From the NCBI RefSeq assembly GCF_020567705.1, contig NZ_JAJDJU010000002.1:1-64000 (forward strand): a DNA stretch of 64,000 nucleotides, in the 5' to 3' direction. Positions 1 through 64,000 of the stretch are shown here, in pieces (position 1 is the first letter of the stretch; each line of letters begins with the position of its first letter). The notes beneath the pieces are model-generated. The model worked only from the letters and a program-made list of their open reading frames with translations. It did no database searches and was not told where the DNA came from. A program made the translations under genes and the position numbers. This DNA is from Acidocella sp. KAb 2-4. Its GTDB lineage: Bacteria; Pseudomonadota; Alphaproteobacteria; Acetobacterales; Acetobacteraceae.

Positions 1-2
1 AT

Positions 3-596
3 GAGTCATTGCGTGTTAAGCTGAGGCCAGTTTGGTGTCTCGTGCGGGAATGGAAGTATATCCTCGGCAATCACGACACCGACAAACGTATGTTTTACGA
101 ATATCTGGTCGGCGATTATCCGGAAGGGAATTTGCACGGTCATGTTGCAATGGTCGACGGCAGGTTGATTTCGGGCCTTGGCGGGGTCTTCAAGGCAAAA
201 ATCTGGGTGTCCCGGCGTGAAGGTGAAGCGAACGTGGCCAGATATGATTCGGCGGCAGATATGATCCGCCGAGCCGCCCGCGCCGATCGGTGGCAGGCCA
301 TGGGCGATGAAATTCCAGGGCTGCTGCTGTCACATCGAGACACGATCTTTCCCGCGGATGTTGCTTGGCTCAAAAACGCGACATGCGATACCCTTGTAAC
401 TCATGAAGCGCCCGCCAGTCCCCCATATGGATTTGAGGAGCTCGATGCTTTGGCGCGGGATATGCGTGCGCGACTGTTTGTCCAGGGCCACCAGCACGTC
501 GATTATACTGGCCGGTCGAAATATGGAACGGTTGTGCGAGGTGTGGCGGATTCGACGGTATGGCTGCTCGACGATGGTATCTTGGATGGTGCGTAG
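3..596 (+). CDS. Metallophosphoesterase family protein, 5' part missing or frameshifted
   Basis: Calcineurin-like phosphoesterases are two-metal phosphohydrolases. The GNHD motif sits close to the start of the readable protein and a late GHQH metal-binding motif follows a THEAPAS segment. The stretch NLHGHVAMVDG...SGLGGVFKAKIW is typical of a bacterial branch of the family. The early D-x-H and GD motifs that should precede GNHD are absent. The frame is open to the window edge, so the true start lies outside or is lost. In frame +2 the bases just before GNHD read AGMEVY, which is what the family usually has directly before ILGNHD. This suggests a one-base deletion near base 57, with an in-frame stop further up (about base 17). 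It may be a pseudogene. The substrate is unknown. Confidence 0.6.
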   Translation, partial: ESLRVKLRPVWCLVREWKYILGNHDTDKRMFYEYLVGDYPEGNLHGHVAMVDGRLISGLGGVFKAKIWVSRREGEANVARYDSAADMIRRAARADRWQAMGDEIPGLLLSHRDTIFPADVAWLKNATCDTLVTHEAPASPPYGFEELDALARDMRARLFVQGHQHVDYTGRSKYGTVVRGVADSTVWLLDDGILDGA

Positions 597-680
597 CCCG
601 ACAATTTGGCTGAAAATGAAGGGGGCATCGTGAACCAAGCGCTTCTCGCTAAATGGCCCTGATTTCATGATCTCTTGCCC

Positions 681-1751
681 ATGCGCATAGTTTTTTATGG
701 TGAGGCGACCGCGTCTCTTGCGTTGTATCTGGACGGTCTGGCGCCGGACCTTGCGGCCCAGTGCACACTCATGCCGCCGCGACGGATGGCAGCGGATTTC
801 CCGCTCCTGGCCCGGGCCGGAATGGTCGTCTTTGTGCGCGGCTTCGAACAGGTCTGGCGCAGCGGATTGCTTGCCGCGCTGGACCGCGCCAGGGTGCCCT
901 GCGCATGGTTTACCGACGATGACTTGACCGCGCTGCGCCATGAGCAACCGGGCTTTGGCTTCTACAGTTCCCGCCGCGTTCAGGCATTTGCGGAGAGGAT
1001 GACGGCGCTGATCGGCACGACGCCAGGTATGTGCGCCCGGTTGGCGGCGTTTCATGCGAATGTGCTGCATTGGCCGTGCACACTGAATGAAGCCGCGCTT
1101 GACGGCATATCCCCCAGCGGCCAAGAGCGGCCCACAGTTGTGGCGTTTACCGGCGGCGCTTGCCGGGTTCAGGGGTTGCGGGACTATGTTGTACCGGCGC
1201 TCAACGTCATTCAGCGCCATGAATTATGGGTCGCCAACGGGCCGGCCGCCGCCATTCCGGGGACGCACGCCATCCCCTTTCAGCCTGTTTTTGCGCGCTT
1301 TCTGTCGGCTTGGCGCGACGTCGGCCCCCATATCCTGGTTCATCCCCCCGGAAAGACCCGAAACCTCGCTTACAAGAGCCCTGGAATTCTTCTTTGCGCT
1401 TTGTATCTCGGTGCAGCGCCGGTCGTTGCCTCGGAGCCGGCCTTTAAAGGCATTGGGGCTGATCAGGGATTGACGCGGGCGGATAGCGTCGCGGCATGGC
1501 GCGCCGCGTTCACCGCCCTGGCGGCGGCACCAGCACGGGAGCGGGCTCTTGCCCGCCTGCTGGTCCATGCCCGCAAGGCTTGGCCACCGGACGGTCCGCG
1601 GGCAACCATTAGCGCGCTGCTGGCCCTCGCAGCCCCCGGCGGCGATGCCGCCAAGGCGCGATATGATGCAGCCCTGGCCATGCGCTGGGCGCCTCTGGCG
1701 GGTTTTATGTGGCGCGAACGGGTGCGGCGCTTCGCCAGCCATAACCAATGA
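681..1751 (+). CDS. Putative glycosyltransferase-like protein of a surface polysaccharide cluster
   Basis: The protein has about 356 residues, no signal peptide and no obvious membrane segment. An N-terminal Rossmann-like half (MRIVFYGEATASLALYLDGL) is followed by a C-terminal half with HPPGKTRNLAYKSPGILLCALYLGAAPVVASEPAFKG. That pattern, where a chosen protein region is followed by 'G-A-P-V-V-A-S', resembles the nucleotide-sugar binding half of GT-B glycosyltransferases of the CgeB/YkvP kind. I do not recognise the exact family. The start is taken at ATG 681; a TTG two codons upstream is also possible and no strong ribosome binding site is visible. Its 3' end overlaps the convergent methyltransferase gene by 47 bp. 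The neighbours are all polysaccharide genes. Confidence 0.6.
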   Translation: MRIVFYGEATASLALYLDGLAPDLAAQCTLMPPRRMAADFPLLARAGMVVFVRGFEQVWRSGLLAALDRARVPCAWFTDDDLTALRHEQPGFGFYSSRRVQAFAERMTALIGTTPGMCARLAAFHANVLHWPCTLNEAALDGISPSGQERPTVVAFTGGACRVQGLRDYVVPALNVIQRHELWVANGPAAAIPGTHAIPFQPVFARFLSAWRDVGPHILVHPPGKTRNLAYKSPGILLCALYLGAAPVVASEPAFKGIGADQGLTRADSVAAWRAAFTALAAAPARERALARLLVHARKAWPPDGPRATISALLALAAPGGDAAKARYDAALAMRWAPLAGFMWRERVRRFASHNQ

Positions 1752-2337
1752 GCCGGGGCGGGCGCATTTCAATGCGGATCGTTACCTCCCGGCAGTCCGC
1801 GAGCAACACCTCCCGCATGGCTTGGGGGCTGAACCGGTAATAATCGCCTGGGTAGTCGTGGCGGACGAGCGTTGGCGTGGCGCTCTCCCAGCCTGGAGAT
1901 AGGCGTTGCAAAAGCCGGCCCATGCCAGGAAGCCGAGCGGCGCCGAGGGCCCAGCGGCGCAAGGGGGAAGCGAGCGCGTCGGTATAGCCTGGCACGCCGA
2001 TCACAATCAGCGCCCCCGGCCGCGCGACGCGCCCTATGCCCGCTAATGTGCGCCAGAACTGCGGGTCGTGCTCAAGCACCGAATTGCAGAGAACCGCGTC
2101 AAACCCGGCATCGGCGAAGGCCACCAGCCCGTCCGCCGCCACTTGGACAAAGCTGTGTCCGCTGGTCTCCGTTTCGCACGTAAGGTTGACACCCACCCGC
2201 AGTCCCGCGCCGCGCAGGGCGGGGAGGTTGAGCAGCGTATCCGGTGTGCTGGTCGCACCGACCTCCAGCACGCGCGCTCCGTCCGGCAAGTGCCGCCGGC
2301 AAATTTCCTCGAACACATTGAAGATGGCGGGATGCAT
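1705..2337 (-). CDS. Class I SAM-dependent methyltransferase
   Basis: The protein has 210 residues. The N-terminal segment RVLEVGATSTPDTLL matches the glycine-rich SAM-binding motif I in a relaxed form. FDAVLCNSVLEHDPQFW is the usual post-motif II segment of Methyltransf_11-type enzymes, and RPGALIVIGVPGY is motif III. The acceptor is unknown; in this setting it is probably a sugar residue of a surface glycan. The ATG at 2337 lies four bases after the stop of the upstream glycosyltransferase gene, so the two are likely cotranscribed and coupled. The reading frame stays open further upstream, but that part is the complement of the glycosyltransferase and does not look like a methyltransferase N-terminus. 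The end overlaps the convergent upstream gene. Confidence 0.75.
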   Translation of the reverse strand: MHPAIFNVFEEICRRHLPDGARVLEVGATSTPDTLLNLPALRGAGLRVGVNLTCETETSGHSFVQVAADGLVAFADAGFDAVLCNSVLEHDPQFWRTLAGIGRVARPGALIVIGVPGYTDALASPLRRWALGAARLPGMGRLLQRLSPGWESATPTLVRHDYPGDYYRFSPQAMREVLLADCREVTIRIEMRPPRLIGYGWRSAAPVRAT

Positions 2338-2341
2338 GCGC

Positions 2342-3496
2342 TTAACCAGACACGGGTTGCAAATTGGCGTAGAGCGCTTCGATCCGGTCCACATTGCAGG
2401 AAAAATCATGCCGCGTGGCCAAGCGCCGGGCGGCTTGGCCCATCTCCGCCCGGCGCGCGGGGGCGCGCAGTTCGGGCAGCATTGCCGCCAGCGCGCGGCC
2501 ATCGGGCCGATCGAGCACAAACCCCTCGCGGCCGGAGACCATGCCATCAGCCGCGCCGTTGCGCCGGGTCGTGACCACCGGCAGGCCCGAGGCCAGCGCT
2601 TCCAGCGTGGCTAGGCTGCAGGCATCATGCGCCGTGAGATGCACGAACACGTCAGCGGCTGAGAACAGCGCGGACATGTCATTGCGCTGGCCAAGAAAGC
2701 GTATGCGCTCAGCGACGCCGAGGCGGTGCGCGAGCGCGGCGAAGGCAGGGATGTCGCCTGCGCCGGCGACCAGCAAGATCGTCTCCCCGCTGTCTCGCGC
2801 CTCATGGGCAAGCGCGTGGAGCACATGATGCACGCCTTTGAGATGAAAATTGCCCGCCGCGGCGAGCAGCACCAGCGCCGTTGGCGGCAGGTTCAGGCTT
2901 TTACGCATGGCCTCACGCAGCCTCGGGGTGTGGCCGGGGTGGAAGCTGGCCGTGTCGATGCCGTTGGGAATAAGTACGATCCGCGCCTTCGGCACACCAT
3001 AGCGGCTGCGAAACTGCGCGGCACTCTCTTGGGATACCGCAACGATTTGGCGCGAGCGCTCGAGTTGCAGGCGTTCGAGCCGCCGCAATGCTGACCGCCA
3101 GCGCCATTGCCGGGGCGAGACTGCACGGCGGAACCGCTGCGCTATATCCTGTGCCGCGTTGTCGCGCTCCAAATTCAACAGGCGGCACCCCGTCTGCGGC
3201 TGCAAAATATCCGCGCCAAGCCCCGCGCCGGTGTCGTGGATGATCCATCCCGGCAGGGTTTGCCGCGCTTCGGCGAATAGGCTTGCCTGCTCCAGCAGCC
3301 GCGGCGAACGCGGGATTAGCTGAATGCTCACCCCTGGCGGGCGACTCTCCGCCTCCGTGGTGATGATGCGCACATTATGCCCCCGGGCGGTGAGCTCCAC
3401 AGCCAAGTCGTGAGACCATGACTCCAGCCCGCCCAGCTTGGGTACAAACCGTTCGACCATCAATGCGATCCGCGAGCCGTTGCCTTCATTGACCAT
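2342..3496 (-). CDS. Glycosyltransferase family 4 (GT-B fold)
   Basis: About 384 residues. The N-terminus RIALMVERFVPKLGGLESWSHDLAVEL is the classic GT4 opening that binds the acceptor. The C-terminal half has RIRFLGQRNDMSALFSAADVFVH and then ATLEALASGLPVVTT, the E-x7-E region that contacts the nucleotide sugar. It should transfer a sugar from an activated donor on the cytoplasmic side during LPS or exopolysaccharide assembly; donor and acceptor cannot be read from sequence. I start at the ATG at 3496 because family similarity begins six to ten residues later; the longer frame up to 3775 runs into the divergent sulfotransferase gene and has no family character. It leads the two-gene minus-strand unit with the methyltransferase. 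Confidence 0.85.
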   Translation of the reverse strand: MVNEGNGSRIALMVERFVPKLGGLESWSHDLAVELTARGHNVRIITTEAESRPPGVSIQLIPRSPRLLEQASLFAEARQTLPGWIIHDTGAGLGADILQPQTGCRLLNLERDNAAQDIAQRFRRAVSPRQWRWRSALRRLERLQLERSRQIVAVSQESAAQFRSRYGVPKARIVLIPNGIDTASFHPGHTPRLREAMRKSLNLPPTALVLLAAAGNFHLKGVHHVLHALAHEARDSGETILLVAGAGDIPAFAALAHRLGVAERIRFLGQRNDMSALFSAADVFVHLTAHDACSLATLEALASGLPVVTTRRNGAADGMVSGREGFVLDRPDGRALAAMLPELRAPARRAEMGQAARRLATRHDFSCNVDRIEALYANLQPVSG

Positions 3497-3556
3497 TGAA
3501 GCCGCCTGTGTGTAGGAGTTTGAGGAAGAGTATCGCCCAGGGGGCAGTGACAAACA

Positions 3557-4507
3557 ATGTGGCGCCCAGATTCGGGCGTTGGGGGGCGCTTCATGGGGCT
3601 CGACCTGGCCATTTCGTCTACCCTTGCCGCCCTGCCGCCACCGGTCATCGTGTTCAACAAGTCGCATTCGGGCAGCCGCTTGCTGGCGGCATTGCTGCGC
3701 GGCCAGGGCATATTCATGGGCAGCGTGCTGAACGAATCGCTTGACGCTTTGCCGTTCCTGCCTCTCGTTGAACACCTCGTACTGAACTATTACCCCGATT
3801 TTCAGCCGTTATGGCGACGGGCGACCTTGCCCGAGCCTGTGCAAACCCTGCTCGCGGCAGCTCTTGACGCGCATCTCGCCACGCATCCCCCCGGCGCCCC
3901 GTGGGGATGGAAGCTGTGTGAAACAGGCTATATTCTGCCGCTGCTGGCGGCGCTGTTTCCAAAGGCGCGTTATCTGCATCTGATTCGTGATGGCCGCGAC
4001 GTGGCGTTTTGCGATCATGTCGCCCCCGAGCAGCCGTTTTGGCGGAAAATCTACTTTGGCGCCGATACCATGCAAAGCTGGCGCGGCATGAGCCTGACCC
4101 AGGCCGCCTATGAGCGGCGATCTTATTTATACAATGCCCGGCACTGGCAGGAGAGCGTCCGGGTGGGGCGTGCGTTTGGGGCAATGCTGGGGTCGGCTTA
4201 TCGGGAGGTGCGGTATGAGGCGCTCTGCGCCGATTTGCCCGCTGAGGGACGCAAGCTGATGGAGTGGCTCGGTCTGCCAACCGATGAGGCAGCCTTGGCG
4301 GCGCTCGCGGCGCGCGTCGATCCCTCGTCGATTGGCAAACATCGCCGGTACAAACGTTCCTGGCAGCGGGCTGTGCAGGGCGTGGTCGAACCCACCTTGC
4401 TCGCCTGCGGCTATGATTGCGCGCCGTTGCCGCCGGGTCCTGGTGACAGGCTTGCCGCTTTGGCGCAGCGTTTTCGGCGGCGGTTGGCGCGCCAGGTCCA
4501 TGGTTAA
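3557..4507 (+). CDS. Sulfotransferase-like family protein
   Basis: PAPS-dependent sulfotransferases carry a 5'-phosphosulfate loop near the N-terminus and a 3'-phosphate motif in the middle. Here KSHSGSRLLAALLR fits the first and YLHLIRDGRDVAFC the second, and GWKLCETGYILPLL lies between, as in bacterial sulfotransferases. The protein would add sulfate to a glycan or lipid, which suits the cluster. The exact substrate is unknown. It has 316 residues from ATG 3557; ATG 3593, preceded by a G-rich tract, gives a protein that begins closer to the PAPS loop and is an equally good start. Divergent from the GT4 gene, and its last codons overlap the start of the next gene by 8 bp. Confidence 0.7.
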   Translation: MWRPDSGVGGRFMGLDLAISSTLAALPPPVIVFNKSHSGSRLLAALLRGQGIFMGSVLNESLDALPFLPLVEHLVLNYYPDFQPLWRRATLPEPVQTLLAAALDAHLATHPPGAPWGWKLCETGYILPLLAALFPKARYLHLIRDGRDVAFCDHVAPEQPFWRKIYFGADTMQSWRGMSLTQAAYERRSYLYNARHWQESVRVGRAFGAMLGSAYREVRYEALCADLPAEGRKLMEWLGLPTDEAALAALAARVDPSSIGKHRRYKRSWQRAVQGVVEPTLLACGYDCAPLPPGPGDRLAALAQRFRRRLARQVHG

Positions 4508-5615
4508 GCGGCGGCTCCCGGAAGCCTGGCGCGCCCCGTTGCGGCGGTGGCGGGACCATGTGCTCCGCAGCCTCGACCGGATGGCCACCGCCTATGCTCG
4601 CCCCAGCGGGCGGCAGGGCGTGGCTATTTTCATGCCGCATGGCCTCGGCGATCTGATCCTTTTCACCGCCGCTTATCAGCATCTGCGCGCCCATTATGCG
4701 GGACAGCCGGTCACGCTCATCTGTTCGCCTGCCAACATCGCTTATGCGCGGGCTTTTCTTGAGCCGGAACACGCCATCACACTGAACCGCCTGCGCTTCC
4801 GGCGCGACCCGCTCTACCGGTGTGGCGTGGTTCGCGCGCTCCACCGGGCTGGTGTTGCCATCGTTGTGCAGCCGGCGCGAAATCGCGAGCATATGGTCGA
4901 GGACGCGCTCGTTCGCGCCAGCGGCGCGCCGGTACGGATCGGGGCCGCCGGATCAGCGGATTTCATAACCGCCGCCGACCGGGAGGCAGGCGATCCGTGG
5001 TACACGAGCTTATATGCCGACCCGTGCACCATCACCCATGACGCCGAGCATTACGCCGCGTTTACGGCATGGACCACAGGTCGCCGCCCCACACGGTTGA
5101 TCGCGCCGCTTCCCCGCCCGCCGAGGCCGGCCAGTGTGCCACAACGTCCCTATCTGGTTGTGGCCGGAGAGGCGTCGTCGCCCGTGAAGGCGTGGCTGCC
5201 AGAAAATTTTGCGCTGGCAGCGCAGCGGATCGCCGGTCTTGAGGGGATGCGGATCGTGCAGGCGGGAAGCCGCGAGAGGTATTCCATCCGGGAGTTCGCC
5301 GCCATTCTCGCCCATGCCCGGCTGGTGCTGTGCAACGACAGCGGCCCCGTCCATCTCGCGGCCGTGCTGGGTGTTCCTGCCGTGGCGGTGGGCAATGGGG
5401 GGATGCCCGGGCGTTACTTGCCTTACCCTGCGCCGCTGCTCGACGTGACAACGCCAGTACCCGCATTTGCGGATACCGTGTGCCCGGCTTTCGGCTGCGG
5501 CTGGCGCTGCCAATTCTTGCCAGAATCCGGCGGCCCGGTGCCCTGCGTGGCCGACGTAACGGTGGACGCCATGGTTAACGCCGCGCTTTCGGTTCTGCGG
5601 CAGGCTGATGGATAA
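4500..5615 (+). CDS. Glycosyltransferase family 9 (heptosyltransferase-like)
   Basis: About 371 residues. GT9 enzymes use ADP-heptose in LPS inner-core assembly. The protein has the GT9 opening VAIFMPHGLGDLILFTAAYQHLR after a basic N-terminal extension of about 38 residues, then in the C-terminal half RLVLCNDSGPVHLAAVLGVPAVAVGN, the conserved (N)DSGxxHLAxxLGxPxV donor-site signature. The ATG at 4500 overlaps the stop of the sulfotransferase gene (ATGGTTAA), pointing to translational coupling. With HldD encoded 0.4 kb downstream, which makes the ADP-L-glycero-D-manno-heptose donor, a heptosyltransferase role is plausible; another sugar is possible since GT9 proteins vary. The C-terminal region CPAFGCGWRCQFL is cysteine-rich and not something I can explain. 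Confidence 0.8.
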   Translation: MVKRRLPEAWRAPLRRWRDHVLRSLDRMATAYARPSGRQGVAIFMPHGLGDLILFTAAYQHLRAHYAGQPVTLICSPANIAYARAFLEPEHAITLNRLRFRRDPLYRCGVVRALHRAGVAIVVQPARNREHMVEDALVRASGAPVRIGAAGSADFITAADREAGDPWYTSLYADPCTITHDAEHYAAFTAWTTGRRPTRLIAPLPRPPRPASVPQRPYLVVAGEASSPVKAWLPENFALAAQRIAGLEGMRIVQAGSRERYSIREFAAILAHARLVLCNDSGPVHLAAVLGVPAVAVGNGGMPGRYLPYPAPLLDVTTPVPAFADTVCPAFGCGWRCQFLPESGGPVPCVADVTVDAMVNAALSVLRQADG

Positions 5616-5621
5616 CTCTGG

Positions 5622-5843
5622 GTGGTGATGATGCCTTGGTCCTTATTGGCCTGCCTGCTGCGGCCCGTTTGTCAGCCTGCCCGGCCAACCCCCTCAAGCG
5701 CAGCGCGGGACGAGGTGATCATCCGTCGCCTGCGCGTGCGCGGCGCGGATATTTTTGATGGGTTCAGGCTGGGTGAGTCGGCGCGACGGCGGCTTATCAT
5801 CGAGGATAGCAGGCTGCCTGACACGCCGGAGACCGGCCCATGA
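5622..5843 (+). CDS. Small hypothetical protein upstream of the ACP-like ORF
   Basis: 73 residues at most. It starts within seven bases of the upstream stop; two GTG and two ATG codons lie in a row (5622, 5625, 5628, 5631), so the start is unsettled. A short hydrophobic N-terminal patch (PWSLLACLLRPVC) is followed by a charged part with many arginines (VIIRRLRVRGADIFDGFRLG). I recognise no family. The stop overlaps the start of the next ORF (ATGA), and that next ORF overlaps hldD the same way, so the three are organised as a coupled set, which is the main reason for calling it a gene. Confidence 0.4.
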   Translation: MVMMPWSLLACLLRPVCQPARPTPSSAARDEVIIRRLRVRGADIFDGFRLGESARRRLIIEDSRLPDTPETGP

Positions 5844-6013
5844 CCAATCCAGCAACCGTACTGCGCTCGGATCCGGCGCGCGATCCACTTGATTTCGTTC
5901 GGCTGAGCGAGGCGATCGACGGTCTACGCGGCACACCGATCAGCGACGAAGCGGCGGCAGCGGCCGTCACCGTGGCCGACCTCATCGGTCTGCACGAAAA
6001 CCTGCCGCCATGA
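5840..6013 (+). CDS. ACP-like 57-residue protein lacking the phosphopantetheine serine
   Basis: Residues 15-50 line up without gaps with helices II to IV of acyl carrier proteins: RDPLDFVRLSEAIDGL matches the usual DSLDxVELxMALEEEF block and ISDEAAAAAVTVADLIGL matches IPDEDAxKIxTVxDxIxxI. The serine of the DSL motif, where 4'-phosphopantetheine is attached, is proline here, and the first ACP helix is missing. It therefore cannot be a normal carrier; a decayed ACP or a small ACP-derived partner or regulator are both possible. ATGA overlaps at both ends (with the upstream small ORF and hldD) indicate translational coupling, an argument for expression. The family assignment is from pattern matching by eye. 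Confidence 0.5.
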   Translation: MTNPATVLRSDPARDPLDFVRLSEAIDGLRGTPISDEAAAAAVTVADLIGLHENLPP

Positions 6014-6990
6014 TTCTTATCACCGGCGGGGCCGGTTTCATCGGCTCCAACCTACAAGCGGCGCTGTTTGCGCGCGGATGCGAAACAATCGTGGTCGACC
6101 GGCTGCGCAACGAGGAAAAACGGTACAACCTCGCCAAGCATCCGCCCGCCTTGATGCTGACCCCGGAGGCGCTGGAAGATTTTCTCGGCACAGCGCCGCC
6201 GGTTGACCTAATCTTTCATTTGGCCGGCGGGGCCCCCACGCTGGATCCGGATGCCGATGCCCTTCTCGCGGCCCATTTGGAGCAGTCAAAATGGCTGTGG
6301 CAATGGTGCGCACGGCATGATCGCCGCTTTATCTACGTATCCACCGCCGCCACATATGGCGATGGCCGCGCTGGTTTTTCTGATGGCATCGCAGTTGCGG
6401 ATCTTGAGCATTTGCGCCCTCTGAGTCCGTATGGCCAAGCCAAGCATGCATTTGATCTATACGTTGCCGGACAGGTCGCCGCCGGTACTCGGCTCCCACG
6501 CCAATGGGTGGGGCTAAAGCTGTTCAATGTTTATGGCCCCAACGAGTACCACAAGGCGCAATCAACATCTTTGGTGAAGGTCATTTATGATCAAATCCAA
6601 GTGGGACAGGTGCCACGCCTTTACCGCTCGAACCATCCCGAGATTGCCGACGGTACATATCAGCGCGATTTCATCTTTGTCGATGATGTGGTTGCCGTGA
6701 TGCTGTGGTTCCTGCAAAGACCTTCGCTTAGCGGATTGTTTAACCTGGGCACTGGCGCGGCGCGTAGCTATCAGAGCCTCGCCCTTGCCGTATGCCGTGC
6801 CTTGGGGGCGGAGCCGCGGATTGATTTCGTCGATATACCGAAGGAGCTGCGCGGCAAGTATGTTGCGTTTTCTCAGGCTGAAATTCGGCGATTGCGGAGC
6901 GCGGGCTACACGGCGCCATTTGTGTCCCTTGAAGACGGGGTGGCGCAGTACATCAATACGTTTCTGGGCCAGGCTGACCCGTACCGGTGA
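6010..6990 (+). CDS. hldD: ADP-glyceromanno-heptose 6-epimerase
   Basis: HldD (RfaD) epimerises ADP-D-glycero-D-manno-heptose to the L-glycero form, the donor for LPS inner core. The 326-residue protein begins with the Rossmann motif GGAGFIGSN (residues 6-14), has the SAATYG-like STAATYGDG segment near 111, and the catalytic Y-x3-K as Tyr141/Lys145 in SPYGQAKH. The family marker FNVYGPNEYHK (about 171-181) and QRDFIFVDDVV are both present, and the C-terminal GKYVAFSQAEI matches the HldD GRYQxFTQADL segment. The usual GACS(S/T)T segment is replaced by AGGAPTLDPD, so this may be a divergent paralogue. Coupled by ATGA to the ACP-like ORF. It fits with the GT9 protein just upstream. Confidence 0.82.
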   Translation: MILITGGAGFIGSNLQAALFARGCETIVVDRLRNEEKRYNLAKHPPALMLTPEALEDFLGTAPPVDLIFHLAGGAPTLDPDADALLAAHLEQSKWLWQWCARHDRRFIYVSTAATYGDGRAGFSDGIAVADLEHLRPLSPYGQAKHAFDLYVAGQVAAGTRLPRQWVGLKLFNVYGPNEYHKAQSTSLVKVIYDQIQVGQVPRLYRSNHPEIADGTYQRDFIFVDDVVAVMLWFLQRPSLSGLFNLGTGAARSYQSLALAVCRALGAEPRIDFVDIPKELRGKYVAFSQAEIRRLRSAGYTAPFVSLEDGVAQYINTFLGQADPYR

Positions 6991-7289
6991 GAAATGCGTA
7001 AAAACGGCCGGTAAGCAAAGCGGTTGTAAAGGAAGTATGTCTGTTTAACCGAGATTGGCAGTTGACCGGCACATGCTCGCTAGAAAAATTTCATCTGCCT
7101 GGAAAATCAATTTGAGCTGCTGTTTGTCAAAGAGCCTCATCGGCACAGCCGGCCAAACAACCGAATCCATATCGCAATGAAATGGGGCGTGTGTGGATGC
7201 CCCCGTTTTGCAAGAAGATTTTTTGATCATTTTTGCGGTCGGCACTTGTATCGGTCGTGTGCCAAGTCTGTTTTGTGGCGGTGTATATG

Positions 7290-7519
7290 TCTTGGCCGGT
7301 CCTTTGGCAATGCTCACGCCAAACTCGGCGAAGTGCCCGCGCAGCGCGGCCTCGGCAGTCGCTGCCGCGTCGGCGGCAGCAGCCACACCTCAGGGCTACA
7401 GGATTGCGCCACCCGCCCCAGCCTTGTGCGCGATAATAGAACCGTCCCCACCGATCGGTAGCGCAGATCTGGAAACGTCTTTTGGCAAGGTCAATCGCCA
7501 AAACATGAACATCCGGCAT
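7290..7519 (-). mobile_element. Remnant of an IS110-family transposase
   Basis: Reading the minus strand from 7519, MPDVHVLAIDLAKRRFQICATD followed by RWGRFYYRAQ is the start of an IS110-type DEDD transposase, with the first catalytic Asp in AIDLAK. About 50 codons further, in another frame, ALRGHFAEFGVSIAKGPA matches the LRAHLAEFGxxxAKG block that lies about 110 residues into intact proteins. So the gene has lost material between the two blocks and is frameshifted; the C-terminal transposase_20 domain is not seen. No terminal repeats were recognised, as expected for IS110. A dead element, marking past insertion near the border of the catabolic cluster. Confidence 0.6.
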
Positions 7520-7619
7520 ATTCCCCTCTTCCAGGGCGCCACCATGGCGCCAGACAGACAGCATATAATGCCGCCTAGGTGGGGGCATCGACCCCATCAG
7601 TTCAGGGCGGCAGCACACT

Positions 7620-7740
7620 ATCTCCAAATTTAGCCGGATTGATGTTTATGGCCATCTTTGCCGAAATGGCCAAAAGCTTGGTCTTTACTCCCACAATGAC
7701 CTTGTTCGCTATCTGAGAGATCTGCATTTGTCTTCTCTGG
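7620..7740 (+). pseudogene. Possible scrap of a fucosyltransferase-like (GT10) gene
   Basis: One frame reads ISKFSRIDVYGHLCRNGQ and then HNDLVRYLRDLHLS without a start codon. The order 'short basic stretch, R-[IV]-D-x-Y-G-x-x-x-x-N, then a leucine-rich segment ending in (K/R)D' resembles the LSKYxxVDxxGxxxNN...LxDYKF part of family 10 glycosyltransferases. The match is short and made by eye. If right, it is debris of a polysaccharide gene like those to the left. Confidence 0.22.
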
Positions 7741-7759
7741 AAGAGGGGGCAGAAGTCAG

Positions 7760-7888
7760 ATGGCTAACGAGCCTTTGCAATTTGTCGTGTCGTCGGAGAT
7801 TCCTGATACGCGGCACATGATTGCCGGAGACGACAATGTCGGGTTCAGCGCGACCATATTGCCGTTCCTTTTGACCCATGCCGATTGA
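7760..7888 (+). pseudogene. 3' tail of an alpha/beta hydrolase-like gene
   Basis: A 42-codon frame ends in DTRHMIAGDDNVGFSATILPFLLTHAD. Many alpha/beta hydrolases end with (D/A)ARHMVAGDRNDxFxxAVxxFL, in which the His is the catalytic one. The preceding core of the hydrolase is not encoded upstream, so this is a leftover 3' end. Its stop (7886-7888) lies 14 bases before the acyl-CoA synthetase ATG, so the ancestral hydrolase gene was probably part of the same operon. A short, independently made peptide cannot be excluded. Confidence 0.4.
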
Positions 7889-7902
7889 GAAGGAGTGGCA
7901 CG

Positions 7903-9720
7903 ATGACGGAACCTAGTTCGCGCCCCTCACGTGAGGAGACCTTTGCTCGGTATATGAAGGGAGCTTCGCGGGTGGCTGGCTTCACCCGCGACATGCCTTT
8001 GCTGGTACCCGACCGGTTGGAGGAGCGCGCCGCTGATAATGCCAGCACCCCCTTCATCCTGTTTGAGGAGCAGAGCATCACGTTTGCTGAGGCGAACCGC
8101 CGCGCCAACCGGGTAGCCCATGCGGCTTACGCTCTCGGCCTGAGGCGAGGTGATGTGGTGGCTCTGCTGATGAGCAACCGGCCTGAATTTGTTCTGACGT
8201 GGCTTGGTCTGGCAAAGGCGGGCATCGTCACCGCCTTGATCAACACCAGCGCGACCGGCAGCGTGTTGGGCCACGCCTTGTCGGAAGTGAAGGCGCGCGC
8301 CATGATCGTGGGCGGCGAATTGCTAGAGCTGCTCGATACGCTCGATGGTCCAGTAGGGATACCCGTCTTGGTGGACGCCGAGGCTGGACAGATTTTTTCG
8401 GTGGATTCCGAACGGAAGGACTTGGCGCCCCTTTTGGCCGCCGCATCTGACGAGAATCCCCCGAAATCATGGCGCGAGGGGTTGGTTGCCGCGGATACGC
8501 TTTATCTGATCTTCACGTCGGGAACCACCGGGCTGCCCAAAGCTGCAAAGATGAGCCATCTGCGCTTCCTTAACAGTGGCGAGATGATGGGCGGGCTGTT
8601 GTCTTTTGGCAAAGACAGTGTTTTTTACTGTGTTTTGCCATTATATCATGGTGCTGGCGGCATGGTTGTGCCCTCGGCCTGTCTGGCTTTTGGTATCCCC
8701 TTTGTGCTGCGCCGCCGGTTCAGCCGTTCAGGATTCTGGAGCGATGTGCGCCGGCACAACATCACGGCGATGTATTATATCGGTGAGATCATTCGCTATC
8801 TTCTGGCCACGGAACCGAGTGCCGGCGAGCGGGATCATAGTCTTCGCAAGATGGCGGGCGCAGGCTTGAAGTCTGACGTCTGGCGCGCCTTCACCGAACG
8901 ATTTGGTATCGAACTGGTGATTGAAGGTCTTGGCGCGACCGAGGCGAATTATGGCCTGACCAATATAGACAATGTGGTTGGCGCCGTGGGCCGCATCACT
9001 CATCCCGAATACACCAATATACGTGTGCAGCGCTGGGATTTCGAAACCGACCAGCCGATGCGCGATGCCGCGGGGCGCCCACTGCTTGCGGGTCCGGATG
9101 AGGTGGGGGAGCTGATCGCGGAAGTTTTGCCGGGCAATGGCGTGGCGGGCTTTTTTGAAGGCTATACTTCGCAAGAGGCGACCGAGGCCAAGCTGGCGCG
9201 TGACTTGTTCCATCCTGGCGATACCTGGGTGCGCTCGGGTGATCTCGTGCGGGTGGATGCCGATGGCTATGTCTGGTTCGTGGACAGGGTGGGAGACACC
9301 TTTCGCTGGAAAAGCGAGAATGTTTCCACCCAGGAAGTCGAGGCCGTTCTTGTCGCGTTTCCCGGACTGGACATGGTCAATGTCTACGGTGTGCGGGTGC
9401 CCGGAACCGAAGGCCGGGCGGGGATGGCGGCGCTTAAATTCCATGAAGGAAACGTCTTTGATCCAGCCGTATTCTACGCTTTCGCCCGTGAGCGGCTGGC
9501 GTCTTACGCGGTCCCTGTGTTCGTTCGGCTTTGCCGGGCCATGGACATGACCACCACGTACAAGCTGCGAAAACTTCCTTTTCAGCGACAGGGATACGAC
9601 CCTGCGTTGATAGGTGAGCCGGTTTTTATCGCCGATCCGCAGCTTGGAACCTATGTGCCCGTTACCCCTGAAACCCTTGAGAGGCTGGGGATTCCGCCAT
9701 TTCAGAAAGAGGACGTCTGA
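7903..9720 (+). CDS. Acyl-CoA synthetase, FATP/very-long-chain type (AMP-binding)
   Basis: About 605 residues. It should activate a carboxylic acid to its CoA thioester via an acyl-adenylate. The AMP-binding signature LIFTSGTTGLPKAAK is at about residues 200-214, GLGATEANYG is the A5-like motif, and YVWFVDRVGDTFRWKSENVSTQEVEA is the C-terminal hinge/A8 region in the form typical of fatty-acid transport proteins and FadD17/FadD19-like steroid CoA ligases. The start is ATG 7903, with AAGGAG eight bases upstream; a TTG at 7885 is less likely. It is the first gene of a six-gene run whose other members match steroid side-chain degradation, so the substrate is probably a bulky branched acid rather than a plain fatty acid (inference). 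Confidence 0.85.
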   Translation: MTEPSSRPSREETFARYMKGASRVAGFTRDMPLLVPDRLEERAADNASTPFILFEEQSITFAEANRRANRVAHAAYALGLRRGDVVALLMSNRPEFVLTWLGLAKAGIVTALINTSATGSVLGHALSEVKARAMIVGGELLELLDTLDGPVGIPVLVDAEAGQIFSVDSERKDLAPLLAAASDENPPKSWREGLVAADTLYLIFTSGTTGLPKAAKMSHLRFLNSGEMMGGLLSFGKDSVFYCVLPLYHGAGGMVVPSACLAFGIPFVLRRRFSRSGFWSDVRRHNITAMYYIGEIIRYLLATEPSAGERDHSLRKMAGAGLKSDVWRAFTERFGIELVIEGLGATEANYGLTNIDNVVGAVGRITHPEYTNIRVQRWDFETDQPMRDAAGRPLLAGPDEVGELIAEVLPGNGVAGFFEGYTSQEATEAKLARDLFHPGDTWVRSGDLVRVDADGYVWFVDRVGDTFRWKSENVSTQEVEAVLVAFPGLDMVNVYGVRVPGTEGRAGMAALKFHEGNVFDPAVFYAFARERLASYAVPVFVRLCRAMDMTTTYKLRKLPFQRQGYDPALIGEPVFIADPQLGTYVPVTPETLERLGIPPFQKEDV

Positions 9721-9723
9721 GCG

Positions 9724-10902
9724 ATGCATGTCGATTACAGCGCGGATCAGCGGCGCATACGCGCTGAATTCCGCGCCTATCTCAACGAATTGGTGACGGA
9801 TGAAGTCCGCGCTGAGACCACTGGCGCGGAAGGCGGTCCGTGCTACCGCGAGGTTATCCGGCAGATGGGCCGGGATGGCTGGCTAACGCCGGGCTGGCCC
9901 GTGGAATATGGCGGACGGGGGATGGATCCGCAGGCGCAGAAGATCCTGCTGGAGGAGTTGGTCCTGGCCGATGCGCCCTATCCCTTCGTCACGGTGAACA
10001 CTGTCGGCCCCGCCCTGATGCGGCTGGGAACGGACGAACAGAAGCGCCGTATTCTGCCGCGTATCGCCGCGGGCGATCTGATCTTCGCCATTGGGTATAC
10101 CGAACCCGGCGCGGGTACAGACCTGGCCGCGCTTAAGACGCGCGCCGTGCGCGAGGGCGATCACTATCGGGTCAACGGACAGAAGATCTTCACCAGCGGC
10201 GCGGAAGGGGCGGATTATGTGTTTCTTGCGGCACGCACCGATCCCGATGCCCCGGCGCATAAGGGGATATCCATTCTGATGCTCGATACGCGCGATCCTG
10301 GCTTCTCGGTCTCGCCGATTATCACCGTGGGCGGCATCCGCACCAATGTGACCTATTACCAAGACGTCATGGTGCCCGCCAGTATGCTCATCGGGCAGGA
10401 AAATGCCGGCTGGCGACTGATTTCGGAGCAGCTGAACCATGAACGCATCGGGCTGGCCGCGCTGATTTATGCGGCGCATGGCATGTTCGACAAAGTGGCT
10501 AGCTGGGCGCGGGAAACCGCCGTTGGCGGCACCGGCGCGCGCGTGATGGATCTGCCCTGGGTTCAGAGCACGCTTGCTGAGGCCTATGCCCTGTTGCTGG
10601 CCAGCGAAATCATGGGCAACCGCGTGGGCTGGGAAGTGGCTCAAGGCATAACCCGGCCAGATTTAGCCGGCGCGGTCAAGGTTTTCGGCACTGAGGGCAT
10701 GATCAAGATCATGCGCCTGTTGCTTGACGTGCTCGGCGCCGCCGGGCTGGTGCGCGCCGGGTCACCGGGGGCAATCCTCAAGGGCCGGATCGAACGTGAA
10801 TACCGGCTTTGCCAGATCAATACATTTGGCGGCGGGACCGCCGAGGTGCTGCGCGACATGGTGGCGCAGTTCGGCCTCGGCCTGCCTCGCGCCGCACGCT
10901 GA
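9724..10902 (+). CDS. Acyl-CoA dehydrogenase, FadE29/ChsE2-like
   Basis: 392 residues with the usual three acyl-CoA dehydrogenase parts: an N-terminal helical domain, the middle beta domain with the FAIGYTEPGAGTDLAAL flavin signature, and a C-terminal helical bundle ending LCQINTFGGGTAEVLRDMVAQFGLGLPR. It oxidises an acyl-CoA to the 2-enoyl-CoA with FAD. Starts four bases after the upstream stop. A second, diverged acyl-CoA dehydrogenase lies two genes on; in mycobacteria such pairs (FadE28/FadE29) make alpha2beta2 enzymes acting on steroid side chains, and this protein resembles the FadE29 partner. Working as a heteromer is inferred from gene context. Confidence 0.85.
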   Translation: MHVDYSADQRRIRAEFRAYLNELVTDEVRAETTGAEGGPCYREVIRQMGRDGWLTPGWPVEYGGRGMDPQAQKILLEELVLADAPYPFVTVNTVGPALMRLGTDEQKRRILPRIAAGDLIFAIGYTEPGAGTDLAALKTRAVREGDHYRVNGQKIFTSGAEGADYVFLAARTDPDAPAHKGISILMLDTRDPGFSVSPIITVGGIRTNVTYYQDVMVPASMLIGQENAGWRLISEQLNHERIGLAALIYAAHGMFDKVASWARETAVGGTGARVMDLPWVQSTLAEAYALLLASEIMGNRVGWEVAQGITRPDLAGAVKVFGTEGMIKIMRLLLDVLGAAGLVRAGSPGAILKGRIEREYRLCQINTFGGGTAEVLRDMVAQFGLGLPRAAR

Positions 10903-10917
10903 CCAAAGGAAGCCTGC

Positions 10918-11874
10918 ATGAACGAAGCATCCGATCTTTATACTCAGGCCCTCGCCTGGCTTGGCAAGGAAGCCACGCGTCCCGTCGAGGCCCGTGATCC
11001 GGTCAATGTGCCGATGATCCGCCGCTGGTGTGAGGCCATAGGCGAGGAAAACCCGATCTATGTCGATGCCGAGGCGGCAGCGGCGCAGGGTTTTCCAGCA
11101 CCTGTCTGCCCGCCTGCCATGCTGGAAGTGTGGACGATGGCGCGCTTTCGCCATACCGGGCGGGCGGTGGAGGATTCTATTCCCGTCCTCACCTTGTTCG
11201 ACGAGGCCGGCTACACTGGCGTAGTCGCCACCAATATCGAACAAGAATACGACCGCTACCTCCTCGAAGGTGACCGCGTCTCTTACACCGCCATCGTCGA
11301 TGAAGTATCGCCGGAAAAACGGACGGGCCTGGGAATCGGCCACTTCGTCACGATACGGTATGAATTTGCCGACCAGAACGGAGCTCCGGTGGGCCGGATG
11401 CTGTTCCGCGTGCTGAAGTTTAAGCCCAAACTCGCCCAACCCGCCACTGCGCCCGCGGCTCTGGACGCGCCGAAGCACCCGCGGCCGGCGATCACACATG
11501 ATAACGCCCATTACTGGGAGGGTATCTCCCGGCGTGAATTGCTGATTCAGAAATGTTCCTCGTGTGGGCATTTGCGCCATCCGCCTGGGCCGGGCTGCCC
11601 CAAATGCCGGTCTCTTGACTGGGTGGCGGTCAAGGCTTCGGGGCGGGGCACGCTTTACAGCTTTGTCACAGTGCATCAGCCGCGCATTCCCGGCCTGCAA
11701 TATCCCCTGCCAGTATTGCTGGTCGAATTGGAGGAAGGCGTGAGATTAATCGCCAACGGGCTGGATCTGCCCCCCGAGGATATCGCCATAGGCATGCCCT
11801 TGCGGCTTGACTGGGTGGAGGTCGAACCAGGCTATGTTCTGCCCGCCTTCCGGCCAGATGCCGGGGAGGGCTGA
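10918..11874 (+). CDS. ChsH2-like fusion: MaoC hot-dog domain plus DUF35 zinc-ribbon/OB-fold
   Basis: 318 residues. Residues 1-170 form a MaoC-type hot-dog domain (GYTGVVATNIEQEYDRYLLEGDRVSY). The place where active hydratases have the D-x4-H dyad reads EENPIYVD, so this half is probably not catalytic. Residues 205-310 form a DUF35 domain: a zinc ribbon with Cys213, 216, 227 and 230, then an OB-fold with GTLYSFVTVHQP. This two-part layout is that of mycobacterial ChsH2 (Rv3542c), whose MaoC half pairs with ChsH1 and whose DUF35 half binds the Ltp2 aldolase. The small MaoC protein and Ltp2-like protein encoded downstream are the matching partners. Good RBS (AAAGGAAG) 10 bases upstream. Confidence 0.82.
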   Translation: MNEASDLYTQALAWLGKEATRPVEARDPVNVPMIRRWCEAIGEENPIYVDAEAAAAQGFPAPVCPPAMLEVWTMARFRHTGRAVEDSIPVLTLFDEAGYTGVVATNIEQEYDRYLLEGDRVSYTAIVDEVSPEKRTGLGIGHFVTIRYEFADQNGAPVGRMLFRVLKFKPKLAQPATAPAALDAPKHPRPAITHDNAHYWEGISRRELLIQKCSSCGHLRHPPGPGCPKCRSLDWVAVKASGRGTLYSFVTVHQPRIPGLQYPLPVLLVELEEGVRLIANGLDLPPEDIAIGMPLRLDWVEVEPGYVLPAFRPDAGEG

Positions 11875-11877
11875 GCC

Positions 11878-13038
11878 ATGGAATTCGGACTTGATCGCGA
11901 TCAGGAGGCGTTGGTCGAACTGGCCCGCGCGATCTTCGCGGACCATAGCGGCGATGATCAGCTGCGTGCCTTCGCCGCTTCTGATAAAGCGTATGACGCC
12001 CATCTGTGGCGCCTGTTGGCTGAGGCTGGGCTTGTCGGGGTCGGCATCGAAGAGGCTCTCGGTGGAACCGGTTTTGGCATGATGGAAATCGCTTTGCTCC
12101 TGGAGCGCGCCGGCGCGGCGCTGGCCCCGGTGCCCCTGCGCGAAACGCTGATCTGCGCGCGGACGCTAGCCGTGGCGGGCGAACCCCATGCCCAGCTGGT
12201 GGCCGAAGCGGCGGCGGGCCAGGCGATCCTGAGCAGCGCCTGCGACGAGACTGGCAATGCCTGGCGGCATCCGGCCATGCTGGCGCGGCGCGACGATGAC
12301 ACCGGTGGCTGGCGGCTGGAGGGCGTGAAGGAGGCGGTCGCCTGGGGCATGGAGGCGCGCGCGATCCTGCTATCGGCACGGTTCGACGGGACCGACGGGG
12401 CGGGACTATTCCTGGTTCCGGCTGCATCCGCGGGGCTTGTCCGCGCAGCCCAGCTTGGTACAGATGCCACGCCGCTGGCCCAGCTCACGCTGGCTGATAT
12501 ACGGCTACCCGCCGATGCCCTGCTTGAGGGAGAAGACGGGCCGGGAGAGTTGCTGCGCTGGCACGTTGGCCAGATGCGCGTTGCTCTTGCCGCCAGCCAG
12601 CTCGGCATCGCAAGCGAGGCCTTGCGCCGCACCGCCGCCTATACCAGCGAACGGGTGCAGTTTGGCCGCCCGGTCGGCACGATGCAGGCTGTGCAGCAAC
12701 GGGCGGCTGATGCCTACATCGATGTGGAGGCGATGCGCTCAACCGTCTGGCGCGCGGCTTGGCTGATCGACCAGGGCGTCTGCGACGACGCGGAAATCGC
12801 CGTGGCCAAATACTGGGCGGCGATCGGCGGGCATCGCGTTACTCATACCGCCCAGCACCAGCATGGCGGCATGGGCGCCGATGTAACCTATCCCATTCAC
12901 CGGTTTTTTCTGGCCGCAAAGGCGGTGGAGATCGCGCTTGGCGGTACGCAACCAATGCTAGCCGAACTGGGCGGCGCCATTGCCACGGGAAATGCCCGTA
13001 AGCTTTCGGCTATCGGAGGAGGTCTTGATGCGCTTTGA
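11878..13038 (+). CDS. Acyl-CoA dehydrogenase, FadE28/ChsE1-like
   Basis: 386 residues. The acyl-CoA dehydrogenase fold is recognisable from the C-terminal part (TSERVQFGRPVGTMQAVQQRAADAYID, then AQHQHGGMGADVTYPIHRFFLAAK), but the middle flavin signature is weak (SSACDETGNAW instead of a YTEPxxGSD type). That asymmetry between two neighbouring dehydrogenases is typical of heteromeric alpha2beta2 enzymes in steroid catabolism, where one subunit is degenerate. The HGGxGxxxxYPxHRxF segment is characteristic of the FadE28 group. Starts four bases after the ChsH2-like stop and overlaps the next gene by 11 bp. Confidence 0.82.
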   Translation: MEFGLDRDQEALVELARAIFADHSGDDQLRAFAASDKAYDAHLWRLLAEAGLVGVGIEEALGGTGFGMMEIALLLERAGAALAPVPLRETLICARTLAVAGEPHAQLVAEAAAGQAILSSACDETGNAWRHPAMLARRDDDTGGWRLEGVKEAVAWGMEARAILLSARFDGTDGAGLFLVPAASAGLVRAAQLGTDATPLAQLTLADIRLPADALLEGEDGPGELLRWHVGQMRVALAASQLGIASEALRRTAAYTSERVQFGRPVGTMQAVQQRAADAYIDVEAMRSTVWRAAWLIDQGVCDDAEIAVAKYWAAIGGHRVTHTAQHQHGGMGADVTYPIHRFFLAAKAVEIALGGTQPMLAELGGAIATGNARKLSAIGGGLDAL

Positions 13039-13444
13039 AGACATCGTAGAGGGGGCGGAACTGCCCGAATTCGTGTTTCCCGTCACCGCTTCGGCGATTG
13101 CCGTTGGTGCAATCGCAACGAATGATTACGAGACGGTCCACCATGATAAGGCAGCGGCGGAAGCGTCCGGTGTGCCGAACATCTTTATGAATATCCTGAC
13201 CACTAATGGTCTGGTGCAGCGCTTTGTCGGTGAATGGGGTGGTCCGGGCGCCAGGATCCGAAAGATCAAGATCAAGCTGGGCGCGCCAAACTTTGTGGGC
13301 GACACCATGCGGATCAACGGCAAAGTCAGCCGTGTCAATATGGACGCGGGTGAGGTTGATGTCAGCGTATCGGGCCGCAATGCCCTCGGTGAGCATGTCG
13401 GTGCGACGGTTACTCTCTATTTTCCAGAAAGGAATGCCGCATGA
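13028..13444 (+). CDS. ChsH1-like MaoC enoyl-CoA hydratase subunit
   Basis: 138 residues, a single hot-dog domain. The hydratase-2 dyad is present as Asp33 and His38 (NDYETVHHD), so this subunit should supply the active site for adding water to the 2-enoyl-CoA. In mycobacteria ChsH1 works only as a complex with the MaoC half of ChsH2; the matching fusion protein is encoded two genes upstream. Start is the ATG at 13028 with GGAGG just upstream, inside the end of the dehydrogenase gene; a longer frame from 12980 lies in the dehydrogenase sequence and is not needed. The last codon overlaps the aldolase start (ATGA). Confidence 0.82.
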   Translation: MRFEDIVEGAELPEFVFPVTASAIAVGAIATNDYETVHHDKAAAEASGVPNIFMNILTTNGLVQRFVGEWGGPGARIRKIKIKLGAPNFVGDTMRINGKVSRVNMDAGEVDVSVSGRNALGEHVGATVTLYFPERNAA

Positions 13445-14610
13445 ACGGGCTCTCTGGCAAGGCTGCTATCGCCGGTATTGGCGCGACTGAGTTTTCCAAG
13501 AATAGCGGGCGTTCCGAACTGCGTCTTGCGGTTGAGGCGGCGCTTGCGGCATTGGAAGATGCAGGTATCGATCCAGCCGAGGTTGACGGAATGTCGACCT
13601 ATACCATGGATAACAATCCCGAAATTGAGCTCTTCCGCAATATCGGCGGGCGGGATCTAAAATTTTTCAGCCGCATTCATTATGGTGGCGGCGCCGCGTG
13701 CGCGCCGATCATGCATGCAGCCATGGCCGTCGCTACCGGCGTGGCACAAGTTGTTGTATGTTACCGGGCAATGAATGAGCGCTCGCAGTATCGTTTCGGT
13801 GCGGCGTTCACGCCCAATGCCCTGCCTACGGCTGAAATCGCCCATTACGGCAACTATGTGCCATTTGGTCTAGCCTCCCCGGCCAGTTGGATTGCCATGT
13901 CAGCCCAACGCTATATGTATGAACACGGCGCGACATCAGAGGATTTCGGCCGTATTGCCGTTAGCTTTCGTGATTTTGCGGCCACCAACCCTAAGGCGTG
14001 GTTCTATGAGCAACCGATCACGCTGGAAGATCATCAAGCGTCACGTTGGATCGTGGAGCCGCTGCATCTATTCGATTGCTGCCAAGAATCGGATGGCGCG
14101 GTGGCGGTTGTTGTCACAACTGCCGAACGTGCGCGCAAGCTTAAACAAGCGCCCGTCGTTATCCGGGCGGCGGCGCAAGGGGCGTGCGATGACCAGCAGA
14201 TGATGACAAGCTATTATCGGCCGGATCTAACGTCGCTGTCGGAAATGAATCTCGTTGCGCGTCAGCTCTATGGCATGGCCGGGATAGGGCCGGATGACGT
14301 GCAGGCAGCTATCCTGTATGACCATTTTTCGCCATTCGTTCTTCCCCAAATTGAGGCGTTTGGCTTCGCTAAGAAAGGACAGGCCAAGGATTTTGTCCGC
14401 GAAGGGAATATCGCCCGCGGCGGCCGGCTACCCGTGAATACCAATGGTGGGCAGCTTGGCGAAGCTTACATTCACGGATTGAATGGTGTGGCGGAAGGCG
14501 TAAGACTTGTGCGTGGTCAGAGCGTCAATCAGCCGGGTGAGTGTCGTAACGTGATTATCACTGCCGGCACCGGCGTGCCGACTTCGGGACTGATACTTTC
14601 GTATGACTGA
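13441..14610 (+). CDS. Ltp2-like thiolase-fold steroid aldolase (lipid-transfer protein family)
   Basis: 389 residues of the SCP-x/thiolase-like family. The normal thiolase His motif is replaced by GGQLGEAYIHGLNG, with Tyr343, and LYDHFSPF supplies Tyr293. In characterised Ltp2 aldolases two tyrosines near these positions are reported as catalytic, which fits retro-aldol cleavage of a beta-hydroxyacyl-CoA rather than CoA-dependent thiolysis. The DUF35 half of the ChsH2-like protein should dock onto it. The product released would be propionyl-CoA or acetyl-CoA plus a ketone (inference from the mycobacterial pathway). ATGA overlap with the hydratase gene. It is the last gene of the operon. Confidence 0.82.
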   Translation: MNGLSGKAAIAGIGATEFSKNSGRSELRLAVEAALAALEDAGIDPAEVDGMSTYTMDNNPEIELFRNIGGRDLKFFSRIHYGGGAACAPIMHAAMAVATGVAQVVVCYRAMNERSQYRFGAAFTPNALPTAEIAHYGNYVPFGLASPASWIAMSAQRYMYEHGATSEDFGRIAVSFRDFAATNPKAWFYEQPITLEDHQASRWIVEPLHLFDCCQESDGAVAVVVTTAERARKLKQAPVVIRAAAQGACDDQQMMTSYYRPDLTSLSEMNLVARQLYGMAGIGPDDVQAAILYDHFSPFVLPQIEAFGFAKKGQAKDFVREGNIARGGRLPVNTNGGQLGEAYIHGLNGVAEGVRLVRGQSVNQPGECRNVIITAGTGVPTSGLILSYD

Positions 14611-14636
14611 TTGGGGAGTGAGGTGCTAAAAAATTC

Positions 14637-15503
14637 ATGACAGACACGGTGACGCTAGGGGCGTGCAAAACTCAAATACTCGCCAGCATGACCACGCCTT
14701 GCATGATTGCACAGACGTTGGATATGGAGGTTCGACCCGAGAACGAGCTGCTTCTTAATGAGACGATGCATACCATAGCTCTGCAAAGGCAGGTGAAGCA
14801 GAATTTCGCGGCTGGACGATTCGAGAATGATTCTGGCCCATACCGTTATGCCGATATTGGAAGGCTTATGTTCGTTCCAGCAAAGACACCATTGCGGATA
14901 AAGTTTGAGGGAGAGCAGGTCAGTATCGCGCGGTGTATGTTTCCAGTCTCAACCTTTGCCGATCTGTTCGCTCATGAGAAAGGATTGATCAAAAGCAAAA
15001 CAATGAGCATTTTAAATATTCGCAGTTCTTCAATTAGAGGTTTGGTTATCAGAATTGCAAGTGAAATTGAAAATCAACTCGATGATGCTGAAGAAATTGT
15101 CACATATTTAGGTCATATTCTAGTCATAGAGTTGAAGCGTTATTTTGACTCTCGCTACGCGGCTGATGGAGTCTCGCGAGGCGGGCTGAGCAGGGCAGCT
15201 TGGCGGAAAGCGATACAAAGGATCGAAGCGGATGCCCTGCCGCCCACCTTAGACGAATTGGCGCAATTGACAGGTTTGAGCAAGCGGCACTTAACCCGAG
15301 CGTTTCGCCAAAGTACAGGGCAAACTGTGCAAGAGAAAATCAATGAGGCGCGTTTCAATAGAGCAATCAATGAGTTGAGCAATAATTCAATTACAATCGA
15401 TCAATTGGCACTCAAATCGGGCTTCTGTTCGGCATCGACGTTTTCAAATGCTTTCAAAAAATGGACGGGAAAAACGCCGGGCCGATACCGCAATAGTCAT
15501 TAG
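14637..15503 (+). CDS. AraC family transcriptional regulator
   Basis: 288 residues. The last 100 hold the double helix-turn-helix: LDELAQLTGLSKRHLTRAFRQSTG and then ITIDQLALKSGFCSASTFSNAFKKWTGKTPGRYR, the standard AraC/XylS signature. The N-terminal two thirds has no family I recognise and should sense the inducer or mediate dimerisation. It lies 26 bases after the aldolase gene on the same strand, so it may be cotranscribed or act on the catabolic operon. Codon use in the middle part (about 14980-15130) is strikingly AT-rich compared with every neighbour, a sign of recent transfer. Confidence 0.85.
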   Translation: MTDTVTLGACKTQILASMTTPCMIAQTLDMEVRPENELLLNETMHTIALQRQVKQNFAAGRFENDSGPYRYADIGRLMFVPAKTPLRIKFEGEQVSIARCMFPVSTFADLFAHEKGLIKSKTMSILNIRSSSIRGLVIRIASEIENQLDDAEEIVTYLGHILVIELKRYFDSRYAADGVSRGGLSRAAWRKAIQRIEADALPPTLDELAQLTGLSKRHLTRAFRQSTGQTVQEKINEARFNRAINELSNNSITIDQLALKSGFCSASTFSNAFKKWTGKTPGRYRNSH

Positions 15504-15579
15504 GCTTTGTGTCGCATCAGTTTTTGAAGCAGAACAGAAATAAACATTTGGTTAGGGGAGTGCCGTCGGCGGCATCGCC

Positions 15580-17226
15580 TTATAGCGGACTGCGCAGTTC
15601 CAGCACGTCATCCGCCAGTCGTAGCGCCGCCGGGCGGTGGGTGATGAGGATGCATGTCCGCCCCCGACGCAGCCGTTCCAGCGCCGCGAGCACTCTCTGC
15701 TCGGTTGCGTGATCCAGCCCTTCGGTCGGCTCATCCAGGAGCAGTATCGGGCCGCTTTGCAAAAAGGCGCCGGCCAAGGCCAGCCTGCGGCGCTGCCCTC
15801 CTGAGAGCGCCGCGCCCTGCTCGCCCACAAGCTGTTCAAGCCCCGCCGGCATGGCGCGCACCTCATCAGCCAAGGCGGCCGCCTCCAGTGCCCGCCACAG
15901 CGCGGCCTCATCCGCGGCCGGGTTGGCCAAAAGCAGATTCTCCCGGATCGTCGTGTTGAACAGATACGGCGACTGGGCGACCACCGTGAACAGCCGCCGT
16001 CGGCTGGCAAATGATAGCGCCGCGAGCGGCACTCCTCCGACGGCGACCTCCCCCGCGCGTAACGGCCAGAACCCCTCAAGCGCGTTGAGGATGCTGGTTT
16101 TCCCGGCCCCGGATGGGCCGGTGATGGCCAGGCAGGTGCCGTGCGGCACCGTGAAGCTGAGGCCGGCGACGGCGGGCGGCTGTCCGGGCGCATAGCCCAG
16201 GGTCAGTCCACGCGCCACGAGGCTGGTGTCACATGGCAGGGCGGCGGGGCGGGCAGGCTCAGGCACCGGCGGTTCGGCGTCCGCGAGTTCGAATATCCGC
16301 GCGGCCGCGGCGCTGACCTCGGTGCGGGCCTTGAACGATGCTGGCAGTCCGGCGACAGCCTCAAAACTGCCCAGCACCAGCAGCGTGGCCAAGGCCAAGC
16401 CGGGGCCGGCCAGCGCCCTCTGCGCGACGGGCGCCGCCAGCGCGAACAGCACCGCCACCAGCATGGTGCCCAGAACCAGCATGGCAGCCGCGTTGCCGGC
16501 GGCATTCCACCAGGCCAGCCGCCGCTCCAGCACTTGCGCGGCTAGAGCGTTGGCCTCGGCCCGCGCCGCCAGCCGTTCCAGCGCGCCATCCACCAGCCAT
16601 TCCGCGTAGCCGCGGGTCAGATCGGTGAGATCGGCGGCGTAGGCACCGCGCCGTTCGGGCAAAGCATTGCCGAAATGGCGATTGAGCCAGATCAGGCAAG
16701 CCGGCACGCCGAACCCTGCCAGGATCAGGCCAAGGCAGAGAATCCCTCCGGCGGCAGGAGCGATGCGGCCAGCCACCAGCGCCAGTAGCGGAATAACCGC
16801 CACCGCAACGCCCACCGGCAGCACAACGCGAAGATAAAAGCCCTCCAGGCTGTCGACATCCGCGCGCAGCCTGTTCAGCAGGTCGCCGCCGCGATAGCGC
16901 TGCAAGCCCGCCGGGGCCAATGGCTCCAGCCGTTGATAGAGCCATACGCGGAGGCGGGCGAGCAGGCGCAGCGTGGTGTCATGCGTTTGCACACGCTCGC
17001 CGTAGCGGCCCAATGTGCGCAGAATGGCCAGCCCGCGAATGGCGGCGGCGGGCGCGAAATACTCGATCCGCGGCCCGCCATGCCCGCTCAACGCCATGGC
17101 GGCGATGAACCAACCCGAGAGCGCCAGCAGCGCCACGTTGGACAGTGTGACACCGGCGCTCAGCGCCACGCCAGCCAGCGCCCGGCGCCATTCGGGCAAC
17201 AGCAAAACGAGCAACCGGGTCAGCAC
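15580..17226 (-). CDS. cydC: CydC, subunit of the thiol/haem-related ABC exporter for bd oxidase assembly
   Basis: CydDC is a heterodimeric ABC transporter of the inner membrane needed for cytochrome bd maturation; it exports cysteine or glutathione and binds haem. 548 residues: six N-terminal membrane helices, then the ATPase with Walker A GPSGAGKTSILNAL, signature LSGGQRRRLALAGAFL and Walker B ILLLDEPTEGLD. It starts with GTG inside the end of cydD (7-bp overlap), so the two are coupled. The fused order cydABDC resembles that of Gram-positives and mycobacteria. The gene ends 76 bases from the convergent AraC gene. Confidence 0.9.
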   Translation of the reverse strand: MLTRLLVLLLPEWRRALAGVALSAGVTLSNVALLALSGWFIAAMALSGHGGPRIEYFAPAAAIRGLAILRTLGRYGERVQTHDTTLRLLARLRVWLYQRLEPLAPAGLQRYRGGDLLNRLRADVDSLEGFYLRVVLPVGVAVAVIPLLALVAGRIAPAAGGILCLGLILAGFGVPACLIWLNRHFGNALPERRGAYAADLTDLTRGYAEWLVDGALERLAARAEANALAAQVLERRLAWWNAAGNAAAMLVLGTMLVAVLFALAAPVAQRALAGPGLALATLLVLGSFEAVAGLPASFKARTEVSAAAARIFELADAEPPVPEPARPAALPCDTSLVARGLTLGYAPGQPPAVAGLSFTVPHGTCLAITGPSGAGKTSILNALEGFWPLRAGEVAVGGVPLAALSFASRRRLFTVVAQSPYLFNTTIRENLLLANPAADEAALWRALEAAALADEVRAMPAGLEQLVGEQGAALSGGQRRRLALAGAFLQSGPILLLDEPTEGLDHATEQRVLAALERLRRGRTCILITHRPAALRLADDVLELRSPL

Positions 17227-18905
17227 AGCCGCCCCTCCGACAACTGGAGCACCCGGTCGAACCCGGCCACGGCCTCCGGCCGGTGGGCCACGACCAGCAC
17301 CGCATGCTCGCGGGCCAGCTCGGTGCTCAAGGCGTTGATATGCCGGATCAGCGCACCATCGAGGCTCGCCTCCGGCTCGTCGAAAACATACAGTTCGGCG
17401 GGTTTGAGCAGGGCGCGGGCCAGGGCGAGGCGGCGGATCTGCCCGCCGGAGAGACCTGCCCCATGCTCGCCCAGCCGCGTGGAAAGCCCATGCGGCAGCT
17501 TGGCCAGAACCTCCTCCGCCCCAGCGCGGCGCAAGGCGGCGTAAAGCTCTTCGTCGCTCGCCGTGGGGCGGCTGAGGCGCAAAATCTCGGCCACGCTGCC
17601 AGCGCAGAGGGTCGGCGCCTGCGGCAGCCAGGCCACACGCGAGAACCAGGCGGCTTGGGCAGCATCGCGCAAATTGACGCCATCCACCAAGATCCGCCCG
17701 GCATTGGGCGTCTCCAGCCCCAGCAGCAGGCGGACCATGGTGGACTTGCCGCTGCCCGTCGCGCCCAGCAACGCGACGCGCTCACCCCGGCGCAGGGTGA
17801 TGGAAAGATGGTCGAGCACCGGCCGCGCGGGTTGGTAGGCGAAGCTGACATCCTCAAGGCGGATCTCTCGTACTGAGCCATTCAGCGCCACAGCGGCGGT
17901 CGGGGATTCCGGCTCCGGCGTGTCGAGCAGGGCGGTGATCTCCTCCGCCACGGCCAGGGCCTCCATGCGCGCATGGTGCTGCGCGCCCATGGCTCGCAGC
18001 GGACGATAAAATTCCGGCGCCAGCAGCAGCACGAAGAATCCGGGCAAAAACGCTATCCCGCCGTAATAAAGCCGGAAGCCGACATACACCGCGACCATGG
18101 CGACGCTGAGCGTGGCGAAGAACTCCAATACGAGCGCCGAGAGAAAGGCGACACGCAGCACCGCCATCACGCTGCGGCGGTAATCCTCCGAGACCTCGGC
18201 CACGACCCGCGCCTGCATCGCGCTGGCATTCAGGCGCTTGAGCGTGGTCAGCCCCGCGATCACGTCGAACAAATGCGCGCCGAGCAGACTGAGCTGGTGC
18301 CAGGAGCGTTTATTCAGGGCTTCGGCCCCCTTGCCGACCACGATCATGAATAACGGCAGCAGCGGCGCGCTGAGCAGCATGATCACGCCCGCGACCCAAT
18401 CAGCCGGAAACACCATCGCCAGCAGGGCGAATGGCAGAAATGCCGCCATCGCCGCCTGTGGCAGATAGGCGGCGTAGAACGGATCGAGCTTGGCGATGCC
18501 CTCGGTGAGGAGCGTGGCGACGCCGCCGCTGGGGCGCGCGGCTATCTCGCGCGGGTGAAGCCGGGTGAGCTTACGCAGCAATTCTGCGCGTAACCCGGCA
18601 CGGACGGTCAACGCGGCGTCCTGGGCCAGCCCCTCGGCCATCGCGCCGAGCGCCGCGCGCGCGGCGAACACGGCCAGCAATGCCCAGAGCAAGGGGGTCT
18701 CGGCGCCCAGAGGCCGGTGATGGGTCAATACGCCATCCACCACCCTCGCCAGCAGCCAGGCTTGCGGCCCAAGCAGCAACCCGGCCAGCGCCGCGCCGCC
18801 AACCGCGCCGGCGAGTTCCTGCCGGGCGCCACCCGCCCGTCTGCGCAGCCAACGGCCCAGGCGGCGGCTCTCGGCGGCATCCAGCGGCGCGGCGTGGGCG
18901 GCCAT
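17220..18905 (-). CDS. cydD: CydD, partner subunit of the CydDC exporter
   Basis: 561 residues. The N-terminal transmembrane part begins near LLLGPQAWLLARVVDGVLTHHR, and the ATPase half has Walker A GATGSGKSTMVRLLLGL, signature LSGGQIRRLALARALL and Walker B LYVFDEPEASLDG. It forms the heterodimer with CydC; both are needed to assemble the bd oxidase encoded just upstream. It starts six bases after the cydB stop and overlaps cydC. The N-terminus MAAHAAPLDAAESRRLGRWLRRRAG is a hydrophilic, basic extension before the first helix. Confidence 0.9.
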   Translation of the reverse strand: MAAHAAPLDAAESRRLGRWLRRRAGGARQELAGAVGGAALAGLLLGPQAWLLARVVDGVLTHHRPLGAETPLLWALLAVFAARAALGAMAEGLAQDAALTVRAGLRAELLRKLTRLHPREIAARPSGGVATLLTEGIAKLDPFYAAYLPQAAMAAFLPFALLAMVFPADWVAGVIMLLSAPLLPLFMIVVGKGAEALNKRSWHQLSLLGAHLFDVIAGLTTLKRLNASAMQARVVAEVSEDYRRSVMAVLRVAFLSALVLEFFATLSVAMVAVYVGFRLYYGGIAFLPGFFVLLLAPEFYRPLRAMGAQHHARMEALAVAEEITALLDTPEPESPTAAVALNGSVREIRLEDVSFAYQPARPVLDHLSITLRRGERVALLGATGSGKSTMVRLLLGLETPNAGRILVDGVNLRDAAQAAWFSRVAWLPQAPTLCAGSVAEILRLSRPTASDEELYAALRRAGAEEVLAKLPHGLSTRLGEHGAGLSGGQIRRLALARALLKPAELYVFDEPEASLDGALIRHINALSTELAREHAVLVVAHRPEAVAGFDRVLQLSEGRLC

Positions 18906-18911
18906 CGCGGC

Positions 18912-19955
18912 TCAGTGATACGCGGCCAGGGCCGAGATGCGGGCGCGGAACACCCAGATCTGGTAGGCGTTGTACATGATCATGATGGGAATGAAGCCGC
19001 CCATGGCCAGAGTGAAGGTGAACAGGGACACCGCCGGGCTCGCCCCGGCATAGATCGTCCACGTGCCCGGCACCAGCCAGGGATACATGGTGGCCAGCAT
19101 CGCCCCCGCCATCAGCGCCACACCCGCATTGAACCACAATATCGCCGCCAGATCGCGTTCCACCCGCATGGCCGCGCGCATGCGCACCACCACGAACAGC
19201 ACAGCCAGCGGGATCATGGCCCATAGCGGCGTATACGGCCCGAACCAGCGTGCCTGCGCCCACGGAAACAGCAGCGCGCTGGCCAAGAGCGTGACGCCTA
19301 CCGCCGCCAGGGCGAGATAGAACACCGCGTTGGTCCAGGCGGCCGCTTGCCGGCGGATCGGCTCGCCCTTCTCGAAGCGCGCCCGCACGAATAGCAGCCC
19401 GGCAAGCAAGACCGCGACCACCGCCGCCACGCCGGTCCACAGGCTGAACGGCGAGATGAAGCGCAGCGCCCCGCCAATATAGGTCGGCACTTGGCCCGGC
19501 GCGTTGGTGAGCGGGTAGCCCTGCAACACCGCCCCCACCGCCATGCCGCCGAAGAAGGTCGTGGTCAGGCTGCCGAAGCCGAAGGCGAAATCGGTGAAGC
19601 GCAGCCAGCGCTGATGCGCGAGATGGCGGAACTCGAGCGCCACCGCGCGCGTGATCATGCCCCACAGCGCGAGCGCCAAGGGCAGCATGAGATAGCTGAA
19701 CGTCGCTCCGTAAACGAAGGGAAACGTGCCGAACAGCACGCCACCGGCCACGATCAGCCAGGTCTCGTTGGCGTCCCAGGTGCCGGCCATGGCCGACATG
19801 ATCGCCCCGCGCTCAGCCTCGTCGCGCACGAAGAGCGAGAATATGCCGGCGCCCAGATCGGCGCCATCCAGCACCACGTAGAGCAACACGCAGAGATCGA
19901 GCGCCAGCCACCAGGCAAAGGTGACGATGGTCTCGATTTGGGTGAGATTGTCCAT
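18912..19955 (-). CDS. cydB: Cytochrome bd ubiquinol oxidase subunit II
   Basis: 347 residues with about nine hydrophobic segments. The start MDNLTQIETIVTFAWWLALDLCVLLYVVLDGADLG, the motif GTWDANETWLIVAGGVLFGTFP and FFGGMAVGAVLQGYPL are typical of CydB. It pairs with CydA in the inner membrane to reduce O2 to water with electrons from ubiquinol, without proton pumping; the enzyme has high O2 affinity. It lies 12 bases after cydA in the cydABDC run. The pair has the short form seen in cyanide-insensitive (CIO-type) oxidases. Confidence 0.93.
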   Translation of the reverse strand: MDNLTQIETIVTFAWWLALDLCVLLYVVLDGADLGAGIFSLFVRDEAERGAIMSAMAGTWDANETWLIVAGGVLFGTFPFVYGATFSYLMLPLALALWGMITRAVALEFRHLAHQRWLRFTDFAFGFGSLTTTFFGGMAVGAVLQGYPLTNAPGQVPTYIGGALRFISPFSLWTGVAAVVAVLLAGLLFVRARFEKGEPIRRQAAAWTNAVFYLALAAVGVTLLASALLFPWAQARWFGPYTPLWAMIPLAVLFVVVRMRAAMRVERDLAAILWFNAGVALMAGAMLATMYPWLVPGTWTIYAGASPAVSLFTFTLAMGGFIPIMIMYNAYQIWVFRARISALAAYH

Positions 19956-19967
19956 GTCCGGTCTCCC

Positions 19968-21410
19968 TCAGATCGGGCGGATGTAGGAGGGCGTCGCGAT
20001 CGGCCCGTGTGGAGCCGGCTCGAGATGACCGAGCGGCTGCTGCCCCTCGGCGACCACGGGAGTTGTGACGTCCGGCCCCCGGCGGACGATTTTGGCCAGG
20101 AAATACCAGACGCTACCCCACACGGTGAGCTCAAACGCCATGTAGCCAACCAGCCAAAAGGCTGCTGCGGCGACACTCATATGGCTCACGCCTTGCTCGG
20201 TGCGCATCAGACCATAAACCACCCAGGGTTGGCGGCAGACCTCACGCACCCACCAGCCGCACCACACCGAAACATAGGGCAGCACGCCGCCCGCCAGCAC
20301 CGCGCGCAGGAACCAGCGCTGCGCCGTGACGTTTTGCGCGCCCAAGCGTCCGCGCAGCAGCAGGAACAGCCCCCAAAAGGCCAGCGGCACCAGGGCGAAC
20401 CCGGCGGCCACCATCACGCGGAAGGCGTAAAAGGGAACCACCACCGACGGGCGAGCCTGGGCTGGAATATCGTCAAGTCCAGTCACCTTGCCGTTCCATG
20501 TGTGGGTCTCGATCAGGCTGAGCGCGTGCGGAATGCTGATCGACCAGGCAAAATCATCACCTTTGGCATTCGGCCAGCCGATCACCTGCCAGGAGGTGTC
20601 GACCGAGCCATCGGCGTTGTAGGTGTGATAATGACCCTCCATCGCCGCCAGAGCGGCGGGCTGGTCATCGGCCACCACGCGGCCTAGGCCGTCGCCCAGA
20701 TAAACCTGCAGCGGCGCCACCACCGCAAGCGCCGCGACGGTGTAAACGAGGCTCCGCCGGAACAGCGCGACATGCCGCTTATTCAAAAGGAACCAGGCGG
20801 AAATGGCGGCGACAAAGCACAATGCCAGTTCCAGCGCGGCCAGCAGCATATGCGGAAAGCCCAGCCATACATCCGGGTTGAGCAGCGCCGCCGCCCAATC
20901 GGTGACCTGGAAGATGCCGTTTTTGAACAGCACGCCGGCGGGCGTCTGCATCCAGGAATTGGCGTCCATGATCCACATGGCCGAGAGGCTGGAGGACAGC
21001 GCCACGTTGAAGGTGGCGAACAGATGCATGCGCCGGCTGATCTTGCCCCAGCCGAAGATCATCAACCCGATAAAGCCGGCCTCATACATGAAGGCGGTGA
21101 TGGTCTCGTACCCCAGAACCTGGCCGAAAAACGGCCCCGCCGCCTGCGAGAACGGACCATAAAGAATGCCGAACGCCATCTCCATGGTGATGCCCGTGGC
21201 AACGCCAGCAGCGAAATTCACGACGAAGAGCTTCTCGAAAAAGCGCGTGAGCCGGTACCATGCCTCATCTTGGCTGTTCAGCCAGCGCCATTCGGTGAAA
21301 AACAGCAGCATCGCCAGCCCGATGGTGAGCGGCGGGTAGAGGATGTGCATGGAGGTGATCCAGGCAAAGTCGAGCCGCGACAAAAGCACGGCCAGCGGGC
21401 TGTCTTGCAT
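19968..21410 (-). CDS. cydA: Cytochrome bd ubiquinol oxidase subunit I (CIO-type)
   Basis: 480 residues, shorter than the E. coli enzyme because the quinol-binding Q loop is short, as in CIO-type oxidases. His22 (SMHILYPPLT), His187 (GFPHMLLA) and Met333 (FRVMVAAG) sit where the three haem ligands are expected, and YETITAFMYEAGFIG carries the conserved acidic residues. The usual GRQPW motif after the Q loop reads CRQPW (residues 392-396): a cysteine replaces the glycine. The C-terminal tail of about 40 residues is hydrophilic. Leads the cydABDC operon; the divergence of the regulator gene upstream on the same strand leaves about 60 bases for the promoter. Confidence 0.92.
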   Translation of the reverse strand: MQDSPLAVLLSRLDFAWITSMHILYPPLTIGLAMLLFFTEWRWLNSQDEAWYRLTRFFEKLFVVNFAAGVATGITMEMAFGILYGPFSQAAGPFFGQVLGYETITAFMYEAGFIGLMIFGWGKISRRMHLFATFNVALSSSLSAMWIMDANSWMQTPAGVLFKNGIFQVTDWAAALLNPDVWLGFPHMLLAALELALCFVAAISAWFLLNKRHVALFRRSLVYTVAALAVVAPLQVYLGDGLGRVVADDQPAALAAMEGHYHTYNADGSVDTSWQVIGWPNAKGDDFAWSISIPHALSLIETHTWNGKVTGLDDIPAQARPSVVVPFYAFRVMVAAGFALVPLAFWGLFLLLRGRLGAQNVTAQRWFLRAVLAGGVLPYVSVWCGWWVREVCRQPWVVYGLMRTEQGVSHMSVAAAAFWLVGYMAFELTVWGSVWYFLAKIVRRGPDVTTPVVAEGQQPLGHLEPAPHGPIATPSYIRPI

Positions 21411-21471
21411 ATCTAGTCCCCAGTGATATGAACGGCCGGTTCTCCGGCCTTTATACGATCCGGCGAGCGGA

Positions 21472-22059
21472 TCAGATCTGTGCGGCGCTGTCCTCAGGCG
21501 GGGACGTCTCGCGGCGTTTTTGCCCGATGAAGGGCAAACGGTGCTTGAGTTCCAGCAGGCCCACCACCCGGCTGCCCAGCTTCAGCAGCGACACCAATTC
21601 CGCCGTGTCGAGTTTTTGCACCTCATCGGCCCAGCCCGTGAGCAATTCGATGAGATCGTGCATCTGGCGCAGCTTATCCTGGGCCCGGCGCTCATCCTCG
21701 TTGCTGGGCTGCGCGACGATGAGATCGCGCAGCACGCTCAAAGTCGGGTCGATCTCGCGGCGGCGGCGCTGTTCGGCCAGGGTGCGCACGATCTGCCAGA
21801 TATCGTCGGGGGTGGAGAAATGCTCGCGGCGGTCGCCAGGCAAATGCTGCAACTTCACCAGCTGCCAGGATTGCAGCTCCTTGAGCCCCATGGAGACATT
21901 CGAGCGGGAGAAATTAAGCGTTTCCGCGATCTCGTCAGCCGGCAGCGGGCGGCCGCTAATATAAAGCAGCGCGTAGATCTGCCCAACCGTCCGGTTGATT
22001 CCCCACCGGCTGCCCATCTCGCCGAAGTGCAGCACAAAGGCTTCAGCTAAAGGTGACAT
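21472..22059 (-). CDS. GbsR/MarR family transcriptional regulator, probable controller of cyd genes
   Basis: About 195 residues. The winged helix-turn-helix lies in the first 90: NRTVGQIYALLYISGRPLPADEIAETLNFSRSNVSMGLKELQSWQLVKL, followed by a helical C-terminal half, which is the GbsR layout. I start at ATG 22059, where family similarity begins (MSPLAEAFVLHFGEMGSRWG); a longer frame continues to 22149 but covers the operator. A perfect 20-bp palindrome lies 14 bases upstream of this start. The gene is on the same strand and immediately upstream of cydA, so it may be autoregulated and control the bd oxidase. Confidence 0.85.
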   Translation of the reverse strand: MSPLAEAFVLHFGEMGSRWGINRTVGQIYALLYISGRPLPADEIAETLNFSRSNVSMGLKELQSWQLVKLQHLPGDRREHFSTPDDIWQIVRTLAEQRRRREIDPTLSVLRDLIVAQPSNEDERRAQDKLRQMHDLIELLTGWADEVQKLDTAELVSLLKLGSRVVGLLELKHRLPFIGQKRRETSPPEDSAAQI

Positions 22060-22072
22060 CCCTAATTCCGTT

Positions 22073-22092
22073 CTTTCAGAAATTTCTGAAAG
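22073..22092. promoter_or_regulatory. Perfect 20-bp palindrome, probable operator for the GbsR-type regulator
   Basis: CTTTCAGAAA is followed directly by its reverse complement, giving a 20-bp dyad with no spacer. A third half-site-like TTCAG follows at the right (22093-22097). It lies 14 bases before the regulator start codon and about 660 bases upstream of cydA. The AT-rich perfect dyad in high-GC DNA and the position suit a MarR/GbsR dimer site. No clear -35/-10 pair was identified around it. Confidence 0.6.
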
Positions 22093-22149
22093 TTCAGATA
22101 TGCCAAGCGCTGACCCTCGGCAATATCGGAGAATGCGTGTTTTTCGCAT

Positions 22150-22854
22150 TTACCCATGCGCGGTACGCATGATCCAAATCGTGCAGGGCCGGGAGGGCAG
22201 GTTAAGTCGCCGCTTACCCCTTGCCCCGCGGCTGGAGACGCGCACCGCCACCTCATTGCGCCGGAGGGACGGGATCGTCCAAGGTGGATCATAAAACCAA
22301 ATCGCAGGCTCGCCCTGGGCCTGCCACGGACTATTTTCGAGCCCCGCCAGCAGGGTCTGCGTTTTGCGGGCGACGCGCGCCGGGGCAGGCCGCCCCGCGA
22401 AGCGCACCACCGCGTAGATCTCGGGCGGCACTTGGACCAGAGCGACCCGCGGGTCGGCCGGGTGCGGCAAGGTATCGAGCGTGTAGCTGGCGGGCATGAA
22501 AAATCTGATCGTCCACGTTTCGCCCTGTGCGCGGCTTTGCGCGACGGGCGCCGTCATGGCGATGGTTTCCGCGCCCTGCGCCACGGGGGCTGTCATCGCG
22601 ATCTTCGTGCGCGCCTGGTTGGCGCCAAAAATATACCCGGCGAGACGGCGGAAGCCTTCGTATCGCGCGCCCGTCTCGGGGGCCGCGACCACCGTCTCCG
22701 CCGCGATGCGTGCGTGGTATTGGCGGATCTCGGCCGCCCCCGCGCGCCCCAGAAGATCATATCGCGGCTCCTCGATCCCCGACCGCCTGCCAAAGAGGGC
22801 ACCGGCCATGCGCCACATCCCCGCCAACCGCACGGCGCGCTCGTCCTTGGTCAT
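22150..22854 (-). CDS. SOUL family haem-binding protein
   Basis: 234 residues. SOUL/HBP proteins bind haem or tetrapyrroles in a distorted beta-barrel. The signature parts here are YDLLGRAGAAEIRQYHARIAAETVV, then GYIFGANQARTKIAMTAPVAQ with a second AMTAPVAQ eight residues on, and WTIRFFMPASYTLDTLP. The twin AMTAPV repeat is normal for the family. The N-terminal 25 residues are slightly hydrophobic but no clean signal peptide or lipobox is seen. Start ATG 22854, with GGAG about 9 bases upstream. The stop lies directly next to the region upstream of the GbsR-type gene; a link to haem supply for the bd oxidase is an inference from position only. Confidence 0.8.
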   Translation of the reverse strand: MTKDERAVRLAGMWRMAGALFGRRSGIEEPRYDLLGRAGAAEIRQYHARIAAETVVAAPETGARYEGFRRLAGYIFGANQARTKIAMTAPVAQGAETIAMTAPVAQSRAQGETWTIRFFMPASYTLDTLPHPADPRVALVQVPPEIYAVVRFAGRPAPARVARKTQTLLAGLENSPWQAQGEPAIWFYDPPWTIPSLRRNEVAVRVSSRGARGKRRLNLPSRPCTIWIMRTAHG

Positions 22855-23263
22855 GGCTCATCTCCGAAATGCTTTTGAGGGCACAAAAATCCGAAGCAGT
22901 AATGTGGACCGGTCTCATTAATCGCACCGCTAGGCGTCGCTCTGCGGGGGGCGCACCGTCAGCCAGCCAAGCGCCCACAGGTTCTGGACCTAACCAATCG
23001 CCGCACAAACTCAGCCCCCTGCTCTCCCGCCCACAGCCTCTCGGCAACAATCAGCGCCTTCTCCTCCGGCCACCGCCGACGGTGAACCAGACGGGTCAAG
23101 ACTTCAATCCACGCACCCCACCCGTCGCGTTGCCCTGCAGTACGCCAGAGCGACCGCGCGACACCGAATCGGCGCATCGATCGAGCGCAAATCACTTTGT
23201 ACAGTTTGAACGATCATCGCCCAAAAATGCCCCACCATGTGTCGTTTTATTGCGGAACTGGCG
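22855..23263. other. Intergenic stretch with an IS66-like remnant
   Basis: About 0.4 kb between the SOUL gene and ygfZ. Apart from the transposon fragment listed below I see no gene, tRNA or clear terminator. The promoter of the SOUL gene should be in the left part (22855-22950). Confidence 0.55.
22959..23108 (-). mobile_element. Remnant of an IS66-type accessory gene (TnpA-like)
   Basis: On the minus strand from 23108, IEVLTRLVHRRRWPEEKALIVAE followed by RLWAGEQGAEFVRRL matches the IEVLxxxERRRRWSxEEKxRIVAExLxPGAxVSEVARR start of IS66-family TnpA (a helix-turn-helix protein). In intact proteins this is followed by a (G/R)VSxxxLxxWRR segment; a shifted frame here reads WLGPEPVGAWLADGAPP, which may be its remains. 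The frame ends early and no TnpB or TnpC is present, so it is a dead fragment. Confidence 0.42.
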
Positions 23264-24067
23264 TCAGGGCGCCTCCGGCGCCCCGTCAGCCCCCGGCGTA
23301 ACCCGCGCCTCGCCCGCGCTCAGCTCCTTGCCCAGCGCATCCAGCCGCAGCATGGCCAGCGCCAGACGCCCGGCGGTGGAGCGGATCTCGCCCACCTCCT
23401 GCCCCTCGGCCAGCACCTTGCTGCCGGGCGGCACCGGGGCGGAGAGCGTCACCGGCAGCAGGCGGCGCTTCACCAGCCCGCGATATTTGGTCCGCGCCGT
23501 GATCTCCTGGCCCATGTAGCAGCCCTTGTCCCAGGCGATGCCGTGCAGCTCGTCGAACCCAGCTTCCAGCAGCAGGGTCTTGTCCGGCTCCAGATCGGGC
23601 GGGCCGTCGGGCAGGCCGAGCGCGATGCGGTGGGTGGCGTAATCCGCCGCGCTGACGTTGGCGGGCAGCGCGGCGGGGCTGAGCAGGCGCCATCCGGCCT
23701 CGGGGCGGCGCGGGTCGGGCGCGGCGATGGCGGCCTCCGGCGGCGGGCCGTCCCAGGCGGCGTACACGGCGTAGTCGTCCGCGGCGTCCGCCAGCTCCAC
23801 CTGGGCGCGCAGCCGGTAGCGGCGCAGCTTGGTCAGCAGCGCTTCGATGCCGTCGCGCGGCGTGTCCAGCAGCAGCGCGTCGGCGGTGGCGAACACGAAG
23901 AAATCGGCCAGATATTTGCCCTGCGGGGTGAGCAGCGCGGCCCATACCGCGCGGCCGGGGGCGGCGCTGGCCACGTCGTTACTGACGAGGCCGTTGAGGA
24001 AGGCGACGCGGTCGGGGCCGGTGAGGCGCAGCACGCCGCGCCCGGGCAGAAGGGCAAGTTTCGTCAT
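23264..24067 (-). CDS. ygfZ: YgfZ/GcvT-domain protein (Fe-S cluster repair/assembly)
   Basis: 267 residues. YgfZ is a folate-binding protein related to GcvT that supports Fe-S enzymes such as MiaB. The hallmark K-G-C-Y-x-G-Q-E is present (KGCYMGQEITARTKYRG), including the conserved cysteine. The N-terminus has GVLRLTGPDRVAFLNGLVSNDV and PQGKYLADFFVF, as in bacterial YgfZ/COG0354. It acts in the cytosol. The gene diverges from the GT9 gene with about 80 bases between them. Length is typical of the alphaproteobacterial form, shorter than the E. coli protein. Confidence 0.9.
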   Translation of the reverse strand: MTKLALLPGRGVLRLTGPDRVAFLNGLVSNDVASAAPGRAVWAALLTPQGKYLADFFVFATADALLLDTPRDGIEALLTKLRRYRLRAQVELADAADDYAVYAAWDGPPPEAAIAAPDPRRPEAGWRLLSPAALPANVSAADYATHRIALGLPDGPPDLEPDKTLLLEAGFDELHGIAWDKGCYMGQEITARTKYRGLVKRRLLPVTLSAPVPPGSKVLAEGQEVGEIRSTAGRLALAMLRLDALGKELSAGEARVTPGADGAPEAP

Positions 24068-24146
24068 GCGCCGAAGATGGGCGCGGCGGCGCGCGGCGGC
24101 AAGCCCGGTTTGCGGCGGCGGACAAACGCGCTAGAGGCGGCGTTGC

Positions 24147-25043
24147 ATGAAGAAAATCCTGTTCATCACCTCCTCGCGCATTGGCGATGCGGTGATCTCC
24201 TGTGGCATTCTGGAGCGGCTGCGGCTTGAGCACCCGGAGGCGCGCTTCACCATCGCCTGCGGGGCGGTGGCCGAGGGCGTGTTCGCCCGCTTCCCGGCGC
24301 TGGAGCGGCTGATCGTGTTCGAGAAACGCCGCTTCAGCCTGCATTGGCTGTGGCTGTGGCGGCAAGTGGCCGGGCAAATTTGGGACCTGGTGGTGGATGT
24401 GCGCAGCTCCGGCATCTCGCTGTTTCTGGCGGCGCGGCGGCGGGTCATTATCAAGGGCGGCCGGCGCCCGGGGCGGCGCTATCAGCAGCTTGGCGCAGCG
24501 CTGGGTTATGAGCCGGCGCCGCTGCCAGTGACCTGGACCGCCCCGGCGGACGACGCCAAGGCCGCGGCGCTGCTGGGTGATGGCCCGGTGATCGCGCTCG
24601 CCCCCACCGCCAATTGGGACGGCAAGATCTGGCCGCCGGAACGCTTCGTTGCGGTGTTCGAGGCGCTGGCGGCGGCGCTGCCGGGGGCGCGGGCGGCGAT
24701 ATTCGGCGGGCCGGGGGCGGATGAGGCGCGCCGCGCCGCGCCCGTGCTGGCCGCGATTCCCGGGGCGGTTGATCTTGTCGGCAAGCTCAGCCTGCCCGAG
24801 GCCGCCGCCTGTCTGCGCCGCAGCGCGATCTTCATCGGCAATGATTCCGGGCTGATGCATCTGGCCGCCGCCGCAGGCACGCCGACGCTGGGGCTGTTCG
24901 GCCGCTCCAAGGCCAGCGAATACGCCCCGGCCGGGCCGCGCACCGCCATCGCCGTGGCGCCGGGGCCCGAGGGCGAGGCGCCGATGACGGGCTTGCAGGT
25001 GACAGATGTGCTGAAAGCGGCGAGAACGCTGTTATGCGCATAG
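24147..25043 (+). CDS. Glycosyltransferase family 9 (heptosyltransferase-like)
   Basis: 298 residues. It opens with ILFITSSRIGDAVISCGILERLR, the GT9 glycine/aspartate start, and in the C-terminal half has SAIFIGNDSGLMHLAAAAGTPTLGLFG, the donor-binding GNDSGxxHLAxxxGxPTxxLFG. It should add heptose (or a related sugar) to LPS core on the cytoplasmic face. It is the first of four overlapping genes (GT9, GT4, asnB, pyrC-like); its end overlaps the GT4 start by 10 bp. Compared with the GT9 protein at 4.5 kb it is a more standard size and has no N-terminal extension. Confidence 0.88.
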   Translation: MKKILFITSSRIGDAVISCGILERLRLEHPEARFTIACGAVAEGVFARFPALERLIVFEKRRFSLHWLWLWRQVAGQIWDLVVDVRSSGISLFLAARRRVIIKGGRRPGRRYQQLGAALGYEPAPLPVTWTAPADDAKAAALLGDGPVIALAPTANWDGKIWPPERFVAVFEALAAALPGARAAIFGGPGADEARRAAPVLAAIPGAVDLVGKLSLPEAAACLRRSAIFIGNDSGLMHLAAAAGTPTLGLFGRSKASEYAPAGPRTAIAVAPGPEGEAPMTGLQVTDVLKAARTLLCA

Positions 25044-26059
25044 CCCAGGTGATGGCAGGTGCCGCCAATGGCGGGGCCGAACTGTTCTACGAACGCATGA
25101 CCGGGGCGCTGGCCCGCGCCGGGCAGGAGGTTCTGCCGGTGATCCGGCGCGAGCCGGGGCGCGCCGCGCGCCTCGCCGCGCTGGGGTTGCACCCGGTGCA
25201 ACTGCGCTTCGGCGGCAGGCTGGACCTACTCACCAAGCCCCGCATCGCGGCCGCCCTGCGCGCCTTCAAGCCCGATATCGCCATGGCCTGGATGAGCCGG
25301 GCGGCGGCGCATCTGCCGCAGGGGGATTGGGTGAATATCGGCCGTCTCGGCGGGTATTACGATCTCAAATATTTCCGCGCCTGCCGCTATCTAGTCGGGA
25401 ACACGCACGGCATTGTCGATTACATCGCCGGCACCGGTTTTCCGCGTGAGCGCACCGCGTATCTGCCGAATTTCGTCGCCGATTTCGCCGCCGAGGTTCC
25501 GGCGGCGCGGGCGGAGTTCGGCATCCCCGAGGGCGCGCCGCTGCTGCTTGGGCTGGGCCGACTGCACAAGGTGAAGGGGTTCGATACGCTGATCCAGGCG
25601 CTGGCGCGGCTGCCGGAGGTGTATTGCGTGATCGCGGGCGAAGGTCCGGAGCGCGCGGCGCTGGAGGCGCTCGTGGCCGAGCTGAAACTGGGCGCGCGGG
25701 TGAAGCTGCCGGGCTGGCGGCGCGACACCGGGGCGCTGCTGAAGGCGGCGGATATGTTTGTCTCCTCCTCGCGCCATGAGCCGCTGGGCAATATGGTGCT
25801 GGAGGCGTTTTCCGCCGCCACCCCGGTGCTGGCGGCGCGGGCCGAGGGGCCAGGCGAGGTGATCCGCGACGGCGAGGATGGGCTGCTGGTGCCGGTGGAT
25901 GATGCCGGGCGTCTGGCCGAGGCGGCGCGCGGGCTGCTGGGCGATGCCGGGCTGCGCGCCAGGCTGGCCGCCGCCGGGCGGGCGCGGTTCGCGGCGGAAT
26001 TCGCGGAGCCGGCGGTGGTCGCCGCGTGGCTGGATTTCTTTAACAAGGTGCGTCGCTGA
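25034..26059 (+). CDS. Glycosyltransferase family 4
   Basis: 341 residues, GT-B fold. N-terminal MRIAQVMAGAANGGAELFYERM is the acceptor side; the donor side holds LLGLGRLHKVKGFDTLIQAL and the E-x7-E motif (RHEPLGNMVLEAFSAATPVLA), followed by GPGEVIRDGEDGLLVPVDD. It resembles KdtX/WaaG-like LPS or capsule transferases but no substrate can be named. The start codon lies inside the end of the GT9 gene and its stop TGA shares bases with the asnB start (TGATG), so it is translationally tied to both. Confidence 0.87.
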   Translation: MRIAQVMAGAANGGAELFYERMTGALARAGQEVLPVIRREPGRAARLAALGLHPVQLRFGGRLDLLTKPRIAAALRAFKPDIAMAWMSRAAAHLPQGDWVNIGRLGGYYDLKYFRACRYLVGNTHGIVDYIAGTGFPRERTAYLPNFVADFAAEVPAARAEFGIPEGAPLLLGLGRLHKVKGFDTLIQALARLPEVYCVIAGEGPERAALEALVAELKLGARVKLPGWRRDTGALLKAADMFVSSSRHEPLGNMVLEAFSAATPVLAARAEGPGEVIRDGEDGLLVPVDDAGRLAEAARGLLGDAGLRARLAAAGRARFAAEFAEPAVVAAWLDFFNKVRR

Positions 26060-27801
26060 TGTGCGGCATCGCCGGAATCTCGCTGCGCCCTGGCGCCACG
26101 CTGGACGAGGCGATGCTCACGCGCATGCTGGCGGCGCTGGCGCATCGCGGGCCGGACGGGCAGGGGCGCTACACCACCGCCACCGGCGCGCTTCTGCACA
26201 CCCGCCTCGCCATCATCGACCTCGCCACGGGCGACCAGCCTTTGGCCGACGGCCCGCTGCGGCTGGTGGCGAATGGCGAGATCTATAACTACCGCGAGCT
26301 GCGCGAGCGCTTCGGCGGCGACTACGCGACGCAGAGCGATTGCGAACCGCCGCTCAAGGTGTTCGCCCGCGCGGCGCTGGATTTCGGGCGGCATCTGCGC
26401 GGCATGTACGCCATTGCCATCCACGACGCCGCGTTCCGCACTCTCACCCTCTCGCGTGATCTGTTCGGCATCAAGCCGCTTTATATCGCCGCCGGGGCGG
26501 ATGGGCTGGCCTTCGCCTCGGAGCCGGGGGCGCTGCTGGCGGGCGGCGTGGCGCGGCGCGAGATCGACCCGCGCAAGCTGGGCGAGCTGCTCAATTTGCA
26601 ATTCACCACTGGGGCGCAGAGCATCTTCCCGGACATCCAGCGCGTGCTGCCGGGCGAGACGCTGGAAATCCGGCGCGGCCAGGTGAGCCGGCGCCAGCGC
26701 CTTGAGATGCCCACGGCCTGGAACGCGCCGAAGGACGAAGAGACCGCGCTGGCCGCACTGGACGCGGTGCTGACCGAGGCGGTGGACCTGCATCAGCGCT
26801 CGGATGTGCCTTATGGCATGTTCCTCTCGGGCGGCATCGACAGCGCCGCCATCCTGGCCCTGATGGCGCGGCTGAACACCAGCCCTGTGCTGGCCTTCAC
26901 CGCCGGGTTCGACGTGCCCGGCGTGGCCGATGAGCGCGACGCCGCCGCCGCGATGGCGGCCAGCGTCGGCGCGCGGCATGAGCGGCTGGAGGTGACCCAG
27001 GCGATGATGTGGGCGCATCTGCCCGAAATCGTGGCCGGGATGGATGATCCGGTGGCCGATTATGCCATCATTCCCACCTGGTTCCTGGCGCGCGAGGCGC
27101 GCAAGAGCGTGAAGGTGATCCTCTCCGGCGAGGGCGGCGACGAGATGTTCGCCGGCTATGGCCGCTACCGTGCGGCGGCCCGGCGGTTCTTCCCCAGGAA
27201 GATGCGCGCGCGCGGCGTGTTCGACGGGCTGGACGTGCTGCGCGAGGCCCCGCGAGGCTGGCGCGAGGGCATCGCCGATGCCGAGCGGGCGGCGCGGCAC
27301 CTGACCCGGCTGAAGCGCGCCCAGCAGGCCGACATGGCCGATTGGCTGCCGCATGACCTGCTGCTGAAGCTCGACCGCTGCCTGATGGCGCATGGCGTGG
27401 AAGGGCGCACCCCGTTTGTGGATAAAGAGGTGGCCGCCTTCGCCTTCTCGCTGCCCGATTCGCTGGCCGTGCGCGGGCGGCTGGGCAAATATCTGCTGCG
27501 CCGCTGGCTGGAGACGGCGCTCCCGGCGGCGCAGCCCTTCGCCCGCAAGCAAGGGTTCGACGTGCCGGTGGGCGCCTGGATCGCCGCCCAGGCCAAGCCC
27601 CTAGCCGAGTTGCTGGCCCGCCAGCCGGTCATTCAGGATCTGGTGGCGCCCGACCGGCTGCGCCCGCTGCTGGAACGCGCGGGCGAGAAGCGTGCCGGAG
27701 CGGCGGCCTGGGTGCTATTATTCACCGCGCTGTGGCACCGGCGGCATGTGCTGGATTTGCCCGCCGCGGGCGACGTGTTTTCCACATTGAGGCAGATATG
27801 A
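26059..27801 (+). CDS. asnB: Asparagine synthase (glutamine-hydrolysing)
   Basis: 580 residues. The N-terminal glutaminase domain starts with Cys2 as the nucleophile (MCGIAGISLRPG) and has the AHRGPDG, NGEIYN and SRDLFGIKPLY blocks. The C-terminal synthase has the pyrophosphate loop LSGGIDSAAILAL and a SGEGGDEMFAGYGRYR segment. It moves ammonia from glutamine to an acid, normally aspartate. Because it is locked between glycosyltransferases, the acceptor may be a sugar acid in a polysaccharide rather than aspartate; that is inference. The stop overlaps the next start (ATGA). Residues used for catalysis are all intact. Confidence 0.87.
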   Translation: MCGIAGISLRPGATLDEAMLTRMLAALAHRGPDGQGRYTTATGALLHTRLAIIDLATGDQPLADGPLRLVANGEIYNYRELRERFGGDYATQSDCEPPLKVFARAALDFGRHLRGMYAIAIHDAAFRTLTLSRDLFGIKPLYIAAGADGLAFASEPGALLAGGVARREIDPRKLGELLNLQFTTGAQSIFPDIQRVLPGETLEIRRGQVSRRQRLEMPTAWNAPKDEETALAALDAVLTEAVDLHQRSDVPYGMFLSGGIDSAAILALMARLNTSPVLAFTAGFDVPGVADERDAAAAMAASVGARHERLEVTQAMMWAHLPEIVAGMDDPVADYAIIPTWFLAREARKSVKVILSGEGGDEMFAGYGRYRAAARRFFPRKMRARGVFDGLDVLREAPRGWREGIADAERAARHLTRLKRAQQADMADWLPHDLLLKLDRCLMAHGVEGRTPFVDKEVAAFAFSLPDSLAVRGRLGKYLLRRWLETALPAAQPFARKQGFDVPVGAWIAAQAKPLAELLARQPVIQDLVAPDRLRPLLERAGEKRAGAAAWVLLFTALWHRRHVLDLPAAGDVFSTLRQI

Positions 27802-29123
27802 GCTTTGACCTTCTGATCCGTGACGGCATCGTGGTGCTCCCCTGGGGCGAGGTGGAGGCCGATATTGGCGTCAAGCGCGGCAAGATCGCCGCCATCGGCA
27901 AAAATCTCGGTCCCGCCGCCGAGGAATTCAACGCCGCCGGGCTGCATGTGCTGCCGGGCATCATCGACCCGCATGTGCATTTCCGCGATGGCGGCTATGG
28001 CGGCATTCCGGGGGTGGAGGATATGCGCTCCGGCTCGCTGGCCGCCGTGCTGGGCGGGGTGACCACGGCGCTGGACATGCCCAACACCAAGCCGCCCACC
28101 ACCTCCGAGGAGACGGTACGGACCAAATACGACTACATCCCCGGCCACGCTTATTGCGATTTCGGCTTCTATGTGGGCGCCACCAAGGAGAACGCCGATG
28201 ATCTCGGCCGCCTGGAGGAGATGCCGGGCGTGTGCGGGATCAAGGTGTTCGCGGGCTCGTCCACGGGCGATCTGCTGGTCGAGGATGACGAGAATATCGA
28301 GCGCGTGCTGCGCGCCTCGCGCCATCTCGTCGCCTTCCATTCCGAGGATGAATACCGCCTGCAGGAGCGCAAGCCGCGCTTCCAGGTGGGCGACCCCTAT
28401 GCCAGCCACGCCGAATGGCGCGATCCGGAATGTGCCTATCGCGGCACGCGGCGCATCGCGGCGCTGGCGCGCAAGACCAATAAGCGCGCGCATATCCTGC
28501 ATGTCTCGACGCGCGAGGAATTCGCCTTCATCAAGGACCACAAGGACCTGATGAGCGGCGAGGTGCTGGTGAACCATCTGCTGCAATGCGGGCCGGAGGC
28601 GTATGAGCGCCTGGGCGGCTATGCGGTGATGAACCCGCCGATCCGCTCCAAGGAGCATCAGGACGCCGCCTGGGCCGCGGTGGCCGATGGCACGGTGGAC
28701 ACCATCGCCACCGACCACGCCCCGCACGCCGCCGAGGCCAAGGAGCGCCCCTGGCCGACCTGCCATTCCGGCCTGACCGGGGTGCAGACCGCGCTGCCGC
28801 TGATGCTGACCCAGGTGAATGCCGGGCGGCTCTCGCTGTTGCGGCTGGTGGATCTGATGTCGGCCGGGCCGGCGCGGATTTACGGCGCGGTCGGCAAGGG
28901 GCGCATCGCCGCCGGGTACGACGCCGATTTCTCCATCGTCGATATGAAGGCCAAGCGCCGGATCGAGAACAGCATGATCGCCAGCCAATGCGGCTGGACG
29001 CCCTTCGCCGGGACGGACTGCACCGCCTGGCCGATGGCGACCATCATCCGCGGGAGCGTGGTGATGTTCGAGGGCGTGGTGCCGGGCGAGCCGCAGGGGC
29101 GGGCGGTGACCTTCCGGCATTGA
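27798..29123 (+). CDS. pyrC: Dihydroorotase (or close amidohydrolase)
   Basis: About 441 residues, a cyclic amidohydrolase that closes carbamoyl-aspartate to dihydroorotate in pyrimidine synthesis. The metal site is complete: DPHVHFRDGG, a lysine in GIKVFAGSSTGDLL that should be carbamylated, AFHSEDE, HILHVST and IATDHAPH. The ATG at 27798 overlaps the asnB stop; the longer frame upstream lies inside asnB. Class I dihydroorotases of this size are normal in alphaproteobacteria. The linkage to asnB and glycosyltransferase genes is unusual for pyrC, so a related activity cannot be excluded; pyrD lies far away at 61.4 kb. Confidence 0.78.
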   Translation: MSFDLLIRDGIVVLPWGEVEADIGVKRGKIAAIGKNLGPAAEEFNAAGLHVLPGIIDPHVHFRDGGYGGIPGVEDMRSGSLAAVLGGVTTALDMPNTKPPTTSEETVRTKYDYIPGHAYCDFGFYVGATKENADDLGRLEEMPGVCGIKVFAGSSTGDLLVEDDENIERVLRASRHLVAFHSEDEYRLQERKPRFQVGDPYASHAEWRDPECAYRGTRRIAALARKTNKRAHILHVSTREEFAFIKDHKDLMSGEVLVNHLLQCGPEAYERLGGYAVMNPPIRSKEHQDAAWAAVADGTVDTIATDHAPHAAEAKERPWPTCHSGLTGVQTALPLMLTQVNAGRLSLLRLVDLMSAGPARIYGAVGKGRIAAGYDADFSIVDMKAKRRIENSMIASQCGWTPFAGTDCTAWPMATIIRGSVVMFEGVVPGEPQGRAVTFRH

Positions 29124-29174
29124 CATCGCCGCGCCGCCGCCGCACCTCCGCGCCAATATGTGAGGAGTGATGAC

Positions 29175-30362
29175 ATGACGGCGCGGACCGAGCCAACCAG
29201 CCTGCAGGTGAATCTGGCGCTGTTCGCGCTGGCGATGGGCGGGTTCGCCATCGGCACCACCGAATTCGGCACCATGGGGCTGCTGCCCTATTTCTCGGCC
29301 GGGCTGGGGATGAGCGCGCCGCAAGCGGGGCATGTGATCAGCGCCTATGCGCTGGGCGTGGTGGTGGGCGCGCCGGTGCTGGCGCTGCTGGCGGCGCATC
29401 TGCCCCGGCGCGATGTGCTGGTCGGGCTGATGCTGCTCTACGCGCTGGGCAACGGGCTCACCGCCTTCGCCCCCTCGGCCGGCTGGATGCTGGCGTTCCG
29501 CTTCATCGCCGGGCTACCGCACGGGGCGTATTTCGGGGTCGCGGCGCTGGTGGCGGCCTCGCTGGTGCCCGAGCATAAACGCGCTCAGGCGATGTCGCGC
29601 GTGCTGGCCGGGCTGACCGTCGCCACGATTTTCGGCGTGCCGCTGGCCAATTTCATCGGCCAGACGGTGGGCTGGCGCTGGGCTTTTGGGCTGGTGGCGC
29701 TGCTGCCGCTGCTCACCGCCGCGCTGGTGCAGGCGCTGGCGCCACGGCAGAAGCGGCATGGGGGCGACGCGCCCTCGCCGCTGGGCGAGTTGGCGGCGCT
29801 GGGGCGGCGGCAGGTCTGGCTGGCGCTGGGCATGGGCGCCATCGGCTTCGCCGGCATGTTCGCGGTTTACACTTATCTGGCCTCCACCCTGCTGGGCGCC
29901 ACCCATGCCTCGCCTTATGTGGTGCCGGTGATGCTGGCGCTGCTCGGCACCGGCTTCACCGCGGGCAATCTGGTCAGCGCCTGGTGCGCCGACCGCGCGC
30001 TGATGCCGACCATCGCCGGGGTGCTGGTGTGGACCATCGCCTGCCTCTGTTTATACCCGTTCATGATCCATGCGCTGTGGAGCATGGCGGTGATCGTGCT
30101 GCTGATCGGCGGTATTGGCGGGCTGGGCACGCCGCTGCAGGCGCGGCTGATGCAGGTGGCCGAGGGCGCGCAGACCCTGGCCGCCGCGCTCAACCACTCG
30201 GCCTTCAACACCGCCAACGCGCTGGGGCCATGGCTGGCGGGGATGGCGATCGCCGCGGGCTGGGGCTGGGGCGCCTCGGGCTGGGTGGGGGCGGCGACCG
30301 CCACGGGCGGCCTCGTGCTATGGGGCGTGGCGATGCTGGATGAGCGCCGCCGCCCGGCCTGA
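29175..30362 (+). CDS. MFS transporter, DHA1 drug/sugar efflux type
   Basis: 395 residues with twelve hydrophobic segments. Helix 1 region AMGGFAIGTTEFGTMGLLPYFSAGLG and GLPHGAYFGVAALVAASLV (the motif C-like stretch of antiporters) match the AraJ/YdhP group of efflux proteins. It sits in the inner membrane and exports small molecules with protons; the substrate is not predictable. ATG 29175 has GAGGAG seven bases upstream; a GTG at 29160 is less likely. About 50 bases separate it from pyrC, and it may be cotranscribed or start its own unit. The lptF gene follows 97 bases later. Confidence 0.83.
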   Translation: MTARTEPTSLQVNLALFALAMGGFAIGTTEFGTMGLLPYFSAGLGMSAPQAGHVISAYALGVVVGAPVLALLAAHLPRRDVLVGLMLLYALGNGLTAFAPSAGWMLAFRFIAGLPHGAYFGVAALVAASLVPEHKRAQAMSRVLAGLTVATIFGVPLANFIGQTVGWRWAFGLVALLPLLTAALVQALAPRQKRHGGDAPSPLGELAALGRRQVWLALGMGAIGFAGMFAVYTYLASTLLGATHASPYVVPVMLALLGTGFTAGNLVSAWCADRALMPTIAGVLVWTIACLCLYPFMIHALWSMAVIVLLIGGIGGLGTPLQARLMQVAEGAQTLAAALNHSAFNTANALGPWLAGMAIAAGWGWGASGWVGAATATGGLVLWGVAMLDERRRPA

Positions 30363-30459
30363 AGGCCGGAGCCGCCGGGGCTTCATGGTTTCGCCGCAAT
30401 CGGGCTGCATGTGGGGGCGCTCTTGCCATTGCCCGATGACCCCGCCAGAAACTCACGCC

Positions 30460-31566
30460 ATGCCGCGCCGCCTGCACCTCACCCGGATCGACCGATATAT
30501 CGGCACCCAGCTCAGCGTGGCGCTGCTGCTGGTCACGCTCGGCTTCGTCGCGCTGATCTGGCTCACGCAATCGTTGCGCTTCATCCAGATCATCGTCGCG
30601 CATGGGTTGTCGCCGCTGGTGTTCATCCGCCTCACCTCGCTGCTGGTGCCGAGCTTCATCGCCACCATCCTGCCGATCACCAGCTTCATCGTGGTGCTGT
30701 TCGTCTATGGCCGCCTCTCGGGCGACCGCGAGTTGACGATCATGCGCGGCATCGGCCTCTCCGATCTCTCGCTCGCCCGCCCGGCGCTGGGCGTGGCGGC
30801 GGGGGCGGTGCTGCTGGGCTATGCGCTCACCCTGGGCGTGGTGCCGGCCTGCCTCGGCGCCTTCCGCGACTACCAATACGAGATCCGCAACCAGATCGCC
30901 GCCTTCCTGCTGGAGCCGGGCGTGTTCACCCCGGTCACCGGCCAGATCACGGTTTACGTGCAGGCGCGCGGGCCGGATGACGCGCTGCGCGGCATCCTTA
31001 TCGAGGATGGGCGTGACCCCAACGCCCCGGCCACCATCCTGGCCCGCACCGGGCGGCTGATTGTTAACCCCGATGGGCCGGTGGTGGAGTTGGAGAATGG
31101 CTCGCGCGAGCAGATCGACCCCAAGACCGGGCAGCTCGACGTGCTGAGCTTCAAGAGCAACATCCTCTCGCTCGCGCAGCCGGCCAAGCTGGGCGGGCGC
31201 GACTATGTCGATGCCTCGGAGGCGTCGCTGCCCGCGCTGCTGCATCCGAGCCCTGAGCTGCGCCCCGATGAGCGCGGCAAATGGCTGGTTGAGGCGCAGC
31301 GCCGGCTGACCGCGCCGCTGAGCACGCTGAGTTACACGCTGGTCGGGCTGGTGGCGGTGCTGGGCGGGGCGTTCCGCCGGTATGGCGGCATTCTGCGCCC
31401 CGCCGCCGCGGTGGCGGTGGTGACGGTGCTGGTCGCGCTGGGGTTGGGGGTGAGCAATCTGGCCGCGCGCGATGTGCGGCTGCTGCCGCTGATCTGGGCG
31501 GTGACGCTGCTGCCCGGGCTGTGGGCGGCCTATCTGCTGGCGCGCCAGGGCGCCCCGCGCGCATGA
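30460..31566 (+). CDS. lptF: LPS export ABC transporter permease LptF
   Basis: About 368 residues. LptF and LptG form the inner-membrane permease that, with the LptB ATPase, extracts LPS and passes it to LptC. The layout is right: three N-terminal membrane helices (SVALLLVTLGFVALIWLTQSL and LLVPSFIATILPITSFIVVLF), a periplasmic beta-jellyroll (residues 130-270, with ITVYVQARGPDDALRGILIEDGR), then three C-terminal helices. FVYGRLSGDRELTIMRGIGLS is the coupling-helix region that contacts LptB. Start ATG 30460, another ATG at 30436 possible. It overlaps lptG by the ATGA arrangement. Essential for outer-membrane assembly. Confidence 0.93.
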   Translation: MPRRLHLTRIDRYIGTQLSVALLLVTLGFVALIWLTQSLRFIQIIVAHGLSPLVFIRLTSLLVPSFIATILPITSFIVVLFVYGRLSGDRELTIMRGIGLSDLSLARPALGVAAGAVLLGYALTLGVVPACLGAFRDYQYEIRNQIAAFLLEPGVFTPVTGQITVYVQARGPDDALRGILIEDGRDPNAPATILARTGRLIVNPDGPVVELENGSREQIDPKTGQLDVLSFKSNILSLAQPAKLGGRDYVDASEASLPALLHPSPELRPDERGKWLVEAQRRLTAPLSTLSYTLVGLVAVLGGAFRRYGGILRPAAAVAVVTVLVALGLGVSNLAARDVRLLPLIWAVTLLPGLWAAYLLARQGAPRA

Positions 31567-32675
31567 AGTTGCCTTTCACCCTGTCCCTCTATTTCGGCCG
31601 CAGCTTCGCGCTCGCGGTGCTGGTGATGCTGTTCGCGCTCACCGGGCTGGTCTCGCTGTTCGATTTCCTGGAATTGCTGCGCGAGGCCGCGACGCGCCCG
31701 CAGGCCGGGCTCGGGGTGATCTTGGAAATCGAGGCGCTGCGCGTGCCCTGGAGCGTGATGCAGATCCTGCCCTTCGCCGTGCTGCTGGGCGGCATCTTCG
31801 CGTTCTGGCGGCTGGCGCGCTCCTCGGAATTGGTGGTGGCGCGCGCGGCGGGCATCTCGGCCTGGCAGTTTCTGGCCGGGCCGGTGCTGCTGGCGGCGCT
31901 GCTCGGGGCGTTTGGCACGGGCGGGATCAGTCCGATTTCGGCGCTGATGTATGGCCGCGCCGAGACGCTGGACAATGTCTATCTCAAGCCCGGCGGCGGG
32001 CCGCTCTCGCTCAATGGCGGCGAGTTATGGGTGCGCCAGGCCGATTCGGGGATGGTGCCCGACGGCGTGGCGGTGCTCCATGCGAGCAATGTGGTGCTGC
32101 ACGGCAACTCGCTGGAGGCCGATAAGGTGATGGTGCTGCGCCTGGATGGGCAGACCACGCTGCTGGCGCGCATCCAGGCGGCGCATGCCACGCTGGATCC
32201 GGGCGCCTGGACGCTCACCGATGTCAGCGTACTGGCCCCGGATAGCGCGCCGCAGCATGCCGATACGCTGGAATTCCCCACCGATCTCACCGTGCACCGG
32301 GTGCAGGAGAGTTTCGCCTCGCCGGATTCGCTGTCCTTCTGGGCGCTGCCGGGCTTCATCCGGCTGCTCAAGCAATCCGGCTTCTCGGCCACCCAGCATG
32401 AGCTGGCCTTCCAGGCGCTGGCGGCGCTGCCGCTGTTCTGCGCCACCATGGCGCTGGTCGCGGCCGGGTTCTCGATGCGCCCGTCGCGCCGGGGCGGGGC
32501 GCTGCGCATGGGCGTGCTGGGCGTGGGCAGCGGCTTCGCGCTGTTCATGGTGTCAGAGGTCGCCAACCAGTTCGGCACCTCGGGCGCGGTGCCGGTGGTG
32601 CTGGCCGCCTGGGCCCCGGCACTGGCCGGATTGTTTTTGGCGCTTGCGTTGTTGCTGCATCTGGAAGATGGCTGA
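31563..32675 (+). CDS. lptG: LPS export ABC transporter permease LptG
   Basis: 370 residues with the same layout as LptF: LPFTLSLYFGRSFALAVLVMLFALTGL as helix 1, then IEALRVPWSVMQILPFAVLLGGIFAFWRLARSSELVVARAAGIS (helices 2-3 and coupling region), a periplasmic domain, and three C-terminal helices. It partners LptF, LptB and LptC in moving LPS out of the inner membrane. The ATG shares bases with the lptF stop. It is followed four bases later by lptD, which encodes the outer-membrane end of the same transport bridge. Confidence 0.93.
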   Translation: MKLPFTLSLYFGRSFALAVLVMLFALTGLVSLFDFLELLREAATRPQAGLGVILEIEALRVPWSVMQILPFAVLLGGIFAFWRLARSSELVVARAAGISAWQFLAGPVLLAALLGAFGTGGISPISALMYGRAETLDNVYLKPGGGPLSLNGGELWVRQADSGMVPDGVAVLHASNVVLHGNSLEADKVMVLRLDGQTTLLARIQAAHATLDPGAWTLTDVSVLAPDSAPQHADTLEFPTDLTVHRVQESFASPDSLSFWALPGFIRLLKQSGFSATQHELAFQALAALPLFCATMALVAAGFSMRPSRRGGALRMGVLGVGSGFALFMVSEVANQFGTSGAVPVVLAAWAPALAGLFLALALLLHLEDG

Positions 32676-32678
32676 AGC

Positions 32679-34886
32679 ATGACCCGCACTGGCAAATTTC
32701 TGCTCCTGCTCGCCGCCTCCACCAGCCTGGCCGGCGTGGCCGGGGCGCAACAAACGCCATCGGCGCCGGTGGCCTCATCCCAGGCGCCGGTCAGCTTCAC
32801 CGCCGATTCGGTGAGCTATGACAAGACCGGCAACATCGTCACCGCCAGCGGGCATGTGCGCGCGATCCAGAACGGGCAGACGCTCTATGCCGACGAGGTG
32901 ACGCTGGACCGCACCACCGGCGAGGTGACGGCGAGCGGCCATGTCGCGCTGAGTCAGCCGGGGGGCGACACGGTTTATGCCAATCATGCGGTGCTGGAGC
33001 GCGGCATGAAGGACGCCGTGATGCGCGGCGTGGCGGCGCGGCTCGGCGATAATGCGCGGCTGATCGCCAATGGCGGCGAGCGCTATAACGGCCAGGTCGA
33101 TGAGCTCGCCAAGGTGGTGTATTCCGCCTGCGACCTGTGCAAGACCAACCCGCGCGCCGCGCCCACCTGGCAGATCAAGGCCGATAGCGCGACCCGCGAC
33201 CTGCAGCACCACATGATCGAATTCCGCGGTGCGCGCATGGAGTTTGAGGGCGTGCCGGTGTTTTACCTGCCCTACATGACACAGCCCGACCCCTCGGTGA
33301 AGCGCCAGAGCGGGTTCCTGATCCCCGGCATCGGCGCCACCTCGCGGCTCGGCGCCTTTGTCAGCCTGCCGTATTACTGGGTGCTTGGTCCCTCCTCCGA
33401 CCTCACCCTGACCCCGATCATCGCCAGCAAGCAGGGCCCGGCGCTGCGCGCCGAATACCGCCGCGCCTTCAATGATGGCGCGTTGAACATTACCGCCTCG
33501 GGCGGGCAGGATCGCGGGCATTTGGGCGATGCGGTGTTCGCGCAAGGCACGTTCGACCTCAACCAGGATTGGCGCGCCGGCTTCCAGTACAACCGCGCCT
33601 CCAGCGCCTTGTATCTGGATGATTTCACCATCCTGCCGAACGCCTCGTTCCTGACCAGCAATGCCTATCTCGAAGGCTTCTCGCCCGGCGCCTATGCGCG
33701 GCTGGATGCCGAGACCTTCCAGGGCCTGGTGGCGAGCGTGGATCAGGCGCGCCTGCCGATCGTGCTGCCTTATGGCCAGTATCACTTCGTCTCGGCGCAG
33801 GATTCGCTGGGCGGGCAGTTCAGCGTTGATGCCAGCGTGTTCAACGTGTTCCGCAAGGTCGGCACCAACACCGTGCGCGCCGCGGTGGTGCCGGGCTATG
33901 CGGTGCCGTTCATGCTGCCCGATGGCATCACCGGTACGGCGCGGGTGCAACTCATCGCCGCCTCATATGAAGCGGGCAAGCTCTACCAGCAGCCCAATTA
34001 CGGCCGCTTCGGCTCGGCCAGCACCGGGCGGGTACAGCCCTATGGCGCGGTGATGCTGCGTTGGCCCTGGGTGCGCAGCGCGGGGCATCTGGGCACCCAG
34101 CTGATCGAGCCGGAGGTGCAGCTCGTCGCCTCGCCCAATGTCGGCATCAGGCAGAATATCCGCATCCCGAACGAGGACAGCCTCGATCTCGAATTCTCCG
34201 ACGCCAATCTGTTCGACCTCAACCGCTACCCCGGCATCGACCGGCTGGAGGGCGGCGAGCGGGTGGATTACGCGCTGCATGCCGCGTGGTATCTGCCCTC
34301 GGGCGCGAGCGTGGACGGGATGCTCGGCCAGTCCTACCGCTTCCATAAGGATCACAACTACCTGCCCGGCTCGGGGTTGACCGATAATGTCTCCGACATC
34401 GTCGGGCATCTGATCGTCACCCCGGCGCCGTGGCTGAGCCTTTCCTACCGTACCCGGCTGTCGCATACCGATCTCGGGGCGCGGATGATTGATGGCACCG
34501 CCAGCGTCGGCACGCATTTGCTCACCGTCACGGGCGGCTATCTCTACACCAACACCGACCCGTATGTGCTGTATGACACCGCCAGCCCGACCGGGCAGAT
34601 CACGCTGAACCCGCCAGCCGGGTATTTTACGCCGCGGCACGAATTCACCGCCGGCGTGACCACCAATTTCGGGCCATGGTCGTTCTCGGCCGGGACCCAG
34701 CGCAATTTGCAGACCGGGCGCTTCGACAACGCCAATTTCAGCGCCGGCTGGCAGAATAATTGTTTCGGTGTGAACCTGATTTACAGCCAGCGCTTCACCT
34801 CGTTCAACCTGGACACCGGCAATACGCTGGTGCTCGTCCAGTTCAATTTCAAAACCCTCGGTAATGTTGGATTCAGCGCCCTATGA
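32679..34886 (+). CDS. lptD: LPS assembly protein LptD, outer-membrane beta-barrel
   Basis: 735 residues. A signal peptide (KFLLLLAASTSLAGVAGAQQ) directs export. The N-terminal LptA-like jellyroll follows (SYDKTGNIVTASGHVRAIQNGQTLYADEVTLDRTTGEV), then the OstA beta-barrel, seen in alternating sequence ending VQFNFKTLGNVGFSAL. Two cysteines in SACDLCKTN near residue 150 may help the disulfide bridge that sets the barrel. LptD inserts LPS in the outer leaflet together with LptE (not in the window). ATGA overlap with surA. The lptF-lptG-lptD order puts both ends of the LPS bridge in one operon. Confidence 0.92.
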   Translation: MTRTGKFLLLLAASTSLAGVAGAQQTPSAPVASSQAPVSFTADSVSYDKTGNIVTASGHVRAIQNGQTLYADEVTLDRTTGEVTASGHVALSQPGGDTVYANHAVLERGMKDAVMRGVAARLGDNARLIANGGERYNGQVDELAKVVYSACDLCKTNPRAAPTWQIKADSATRDLQHHMIEFRGARMEFEGVPVFYLPYMTQPDPSVKRQSGFLIPGIGATSRLGAFVSLPYYWVLGPSSDLTLTPIIASKQGPALRAEYRRAFNDGALNITASGGQDRGHLGDAVFAQGTFDLNQDWRAGFQYNRASSALYLDDFTILPNASFLTSNAYLEGFSPGAYARLDAETFQGLVASVDQARLPIVLPYGQYHFVSAQDSLGGQFSVDASVFNVFRKVGTNTVRAAVVPGYAVPFMLPDGITGTARVQLIAASYEAGKLYQQPNYGRFGSASTGRVQPYGAVMLRWPWVRSAGHLGTQLIEPEVQLVASPNVGIRQNIRIPNEDSLDLEFSDANLFDLNRYPGIDRLEGGERVDYALHAAWYLPSGASVDGMLGQSYRFHKDHNYLPGSGLTDNVSDIVGHLIVTPAPWLSLSYRTRLSHTDLGARMIDGTASVGTHLLTVTGGYLYTNTDPYVLYDTASPTGQITLNPPAGYFTPRHEFTAGVTTNFGPWSFSAGTQRNLQTGRFDNANFSAGWQNNCFGVNLIYSQRFTSFNLDTGNTLVLVQFNFKTLGNVGFSAL

Positions 34887-36172
34887 AGCATTTTCTCCGC
34901 GCCGCCCTGCTCGCCTCAGCCTGCCTCGCCGCCCCCGCCGGGGCGCAGACGGTCTCGCTCGCCAGCGCCGCGCCGCAATCGGCCAGCATCGCCGCGGTGG
35001 TCAACGGCCAGGTCATCACCTCGCAGGACGTGTATAACCGCGCCCGGCTGCTCGCCATCTCCACCGGCATGAATCCGACGCCGGACGTGATCACCCGGCT
35101 CTCGCCGCAGGTGACCAAGCAGCTCATCGACCAGACGCTGGAGCAGCAGGAGATTGCCAAGCGCAATGTCACCGTCAGCGATGACGACGTGGCGCAGGCG
35201 GTGGCGCATATCGAGCAGGGCAACAACATGCCGGCGGGCGGGCTGCGGCAGCGCCTCGCCGCGGTTGGCGTGCCGTTTAGCACGCTGCTGGCGCAGATCC
35301 GCACGCAGCTCGGCTGGCAGCAGGTGCTGCACCAGGTGCTCGGGCCGGGGCTGCAGCCGACTCCGGGCGACATGAATGCCGAGAAGGCGGCGCTGAAGGC
35401 GACGATCGGCAGCACGCAATATCACCTGGCGGAAATCTTCATCCCCGTCACCGGCCCCGATGACGAGGTCACGGCGCGCAACTTCACCAACACGGTGATC
35501 GCGCAGCTGCGCGCGGGCGCGCCGTTCCCGGTGATCGCGGCGCAGTTCAGCCAGGACCAGACGGCGCTCTCGGGTGGCGATCTCGGCTATGTGCAGCTCA
35601 GCCAGCTCGACGCCCCGGTGGCGGCCACCGTGAGCGAGATGCCGGTGGGCGCGATCTCCAATCCCATCCGCGTGCCCGGGGGGTATGAGGTGGTGCAGCT
35701 GCTCGACAAGCACGAGGTCGGCAACCAGCCGCAGACCGTGCTGAACATCCGGCAAGCCTACGCCCCGTATCCGACGCCGATCACCTCCGGTCAGGTCGGC
35801 CCGGCGCAGGCGGCGGTGATCAACCAGCTCGTCGCCAAGTCGCACCAGGTGCAGTCCTGCGACGACATGACGGCGCTGAACGCCACCTATGGCAATGTGC
35901 GCCCCGCCGATCCCGGCCCGGTCAACCTCGCCACCGTGACCCCGCCGGCGTTTCAGACGCTGTTGGGCGACCTGCCCATCGGCAAGGTGAGCGAGCCGCT
36001 GGTGTCGCGCGATGGCGTGTCGGTGGTGATGGTGTGCTCGCGCCAGCAACAGGCCGAGGCGCTGCCCTCGGATGAGGATATTGGCAACATGATCATCCAG
36101 CAGCGCGTGCAGATGGAGTCGCAGCAATTGCTCGACGATCTGCGCCACCGCTCGGTCATCGTGCAGGACTGA
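34883..36172 (+). CDS. surA: SurA-type periplasmic chaperone and peptidyl-prolyl isomerase
   Basis: 429 residues. Signal peptide MKHFLRAALLASACLAAPAGAQT, then an N-terminal helical chaperone domain with IAAVVNGQVITSQDVYNRARLL, a parvulin domain (about residues 175-280, with HLAEIFIPVTG, AAQFSQDQTALSGGDLGYVQLSQL) and a worn C-terminal parvulin-like part near 340-415 (LPIGKVSEPLVSRDGVSVVMVCSRQQ). SurA guides barrel proteins such as LptD across the periplasm, which makes sense of its place directly after lptD. The start overlaps the lptD stop. Confidence 0.9.
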   Translation: MKHFLRAALLASACLAAPAGAQTVSLASAAPQSASIAAVVNGQVITSQDVYNRARLLAISTGMNPTPDVITRLSPQVTKQLIDQTLEQQEIAKRNVTVSDDDVAQAVAHIEQGNNMPAGGLRQRLAAVGVPFSTLLAQIRTQLGWQQVLHQVLGPGLQPTPGDMNAEKAALKATIGSTQYHLAEIFIPVTGPDDEVTARNFTNTVIAQLRAGAPFPVIAAQFSQDQTALSGGDLGYVQLSQLDAPVAATVSEMPVGAISNPIRVPGGYEVVQLLDKHEVGNQPQTVLNIRQAYAPYPTPITSGQVGPAQAAVINQLVAKSHQVQSCDDMTALNATYGNVRPADPGPVNLATVTPPAFQTLLGDLPIGKVSEPLVSRDGVSVVMVCSRQQQAEALPSDEDIGNMIIQQRVQMESQQLLDDLRHRSVIVQD

Positions 36173-36178
36173 GCCGCC

Positions 36179-36757
36179 ATGCTGCGCCGGAGCTATGACC
36201 GCGTGCTCGCCCTGGCCGAGCGGCCCACGGCGCCGCTCTGGCTGTTCGCCATCGCCTTCGCCGAGGCCAGCTTCTTTCCGGTCCCGCCGGATGTGCTGCT
36301 GATTCCGATGGCGCTGGCGCAGCCGCGCCGGGCACCATGGCTGGCCCTGGTGGCGACGCTGGGCAGCGTGAGCGGCGGCGCGCTCGGCTATCTGATCGGC
36401 TACGCGCTATTCGCCAAGCTGGCGCAGCCGATCATCCATTTCTACCATTACGAGGCGGCCTTCGCCGCCTTTCAGCACAAATTCGCCGAATACGGCGTCG
36501 CCATCATCCTGATCAAGGGTCTGACCCCGATCCCGTACAAGATCGTCACCATCGCGGCCGGGGCGGCGGCGTTCAGCTTTCCGCTGTTCATGGGCGCGAG
36601 CGTGGTGACGCGCGGCGGGCGGTTCTTTATCGAGGCCGTGCTGCTGCGCCTGTTCGGCGCTCCGGCGCGCGATTTCATCGAGGACCGGCTGGGGTTGATC
36701 ACGGCGGGCATCGCGGTGCTGATCGTCGCCGGGTTCGTCGCGCTGAAATTCGCCTGA
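36179..36757 (+). CDS. DedA/YqaA family membrane protein
   Basis: 192 residues with about five hydrophobic segments; the SNARE-associated/DedA domain is seen in FAEASFFPVPPDVLLIPMALAQP, LGYLIGYALFAKL and the central IKGLTPIPYKIVTIAAGAAAF. YqaA-like members of DedA are inner-membrane proteins linked to lipid transport or membrane balance. The acidic and proline residues of the re-entrant loop (FFPVPPDVLL, GLTPIPYK) are present. It begins six bases after surA and is probably the last gene of the LPS assembly operon; in many relatives this place is taken by pdxA and rsmA. Confidence 0.82.
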   Translation: MLRRSYDRVLALAERPTAPLWLFAIAFAEASFFPVPPDVLLIPMALAQPRRAPWLALVATLGSVSGGALGYLIGYALFAKLAQPIIHFYHYEAAFAAFQHKFAEYGVAIILIKGLTPIPYKIVTIAAGAAAFSFPLFMGASVVTRGGRFFIEAVLLRLFGAPARDFIEDRLGLITAGIAVLIVAGFVALKFA

Positions 36758-36763
36758 CGGCGG

Positions 36764-37165
36764 CTATTGCAGGGCGGCCTCGATGCGCGCCAGCGCGGCG
36801 CGCGCCTTGTAGAGCGTATAGCCGAAATTCGCGCCATGGGCGCAGACGAACACCGCCCCGTAATCAGGATAAAGCCGCCCGCGCAGGAATAAATGCGTCG
36901 AGGTCTCGCCATTGACGATGAGTTCGCGCGGCGTGGTGGGAAAGCTGGCGCCGGTCAGGCGGGCATCGAACAGCGCCAGCGGGCCGGGGGTGAACAGCCC
37001 CATCCAGGCCAGCGGCAGGTTTTCGCGCAGCGCCGGCGTCAGCGCGTCGCGCGCCGCCATGTGCAGCGCCACCCCGGCGGCGAGGTCAAGATAGGCGGCG
37101 GCGAGGCAGCCCGGCACTTCACCGATGGCCGCCTCGACCGCGCCATGGATATCGGCGGCGCTCAT
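36764..37165 (-). CDS. Small Roadblock/LC7-like protein
   Basis: 133 residues, no signal or membrane segments. The fold reads as Roadblock/LC7-like: an N-terminal helix then GEVPGCLAAAYLDLAAGVALHMAARDALT, a middle ALFDARLTGASFP part, and ELIVNGETSTHLFLRGRLYPDYGAVFVCAHGANFGYTLYKARAAL. The match is by overall pattern. Such proteins bind small GTPases or scaffold signalling; no GTPase gene is nearby. It sits right upstream in expression order of nothing else; the second Roadblock-like gene lies 47 bases beyond its start on the same strand, so both may form a two-gene unit. Confidence 0.6.
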   Translation of the reverse strand: MSAADIHGAVEAAIGEVPGCLAAAYLDLAAGVALHMAARDALTPALRENLPLAWMGLFTPGPLALFDARLTGASFPTTPRELIVNGETSTHLFLRGRLYPDYGAVFVCAHGANFGYTLYKARAALARIEAALQ

Positions 37166-37211
37166 GCGCCTTGTTACCTCCTGGCGGGGGGCAAGGCCAA
37201 GCCGCGCCGGG

Positions 37212-37571
37212 TCAGATCACCAATTCGCGGTCGACTTCCTGCACCTTGCGCCGGGTGAGAGCGAGGTTGCTGCCGTCGCGGTCGAACACGACGTAGAGGA
37301 ACAGGTCGCGCGAGCACTGGATGGGGCGCAGGATCTGGTATTGGCTGTCGAGGGTGACGATGATGTCCTCGATCCCGCCTTGCAGGCCGAGATCCTTCAT
37401 CGTGCGCAGCTTGGCGCGGATCACCTCGGTATCGCCCGCGGCGGCGACATCCATGTCGATGCCGTTACCCTTGCTGCCGATGATCATGCCGCTATTGGAA
37501 TCCACCACCGCCGCGCAGATCGCGCCGGTCATGTTCATCAACGCGCTGAGTGACGATTCCAGATTGCTCAT
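37212..37571 (-). CDS. Roadblock/LC7 domain protein
   Basis: 119 residues from ATG 37571 (ATG 37586 is also possible). It begins MSNLESSLSALMNMTGAICAAVVDSNSGMIIGSK, the typical Roadblock/LC7 opening where an alpha-helix is followed by a beta-strand with a turn, and later has DIIVTLDSQYQILRPIQ and LFLYVVFDRDGSNLALTRRKV. In bacteria proteins of this size modulate Ras-like GTPases (MglB in polarity) or act as scaffolds. It lies upstream of the other Roadblock-like gene on the minus strand; about 85 bases separate its start from the divergent flavodoxin-like gene. Confidence 0.7.
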   Translation of the reverse strand: MSNLESSLSALMNMTGAICAAVVDSNSGMIIGSKGNGIDMDVAAAGDTEVIRAKLRTMKDLGLQGGIEDIIVTLDSQYQILRPIQCSRDLFLYVVFDRDGSNLALTRRKVQEVDRELVI

Positions 37572-37655
37572 TCCCGGCCCCTTCAATTTTACCGCGAACA
37601 GGCTAGGTGCAGAGGCGGGAAACTGTCAACATCGCCAGCGCCTGCGGGGGAGTTT

Positions 37656-38156
37656 GTGAAGCCGATGAAAACCTTGCTGATCGTGTATCACAGCCGCACC
37701 GGCGGCGCCGCGCAGATGGCGCGGGCGGCGGCGCGCGGGGCGGCGGCGGAGGCGGCGCTCCGCACCCGGCTGCTGCCCGCGGCGCAGGCGCGGGGCGAGG
37801 ATGTGCTGGCGGCGCAGGCCTATATTTTCGCCGCGCCCGAGAATTTGGGGGCGCTGAGCGGGGCGATGAAGGAGTTTTTCGACCGCGCCTATTATGCCGC
37901 GCTCGGGCGGATCGAGGGGCGGCGCTATGCCAGCCTGATCTGCGCCGGAACCGACGGCGCCAACGCCGCGCGGCAGATCGAGCGCATCACCACCGGCTGG
38001 CGGCTGCGCCCGGTGGCGGAGCCGCTGATCATCTGCACCGGGGCGCAAACGCCCGAGGCGATCTGGGCCGAGAAAACCCTGCCGCAGGCGGCGCTGGCGC
38101 AATGCGCCGAGCTAGGGGTGGCGATGGCGGCCGGGCTGGCGGCGGGGATTTTCTAG
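37656..38156 (+). CDS. Flavodoxin-like FMN protein
   Basis: 166 residues. TLLIVYHSRTGGAAQMARAAARGA is the FMN phosphate-binding start of flavodoxins and WrbA-like NAD(P)H dehydrogenases, and AYIFAAPENLGALSGAMKEFFDRAYY matches the (G)xPTxxGxxxxxMKxFxDR region that packs against the isoalloxazine ring. It should bind FMN and carry out a small redox reaction; no partner is clear. GTG 37656 has GGAG three bases upstream; ATG 37665 is an alternative. It ends in a CTAG that is shared with the stop of the convergent DeoR gene. Confidence 0.72.
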   Translation: MKPMKTLLIVYHSRTGGAAQMARAAARGAAAEAALRTRLLPAAQARGEDVLAAQAYIFAAPENLGALSGAMKEFFDRAYYAALGRIEGRRYASLICAGTDGANAARQIERITTGWRLRPVAEPLIICTGAQTPEAIWAEKTLPQAALAQCAELGVAMAAGLAAGIF

Positions 38157-38908
38157 CCCGTCACCAGCTGCACCCCGGCGGCGGCGCAGCGTGCGGCGAA
38201 CTCCTCGGGCGGGGCGGCATCGGTCACGATCTTCTGCACCTGGGCGAGCTCGCACACTTTCACCGGCGCCTCGCGGCCAAATTTGGAATGGTCGGTGATC
38301 ACCCAGCTTTCCGCCGCCTGGGCCATCGCCGCGCGGGAGAATTCGGCCTCGAACAGGTGGAAATCGACCAGCTCGCTGCGCGCATTGATGCCCGCCACCG
38401 TGATCAGGGCGCAGCGCACCTCGAACTGCTTCAGGAACTCGATGGAAGCCGGGCCGAAAGCGGCGGCGTCGTCGCCGCCCAGCTCGCCGCCGGCCATGAA
38501 CACGCGGTTATTGTTGCGGTTGGCGAGGCGGCAGGCGATCTGCGCCGAGTTGGTGACAACCACGAGATTGGCGCGCGCGGTCAGCGCCTCGGCGACATAG
38601 GTCGCCGTGGTGCCGTTATCCAGGATCAGCGTGTCGCCATCGCGCACCATGCCCAGCACCAGCGCCGCCACCTGGCGCTTGCCATTGCGGTTGAGCTGCA
38701 TGCGCCGCTGGAAGGGCGGATCGTCCATGTGCTCGGGGCTCATGATGCCGCCATGGAAGCGCAGCACGCTGCCCTGCGCGATCAGCGGCTTCAGGTTCCG
38801 CCGGATCGTTTCGGTCGAGACGCCCAGCCGCGCTGCCAGATCGGTGATGCTGGCGCTGCCGGACTCGCGCACGACTTGCAGGATGTCGGATTGGCGTTTC
38901 AAGGACAT
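38153..38908 (-). CDS. DeoR/GlpR family transcriptional regulator
   Basis: 251 residues. N-terminal DeoR helix-turn-helix: RQSDILQVVRESGSASITDLAARLGVSTETIRRNLKPLIAQG, then RFHGGI, then the C-terminal sensor domain with LILDNGTTATYVAEAL and VTNSAQIACRLANR..VFMAGGEL. The family senses phosphosugars and represses sugar or glycerol genes. The target is unknown; the secreted beta-propeller gene begins 170 bases away in the other direction and the intergenic stretch holds the shared control region. 3' ends of this and the flavodoxin-like gene overlap by four bases. Confidence 0.87.
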   Translation of the reverse strand: MSLKRQSDILQVVRESGSASITDLAARLGVSTETIRRNLKPLIAQGSVLRFHGGIMSPEHMDDPPFQRRMQLNRNGKRQVAALVLGMVRDGDTLILDNGTTATYVAEALTARANLVVVTNSAQIACRLANRNNNRVFMAGGELGGDDAAAFGPASIEFLKQFEVRCALITVAGINARSELVDFHLFEAEFSRAAMAQAAESWVITDHSKFGREAPVKVCELAQVQKIVTDAAPPEEFAARCAAAGVQLVTG

Positions 38909-39078
38909 TTTGTAACCCGCTCGAATTGAAATGCATATTCGGGGGTTTCGTCAGCGAATTCAAGCGCGGGCGGAATGGTCGCGGTAATGTTGCGGAGCGA
39001 TGAAATTCGCGCGCCGGGCTCGCCCCGCGGCGCGGGGTTGGCTATCCGGGCGCGCCATATGCCGTTGAGGTTGGACAG

Positions 39079-40101
39079 ATGAAATTTCGGACTGCCATTG
39101 CCGCGCTGCTGCTGATCAGCGCATTCACCGCGCCCGCCGCCGCCGCGCCGCTCTACCATCTGGCGCGGGAGGTGCAGTTGGCCGGGCCGGTGCGCTGGGA
39201 TTATCTCCGCCTCGACGCCGCCACGCACCGGCTATTCATCTCCCATGGCCCCGTGGTGACCGTGCTGGATGCGCGCAGCCTCAAGGTCGTTGGCGCGCTG
39301 AATGTAGGCTCCGGCAGCCATGGTATCGCTATAGACCCGGTGAGCGGCACCATCTACGCCGATAGCGGCGACAAGGCCGAGGTCATCGCCTTCAATCCAC
39401 GGACATTCGCGCCCATCGCCACCATCCCCGTGGTGCGCGACGCCGATGGCATGCAATACGATCCGGCCAGCAAGCGGATTTACGTCGTCGGCGGTGATGG
39501 CCAGGGGATTACCGGCATCGATCCCGCGGAGAACAAGGCCCTGCCCACCGTGGCGCTGGGCGGCACGCCGGAATTCTTCGCGCCGGACGGCAAGGGCGCG
39601 CTGTATATCGCCATCAACGACAAGAACGAGATCGCCCGGTTCGACACCGCCACCAACACCATCACCGCGCGCTGGCCAACCACGGGCTGCGCCGCCCCGA
39701 CGGGCTTGGCCGTGGACCCGGTGAAGCGGCTGGTGTTCACCTCCTGCCGCTCCGGGGTGATGGATGTGTTGAACGCCGATACCGGCGCCGTGGTGGCGGT
39801 GCTGCCGATCGGCAAGGGGACGGACGCCGCCGCCTTCGACCCGGCGCGCAGCCGCGCCTTCTCAAGCAATGGCGTGGGTAGCCTGAGCGTGATCGGCGAC
39901 AGCGCCGCGCCGGTCTTGCTGGGCACCGTGCCAACCCAGCCCGGCGCGCGCACCTTGGCGGTCGATCCGGCGAGCGGGGATGTGTACACCGTCACCGCCA
40001 AGGTCACTGGGATGAAGCCGCCCCAGGGGCCGGCTGGACGGCCTTATTTCACCTTCGCGCCGGACAGCCTGGAACTGCTGGTCTACGCTCCCGCCGGCTG
40101 A
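39079..40101 (+). CDS. Secreted YVTN/NHL-type beta-propeller protein
   Basis: 340 residues. A signal peptide (KFRTAIAALLLISAFTAPAAAA) is followed by repeats of about 45 residues with the D-P-x-[ST/G]-x-x-I/V-Y-V pattern: SHGIAIDPVSGTIYADSGD, GMQYDPASKRIYVVGGDG, PTGLAVDPVKRLVFTSCRSG and ARTLAVDPASGDVYTVTAK. It should form a seven-bladed propeller in the periplasm or outside, binding a partner or ligand; the function is not known. The DeoR regulator gene diverges from it. Similar small propellers occur next to heavy-metal or methanol/PQQ systems, but nothing here proves either. Confidence 0.75.
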   Translation: MKFRTAIAALLLISAFTAPAAAAPLYHLAREVQLAGPVRWDYLRLDAATHRLFISHGPVVTVLDARSLKVVGALNVGSGSHGIAIDPVSGTIYADSGDKAEVIAFNPRTFAPIATIPVVRDADGMQYDPASKRIYVVGGDGQGITGIDPAENKALPTVALGGTPEFFAPDGKGALYIAINDKNEIARFDTATNTITARWPTTGCAAPTGLAVDPVKRLVFTSCRSGVMDVLNADTGAVVAVLPIGKGTDAAAFDPARSRAFSSNGVGSLSVIGDSAAPVLLGTVPTQPGARTLAVDPASGDVYTVTAKVTGMKPPQGPAGRPYFTFAPDSLELLVYAPAG

Positions 40102-40106
40102 CCGCC

Positions 40107-41597
40107 TTATGCCGCGAAGGGCTTGCTGCCGGTGAAAGCTTTCCAGCGTTTTTCCAGCAGCGCGTTATCGGCCAGCGCGGCATGCGTGCACCAGCCGAGC
40201 ACGATGCCGATGGCCCGCGCCGTTTCGGGGCGGCTGCCATCCAGCCGGGCCAACAAGTCGCGGGCGGTGGCGAGGTCGTTGAGATGGCCGAGCTCCTCCT
40301 GCAATTCGGCGGCGGTCTCGGCGTAGGCTTTCACCTTGCCCTTGGTGTCGAACAGCCCGCCGAACAGATCGGTGGCGTAGCGCAGCTTTTTCAGTTCGAT
40401 GCGCACCAGATGCCGCTCTTCGGGCGAGAGGTGCAGCAGATGCCTGCCGCGTTTGCGCACCTTGCGGTGCAGGCGCAGCAAGTTGGCGGCGGCGAAATCG
40501 CGCGCCGGGGCGGTGAGCAGTTCCAGCGCCTCGGCGGGCACGGCGTTGCGCCAGCCATGCCGGGCCAGGAAGGCTTCGACCGTCAGCACGAAGCGCGAGG
40601 TCGCCGGGGCGGCGAGCAGCGCGTGCGCGGCCTCATACCCGGCGGCGCGGAACTGGCGGCATTGGCCGAGGATCGCGGCGATGCCCGGCTCACGGGCGAA
40701 GGCGGCGGCGGGGCCGTCCTGCAACAGGCGGATGAAGACGTCCCAGTTGCGCGCCTCGCCCATCACATTGGCGATGCGCTTGGCCTCGGCCCGGAAGGCG
40801 GCGATCTCGGGCGCGGGCAAGGCGCGGTTGAACAAGCCCAGCACCGAGCGCAGCCGCCGCATGGCCACGCGCATCTGATGCACCGCGCCGATCTCGTCGC
40901 CGCGGTAGAAGGCGGGCCAGTTGGCCAGGAATTGCGACAGGCAGGATTGCGTGAGCGCGACCACCGCTTCGTCGAGACTCGGTGTTCCGGACAGCCCCGC
41001 CCCGGCCTTTACCTGCCGGGGCGCGGGGGCGCCGGCGAGCTGCGCGCCGCGCCCGGCCAGGCTGTCGGCTTGCAACGGCATCGGGAATTTCCTGGTCAGC
41101 GCCAGGGCGAAGGGAAACAGCGCCAAGGCCGGGCCGGTGAGGGTGATCTCGCGCACCGGCTGCGTTTCCTCCCCGGCGGCGATGCTGCCGGTTTCCAGCC
41201 CGATCTCGACCTCGCCCGCGCGCCGGGTGAGGCGGCGGATGATCGTGGTGAACACGGGATGCAGCGCCGCCCCGCCCAGCCATTCCGCCAGCTTGGCCTC
41301 CCAATCCGGGTCGAATCCGGCGGGGTCGGGATGCGGGCCGGGAATATCGGCGGCGGTGTCGCCGTCCGGCGTGCGGAGCTCCATGCGCTGGCCGCGCCGG
41401 GTCTTGCTCAGCCGCAGAAAGACATGGTGCCGGGCGAGCGTGAAATCGGCGGTATCGTAATAGTTATGCACCGTGCGGCGGGCACGCACCGGGGCGGGCG
41501 GGGTGTCGAGCAGCGGGCTTGCGGGCAAAGCCGACATAATTTCGGCGCTGGCAAGAAAGCGCAGGGTCAGGGCGGGCGCGGCGGTTGTGTCGGACAT
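40107..41597 (-). CDS. CYTH/CHAD domain protein with a degenerate CYTH part
   Basis: 496 residues. The C-terminal CHAD domain (about 210-480) is clear: AVHQMRVAMRRLRSVLGLFNRAL and EERHLVRIELKKLRYATDLFGG, a helical module that binds polyphosphate. The N-terminal 200 residues follow the CYTH order (NYYDTADFTLARHHVFLRLSKTRRGQRMELRTP, EVEIGLETG) but the EXEXK triphosphatase signature at the beginning is absent (LTLRFLASAE), so catalytic activity on triphosphates is doubtful. Such proteins associate with polyphosphate granules. It converges with the propeller gene with six bases between stops. Nothing unusual about the upstream side. Confidence 0.8.
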   Translation of the reverse strand: MSDTTAAPALTLRFLASAEIMSALPASPLLDTPPAPVRARRTVHNYYDTADFTLARHHVFLRLSKTRRGQRMELRTPDGDTAADIPGPHPDPAGFDPDWEAKLAEWLGGAALHPVFTTIIRRLTRRAGEVEIGLETGSIAAGEETQPVREITLTGPALALFPFALALTRKFPMPLQADSLAGRGAQLAGAPAPRQVKAGAGLSGTPSLDEAVVALTQSCLSQFLANWPAFYRGDEIGAVHQMRVAMRRLRSVLGLFNRALPAPEIAAFRAEAKRIANVMGEARNWDVFIRLLQDGPAAAFAREPGIAAILGQCRQFRAAGYEAAHALLAAPATSRFVLTVEAFLARHGWRNAVPAEALELLTAPARDFAAANLLRLHRKVRKRGRHLLHLSPEERHLVRIELKKLRYATDLFGGLFDTKGKVKAYAETAAELQEELGHLNDLATARDLLARLDGSRPETARAIGIVLGWCTHAALADNALLEKRWKAFTGSKPFAA

Positions 41598-41670
41598 CTC
41601 GGGCGGCCGTGAATAGGGGATGCGCGCAGCATAAACCGGCCGTTAGCGTTGTCCAGCGCGCTTTGGGGGC

Positions 41671-42204
41671 TCAGCCGAGCGCGTATTCGGCTTCCGGCGT
41701 GTAGGTCGGCTGGTCCTTGCCGAGAAAGGAGCTGAACAGGGTGACGTTGTCGGCCCGGATGGGCGCGGAACGGTAGAGGTTATGCGCCTGCACGAAGCTG
41801 GTGAGCGCCGGGGTGACCTGGCTATCCATGCGCGCCAGGGTGACATGCGGAGTGAATTTGCGCCGGTCGGGCGGCAGGCCGCAGCGGTGCAGCGCGGTCT
41901 CCACCTTGGTTTGCAGACGGGCGAGGTCGTCATTGCGCTCCACCCCGGCATAGAGCGTGTTCACCCGCCCGTTCTTCTCGAACCAGCCAAGGCCGGAGAG
42001 GCAGAACTCAAAGCTGCGCCCGCGCAAGCTGGCGAGGGCGAAGTCGATCTCCTCGGCTTGCAGGCGGTTGGCCTCGCCGATGAAGCGCAAGGTGAGGTGG
42101 AAATTATCGGTGGGCACCCAGCGGGCGCCGGGCAGATTAAAGGAGAGATCGCTGAGCTCTTCTTTCACCTCCCAGGGGAGGTCGAGGGCGACGAACAGGC
42201 GCAT
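41671..42204 (-). CDS. thpR: RNA 2',3'-cyclic phosphodiesterase
   Basis: 177 residues of the 2H phosphoesterase family. Both H-x-T-x motifs are there: NFHLTLRFIGE near residue 36 and FTPHVTLARM near residue 127, the two catalytic histidines. MRLFVALDLPWEVKEEL is the normal start. ThpR (LigT) hydrolyses 2',3'-cyclic ends of RNA and can ligate tRNA halves in vitro. It stands alone, 75 bases from pepP and 73 bases from the CYTH/CHAD gene, all on the minus strand. The region upstream (42205-42279) shows no special signal. Confidence 0.88.
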   Translation of the reverse strand: MRLFVALDLPWEVKEELSDLSFNLPGARWVPTDNFHLTLRFIGEANRLQAEEIDFALASLRGRSFEFCLSGLGWFEKNGRVNTLYAGVERNDDLARLQTKVETALHRCGLPPDRRKFTPHVTLARMDSQVTPALTSFVQAHNLYRSAPIRADNVTLFSSFLGKDQPTYTPEAEYALG

Positions 42205-42279
42205 GGTCCGGCCTTTCTGCTAGAGGTCAGCGACTCGCTTGCTAGAATTTTGCAATGCCGGGCCAAGCCCGGTCAACGG

Positions 42280-44037
42280 TTATATGGGGGCGGTGGCGGC
42301 GTGCAGCCAGCGCCGCGCCGGCTCGTCCAAGGCCGGGGCCAGGGTGTCGTAAACCCGGGCGTGATAGGCGTTGAGCCAGTCCAGCGCGTCGCGCCCCAGC
42401 AGCGCGGGGTCGATCAGTGCGCGGTCGAACGGGGCGAGGGTGAGCGTCTCAAAGCACAGGAAGGGCTTGCGCGCGGCGGGGAACTCGGCTTGCTGCACCA
42501 GCACCAGGTTTTCCAGGCGGATGCCGTAGGCGCCGGGCAGATAATAGCCCGGCTCGTTGGACAGGATCATGCCCGCCGCCAGCGGCACGGGTTTGGCGGC
42601 GCGGGAGATCCCGGTCGGGCCCTCATGCACCGAGAGATAGGAGCCGACGCCATGGCCGGTGCCGTGGTCGTAATCCAGCCCGGCGCGCCACAGCTCCTGG
42701 CGGGCGAAGGCGTCGAGATGCGCCCCGGCCACGCCCTCGGGGAAGACCGCGCGGGCCAGCGCGATATGCCCGGCGAGGACGCGCGTGACATGCGCCCGCA
42801 CCTCGGCCGGGGGCGGGCTGGGGCCGGTCCAGATGGTGCGGGTGATGTCGGTGGTGCCGTCGAGATACTGGCCGCCGCTATCGATCAGATACACCTCGTC
42901 CGGGCGGATCGGGCGGTCGCTCTCGGGGGTGACGCGGTAATGGATGATGGCGCCATGCTCGCCGGCGCCAGAGATGGCGGGGAAGCTCTCGCCCTTGAAC
43001 AGCGCGCCCTGGGCGCGCAAGCCGAGCAGCCGGGCGGCGGCGGAGCGCTCGGTCTCGCCCTGGGCGGTGCTCAGCCAGGCCAGGAATTTCACCATCGCCA
43101 CGCCGTCGCGCTGATGCGCGGCGCGCGCCCCCGCCTGCTCGGTGGGGTTTTTCAGGGCGCGGGGCAGGGCCACAGGGTCCGGCCCGGCGGCGAGGCGCGC
43201 GCCGGCGGCGGTGAGCGCCGTCTCAAACCAGGCGGGCTGGCTGGCGGGGTCAAAGCGCACGCATTGCCCCTTGAGCGCGGCGATGGCCCCGGGCAGGGCG
43301 GCGCGGCCCAGCACCGTCACCTCGGGGCCGAGATGCGCCAGCAGATCGGGAGAGAGTTTCTCCGGCGCCATGAAGATCGTGGCCGAGGCGTCGGCGCGCA
43401 GCAGCGCGTAGCCGAGCGCGAAGGGGCAGAATTCGAGATCGGCGCCGCGGATGTTGAACAGCCAGGCGAGCGAGGCGGGGTCGGTGAGGATGGCGGCGTC
43501 CTGCCCGGCCTCGCGCAGCTGGGCGGCCAGCCGGGCGCGCTTGGCGGCGGCGCTCTCGCCCGCGAATGGCGCGGGGTGCGCCACCGCTGGGGCCAGCGGT
43601 GGGGCGGGACGGTCGGGCCAGATCGCGTCCACCGGGTTGGTCTCCACCGCCACCAGCTCCACTCCGGTGAAGCGCTTCAGCCCCTCCGGGCTGATCAGCC
43701 AGGGGTCGTAGCCAATGCGCTTGCCGGCGGCGCGGGCCAGCAGCCAGGCTTCGGGCTTGTCCTCGATGATGTGCAGGCGCTGCCACAGCGCCGGGTCGGT
43801 CTCCTGCGCCAGTTGCAGTGTGTAGCGGCCATCGGAGAACACCGCCGCCTCCCCGGCCAGCACGATGGCCAGCCCGGCGCTGCCGGTGAAGCCGGTGAGC
43901 CAGGCGAGACGCTCGGCGCTGGGCGGCACGTATTCGCCCAGATATTCATCGGCGCGCGGGATGATGAAGCCATCCAGCCCGGCGGCGGCGAGGTGGGCGC
44001 GCAGGGCAGCGAGATGGCGGCTATGTTCTGAGTTCAT
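42280..44037 (-). CDS. pepP: Aminopeptidase P family protein (Xaa-Pro aminopeptidase)
   Basis: 585 residues, the long three-domain form. Two N-terminal creatinase-like domains (GLDGFIIPRADEYLGEYVPPSAERLAWLTGFTGSAG; ILTDPASLAWLFNIRGADL) precede the M24 pita-bread domain with the dinuclear metal ligands: VYLIDSGGQYLDGTTDITRTIW (two Asp), GTGHGVGSYLSVHEGP (His), LSNEPGYYL (Glu) and the late ENLVLVQ (Glu). It removes N-terminal residues before proline, in the cytosol. Start is ATG 44037. It lies upstream of thpR on the same strand; a clear promoter was not seen. Confidence 0.88.
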   Translation of the reverse strand: MNSEHSRHLAALRAHLAAAGLDGFIIPRADEYLGEYVPPSAERLAWLTGFTGSAGLAIVLAGEAAVFSDGRYTLQLAQETDPALWQRLHIIEDKPEAWLLARAAGKRIGYDPWLISPEGLKRFTGVELVAVETNPVDAIWPDRPAPPLAPAVAHPAPFAGESAAAKRARLAAQLREAGQDAAILTDPASLAWLFNIRGADLEFCPFALGYALLRADASATIFMAPEKLSPDLLAHLGPEVTVLGRAALPGAIAALKGQCVRFDPASQPAWFETALTAAGARLAAGPDPVALPRALKNPTEQAGARAAHQRDGVAMVKFLAWLSTAQGETERSAAARLLGLRAQGALFKGESFPAISGAGEHGAIIHYRVTPESDRPIRPDEVYLIDSGGQYLDGTTDITRTIWTGPSPPPAEVRAHVTRVLAGHIALARAVFPEGVAGAHLDAFARQELWRAGLDYDHGTGHGVGSYLSVHEGPTGISRAAKPVPLAAGMILSNEPGYYLPGAYGIRLENLVLVQQAEFPAARKPFLCFETLTLAPFDRALIDPALLGRDALDWLNAYHARVYDTLAPALDEPARRWLHAATAPI

Positions 44038-44206
44038 GCGTCAACTCCATGACATGCGGGGGATGCAATGCTGCATCGCCGCAAAATATTCCCGGAAACG
44101 GCCTGTTCCGCGGTATAAGCGCCGCCGAGGAGAGTTGAACCTCTCCATTTGCGGAGTGCCGCTGGGTCGTGGTGACTCGGCCGCTCCCCGGTAAAACAGG
44201 TGAACC

Positions 44207-44440
44207 ATGTCTGCGACTATCCATAACCCGACCACCCTGGGCAAGTTCGGGGCGTTCGTCTTCGCGCGGGAGCCGCGCCAGACGGGCGACAACCCCCGCA
44301 TGACCTTGGCTGAACGCTTCCGCGCCTGGCGCGAGCGCCGGGCGGCGGTGGCGGAGCTGAGCCGGCTTTCCGACCGCTGCCTGGCCGATATTGGCCTGAC
44401 CCGCGACGGGATCGAGGAGCTGGTCCGCGCCGCACATTAA
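44207..44440 (+). CDS. DUF1127 small protein
   Basis: 77 residues. The C-terminal half ERFRAWRERRAAVAELSRLSDRCLADIGLTRDGIEELVRAAH is the DUF1127 signature: an arginine-rich helix followed by L-x(2)-L-x-D-R-x-L-x-D-I-G-(L/M)-(T/S)-R. In other alphaproteobacteria proteins of this family bind RNA or influence phosphate and small-RNA regulation and growth; its job here is not known. The N-terminal 30 residues are not conserved. RBS AGGTG lies about seven bases before the ATG. A strong terminator follows 24 bases after the stop. Confidence 0.8.
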   Translation: MSATIHNPTTLGKFGAFVFAREPRQTGDNPRMTLAERFRAWRERRAAVAELSRLSDRCLADIGLTRDGIEELVRAAH

Positions 44441-44463
44441 GGCGCCCCGGCCCGCCAGATACA

Positions 44464-44498
44464 AAAAACGCCGCCCGAGAGTTTCGGGCGGCGTTTTT
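44464..44498. terminator. Bidirectional intrinsic terminator between the DUF1127 gene and rpsO
   Basis: A 15-bp perfect stem (AAAAACGCCGCCCGA and its complement TCGGGCGGCGTTTTT) with a five-base loop GAGTT, bounded by A and T tracts on both sides. It can terminate the plus-strand DUF1127 transcript and the minus-strand truB-rpsO transcript, whose rpsO stop is 23 bases away. One of the two clearest terminators in the window. Confidence 0.9.
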
Positions 44499-44520
44499 AT
44501 TGGGGCTGTGCCCCGCCGGA

Positions 44521-44790
44521 TCAGCGGCGCAGATTCAGGCGGCCGATGAGGTCCTGGTAGCGCTTGACGTTCTTGCGCTTCAGGTAGTCCAGCAGCGAGC
44601 GGCGCTGGCCGACCAGCACGAGCAGGCCGCGGCGCGAATGGAAATCCTTCGCGTGGGTCTTCAGGTGCTCGGTGAGGTTGGCGATGCGCTCGGAGAGCAG
44701 GGCAACCTGCACTTCCGGGCTGCCGGTGTCGTTGGCGGCGGTGGCGTATTCCTTGATGAGCTCCGTGCGGCGCTCTGGCGTGATCGACAT
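44521..44790 (-). CDS. rpsO: 30S ribosomal protein S15
   Basis: 89 residues, full length. S15 is a primary 16S rRNA-binding protein of the small subunit. The signature [18 protein letters not shown] and [23 protein letters not shown] match the family throughout, with the conserved HxxDxHSRRGL region. It follows truB by 25 bases on the minus strand, a truB-rpsO pair common in bacteria, though infB, rbfA and pnp are not next to it here. S15 often represses its own translation by binding its mRNA leader; the leader between truB and rpsO is short (44791-44814) and no structure was worked out. Confidence 0.97.
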
Positions 44791-44814
44791 CGTGATGTTC
44801 CTTAAAAACAGAGG

Positions 44815-45738
44815 TTAAAACAAGCGTTCCGGCTTCAGCCAGCCCTCATGGAGCCGGGCCAGCGCCGCAACGCGCCCCGCCGCCGTAATGCGTACCAGCC
44901 CGTTATCGGGGTTGGCGCTTTCCGGAATCCGCCCCATCAGGTCCACCAGGCTGATCGCCTGGCCCTGAGACAGGGCGTGGAACTCTGCGGCGTTCAGGGC
45001 CAGAGCCGGGATGTCGTCCAGCGCGGTCGAGAGTGGCAGCAGCGTTTCGGCAAGAGTGGCGGGCGTATGCGCCGGATCGAGGAATTTGTCCAGCGGAACC
45101 GCCATTTTTTCAAGAAACGGGCCGACCCGCAGGCGGCGCAGCTTGGCGATATGGCCCACCGTGCCGCAGGCGCGGGCGAGGTCGCGGGCGAGGGCGCGCA
45201 TATACACGCCCTTGCCGGACTGCACCTCGAACTCGGCATGGTCGGCATCGGGGCGGCCGATCAGCTCGAAGCGGTCCACCTGCGCCGGGCGCGGCGGCAA
45301 TTCGGGCGGGCGGCCTTCGCGCGCCATGTCATAGGCGCGCTCGCCCTCCACCTTCAGCGCCGAAAACACCGGCGGCACCTGCATGATGTTGCCGATGAAC
45401 TGCGGCAGGGCGGCGCGGATCTGCGCATCGCTGGGCCGGGCCTCGGAGGTTTCGGTCACCTCGCCCTCGGCGTCGTCGGTGTCGCGCGCCTCGCCGAAGC
45501 GGATGGTGAAATGGTAGATCTTGGTGCTGTCCATCACATAGGGGACGGTTTTGGTCGCGGCGCCGAAGGCGATCGGCAGCACGCCGGTGGCCAGCGGGTC
45601 CAGCGTGCCGCCATGGCCCGCCTTCTGCGCGTCGAGCGCGCGTTTGATCTTGTTCAGCGCCTGCGTGCTGGTGATCCCTTGCGGTTTGTCGAGGATGATC
45701 CAGCCGTCGAGTTTGCGGCCTTTTTTCTGCCGAGCCAT
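44815..45738 (-). CDS. truB: tRNA pseudouridine-55 synthase
   Basis: 307 residues. TruB modifies U55 in the T loop of nearly all tRNAs. The N-terminal LDGWIILDKPQGITSTQALNKIKRAL and the catalytic GHGGTLDPLATGVLPIAFGAATK (Asp as nucleophile) are intact, with YHFTIRFGEARDTDDAEGEV. The C-terminal part is a PUA-like domain. The start at ATG 45738 has a slightly longer lysine-rich N-terminus than E. coli TruB. The first gene of the truB-rpsO pair; the TadZ-like gene diverges from it about 200 bases away. Confidence 0.95.
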   Translation of the reverse strand: MARQKKGRKLDGWIILDKPQGITSTQALNKIKRALDAQKAGHGGTLDPLATGVLPIAFGAATKTVPYVMDSTKIYHFTIRFGEARDTDDAEGEVTETSEARPSDAQIRAALPQFIGNIMQVPPVFSALKVEGERAYDMAREGRPPELPPRPAQVDRFELIGRPDADHAEFEVQSGKGVYMRALARDLARACGTVGHIAKLRRLRVGPFLEKMAVPLDKFLDPAHTPATLAETLLPLSTALDDIPALALNAAEFHALSQGQAISLVDLMGRIPESANPDNGLVRITAAGRVAALARLHEGWLKPERLF

Positions 45739-45942
45739 GCGAATCCTGAGTCGTGGTGAAGCGGCGCTGATAGGCCATGCCGCGCCGCGGGAAAAGAAGG
45801 CAAAGCGAAATACCTGCCCCCCGCGCCATGGTCGTTAATGGGAGAGCAATCATTGTCTGCTCAGATCGGGGCGTCAGGAAAAATTCCGGCACCGTGCTTC
45901 CGCCCGACCCCGTTTCCCCGATCCAGCCCGAGGATTGCCGCC

Positions 45943-47163
45943 ATGCCAGATGACAGCCGGACCCTTACCGCGCCGCCCGAGCGCCCCAGCTTCGCCATGC
46001 CGGCGCTGCCGCGCCCGGCGCTGGGGAAGCGGGAGACATTCATCGGCTTCGTGCGCGACGAGGCGAGCGCCGCGCTGCTGCATGAATGCCTGGCCGGGCG
46101 CATCCCCAATGATAACCGGGTGCATGTCGTTGATTTCCGCGCCAGCCTGGAGATTTTGGCGGCGATGACGACGCCGGAGGTGGTGCTGGTCGATCTCTCC
46201 GGCGAGGCCCAGCCGGTGAACGCGATCATGGATCTGGCCGAAATGGTGGAGGAAGGCACGGTGGTGCTGGCCGTCGGAGAGCACCAGAGCATCAATTTCT
46301 ACCGCACCGTGACCAAGGGCATGGGCGTGCGCGAATATCTGCAAAAGCCGCTGACCAGCGAGGCGGTGGCGCGCAACTTCCTGCCCTGCTTCGCCGCGGG
46401 CGGCGCGCCACCCGCGGCGGCGCAGGCGCGGGGCGGGCGCATGGCGGCGGTGGCCGGCACGCGCGGCGGCGTGGGCACCACCACCATCGCCGTGAATCTG
46501 GCCTGGTATATCGCCACCGAGCTGCGCCGCCACACCACCTTGCTGGATGGCGCTCTGAATAACGGCACGGTGGGGTTGCACCTCAACCTGCCGCCCTCGC
46601 GCGGGTTGACCGCCGTGCTGGAGGCGCCCGAGCGGGTGGATGGCTTGCTGCTCGAACGCTCGATGCAGGACGCGGCGGACCGGCTGCATGTACTGGCCGG
46701 GATGGAGGAGCTGGAGCGCAATGCCGCGTTTTCCGCCGAGAGCGCGGTGAAATTCATCCAGCTGATCCGGGGGCGCTATAATTTTGCCGTGGCCGATGCC
46801 GGGGCGCGGCTGGAGCCCTTTGCCCGCGACCTGCTGTTCAACGCGCAGCAGCGCATCATCGTCATGGACCCGAGCATGATCTCGGTCCGCAATCTGGAGC
46901 GGCTGGCCACGCTGCCGGGCGGCTCGGCGCAGGCGCCGCGGCCGCTGCTGGTGCTCAACCGCGCCGGGGCGCCGGGCGGGCTGGCGCAGAGCTATATGGA
47001 GCAGACCATGGGGTTGCGCTTCGACGCTGTGATCCCCGATTTGCCGCGCATCGTGCCGCGCAGCACCCAGCTCGGCACCCCGGCGGCGGCGTTGCGCGGG
47101 CCGTTCCGCGACGGCATCGCGGCGCTGGCCAAGGCGGTGGGGGAGGTCCATTTCTCCGGCTAA
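45943..47163 (+). CDS. TadZ/CpaE-like pilus assembly ATPase, orphan
   Basis: About 406 residues. An N-terminal receiver-like domain (FIGFVRDEASAALLHECL...) is followed by a MinD/ParA-type ATPase. The P-loop reads GTRGGVGTTTIAVNLAW: the usual catalytic lysines of the deviant Walker A are replaced, as is normal for TadZ/CpaE, which localises Tad pilus machinery to the cell pole. DYIQLI-type segments give way to FIQLIRGRYNFAVADAGARLEP. No tad/cpa genes (cpaF, tadB, rcpA, flp) are in the window. I start at ATG 45943, with GAGG nine bases upstream; an ATG at 45838 would add 35 residues without family character. Confidence 0.8.
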   Translation: MPDDSRTLTAPPERPSFAMPALPRPALGKRETFIGFVRDEASAALLHECLAGRIPNDNRVHVVDFRASLEILAAMTTPEVVLVDLSGEAQPVNAIMDLAEMVEEGTVVLAVGEHQSINFYRTVTKGMGVREYLQKPLTSEAVARNFLPCFAAGGAPPAAAQARGGRMAAVAGTRGGVGTTTIAVNLAWYIATELRRHTTLLDGALNNGTVGLHLNLPPSRGLTAVLEAPERVDGLLLERSMQDAADRLHVLAGMEELERNAAFSAESAVKFIQLIRGRYNFAVADAGARLEPFARDLLFNAQQRIIVMDPSMISVRNLERLATLPGGSAQAPRPLLVLNRAGAPGGLAQSYMEQTMGLRFDAVIPDLPRIVPRSTQLGTPAAALRGPFRDGIAALAKAVGEVHFSG

Positions 47164-47258
47164 AGCCGGTTGCCCGTCAGGACGCGGATGGACAACGCGG
47201 CGCTGTGCGTTAAATATCGAAATCCTGCTGAATAGCGAAAATTTCCGAGGAGTTTCGT

Positions 47259-48098
47259 ATGACCGCACAACTGCCCCCGGCGCCGACGCTGCGCCTCGCC
47301 AATGGCGTGGAGATCCCCCAGCTCGGCCTCGGCACCTGGCCGATGGACGACGCCCAATGCGCCGTGGCCGTGACGGCCGCCATCGAAATGGGCTACCGGC
47401 TGATCGACACCGCCGAGAATTACGGCAACGAGGCCGGGGTGGGCGAGGGCGTGCGCAATGCCAGCGTGCCGCGAAGCGAGGTGTTCATCACCACCAAGTT
47501 CAACCGCAAATGGCATAGCGCCGCGGGTGTGCGCGAAGCCTGTGAGGCCAGCCTGAAGCGCTTGGGCACCGATTATATCGACCTGTTCCTGATCCACTGG
47601 CCCAACCCGGACCAGGACCGCTATGTGGAAGCCTATGAGGCCCTGACCACGCTACTGGCCGAGGGCAAGCTGCGCGGCATCGGCGTGTCCAATTTCAAGC
47701 CCGCGCATCTGCGGAAGCTGTTCGAGGCCGGCTTCGTGCCGCATCTCAACCAGATCCAACTCGACCCGTACCGCCAGCGGCGGGACATCGTGGCCATCCA
47801 CCAGGCCAAGGGCATCGTTACCGAGACCTGGAGCCCGATCGACCGCAACGGGCCGATGCTGCACGACCCGGTGATCGCGGGCATCGCCAAGGCGCATGGC
47901 AAGACTGTGCCGCAGATCGTGCTGCGCTGGCATGTGCAGTCGGGCTATGTGACCACGCCGAAATCCGCCGATCCGCGCCGCCAGGCGGAGAATCTAGACA
48001 TTTTCGGCTTCGCCCTGAGCGCGGCGGAGATGGCGGCGCTGCACGCGCTCGACAACCCGGCCGCGCCGGTGCTGAACGCCGACGAGTTCGGGCATTAG
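47259..48098 (+). CDS. Aldo/keto reductase, DkgA-like
   Basis: 279 residues. The tetrad is complete: Asp and Tyr in RLIDTAENYGNE, Lys in VFITTKFNR, His in LFLIHWPNP. GIGVSNFKPAHLRKLFE, FVPHLNQIQLDPYRQ and ETWSPIDRNGPMLHDPVI follow family order. It reduces aldehydes or ketones with NADPH; 2,5-diketo-gluconate reductase-like proteins have broad substrate use. The gene lies between the TadZ gene and gyrB and seems to stand alone. ATG 47259 has GAGGAG about six bases upstream. Confidence 0.85.
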   Translation: MTAQLPPAPTLRLANGVEIPQLGLGTWPMDDAQCAVAVTAAIEMGYRLIDTAENYGNEAGVGEGVRNASVPRSEVFITTKFNRKWHSAAGVREACEASLKRLGTDYIDLFLIHWPNPDQDRYVEAYEALTTLLAEGKLRGIGVSNFKPAHLRKLFEAGFVPHLNQIQLDPYRQRRDIVAIHQAKGIVTETWSPIDRNGPMLHDPVIAGIAKAHGKTVPQIVLRWHVQSGYVTTPKSADPRRQAENLDIFGFALSAAEMAALHALDNPAAPVLNADEFGH

Positions 48099-48121
48099 GC
48101 AGCAGGGGGAAATTCTGCTAG

Positions 48122-50593
<2,472 letters not shown>

Positions 50594-50607
50594 GCCCCCG
50601 CGGCATT

Positions 50608-50635
50608 GAATCCATGCCCGGCCGGGCATGGATTC
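50608..50635. repeat. Perfect 28-bp palindrome between gyrB and msrA
   Basis: GAATCCATGCCCGG is followed at once by its complement CCGGGCATGGATTC, giving a 28-bp dyad without loop bases. It is flanked by GCCCCCG (50594-50600) and CGGGGGC (about 50638-50644), so the outer arms can extend the stem. It sits 14 bases after the gyrB stop and 66 bases before the msrA ATG. Possibilities are a REP-like dispersed repeat, a strong transcript end without a T tract, or a protein-binding site. Confidence 0.7.
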
Positions 50636-50701
50636 CCCGGGGGCGCGTGCCTAACTCTCAGGGCGCGGGCTGGCATCGGCGCCAGCCGCTCGAGGAGAGT
50701 G

Positions 50702-51376
50702 ATGATCTTTCGCCCCCGTTTCTGGCTGCCGGGTTTGGCGGCCCTGGTTTTCTCAGCCGCGCAGGCGCGCGCCGCCGTGCCACCCCCGGCTTATGACCCG
50801 CCTGACGCCGCCAGCACGGAAACGGCGATCCTCTCCGGGGGCTGCTTCTGGGGCATGCAGGGCGTGTATGAGCATGTGCGCGGTGTGAGGAAGGTTTATG
50901 CCGGATATACGGGCGGCCCGGCGGCGGCGGCCAATTATGAGAGTGTCAGTACCGGCGCCACCGGCCATGCGGAGTCGGTGCAGATCATGTTTGACCCGCG
51001 CGTGATCTCCTATGGCCGCATCTTACAAATTTATTTCGCCGTGGCGGCCGACCCGACGGAGCTGAACGAGCAGGGGCCGGATGTGGGCACGCAATACCGC
51101 GGCGAGATCTGGTACGAGACCCCGGCGCAGCACCAGATCGCCATCGCCTATATCGCCCAGCTTTCCGCCGCGCATAACTTCGCCGCACCGATCGTCACCC
51201 GCGTCGACCCGGCCATGCCGTTTTACCAGGCCGAGGCGTATCACCAGGACTTCCTGGAGAACCATCCCGACTACCCGTATATCGTGATCAACGACCTACC
51301 CAAGCTGCAGGCGTTGCGGGCGTTGTTTCCGGCGGATTACCAGGCCCAGCCGGTGCGCGCGCTGCCTGCGCCCTGA
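50702..51376 (+). CDS. msrA: Peptide-methionine (S)-S-oxide reductase, exported
   Basis: 224 residues. It reduces methionine-S-sulfoxide in proteins. The catalytic GCFWG has Cys48 and matches the family, as do KVYAGYTGG, YESVSTGATGHAESVQIMFDP and the C-terminal AEAYHQDFL. The protein begins MIFRPRFWLPGLAALVFSAAQARAA, a signal peptide, so it acts in the periplasm or outside. No resolving cysteine near the C-terminus was seen, so recycling must use thioredoxin-like partners by another route. ATG 50702 has GAGGAG six bases upstream. Converges with bioD with three bases between stops. Confidence 0.9.
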   Translation: MIFRPRFWLPGLAALVFSAAQARAAVPPPAYDPPDAASTETAILSGGCFWGMQGVYEHVRGVRKVYAGYTGGPAAAANYESVSTGATGHAESVQIMFDPRVISYGRILQIYFAVAADPTELNEQGPDVGTQYRGEIWYETPAQHQIAIAYIAQLSAAHNFAAPIVTRVDPAMPFYQAEAYHQDFLENHPDYPYIVINDLPKLQALRALFPADYQAQPVRALPAP

Positions 51377-51379
51377 GGG

Positions 51380-52042
51380 TTACAGCGTTGCCGCCAGCTT
51401 GCGCAGCGCGCCGTCGTCGAAATCGCGCTGGACGATGTGGATCGGGCAGGAGATGAAACGCGCCAGCGTGGCGGCGGTCTCCTCGGGCAGCACGGGGGAC
51501 ACCTCGCTCTCGCTCAGCACCACGGCGGCGACGCGGATGCCATGCGCGGCCAGGAACGCCCCGGTGGTGACGGTGTGGCTGATGGTGCCGAGATACGTGC
51601 CCGCGACCAGGATGGCGGGCAGTTTGAGCGCCACCATGAGGTCGACGATCAGATGCTGGTCGTTCAGCGGCACCGCCGCGCCGCCGACGCCCTCGATGAG
51701 CAGCGTGCCGCGCGCGGCCTCGATGGCGGCCTGGCAGAAGATGGTGACATCGTTGAACACGATCCGCCGCCCCTCGCGCACGCCGGCCATGTCGGGCGAG
51801 AGCGGGGCGGCGAAGCGCCAGGGCGAGATGGTGGCGATATTTTGCGCGGTGATCGGCCGGCCCATGGCGGCGAGCAGGCGGGCGGGGTCGGTGCCGGAGA
51901 CATCTTGCGGGTCGTAGCCGGAGAGCACCGGCTTGATCGCCGCGAAATCGCGCTTCAACTCACGCCCGGCCCGGATCAGCCCGGCGGTCACATAGGTCTT
52001 GCCGACATCCGTCCCGGTGCCGGTGATGAAATAGCTTGCCAT
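51380..52042 (-). CDS. bioD: Dethiobiotin synthetase
   Basis: About 220 residues. It makes dethiobiotin from DAPA, CO2 and ATP. The P-loop is GTGTDVGKTYVTAGLIRA at the N-terminus; IKPVLSGYDP, LLIEGVGGAAVPLND and AGTYLGTISHTVTT are family blocks. Start is the ATG at 52042; the longer upstream frame is not needed. It is divergent from bioB with 68 bases between starts, so the two share a control region. No clear BirA or BioR box was recognised in it. bioF and bioC/H are not in the window. Confidence 0.9.
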   Translation of the reverse strand: MASYFITGTGTDVGKTYVTAGLIRAGRELKRDFAAIKPVLSGYDPQDVSGTDPARLLAAMGRPITAQNIATISPWRFAAPLSPDMAGVREGRRIVFNDVTIFCQAAIEAARGTLLIEGVGGAAVPLNDQHLIVDLMVALKLPAILVAGTYLGTISHTVTTGAFLAAHGIRVAAVVLSESEVSPVLPEETAATLARFISCPIHIVQRDFDDGALRKLAATL

Positions 52043-52110
52043 ACTCGTCCTTTTGCCTCTCTTGAAGCATGGGATTAACCTGTGCCGCAATTGAGTGATG
52101 GAGTTGAAGC

Positions 52111-53067
52111 GTGCCTGAGAGCCATATCGCCACCAAGCCGCGCTGGAGCCGCGCGGATGTCGCCGCCCTGCTGGCGTTGCCGTTTCCGGAGCTGCTGTTC
52201 CGCGCCATGAGCGTGCACCGCGAGCATTTCGACCCGACCAAGGTGCAGATCTCCACGCTGCTTTCCATCAAGACCGGCGGTTGCCCGGAGGATTGCGGCT
52301 ATTGCCCGCAGGCCGCCGGGGCGGAGACGGGGCTGAAGGCGAACAAGCTGATGGAGGTGGAGACGGTGCTGGCGGAAGCCCGCGCGGCCAAGGAGAAGGG
52401 GGCCTCGCGCTTCTGCATGGGCGCGGCGTGGCGCAGCCCCAAGGACCACGATCTGGACGCGGTGTGCAGCATGGTCTCGGGCGTGAAGGCGCTGGGCATG
52501 GAAACCTGCGTGACGCTGGGCATGCTCACCCCCGCGCAGAGCGGCAAGCTGAAAGAGGCCGGGCTGGATTACTACAACCACAACCTCGACACCTCGCCCG
52601 AGTATTACGGCCAGATCATCACCACCCGCACCTATCAGGACCGCTTGGACACGCTGGAGGCGGTGCGCGACGCGGGCATCAATATCTGCTGTGGCGGCAT
52701 CGTCGGCATGGGCGAGGATGAGACCGACCGCGCCGGGCTGCTGGCCACGCTGGCCAGCCTGCCGGAGCCGCCCGAATCGGTGCCCATCAACGCGCTGGTG
52801 GCGGTGGAGGGCACGCCGCTCGCCAAGGCCGAGAAGATCGACCCGATCGATTTCGTGCGCGTGGTGGCGGCGGCGCGCATCACCATGCCGCGCAGCTATG
52901 TGCGGCTCTCCGCCGGGCGCGAGGCGATGACCGACGAGGCCCAGGCGCTGTGCTTCCTGGCCGGGGCGAACTCGATCTTCCATGGCGAGAAGCTGCTGAC
53001 TACCAAGAACGCCACGGTGCCGCATGACGAGGCGCTGTTCGAGAAGCTCGGCCTCTCGGCCGCGTGA
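52111..53067 (+). CDS. bioB: Biotin synthase
   Basis: 318 residues. A radical-SAM enzyme that inserts sulfur to make biotin from dethiobiotin. The SAM cluster motif is CPEDCGYC with Cys58, 62 and 65, and the second cluster ligands appear in [12 protein letters not shown], with KFCMG-type [15 protein letters not shown] and [13 protein letters not shown] typical of BioB. It starts with GTG at 52111. bioA begins five bases after the stop, so bioB and bioA are one unit; bioD diverges from them. Confidence 0.95.
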
Positions 53068-53071
53068 GCAG

Positions 53072-54322
53072 ATGAGCTGGCTGGAGACGGGCTGGCGCCA
53101 TGTGTGGCTGCCCTATGCCCAGATGCAGACCGCGCCGCTGCCCCTGCCCGCGATGCGGACCGAGGGCAGCCGCATCTTTCTGGAAGACGGGCGCGTGCTC
53201 ATTGACGGCATCGCCTCCTGGTGGACGGCGGCGCATGGCTACAACCACCCGCATATCATTGGCGCGGTGGCGGCGCAGCTGGAGCGTATGCCGCATGTGA
53301 TGTTCGGCGGGCTCGGGCATGAACCGGCCTATCAGCTGGCCACGCGCCTCGCCGCGCTGCTGCCCGGCGCGCTCAACCGCGTGTTCTTCACCGATTCCGG
53401 CTCGGTGGCGGTGGAGGTGGCGATCAAGATCGCGGTGCAGGCGAGGCTCAACCGGGGCGAGCGCGGGCGCACCAAGGTGCTGGCCTTCACCGGTGGCTAT
53501 CATGGCGATACGTTGGGCACGATGGCGATCTGCGACCCCGAGGAGGGGATGCACGCCATGTTCACCGGGCTGCTGCCGGAGCATCCGGTGATCCCGCTGC
53601 CGCGCGAGGCGGCCAGCATCGCGGGGTTCGAGGCTTTTCTGGAACGCGAGCATCAGAGCCTGGCGGCGATCATCGTGGAGCCGCTGGTGCAGGGCGCGGG
53701 CGGCATGGTGCTGCACCCGTCCGAGGTGCTGCGGCGGCTGCGCCAGGCGGCCGATCATTACGGGCTGACGCTGATCTTCGACGAGATCTTCACCGGCTTC
53801 GGGCGCACCGGCACGATGTTCGCCTTTGAGCAGGCGGGGGTGGCGCCGGATATCATCACGCTGTCGAAGGCGCTCACCGGCGGCACCTCGCCGCTCGCCG
53901 CCACCATCGCCACGGATGAGCTGTTCGACGCCTTTCTCTCCGACAGCCCGATGACGGCGCTGATGCACGGGCCGACCTTCATGGCCAACCCGCTGGGCTG
54001 CGCGGCGGCCAATGCCTCGCTCGATTTGTTTGAGACCGAGCCGCGCCTCGCCCAAGCCGCCGCCATCTCGGCGCAGCTGGCGCGTGAGCTGGCGCCCTGC
54101 CGCGGCTTGCCCGGTGTGAAGGATGTGCGCATGCTGGGCGCGATCGGCGTGGTGGAGCTGGAGCGGATCGAGAACCCGGCGGCGCTGCGCCAGGCGCTGG
54201 TCAGGCAGGGCGTGTGGATCAGGCCGTTCCGCAACATCCTCTACCTCACCCCGGCGCTGACCATCGCCGCGGACGAGTTGTCGGCGCTGACCGGGGCGAT
54301 CAGGGCCGTGCTGGCGGGTTGA
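53072..54322 (+). CDS. bioA: Adenosylmethionine-8-amino-7-oxononanoate aminotransferase
   Basis: 416 residues. A PLP enzyme converting KAPA to DAPA with SAM as amino donor. The N-terminus has VWLPYAQMQTAPLP and ASWWTAAHGYNHPHI; the PLP lysine is in IITLSKALTGG, and LIFDEIFTGFGRTGTMFAFEQAGV carries the Asp. The tail is short but intact. It directly follows bioB, its expected partner in the operon. The longer upstream frame from 53024 overlaps bioB and is ignored. Confidence 0.93.
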   Translation: MSWLETGWRHVWLPYAQMQTAPLPLPAMRTEGSRIFLEDGRVLIDGIASWWTAAHGYNHPHIIGAVAAQLERMPHVMFGGLGHEPAYQLATRLAALLPGALNRVFFTDSGSVAVEVAIKIAVQARLNRGERGRTKVLAFTGGYHGDTLGTMAICDPEEGMHAMFTGLLPEHPVIPLPREAASIAGFEAFLEREHQSLAAIIVEPLVQGAGGMVLHPSEVLRRLRQAADHYGLTLIFDEIFTGFGRTGTMFAFEQAGVAPDIITLSKALTGGTSPLAATIATDELFDAFLSDSPMTALMHGPTFMANPLGCAAANASLDLFETEPRLAQAAAISAQLARELAPCRGLPGVKDVRMLGAIGVVELERIENPAALRQALVRQGVWIRPFRNILYLTPALTIAADELSALTGAIRAVLAG

Positions 54323-54355
54323 CCAAACCTGCCTCGTCTGCAACCTGACCGGGCA

Positions 54356-57334
54356 ATGCCGCGCCCCGCCCATGAGATTCTCCGCCCCGATTGCCCCGTG
54401 AAGCCCGCCTGGGGCGTGTTCGACGCGGGCTGGTATCTGCATCATTACGCCAAGGCCCGTGAAGCCTGCGCGGGGCAGGGGACGGAGGCGGTGCTGGATT
54501 ATTACCTCGCCACCGGGGCGCGGCTGGGCCACAGCCCCAACCCGGTATTCGACGAGGCGTATTACCTCGCCGCCAACCCGGATATCGCGGAACTGGTGCG
54601 CGCGGGGGGGTATGCCTCGGGCTTCGACCATTTCTGCCAGAGCGGGCATCGCGGCGTGTCGCCACATTGGCTGTTCGACGACGCGCTCTATGCCGATCTC
54701 TACGAGGATATGACGCTGGAGATCCTTGACGCGCATGGCTGTTTCGGGCGCTACGATCATTATCTACGCTCCGGCCAGCGCGAGCGACGGATGGGGCATT
54801 TTCTGTTCGATGGTGCCTTCTACCGCGCGCGGGCGCTGGAGGCGGGGATTCCGGCGGACCAGATCGACGGGCCGGGGCCGTATGCGCACTTCCTGGCCAC
54901 GCTGGGCGGTGGCGGGGATGAGCTGGCACCCGCCGTCTATTTCGACACGGCTTGGTATGTGGAGCATCATCCGGGGGCGAAGGCGGAGATCCTGCAGGGG
55001 CGCTACCGGGGCGCGCTGCATCATTACCTCACCAACCCCGCCCCGGTGCATTTCGACCCGGTGGCGCAATTCTCCGAGGCGTTCTACCGCCGCCGCTACC
55101 CCGATATCGCCGCCGCCATCGAGGCCGGGCTGTACCGCAACGCCTATCAGCAATTCGTGCAGTTCGGCTGTTTCGAGCTGCGCCAGCCCGCGCCGGATAT
55201 CGATCTCGCCTATTACCGTGACCTGCATGAGCGGGTGCGCAACGATCTCAACGCCGGGACGGTGCGCGACGCCTTCGCGCATCTGCGCCTGATCGGGCTG
55301 CCCGAGGGGCTGGCCTATTGCCCGCCCGAGGCGCCGCCAGCGCTGGACGAGGCCGGCACGCGCGAGGCGTTTTTGAAGAAGGCGCGGGCGGATCTCGCGA
55401 TTTTCGCCCGCCAGCGGCTGGATTTCAGCTTTGCGGGCGCGCCGGCGGTGAGCGTGATCATGGTCGCGCATAACCGCTTCGAGCTGACGATGCGCGCTTT
55501 GGCCTCGCTGCGGCGCAATTTCGCTGGGGCGATCGAGCTGATTCTGGTGGATAACGGCTCCGGCGACGATACGCGCCGGATCGGCACCTATGTGCAAGGC
55601 GCGCGGATTTTGCGGACGGGGCAGAATTTCGGCTTTCTGCGCGCGGCGAATCTGGCGCTGGCGGAGGTCTCGGCTCCGGCGCTGCTGTATCTGAACAACG
55701 ATGTCGAGCTGGGATACGGCGCGGTGGCGGCGGCGCTGGCGCGGCTGGAGAGCGCCCCGGAGATCGGCGCGGTGGGCGGCAAGGTGGTGCGCTCCAACGG
55801 GCTGTTGCAGGAGGCCGGCTCGATCATCTGGAATGAAGGCACCACGGCCGGCTATCTGCGCGACGCGCCGCCGCTGGCGCCGGAGGCGAATTTCCTGCGT
55901 GCGGTGGATTACTGCTCGGCCGTGTTCCTGCTCTGCCGCACGGCGCTGGTGCGCGCGCTGGGCGGCTTCGACGAGGATTACGCCCCCGCCTATTACGAGG
56001 ACGCGGATTTATGCGTGCGCATGCTCGGCGCCGGATACCGCGTGATTTACGACCCGGCGGTGACGCTGGAGCATATGGAGTTCGGCAGCGCCGCCACCAC
56101 CGAGGCGTCGATGGCGCTGATGCGCCGGGGGCGGCGGCTGTTCCGCGCCAAGCAGGCGGCCTTCCTGCAAGGTCAATATCCGCCCGCGCCGGAAAACCTG
56201 GTGCTGGCGCGCGGGCGCGGCGGCCGGAAGCGCGTGCTGTTCATCGAGGATACGGTGCCGCTGCGCCGGCTCGGCTCGGGCTTCGTGCGTTCGGCCGATA
56301 TCGTGCGGGCGATCACGGCGGCAGGGTATGAGGTGCATGTCTTCCCGATCAACGGCGCGCCCTATGACCATATGAGCCTGTATGGCGAGCTGCCCGAGGG
56401 GGTGGAGGTGATGGCCGGGCGGGATTTCGTCAGCCTGCCGGAATTTCTGGCCGGGCGGCGGGCGGTTTACGATCTGGTCTGGGTGGCGCGCACGCATAAC
56501 CTCGCCCGCGTGCGGCCCTTGCTGGAGGAAGCCGGGATCGCGGTGCCGGTGGTGCTGGATACCGAGGCGATCGCCACCGGGCGCGCGGCGGCGCTGGCCG
56601 CGCTGCGCGGCGAGGCGTTTGACTTCGCCGCCGCCTTCGCCACGGAATTCGCCTGCGCCGGGGCGGCGGCGAAGCTGCTGGCGGTGAACGCGCCTGAGAC
56701 GGCGCTGCTGCGTGCCGCGGGGCTGGATGCGGAAATGCTGGGCACCGCGCGCCGCCCCGCGCCCACGCCGCGCGGCTTCGCCGGGCGGGCGGGACTGCTC
56801 TTCGTGGGCGCGATGCACCAGCCGGACAGCCCGAATCTTGATGCGCTGCGCTGGTATGTGGATGAGATCTACCCGGCCCTAGCGGCGGCATTGGACGAGG
56901 CGCCGGTGCTGCACGCCGCCGGGCACATGGCGCGCGGCGTGGCGCTGGCGGGGATCGCCGATCATCCCGGCATCGTCTGGCATGGCGAGCTGGATGATTT
57001 GACCCCGCTCTACGACGAGGCGCGGCTGTTCATCGCGCCCACGCGCTACGCCGCGGGCACACCGTATAAACTCTACGAGGCCGCCGCCTTCGGCCTGCCC
57101 TGTGTGACGACAACGCTGCTCGCCGGGCAGCTGGGCTGGGCGGACGGGCGGGAGCTGCTCGCCGTACCGGTGGGCGATGTGCGCGGCTTCGCGGTGCAAA
57201 TCGCGCGGCTCTACCGCGACGAGGCGCTGTGGACGGCGCTGCGCGAGGCGGCCCTGGCGCGGCTGGCGGCGGCGCATCGGCCGGAGGATTTCGCAGCCGA
57301 GGTGTCGGCGATCCTGGCCGGGGTGCTGGGCTAG
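54356..57334 (+). CDS. Multidomain glycosyltransferase with N-terminal repeats (repeat region + GT2 + GT4)
   Basis: 992 residues. Residues 20-320 hold about seven degenerate 40-45 residue units of the pattern (F)D-x-A-W/Y-Y-L-x(4)-P-D-I-A-x(3)-x-A-G-x-x-x-x-x-x-H-(F/Y), for example FDEAYYLAANPDIAELVRAGG (65-85) and FSEAFYRRRYPDIAAAIEAG (239-258). A GT2 domain follows at about 364-600 (VSVIMVAHNRFELTMRALASL, LYLNNDVEL, YYEDADLCVRMLGAGYRV). A GT4-like domain ends the protein (PDSPNLDALRWYVDEIYPAL, FIAPTRYAAGTPYKLYEAAAFGLPCVTT). It may build an O-antigen or exopolysaccharide. No signal peptide or clear membrane anchor. It stands alone after the bio operon and converges with comM with a shared CTAG stop. 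Confidence 0.8.
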   Translation: MPRPAHEILRPDCPVKPAWGVFDAGWYLHHYAKAREACAGQGTEAVLDYYLATGARLGHSPNPVFDEAYYLAANPDIAELVRAGGYASGFDHFCQSGHRGVSPHWLFDDALYADLYEDMTLEILDAHGCFGRYDHYLRSGQRERRMGHFLFDGAFYRARALEAGIPADQIDGPGPYAHFLATLGGGGDELAPAVYFDTAWYVEHHPGAKAEILQGRYRGALHHYLTNPAPVHFDPVAQFSEAFYRRRYPDIAAAIEAGLYRNAYQQFVQFGCFELRQPAPDIDLAYYRDLHERVRNDLNAGTVRDAFAHLRLIGLPEGLAYCPPEAPPALDEAGTREAFLKKARADLAIFARQRLDFSFAGAPAVSVIMVAHNRFELTMRALASLRRNFAGAIELILVDNGSGDDTRRIGTYVQGARILRTGQNFGFLRAANLALAEVSAPALLYLNNDVELGYGAVAAALARLESAPEIGAVGGKVVRSNGLLQEAGSIIWNEGTTAGYLRDAPPLAPEANFLRAVDYCSAVFLLCRTALVRALGGFDEDYAPAYYEDADLCVRMLGAGYRVIYDPAVTLEHMEFGSAATTEASMALMRRGRRLFRAKQAAFLQGQYPPAPENLVLARGRGGRKRVLFIEDTVPLRRLGSGFVRSADIVRAITAAGYEVHVFPINGAPYDHMSLYGELPEGVEVMAGRDFVSLPEFLAGRRAVYDLVWVARTHNLARVRPLLEEAGIAVPVVLDTEAIATGRAAALAALRGEAFDFAAAFATEFACAGAAAKLLAVNAPETALLRAAGLDAEMLGTARRPAPTPRGFAGRAGLLFVGAMHQPDSPNLDALRWYVDEIYPALAAALDEAPVLHAAGHMARGVALAGIADHPGIVWHGELDDLTPLYDEARLFIAPTRYAAGTPYKLYEAAAFGLPCVTTTLLAGQLGWADGRELLAVPVGDVRGFAVQIARLYRDEALWTALREAALARLAAAHRPEDFAAEVSAILAGVLG

Positions 57335-58848
57335 GCGCTGGGCGCGGGGGCGCGGCCGGGCTGGCGGTGGCGGTAGGCCAGCGCCTCGGCCACGTGTTGT
57401 TTATGCACCACCTCGCTGCCGGCGAGGTCGGCGATGGTGCGGCCCACGCGCATCGCGCGGGTAAAGCCGCGGGCGGAGAGGCGCAGCCGCGTGGCGGCAT
57501 GTTCGAGGAAGTGCCGCGCCTCGTCGGTCAGCGCGATCAGCTCGCCCCCGGCCTCGGCATTGCTGGTGGGGCCATCCTCGCCATAGCGGGCGCGGGCCAA
57601 GGCGCGGGCGGCGGCGACGCGCGCGGCCACGGCGGCGCTCGGCTCGCCGGGCGGGGCCCAGGCCAGCTCCTTGGGCGAGAGCGGTGTGATCTCGATGACG
57701 ATGTCCATGCGGTCGAGCAGCGGGCCGGATAGCTTGTTCTGGTAATCCTCGCCGCAGCGCGGGGCGCGGCTGCATTCGCGCGCGCCATCGCCCAGATAGC
57801 CGCAGCGGCAGGGGTTCATGGCCGCCACCAGCTGGAAGCGCGCCGGGTAGGTGATATGCGCGCTGGCGCGGGAGACGGTGGTGTGCCCGGCCTCCAGCGG
57901 CTGGCGCAGGGCCTCCAGCGTGGCGCGGGGGAATTCGGGCATCTCGTCGAGGAACAGCACGCCGCGATGCGCCAGCGAGACCTCGCCCGGCCGGGCGCGG
58001 TTGCCCCCGCCAGCGATGGCGGCCTGGCTGGCGGAGTGGTGCGGCTCGCGGAAAGGCGGGCGGGTGATGAGCTGGCCGTCGCGCAGCAGCCCAGCGACGG
58101 AATGCACCATGCTCACCTCCAGCGCCTCGCGCGCCGACAGCTCGGGCAGCAGCCCCGGCAGCCTTGCCGCCAGCATCGACTTGCCGCCCCCCGGCGGGCC
58201 GATCATCAGCAGGTTGTGCCCGCCCGCCGCCGCGATTTCCAGCGCCCGCCGTGCGGTTTCCATGCCGCGCACATCGGCGAGGTCGAGCGCGGGGCCGCCG
58301 CCGCCGAGCTGCCCGGCGGGCGGGGCGGGCATGAGCTGCGTGCCGCGGAAATGGTTGACGAGGCTGAGCAAGTCCGGCGCGGCGAGCACCTCGATCTCCC
58401 CGGCCCAGCCCGCCTCGGCGCCCTGGGCCTGCGGGCAGATCAGCCCCCAGCCGCGCCGCGCCGCGCCGATGGCGGCGGGCAGCACCCCGGCCACGGGGTT
58501 GATGCGGCCATCGAGCGAGAGTTCGCCCAGCGCGGCGAATTGCGCCAGCTCCTCGGCGGGCAGCACATCCATCGCCGCCAGCACGCCGAGCGCCACCGGC
58601 AGGTCGAAATGGCTGCCCTCTTTCAGCATGTCGGCGGGGGCGAGGTTGACCAGCACGCGCTTGGGCGGCAGCGCCAGCCCCATGGCGGTGAGCGCCGCGC
58701 GCACCCGCTCGCGCGCCTCGCCCACGGCTTTGTCCGGCAGCCCGACCATCAGGAAGCCCGGCAGCCCGGCGCTGATCTGCACCTGCACCTCGACCCGCTG
58801 GGCCTCGATGCCGGCGAAGGCGAAGGAGTTGACGCGCGTGATAGCCAT
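57331..58848 (-). CDS. comM: YifB/ComM family Mg-chelatase-like AAA ATPase
   Basis: 505 residues. ComM is a hexameric helicase that promotes branch migration in natural transformation. The N-terminal Lon-S5-like part (INSFAFAGIEAQRVEVQVQISAGLPGFLMVGLPDKAVGEARERVRAAL) is followed by the AAA ATPase: Walker A GPPGGGKSMLAARLPG, Walker B VLFLDEMPEF, and the C-terminal sensor part with FTRAMRVGRTIADLAGSE. Complete and of normal length. It converges with the glycosyltransferase gene (stops share CTAG) and follows the SDR gene on the same strand by 51 bases. Confidence 0.9.
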   Translation of the reverse strand: MAITRVNSFAFAGIEAQRVEVQVQISAGLPGFLMVGLPDKAVGEARERVRAALTAMGLALPPKRVLVNLAPADMLKEGSHFDLPVALGVLAAMDVLPAEELAQFAALGELSLDGRINPVAGVLPAAIGAARRGWGLICPQAQGAEAGWAGEIEVLAAPDLLSLVNHFRGTQLMPAPPAGQLGGGGPALDLADVRGMETARRALEIAAAGGHNLLMIGPPGGGKSMLAARLPGLLPELSAREALEVSMVHSVAGLLRDGQLITRPPFREPHHSASQAAIAGGGNRARPGEVSLAHRGVLFLDEMPEFPRATLEALRQPLEAGHTTVSRASAHITYPARFQLVAAMNPCRCGYLGDGARECSRAPRCGEDYQNKLSGPLLDRMDIVIEITPLSPKELAWAPPGEPSAAVAARVAAARALARARYGEDGPTSNAEAGGELIALTDEARHFLEHAATRLRLSARGFTRAMRVGRTIADLAGSEVVHKQHVAEALAYRHRQPGRAPAPSA

Positions 58849-58898
58849 GACCTGCCCGCAAAAGTTACGGGCAGGTTAATAATGCGACTGGAAGTTGT

Positions 58899-59648
58899 CT
58901 AGCCGCGCTTGATGACGAACGGCCCGGTGGATTGGCAGGTCGGCATCATCTCGATGCGGTTGATGTTCATGTGTTTGGGTAGCGACACGATCCAGGACGC
59001 GGCCTCGGCGATGTCGTCGGGCGTCAGCGGCGTGGTGCCGGCATAAACTGCGGCGGCTTTTGCCTCGTCGCCATGGAAGCGCACCTGTGAGAATTCCGAG
59101 CCGCCGCACAGGCCGGGCTCGATATCGGTGACGCGGATGTTCCGCCCGACCAGATCGGCGCGCAGATTGAGCGAGAACTGGCGCACGAAGGCCTTGGTCG
59201 CGCCATACACATGGCCGCCGGGATAGGGGTATTCGCCCGCCACCGAGCCGAGATTGAGGATGGTGCCCTCATCGCGCGCCACCATTTGCGGCAGGATCGC
59301 GCGGGTCATGTGCACGAGGCCGGAGATGTTGGTGGCGATCATCGTGTCCCATTCGGCGAGATCGGCTTCCCAGGCCGGGGAGAGGCCCAGCGCCAGCCCG
59401 GCATTGTTGATCAGCACGTCGATGCGCCGCCAGGCTTCCGGCAGGCTGTCCACGAAGCCGGTGACGGCCGTGGCGTCGGTCACGTCCAGCGCCACGGGCA
59501 GCAGCTTGTCGCCCAGCTCCGCCGCCAGCTCTTGCAGCCGCTCGGCCCGCCGCCCAGTGGCGATGACGCGATGGCCATCGCGCACGAACCGCCTTGCGAT
59601 GGCGGCCCCGAACCCGGCCGTGGCGCCCGTTACCAGAATTGTCTTCAT
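58899..59648 (-). CDS. SDR family NAD(P)-dependent oxidoreductase (YdfG-like)
   Basis: 249 residues. TGATAGFGAAIARRF is the dinucleotide glycine motif, ATGRR suggests NADP preference, NNAGLALG is the structural motif, and the catalytic Y-x3-K is in GHVYGATKAFVRQF. It resembles YdfG-type 3-hydroxy acid dehydrogenases. Substrate not known. It starts at ATG 59648, three bases after the stop of the upstream deaminase gene, so the two are likely cotranscribed. A GTG two codons before is possible but has no room for an RBS. Confidence 0.85.
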   Translation of the reverse strand: MKTILVTGATAGFGAAIARRFVRDGHRVIATGRRAERLQELAAELGDKLLPVALDVTDATAVTGFVDSLPEAWRRIDVLINNAGLALGLSPAWEADLAEWDTMIATNISGLVHMTRAILPQMVARDEGTILNLGSVAGEYPYPGGHVYGATKAFVRQFSLNLRADLVGRNIRVTDIEPGLCGGSEFSQVRFHGDEAKAAAVYAGTTPLTPDDIAEAASWIVSLPKHMNINRIEMMPTCQSTGPFVIKRG

Positions 59649-59650
59649 GT

Positions 59651-60934
59651 TCACCCCAGATTTGCGCGTGTGAAATCGATGGCTAGGTCAGCGCCGTCCA
59701 CCCGCACCCGGCTCTCACGCGGGGCGGTTTGGGCGATGACCTGGCCACGCCGGATAACATAGAGGCGCTCGGCGCGAATGCGAATCGCCTCGAACGCGTT
59801 TTCCGCCTGCAGCACCACCAGATTCGCATCGCATCCTGGCGCCAGGCCGTAATTCGGCAAGCCGAGAATTTTCGCCGGGGTCTCGGTGACGGCGGCGAAG
59901 CTGGCGCGGATCTCGCTCTGCGCGGTGAGCTGGCCGACATGCAGGCCCATGCCCGCGACTTCCAGCATGTCATGCGTGCCGAACGAGTACCACGGGTCCA
60001 TCACGCAATCATGCCCAAAGGCGACCGGCACGCCCGCCGCCATCAGCTCCTTCACCCGCGTCATGCCGCGGCGCTTGGGGTAGGTGTCGTGCCGGCCCTG
60101 CAAGGTGATGTTGATGAGCGGGTTGGCGATGACGCCGACCCCGGCCTCGGCGATCAGCGAGATCAGCTTGGAGGCGTAATAATTATCCATGGAATGCATC
60201 GAGGTGAGATGCGATCCGGCGACGCGCCCCTGCATGCCGTGGCGCACGGTTTCCGCGGCCAGGGTCTCGATATGGCGCGAGAGCGGGTCGTCGGATTCGT
60301 CGCAATGCATGTCCACCCGCGCGCCGCGCTCGGCGGCGATGCGCATCAGCGCGCGCACGCTCTCCGCGCCGTCTTGCATCGTGCGCTCGAAATGCGGGAT
60401 GCCGCCGATCACGTCCACGCCCATGTCGAGCGCGCGTTGCAGGTTGATGGCGGCGTTGGGGTAGCGCAGATAGCCGTCTTGCGGGAAGGCGACGAGCTGG
60501 ATGTCGAGATAGGCGCGCAGATCGCGGCGCAGGCGGGTGAGCGCCTCCACCGCCAGCAGCCGGTCGTCGCAGATATCGACATGCGAGCGGATGGCCAGCG
60601 TGCCGCGCGCGATCGCCCACAGGCAGAGCTTCTTCGCGCGCTCGTAAATCGCCTCGACGGTGAGATGCGGCTTCAGTTCGCTCCATAGCGCGATGCCCTC
60701 CAGCAGCGTGCCGGATTCGTTGAGCCGGGGCTGGCCGAGCGAGAGCGCGGAGTCGAGATGCAGATGCGCGTCGGCGAAGGGTGGGGTGACGAGGCGGCCG
60801 GTGGCGTCGATCACCTGGCCCGCCTCGGCCTGGAGGTTGGGCTGCACGGCGGTGATGCGCCCGGCCTGGATGCCGATATCGGTGTTGGTGCGGCCATCCG
60901 GCAGGGCGGCGCCGCGGATGATCATGTCGAGCAT
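59651..60934 (-). CDS. codA: Cytosine deaminase-like amidohydrolase
   Basis: 427 residues. CodA hydrolyses cytosine to uracil and ammonia. The metal ligands are present: His57 and His59 (FADAHLHLD), His210 (DMHCDESDDP), His242 in SHLTSMHS and Asp309 (FGHDCVMDPWY). Glu213 and Gln152 (AFPQDG) match the active-site acid and the base-binding glutamine. NPLINITLQGRHDTYPKRRGMTRVKE is nearly identical to the E. coli sequence pattern. Residue 310 is Cys where, by my recollection, E. coli has Asp314, which affects substrate specificity. So the substrate could be a different base or a related amidine. Its stop is three bases before the SDR start. Confidence 0.85.
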   Translation of the reverse strand: MLDMIIRGAALPDGRTNTDIGIQAGRITAVQPNLQAEAGQVIDATGRLVTPPFADAHLHLDSALSLGQPRLNESGTLLEGIALWSELKPHLTVEAIYERAKKLCLWAIARGTLAIRSHVDICDDRLLAVEALTRLRRDLRAYLDIQLVAFPQDGYLRYPNAAINLQRALDMGVDVIGGIPHFERTMQDGAESVRALMRIAAERGARVDMHCDESDDPLSRHIETLAAETVRHGMQGRVAGSHLTSMHSMDNYYASKLISLIAEAGVGVIANPLINITLQGRHDTYPKRRGMTRVKELMAAGVPVAFGHDCVMDPWYSFGTHDMLEVAGMGLHVGQLTAQSEIRASFAAVTETPAKILGLPNYGLAPGCDANLVVLQAENAFEAIRIRAERLYVIRRGQVIAQTAPRESRVRVDGADLAIDFTRANLG

Positions 60935-61023
60935 GGTCTGGTGAAGTCCTCCGGCTGAAATGTCCGGCCCAGCATGGCCGCCTGCCTGTTGCCGCGCAAG
61001 CCGCCTGTGGCTACACGGAAACC

Positions 61024-61437
61024 ATGCGCGCCCTTGCCCTTCTGGCTGTTCTGCCTCTCGCCGCCTGCGCCCTGCCGGGGCGGGAAACCCTGGCGCCCAA
61101 CCCGGTGACCCCCGGCATGGCCGAGATCGCCGCTGCCGAGGCCTTCGCCGGGCGCATTCCGCTGGTCAGCATCCAGCCCGGCACCACCGATTTCGCCGCG
61201 CCGCTGAAGAGCGCGGTGGCGCAGGCACTGGCGATCAAGCCGCAAGCGTTGTTTGAGGTGGCGGCCGAAGCCCCCGCCGCCAGCCCCGATGCGCAGGCGC
61301 AGGCGCTGCAGAGCCTCGCCCCGCAGGCGCAAGCCGTGGCCCAGGCGATCACCGCCGATGGCGTGGCGCCGGGGCGCGTGAGCCTGGCCGCGCGCGGCGG
61401 CGGCGCGGCACCGGTTATCCTTGTTTACGTGAAATGA
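61024..61437 (+). CDS. Small lipoprotein, alanine-rich
   Basis: 137 residues. MRALALLAVLPLAACALPG has a positively charged start, a hydrophobic core and the lipobox LAAC, so it should be lipidated at Cys15 and anchored in a membrane facing the periplasm. The rest is alanine-rich with SPDAQAQALQSLAPQAQAVAQAI forming a likely helix. I know no family for it. It lies six bases before pyrD and reads in the same direction, so it may be cotranscribed. It diverges from codA with about 90 bases between starts. Confidence 0.6.
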   Translation: MRALALLAVLPLAACALPGRETLAPNPVTPGMAEIAAAEAFAGRIPLVSIQPGTTDFAAPLKSAVAQALAIKPQALFEVAAEAPAASPDAQAQALQSLAPQAQAVAQAITADGVAPGRVSLAARGGGAAPVILVYVK

Positions 61438-61443
61438 GTTCTG

Positions 61444-62472
61444 ATGCTCCCGTCCTCCCTGCTAATGCCGGCGCTGCGCCGGCTGGACCCGGAAACCGCG
61501 CATAATCTCTCGATCCGGGCGCTGAGCCTGGGTCTGGGCGGCGAGGATGCCAGCCCCGCCGACCCGGTGCTGGAGACCCGCGCCTTCGGCCGCACGCTCG
61601 CCAACCCGATCGGCCTCGCCGCCGGGTTCGACAAAAACGCCGCCGCGGTGAACGCGCTGGCGCGGCTGGGCTTCGGCTTTGTCGAGGCCGGGACGGTGAC
61701 GCCCCGGCCGCAGCCGGGCAATCCGCGCCCGCGCCTGTTCCGCCTGACCGAGGACCGCGCGGTGATCAACCGCATGGGCTTCAATAATGAGGGGCTGGAG
61801 GTGTTCCTGCGCAATCTGCGCCAAGCCGACCGCCGCCGCGTGGTGCTGGGCGCCAATGTCGGCATCAACAAGGAGGGCGCCGACCCCGAGCGCGACTACC
61901 CGGCGCTGGTGCAGGCGGTGTCGCCGCATGCCGATTACATCACCATCAACATCTCCTCGCCCAACACGCCCGGGCTGCGCGACCTGCAATCCGGCCAGCG
62001 CCTCGCCGCGATCCTCTCCGGCATCCAGGCGGCCAAGCCGGTATTCGTGAAAATCGCGCCGGATCTCGACGAGGAAGCGCTGGAGGCGGTGATCTCGGTG
62101 GCGGTGCAGCATGGGGTGACGGGGCTGATCGTCTCCAACACCACCATCGCCCGCCCGGCCAGCTTGCAAAGCCGCTTCAAGGGCGAGACGGGCGGGCTTT
62201 CGGGCGCGCCGCTCTTTGCGCCCTCCACCGCCATGCTGGCCAAGGCGTATAAGCTGGCCGGGGGGCGGCTGATGTTCATTGGCGCGGGCGGGATTTTCAC
62301 GCCAGAGGACGCGCTGGCCAAAATCCTGGCCGGGGCGTCGCTGGTGCAGCTTTACACCGGCTTCGCCTATCAGGGCCCGGCGCTGCTGCCCCGGCTCAAG
62401 GCCGGACTGGCGGCGTTGTTGCGCGCGCGCGGCTTCGCCAGCGTGGCCGAGGCGGTGGGGGCCGGCGCGTGA
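61444..62472 (+). CDS. pyrD: Dihydroorotate dehydrogenase (quinone), class 2
   Basis: 342 residues. It oxidises dihydroorotate to orotate with FMN and passes electrons to quinone at the inner membrane. The class 2 pattern is seen: the N-terminal membrane-associated helices (RRLDPETAHNLSIRALSLGLG), GLAAGFDKNAAAVNALARLGFGFVEAGTVTPRPQPGNPRPRLFRL, NRMGFNNEGLEVFLRNL, and the catalytic serine in ISSPNTPGLRDLQ. The C-terminus ends with the phosphate-binding IGAGGIFTPEDALAKILAGASLVQLYTGF. Overlaps the HAD gene by four bases. Confidence 0.95.
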   Translation: MLPSSLLMPALRRLDPETAHNLSIRALSLGLGGEDASPADPVLETRAFGRTLANPIGLAAGFDKNAAAVNALARLGFGFVEAGTVTPRPQPGNPRPRLFRLTEDRAVINRMGFNNEGLEVFLRNLRQADRRRVVLGANVGINKEGADPERDYPALVQAVSPHADYITINISSPNTPGLRDLQSGQRLAAILSGIQAAKPVFVKIAPDLDEEALEAVISVAVQHGVTGLIVSNTTIARPASLQSRFKGETGGLSGAPLFAPSTAMLAKAYKLAGGRLMFIGAGGIFTPEDALAKILAGASLVQLYTGFAYQGPALLPRLKAGLAALLRARGFASVAEAVGAGA

Positions 62473-63296
62473 GCGGGTTCAGCGAACTGGCGCGCCGCTA
62501 TGACGGCTTCATCGTCGATCTCTGGGGCGTGGTGCATGACGGCGTGCGGCCCTTGCCCGGTGTGCTGGACTGCCTGGCCCGGCTGCGCGAGGCGGGCAAG
62601 AGGGTGGTGTTCCTCTCCAACGCGCCGCGCCGCCCGCATGGCATCGCCGCGCAGCTCGCCAATATGGGCGTGGTGCCGGAGCTGTATCACGGCATCATGT
62701 CGAGCGGGGAGGCGGTGTTTTTGATGCTGCGCGACCGCACGGATGAGGCGGCGGCGCTCGGGCGGCGGCTCTATCACCTCGGCCCGCCGCGTGACCGCGA
62801 CGTGTTCGACACCCTGCCCTATGAGGAGGCGGGCGACCCGGCGGCGGCGGATTTCATCCTCAATACCGGGCCGGACGATGTGCTTGGCCCGCAGGACCCC
62901 GAGCTTTACCGCCCGGTGTTGGCGGCGGGGCTGAAGGCGGGGATTCCGATGATCTGCGCCAACCCGGATTACGAGGTGATCCGCGCCGGGCAGCGCATCA
63001 TCTGCGCCGGGCTGCTGGCCGAGCTGTATAAGGCCGAGGGCGGCGTGGTGATCCAGCGCGGCAAGCCGGACCCGGCGATTTACGCCCCGACCCTGGCGAT
63101 GCTGGGTACGGCGCCGGAGCGCACGCTGGCGGTGGGCGATTCGCTGCGCACCGATATCGCGGGGGCGACGGCGGCGGGGATCGATGCGTGCTGGGTGCTG
63201 TCGGGCATCCACGCTTTACACCCCGAAAACGCCCCGGCCGAAGCGGCGGCGCATGGCCTGACCCCGCGCGCGGTGCTGCCGGGGCTGGGGTGGTAG
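62469..63296 (+). CDS. HAD superfamily phosphatase, HAD-IIA (NagD-like)
   Basis: 275 residues. The HAD motifs are FIVDLWGVVHDGVRPLPGVL (motif I; the usual DxD reads DLWGVVHD, as in the TIGR01459-type group), VVFLSNAPRRP (motif II), VIQRGKPDPAIYAPTLAMLG (motif III Lys) and LAVGDSLRTDIAGA (motif IV). It should remove phosphate from a small metabolite; the substrate is unknown. The start lies in the end of pyrD (four-base overlap), so it is translated with pyrD. A clear terminator follows about 60 bases downstream. Confidence 0.85.
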   Translation: MSGFSELARRYDGFIVDLWGVVHDGVRPLPGVLDCLARLREAGKRVVFLSNAPRRPHGIAAQLANMGVVPELYHGIMSSGEAVFLMLRDRTDEAAALGRRLYHLGPPRDRDVFDTLPYEEAGDPAAADFILNTGPDDVLGPQDPELYRPVLAAGLKAGIPMICANPDYEVIRAGQRIICAGLLAELYKAEGGVVIQRGKPDPAIYAPTLAMLGTAPERTLAVGDSLRTDIAGATAAGIDACWVLSGIHALHPENAPAEAAAHGLTPRAVLPGLGW

Positions 63297-63354
63297 CGGG
63301 TTAGCGCGCCGCGTCTCGCGCCGTGGCGATGACGCTGCCCACTGGCCGGAGGAC

Positions 63355-63391
63355 ACAGGCCGGATGCCACGGCGGCCCCGGCCTGTTTTTT
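63355..63391 (+). terminator. Intrinsic terminator after the pyrD-HAD unit
   Basis: ACAGGCCGG (63355-63363) and CCGGCCTGT (63378-63386) make a nine-base-pair GC-rich stem with a 14-base loop, followed by a run of T (63386-63391). It points in the plus direction and lies 58 bases after the HAD stop. The minus-strand secreted protein gene ends 21 bases further on. Confidence 0.8.
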
Positions 63392-63411
63392 GTGGCAAAG
63401 GACAATACGTC

Positions 63412-63741
63412 TCAGTACGGGTCGACGTAAATCTGCACTGTCTGGCCATCGCGCTGGGCGGTGCCGTTCCAGCCCTGACGGACAAATACGCTGCCCTGGT
63501 TGTTAGGGGTGTTCAGTTCCGGGTGCGGATTCTGCCGGCTGGGCTCATGGGCCGTAAGGCTGACATTGGTATACCCCTTGCCGTTGAGTTGCTGAGCCAG
63601 CTGCGCCTGCGATTCATCGGCCGAGACCGTGAGGGCAACGCTGTTCGCCGGGGTGAACGGGCCTGCGGCACAAGCGGGGAACGCGGCAGCCAAACCGGCA
63701 ACCAGGCTCAAGGCCGACACGGCCTTGCGCGTCATAGACAT
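63412..63741 (-). CDS. Small secreted protein of unknown function
   Basis: 109 residues. MSMTRKAVSALSLVAGLAAAFPACAAGP is a signal peptide with an A-x-A cleavage site. The mature part of about 80 residues has VALTVSADESQAQLAQQLNGKGYTNVSLTAHEPSRQNPHPELN, then GSVFVRQGWNGTAQRDGQTVQIYVDPY. The 'QLxxxGYTNVxxxxxxxxxx...GWxGTAxRDGxxVxxxVDPY' layout is like PepSY or YpmB-type small periplasmic proteins. I cannot assign a function. The ATG at 63741 has AGGAG eight bases upstream; a longer upstream frame is not needed. Confidence 0.65.
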   Translation of the reverse strand: MSMTRKAVSALSLVAGLAAAFPACAAGPFTPANSVALTVSADESQAQLAQQLNGKGYTNVSLTAHEPSRQNPHPELNTPNNQGSVFVRQGWNGTAQRDGQTVQIYVDPY

Positions 63742-64000
63742 GCGGAACACTCCTGAGGGAAAATGTTGGTGGAGGTGATTTGGTCTGGAGCCAAATCTTC
63801 GCGCCAGCCTGAGCATGGAGAAAAGCCTGCGCAGAAAAATGATAAGCCCAGAAAAATGCAAAACACTATGAACCAAAAGTTTATATTAACGTTTGTGCGC
63901 CGCTCTCACGCCCATTGCTGCCCAGGCGATACCCCCTCCGCTTTTAACGGAGCCTGTTCATAGATTTCACGCGGCGCGGTTGCGTTTCTGAGCGGACGTC
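63742..64000. other. Right end of the window, no recognised gene
   Basis: About 260 bases upstream of the small secreted protein gene. The sequence is mildly AT-rich around 63830-63890 and should hold that gene's promoter on the minus strand. No protein family, tRNA or repeat was recognised. A gene may begin beyond the window edge. Confidence 0.5.

Follow-up and report, generated by a model that had tools for sequence, protein, structure and literature searches.

An igr-type operon in an Acetobacteraceae bacterium, probably serving the final round of steroid side-chain removal and probably acquired from a sphingomonad-like source

The window analysed here is a stretch of 64,000 nucleotides from Acidocella sp. 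KAb 2-4 (contig NZ_JAJDJU010000002.1, positions 1 to 64,000), whose family by 16S is Acetobacteraceae. Between positions 7903 and 14610 it holds six open reading frames on one strand, each with an ATG start and a TGA stop. An earlier note on this DNA had described six genes running in the same direction with small gaps or overlaps, which agrees with the spacing found (3, 15, 3, -11 and -4 bases, the ChsH1 start being 13028). In operon order, the Pfam domain sets are AMP-binding; acyl-CoA dehydrogenase; FAS1-type dehydratase with zf-ChsH2 and OB_ChsH2_C; acyl-CoA dehydrogenase; MaoC; and a thiolase fold. Overlooked in that note were a seventh gene on the same strand, encoding an AraC-family protein, and two upstream remnants, one of an IS110 element and one from the end of a truncated hydrolase gene. 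The features are as follows.

7127..7627, minus strand: decayed N-terminal remnant of an IS110-family transposase (nucleotide match to plasmid records)
7769..7888, plus strand: C-terminal remnant of an alpha/beta-hydrolase, about 40 amino acids (tblastn with the hydrolase of locus L010)
7903..9720, plus strand: acyl-CoA synthetase of FATP/very-long-chain type, proposed steroid-22-oyl-CoA ligase (NCBIfam PRK08279)
9724..10902, plus strand: ACADa, acyl-CoA dehydrogenase subunit with the presumed catalytic Glu (PDB 6wy8_B; NHERIGLA at 238)
10918..11874, plus strand: ChsH2, a catalytically incomplete MaoC-like domain with a C4 zinc ribbon and an OB fold (DUF35) (Pfam, PDB)
11878..13038, plus strand: ACADb, acyl-CoA dehydrogenase subunit without that Glu and with R-x-QFG (PDB 6wy8_A)
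13028..13444, plus strand: ChsH1, small MaoC hydratase with an intact D-x4-H dyad (PDB 4wnb_B)
13441..14610, plus strand: Ltp2, thiolase-fold retro-aldolase with YDHF (Y293) and Y343 (NCBIfam PRK07855, tree)
14637..15503, plus strand: AraC-family regulator, probably belonging to the unit (Pfam HTH_18)

The araC gene (G+C 0.468) starts 26 bases 3′ of ltp2, and an araC gene also lies immediately downstream of ltp2 in three of the compared loci (L009, L010 and L013) and on plasmid pTHN. The AraC-family protein is probably part of the operon unit and may regulate it. A GAAGGAG motif precedes the ATG of the synthetase. Promoter-like sites number 6, against 3.4 ± 1.9 in shuffled sequences, with 0 on the plus strand ahead of the operon; terminator-like sites number 2, against 7.6 in shuffles.

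The two acyl-CoA dehydrogenases are unequal and each is closest to a different chain of 6wy8, an arrangement expected of an igr unit. ACADa is nearest to 6wy8_B (Tcur3483, E 2.8e-120), carries NHERIGLA at 238 and lacks R-x-QFG, whereas ACADb is nearest to 6wy8_A (Tcur3481, E 6e-69) and carries R-x-QFG without the Glu of ACADa. We take 6wy8 to be a steroid enzyme and presume that the two motifs are complementary catalytic half-sites of a pair which would act as a heteromer.

The hydratase is likewise divided between two proteins, predicted to form a second heteromer. The nearest solved relatives of ChsH2 are 4wnb_A, 4w78_A and 6ok1_B; its MaoC-like domain has E-x4-Y where ChsH1 has D-x4-H, and its DUF35 part carries a C4 zinc ribbon (C-x2-C-x10-C-x2-C at 213). 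The sole D-x4-H dyad is that of ChsH1; the protein has 4wnb_B as its nearest solved relative (E 8.6e-29), and the dyad lines up with that of this ChsH1 chain. Since the zinc finger of CtShy is of the Cys3His1 type (PMC12329534), the C4 ribbon sets this ChsH2 apart from Shy. No Sal/Shy pair is recognised in the genome, where the only other zf-ChsH2 match is an HMG-CoA-synthase-like protein. A set on contig C14, considered as a second side-chain cluster of thiolase, DUF35 and MaoC genes, was rejected, as it consists of HMG-CoA-synthase-like, CitE-like and acyl-CoA dehydrogenase genes.

The aldolase has 6ok1_A as its nearest solved structure (E 2e-168) and scores 656 bits with PRK07855 (cut-off 469). 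It is 64.7% identical to TcLtp2 of Thermomonospora, 33.2% to CtSal and 37.1% to the thiolase 4u4e. Its tyrosines Y293 (in YDHF) and Y343 align with Y294 and Y344 of TcLtp2; the roles of the catalytic residues in Ltp2 and Sal are taken from PMC12329534. Phylogeny had been put forward in the earlier note as a test able to overturn its reading. For the aldolase half, it does not: in a tree of 92 rows, an 81-row clade holds the window Ltp2 and TcLtp2 and excludes CtSal and the thiolases with moderate support (81/81). The outgroup branches are long, as a warning from the program noted, and another four Ltp2 rows are unresolved beside the clade.

Several proposals of that note thus stand: the MaoC-DUF35 fusion of ChsH2 layout, the intact D-x4-H dyad of the small hydratase, the two tyrosines of the Ltp2-like protein and the full igr complement, the nearest solved relatives of the core proteins being igr-type or Tcur3481/Tcur3483 chains. 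Its reading as an igr-like operon for aldolytic side-chain removal is supported as right in kind. Very probably, the operon is an igr-type unit that carries out the final side-chain cycle in steroid breakdown and that reached an Acetobacteraceae lineage by horizontal transfer from a sphingomonad-like donor.

In the proposed process, the FATP-type synthetase would first activate, as its CoA thioester, a steroid whose side chain has three carbons (C22). A 17(20) double bond would then be introduced by the ACADa/ACADb pair, with its complementary half-sites, and ChsH1 together with the MaoC part of ChsH2 would add water at C17. Retro-aldol cleavage by Ltp2, seated on the DUF35 part of ChsH2, would release propionyl-CoA and leave a 17-keto steroid, which would pass into a 9,10-seco ring pathway with its likely genes elsewhere in the genome. 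Side-chain removal chemistry of the igr type is already established; what the present case adds is the host lineage and a putative FATP-type ligase that recurs in igr operons. If the reading holds, the Acetobacteraceae, a family in which genes of this kind are very rare, can be added to the range of complete igr-type side-chain removal, and the six genes, a self-contained module that brings its putative ligase along and is also present on a conjugative plasmid, offer a convenient test object.

The first of these steps depends on the synthetase. It exceeds the threshold of PRK08279 (680 bits, cut-off 625), has fatty acid transport protein 2 as its nearest PDB match and stays below the known steroid ligase models CasI (205 of 900 bits) and FadD17 (185 of 850 bits), the latter presumably a steroid ligase. 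We propose it as the putative ligase for the steroid C22 acid. If correct, it would be a concrete candidate for the enzyme activating the C22 intermediate in alphaproteobacteria.

The earlier note had left two possibilities, namely ring genes elsewhere or another branched acid as substrate, and had suggested a genome search for kstD and hsa genes. KshA-, KstD-, HsaA-, HsaC- and HsaD-like genes are found elsewhere in the genome, which points to the first possibility at the level of homologues only. The KshA-like protein matches KshA_C above the Pfam cut-off; the HsaA-, HsaC- and KstD-like genes share its contig, and the HsaD-like gene is on contig C45. In NCBIfam the right models are matched, but every score is under the curated equivalog cut-off, and for three of the four extradiol dioxygenases TIGR03213, a biphenyl-diol model, gives a higher score than HsaC does. 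Close to the end of C45 are two FAD_binding_2 proteins that were rejected as KstD, their better match being the tricarballylate dehydrogenase TcuA; for a third one there, the scan covered Pfam only. No CYP125-type protein occurs among the three P450s of the genome (NCBIfam rows without a steroid P450 model). These are at most 36.4% identical to the P450s of the igr loci compared, which leaves entry from whole sterols unexplained.

Among 394 Acetobacteraceae genomes, three have Ltp2-type matches (E 1e-120) and four have KshA matches (E 1e-45), all three lying within the four. The Ltp2-type protein of one of them, G150, is only 51% identical and has YDNF in place of YDHF; when G150 and the window genome are set aside, one genome is left (p 0.008). 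Another genome, G028, has a 46% identical Ltp2 relative which just misses the threshold (E 1e-101), and has no KshA match.

Compared with igr of Mycobacterium and Rhodococcus (chsE1, chsE2, chsH1, chsH2, ltp2) and the Thermomonospora proteins of 6ok1 and 6wy8, the five enzymes and their catalytic residues are the same, and Rhodococcus loci L069 and L081 share the core gene order. In contrast, the present operon has a FATP-type synthetase in front, an AraC regulator behind and no adjacent P450; the Mycobacterium operon includes one. An alphaproteobacterial unit of igr type has been published from the steroid degrader Caenibius tardaugens (EGO55_03105-03125, five locus tags; PMC12882949), and EGO55_03150, only a few locus tags further on, has been named as a putative kstD (PMC12239570); the host there is a sphingomonad, here a member of the Acetobacteraceae. 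Its deletion left growth on cholate and deoxycholate unimpaired, and the authors mention other steroids or fatty acids (PMC12882949). The chemistry is not called into question by this, but bile salts become less likely as the essential substrate in that organism. The same kinds of enzyme, dehydrogenase, hydratase and aldolase, are encoded by ORF40-44 of Comamonas testosteroni TA441, shown by mutants to remove propionyl in cholate degradation; the text of that paper nowhere uses the term ligase (PMC12502768). In the sphingomonad Chol11, side-chain removal is described as largely unknown (PMC12175502), and our literature search brought up no description of steroid degradation for the Acetobacteraceae.

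Compatible with the igr reading, and overlapping it in probability, is a narrower version in which the operon carries out the second of the cycles that remove the side chain of bile salts (C24). The feeding enzyme would be a CasG-like ligase on contig C56, which scores 377 bits (cut-off 750) and equally well with the general long-chain model PRK06187 (376.5 of 476). An amidase and an amidohydrolase gene near the ring genes and the homologous Comamonas genes for cholate speak for this, yet the dispensability of the Caenibius operon on two bile salts and the missing Sal/Shy pair make it rather unlikely.

The same retro-aldol chemistry could also be directed at an alpha-branched acid that is not a steroid, for example a terpenoid acid or another polycyclic one. 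The Caenibius phenotype fits this, as does an AtuA-like gene (acyclic terpene utilisation; one member named by Pfam) near the operon in five sphingomonad-type loci. However, the KshA-, KstD-, HsaA- and HsaC-like genes of the same genome and the coincidence of rare Ltp2 with rare KshA within the family point to steroids. Furthermore, on the ES2-1 plasmid the operon adjoins a BphC-type extradiol dioxygenase gene, and of 13 neighbours compared, 4 have counterparts with 50-66% identity on the contig that carries the ring-gene homologues here. We consider a non-steroid acid improbable.

Ordinary fatty-acid beta-oxidation, suggested by the long-chain name of the synthetase model, is very improbable, as the six domain sets include no canonical thiolase or 3-hydroxyacyl-CoA dehydrogenase and hold a retro-aldolase with tyrosines and paired dehydrogenases instead. 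The Sal/Shy system of bile-acid degraders, which acts on five-carbon side chains by Tyr/Cys catalysis and has a similar thiolase-fold aldolase with a DUF35 partner (PMC12329534, PMC11321319), is ruled out by YDHF in place of YDCY, Tyr343 at the Gln of Sal, the ribbon type, the far lower identity to CtSal than to TcLtp2 and a separate small ChsH1, Shy requiring no inert partner domain, unlike the igr-type hydratase (PMC12329534).

Horizontal acquisition of the operon is likely, given its lower G+C (0.608 vs. 0.677), its Sphingomonadales grouping, the IS110 remnant next to it and the leftover end of a hydrolase gene that has otherwise been lost. The nearest named copies are in Sphingomonadales, one or two of them on plasmids typed conjugative, and transfer may have run from a sphingomonad-like source into the Acetobacteraceae lineage. 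About 175-185 bases near 7429-7611 are 72-74% identical to plasmid records (E 8e-14 to 2e-16), and 7 of the 8 rows listed, out of 26 records, are annotated as IS110 family transposase; Pfam gives no match here at E 0.01. The hydrolase remnant is 51% identical over 45 amino acids to the L010 hydrolase (E 4e-8), and a full-length homologous gene, named by Pfam in L010, precedes the synthetase in eight loci. The five congener regions compared all keep the block that runs from 15,586 to roughly 22,100, and nothing to its left is colinear, so that no clean empty insertion site could be demonstrated. Whole-operon megablast against plasmids gave no match. Plasmid pTHN was rejected as a whole-operon carrier: the 25 kb examined hold only the chsH1 end, ltp2 and araC, pTHN is not among the matches listed for the synthetase, and the 947-aa gene at the break, considered as a transposase, encodes a Strawberry-notch-type helicase.

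Lastly, the FATP/PRK08279 synthetase might represent a new class of steroid-22-oyl-CoA ligase travelling with proteobacterial igr operons, sterol-side-chain removal having been carried via sphingomonad-type plasmids into Acetobacteraceae; we offer this tentatively, with slightly more doubt than confidence. The core order ACADa-ChsH2-ACADb-ChsH1-Ltp2 is accompanied by the synthetase in 14 of 80 loci and occurs without it in 17, 16 of which are actinobacterial.

Six closely spaced genes on one strand had been claimed in the earlier note, and six open reading frames are indeed present, separated by 3, 15, 3, -11 and -4 bases. Their Pfam domains, in operon order, are the following:

7903-14610, + strand: igr-type six-gene unit
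Synthetase (ACS): AMP-binding
ACADa: acyl-CoA dehydrogenase
ChsH2: FAS1_DH_region + zf-ChsH2 + OB_ChsH2_C
ACADb: acyl-CoA dehydrogenase
ChsH1: MaoC
Ltp2: Thiolase_C_1

The Ltp2 protein reaches 656 bits with NCBIfam PRK07855 (cut-off 469). Its best PDB match is 6ok1_A, from an entry which also holds a ChsH2(DUF35) chain, and 251 of 388 aligned residues are identical in Thermomonospora curvata Ltp2 (TcLtp2). The two catalytic-type tyrosines proposed earlier are borne out: Y293 (within YDHF) and Y343 align with TcLtp2 Y294 and Y344, described as base and acid in PMC12329534. In a 92-row tree, an 81-row clade with moderate support (81/81) holds both the window protein and TcLtp2, and CtSal (a bile-acid side-chain enzyme), thiolase 4u4e and a thiolase from contig C14 of the window genome lie outside on long branches flagged by a program warning; the phylogeny did not refute the Ltp2 assignment. 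Four YDHF-bearing rows (L063-L065, L082) are unresolved beside this clade. Overall, YDHF occurs in 85 of the 92 rows and GEAY-x-HG in 84. TcLtp2 is placed with Rhodococcus. The window sequence groups with loci L009, L011, L012 and plasmid pTHN (support 100/98), then with Croceicoccus estronivorus and L013 (100/99), and the enclosing 20-row clade (98/97) bears Sphingomonadales names on 11 rows. One compared record (L038), a MAG titled Klebsiella pneumoniae, has an Ltp2 that barely differs from the Ltp2 of uncultured Gammaproteobacteria MAGs and is probably mislabelled.

The MaoC-DUF35 fusion is supported by its Pfam domains and by ChsH2 chains as best PDB matches, namely the MaoC half of 4wnb/4w78 (from Mycobacterium) and the T. 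curvata DUF35 half. At the D-x4-H dyad position, window ChsH2 carries E-x4-Y and 4wnb ChsH2 D-x4-Y; the intact dyad claimed for the small MaoC protein is kept in ChsH1, aligned with the 4wnb ChsH1 chain. The zinc ribbon of window ChsH2 reads C-x2-C-x10-C-x2-C, a canonical C4 ribbon which the bile-acid enzyme CtShy lacks according to PMC12329534. The two dehydrogenases are unequal, as had been noticed, since their best PDB relatives are different 6wy8 chains (Tcur3483 for ACADa, Tcur3481 for ACADb). ACADa contains NHERIGLA and no R-x-QFG; ACADb contains R-x-QFG, with GQMR at the motif corresponding to NHERIGLA. These motifs presumably represent the catalytic glutamate and part of the FAD-binding region.

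The synthetase scores 680 bits with PRK08279 (cut-off 625) and only weakly with CasI (205 of 900) and FadD17 (185 of 850); among solved structures, fatty acid transport protein 2 comes closest to it. Gene linkage and the need for a CoA thioester suggest that it would perform the ligase step, and the subsequent reactions may follow the order which PMC12502768 sets out for the igr and ORF40-44 pathway. PRK08279 was not found together with steroid and side chain in open-licence papers.

A genome-collection search confirmed 131 relatives, and layouts (same-strand neighbours less than 500 bases apart) were compared in the best 80 of these. The full ACS-ACADa-ChsH2-ACADb-ChsH1-Ltp2 order occurs in 14 loci. 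The same order without ACS is found in 17 loci, of which 16 are actinobacterial and one belongs to Myxococcales, and, with a doubled ACADa, in one further locus; ChsH2-ACADb-ChsH1-Ltp2 occurs in 35, among which L012 and L013 end at a contig edge, and the other 13 have shorter layouts. A synthetase at least 45% identical is present in 20 of these best 80 loci, 14 in the full layout and six otherwise arranged near ltp2. An AraC-family gene starts 26 bases past window ltp2; a homologue lies immediately 3′ of ltp2 in three of the best 80 (L009, L010, L013), some of the 80 ending near ltp2, and likewise on pTHN.

Horizontal transfer of the operon is likely. Its G+C content is 0.608, that of the AraC gene 0.468, and the window reaches 0.677 once 7-16 kb is left aside. 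Upstream lies a decayed IS110 transposase remnant (7127-7627), followed, before the synthetase begins, by the C-terminal end of an alpha/beta-hydrolase gene (7769-7888; 51% over 45 residues, E 4e-8). Of the 18 loci that cluster with the window, 8 (sphingomonad-type copies) have a homologous full-length hydrolase gene adjoining the synthetase; L013 and L154, both among the 18, are the same contig, and several loci are too short to reveal it. The whole unit is also carried by plasmid p3 of Novosphingobium ES2-1, typed as conjugative, where it adjoins an extradiol dioxygenase and a P450; contig C56 of the window genome encodes homologues, 50-66% identical, of 4 of the 13 neighbours there (an NTF2-like protein, an alkene reductase and two SDRs). 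Plasmid pTHN of Novosphingobium THN1, likewise typed as conjugative, shares 6277 bases with L009, a MAG contig labelled Proteobacteria, at 99.87% identity. L009 has the complete operon, but in pTHN (L182) it is cut within chsH1, and the plasmid stretch fetched retains no more than the end of chsH1, ltp2 and araC.

The proposed genome search for ring genes (3.1 Mb, 71 contigs) showed ring-cleavage homologues on C56 and C45, with NCBIfam scores below NCBI orthologue thresholds. C56 encodes two KshA_C + Rieske proteins (193.7 bits against a Pfam cut-off of 23.3, and a weaker 89.6), three HsaA-like proteins (about 371 vs 450), two HsaC-like proteins (246 and 268 vs 450), one scoring slightly higher with TIGR03213, two KstD-like proteins (541 and 520 vs 789) and a CasG-like ligase (377 of 750; general model PRK06187, 376.5 of 476). 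Two further extradiol dioxygenases, on C45, are closer to TIGR03213 (262 and 264 of 366) than to HsaC (206 and 191); C45 also encodes an HsaD-like protein (137.5 vs 400).

Among 394 family genomes, an Ltp2-type match (E 1e-120) occurs in three and a KshA_C match (E 1e-45) in four, all three within the four (hypergeometric p 4e-7); the two draws of 394 were treated as one sample because the genome labels displayed coincide. The three include the window genome, and without it p is 4e-5. Removing also G150, whose Ltp2-type copy is 51% identical with YDNF, leaves one genome (p 0.008). G028, with a 46% relative (E 1e-101) under the threshold, has no KshA match. Among 100 relatives including the window genome, an orthologue above 80% occurs only there and in G035 (83%).

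The host is taken as Acetobacteraceae because, of the plasmid records with a 16S gene, those of Acetobacter aceti (93.3%) and Roseomonas marmotae (91.2%) come closest to the 16S gene on C43. A second 16S gene (L181, on the 5.2-kb contig C44) is betaproteobacterial and 80% identical to the first; C44 is a minor contaminant of the assembly. The window contig is host DNA: identity to congener G007 is 91 and 90% for the genes read as cydB and cydA, and CydD matches at 79-82%. The cydC-cydD-cydB-cydA-like block at 15580-22100 is kept in all five congener regions fetched, where nothing colinear was found left of 15,586.

An igr-like operon in alphaproteobacteria is already in print (PMC12882949); according to that paper, a Caenibius strain with this operon deleted still grew normally on cholate and deoxycholate. 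PMC4810484 reports no evidence for cholesterol degradation via the 9,10-seco pathway in Proteobacteria. No account of steroid degradation in Acetobacteraceae turned up in open-licence papers: two that contain both terms concern other matters, judging by their titles and the opening of their abstracts, and among the matches listed (8 of 123) none mentions KshA or HsaC. Our leading guess for the natural substrate is a C22 steroid acid, from the cell itself or its neighbours.

Two other clusters were noted in this genome. On C14 (2229-8568), a putative acyl-CoA pathway comprises an HMG-CoA-synthase-like protein with a zf-ChsH2 match, a PRK06157 thiolase, a RipB-like hydratase, a CitE-like lyase and two acyl-CoA dehydrogenases. 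C16, whose G+C is lower (0.57-0.59), encodes at 8795-14908 a protein of the 3,5-dioxohexanoate:acetyl-CoA transferase type, scoring above cut-off, together with an acyl-CoA ligase, an acyl-CoA dehydrogenase and a P450.
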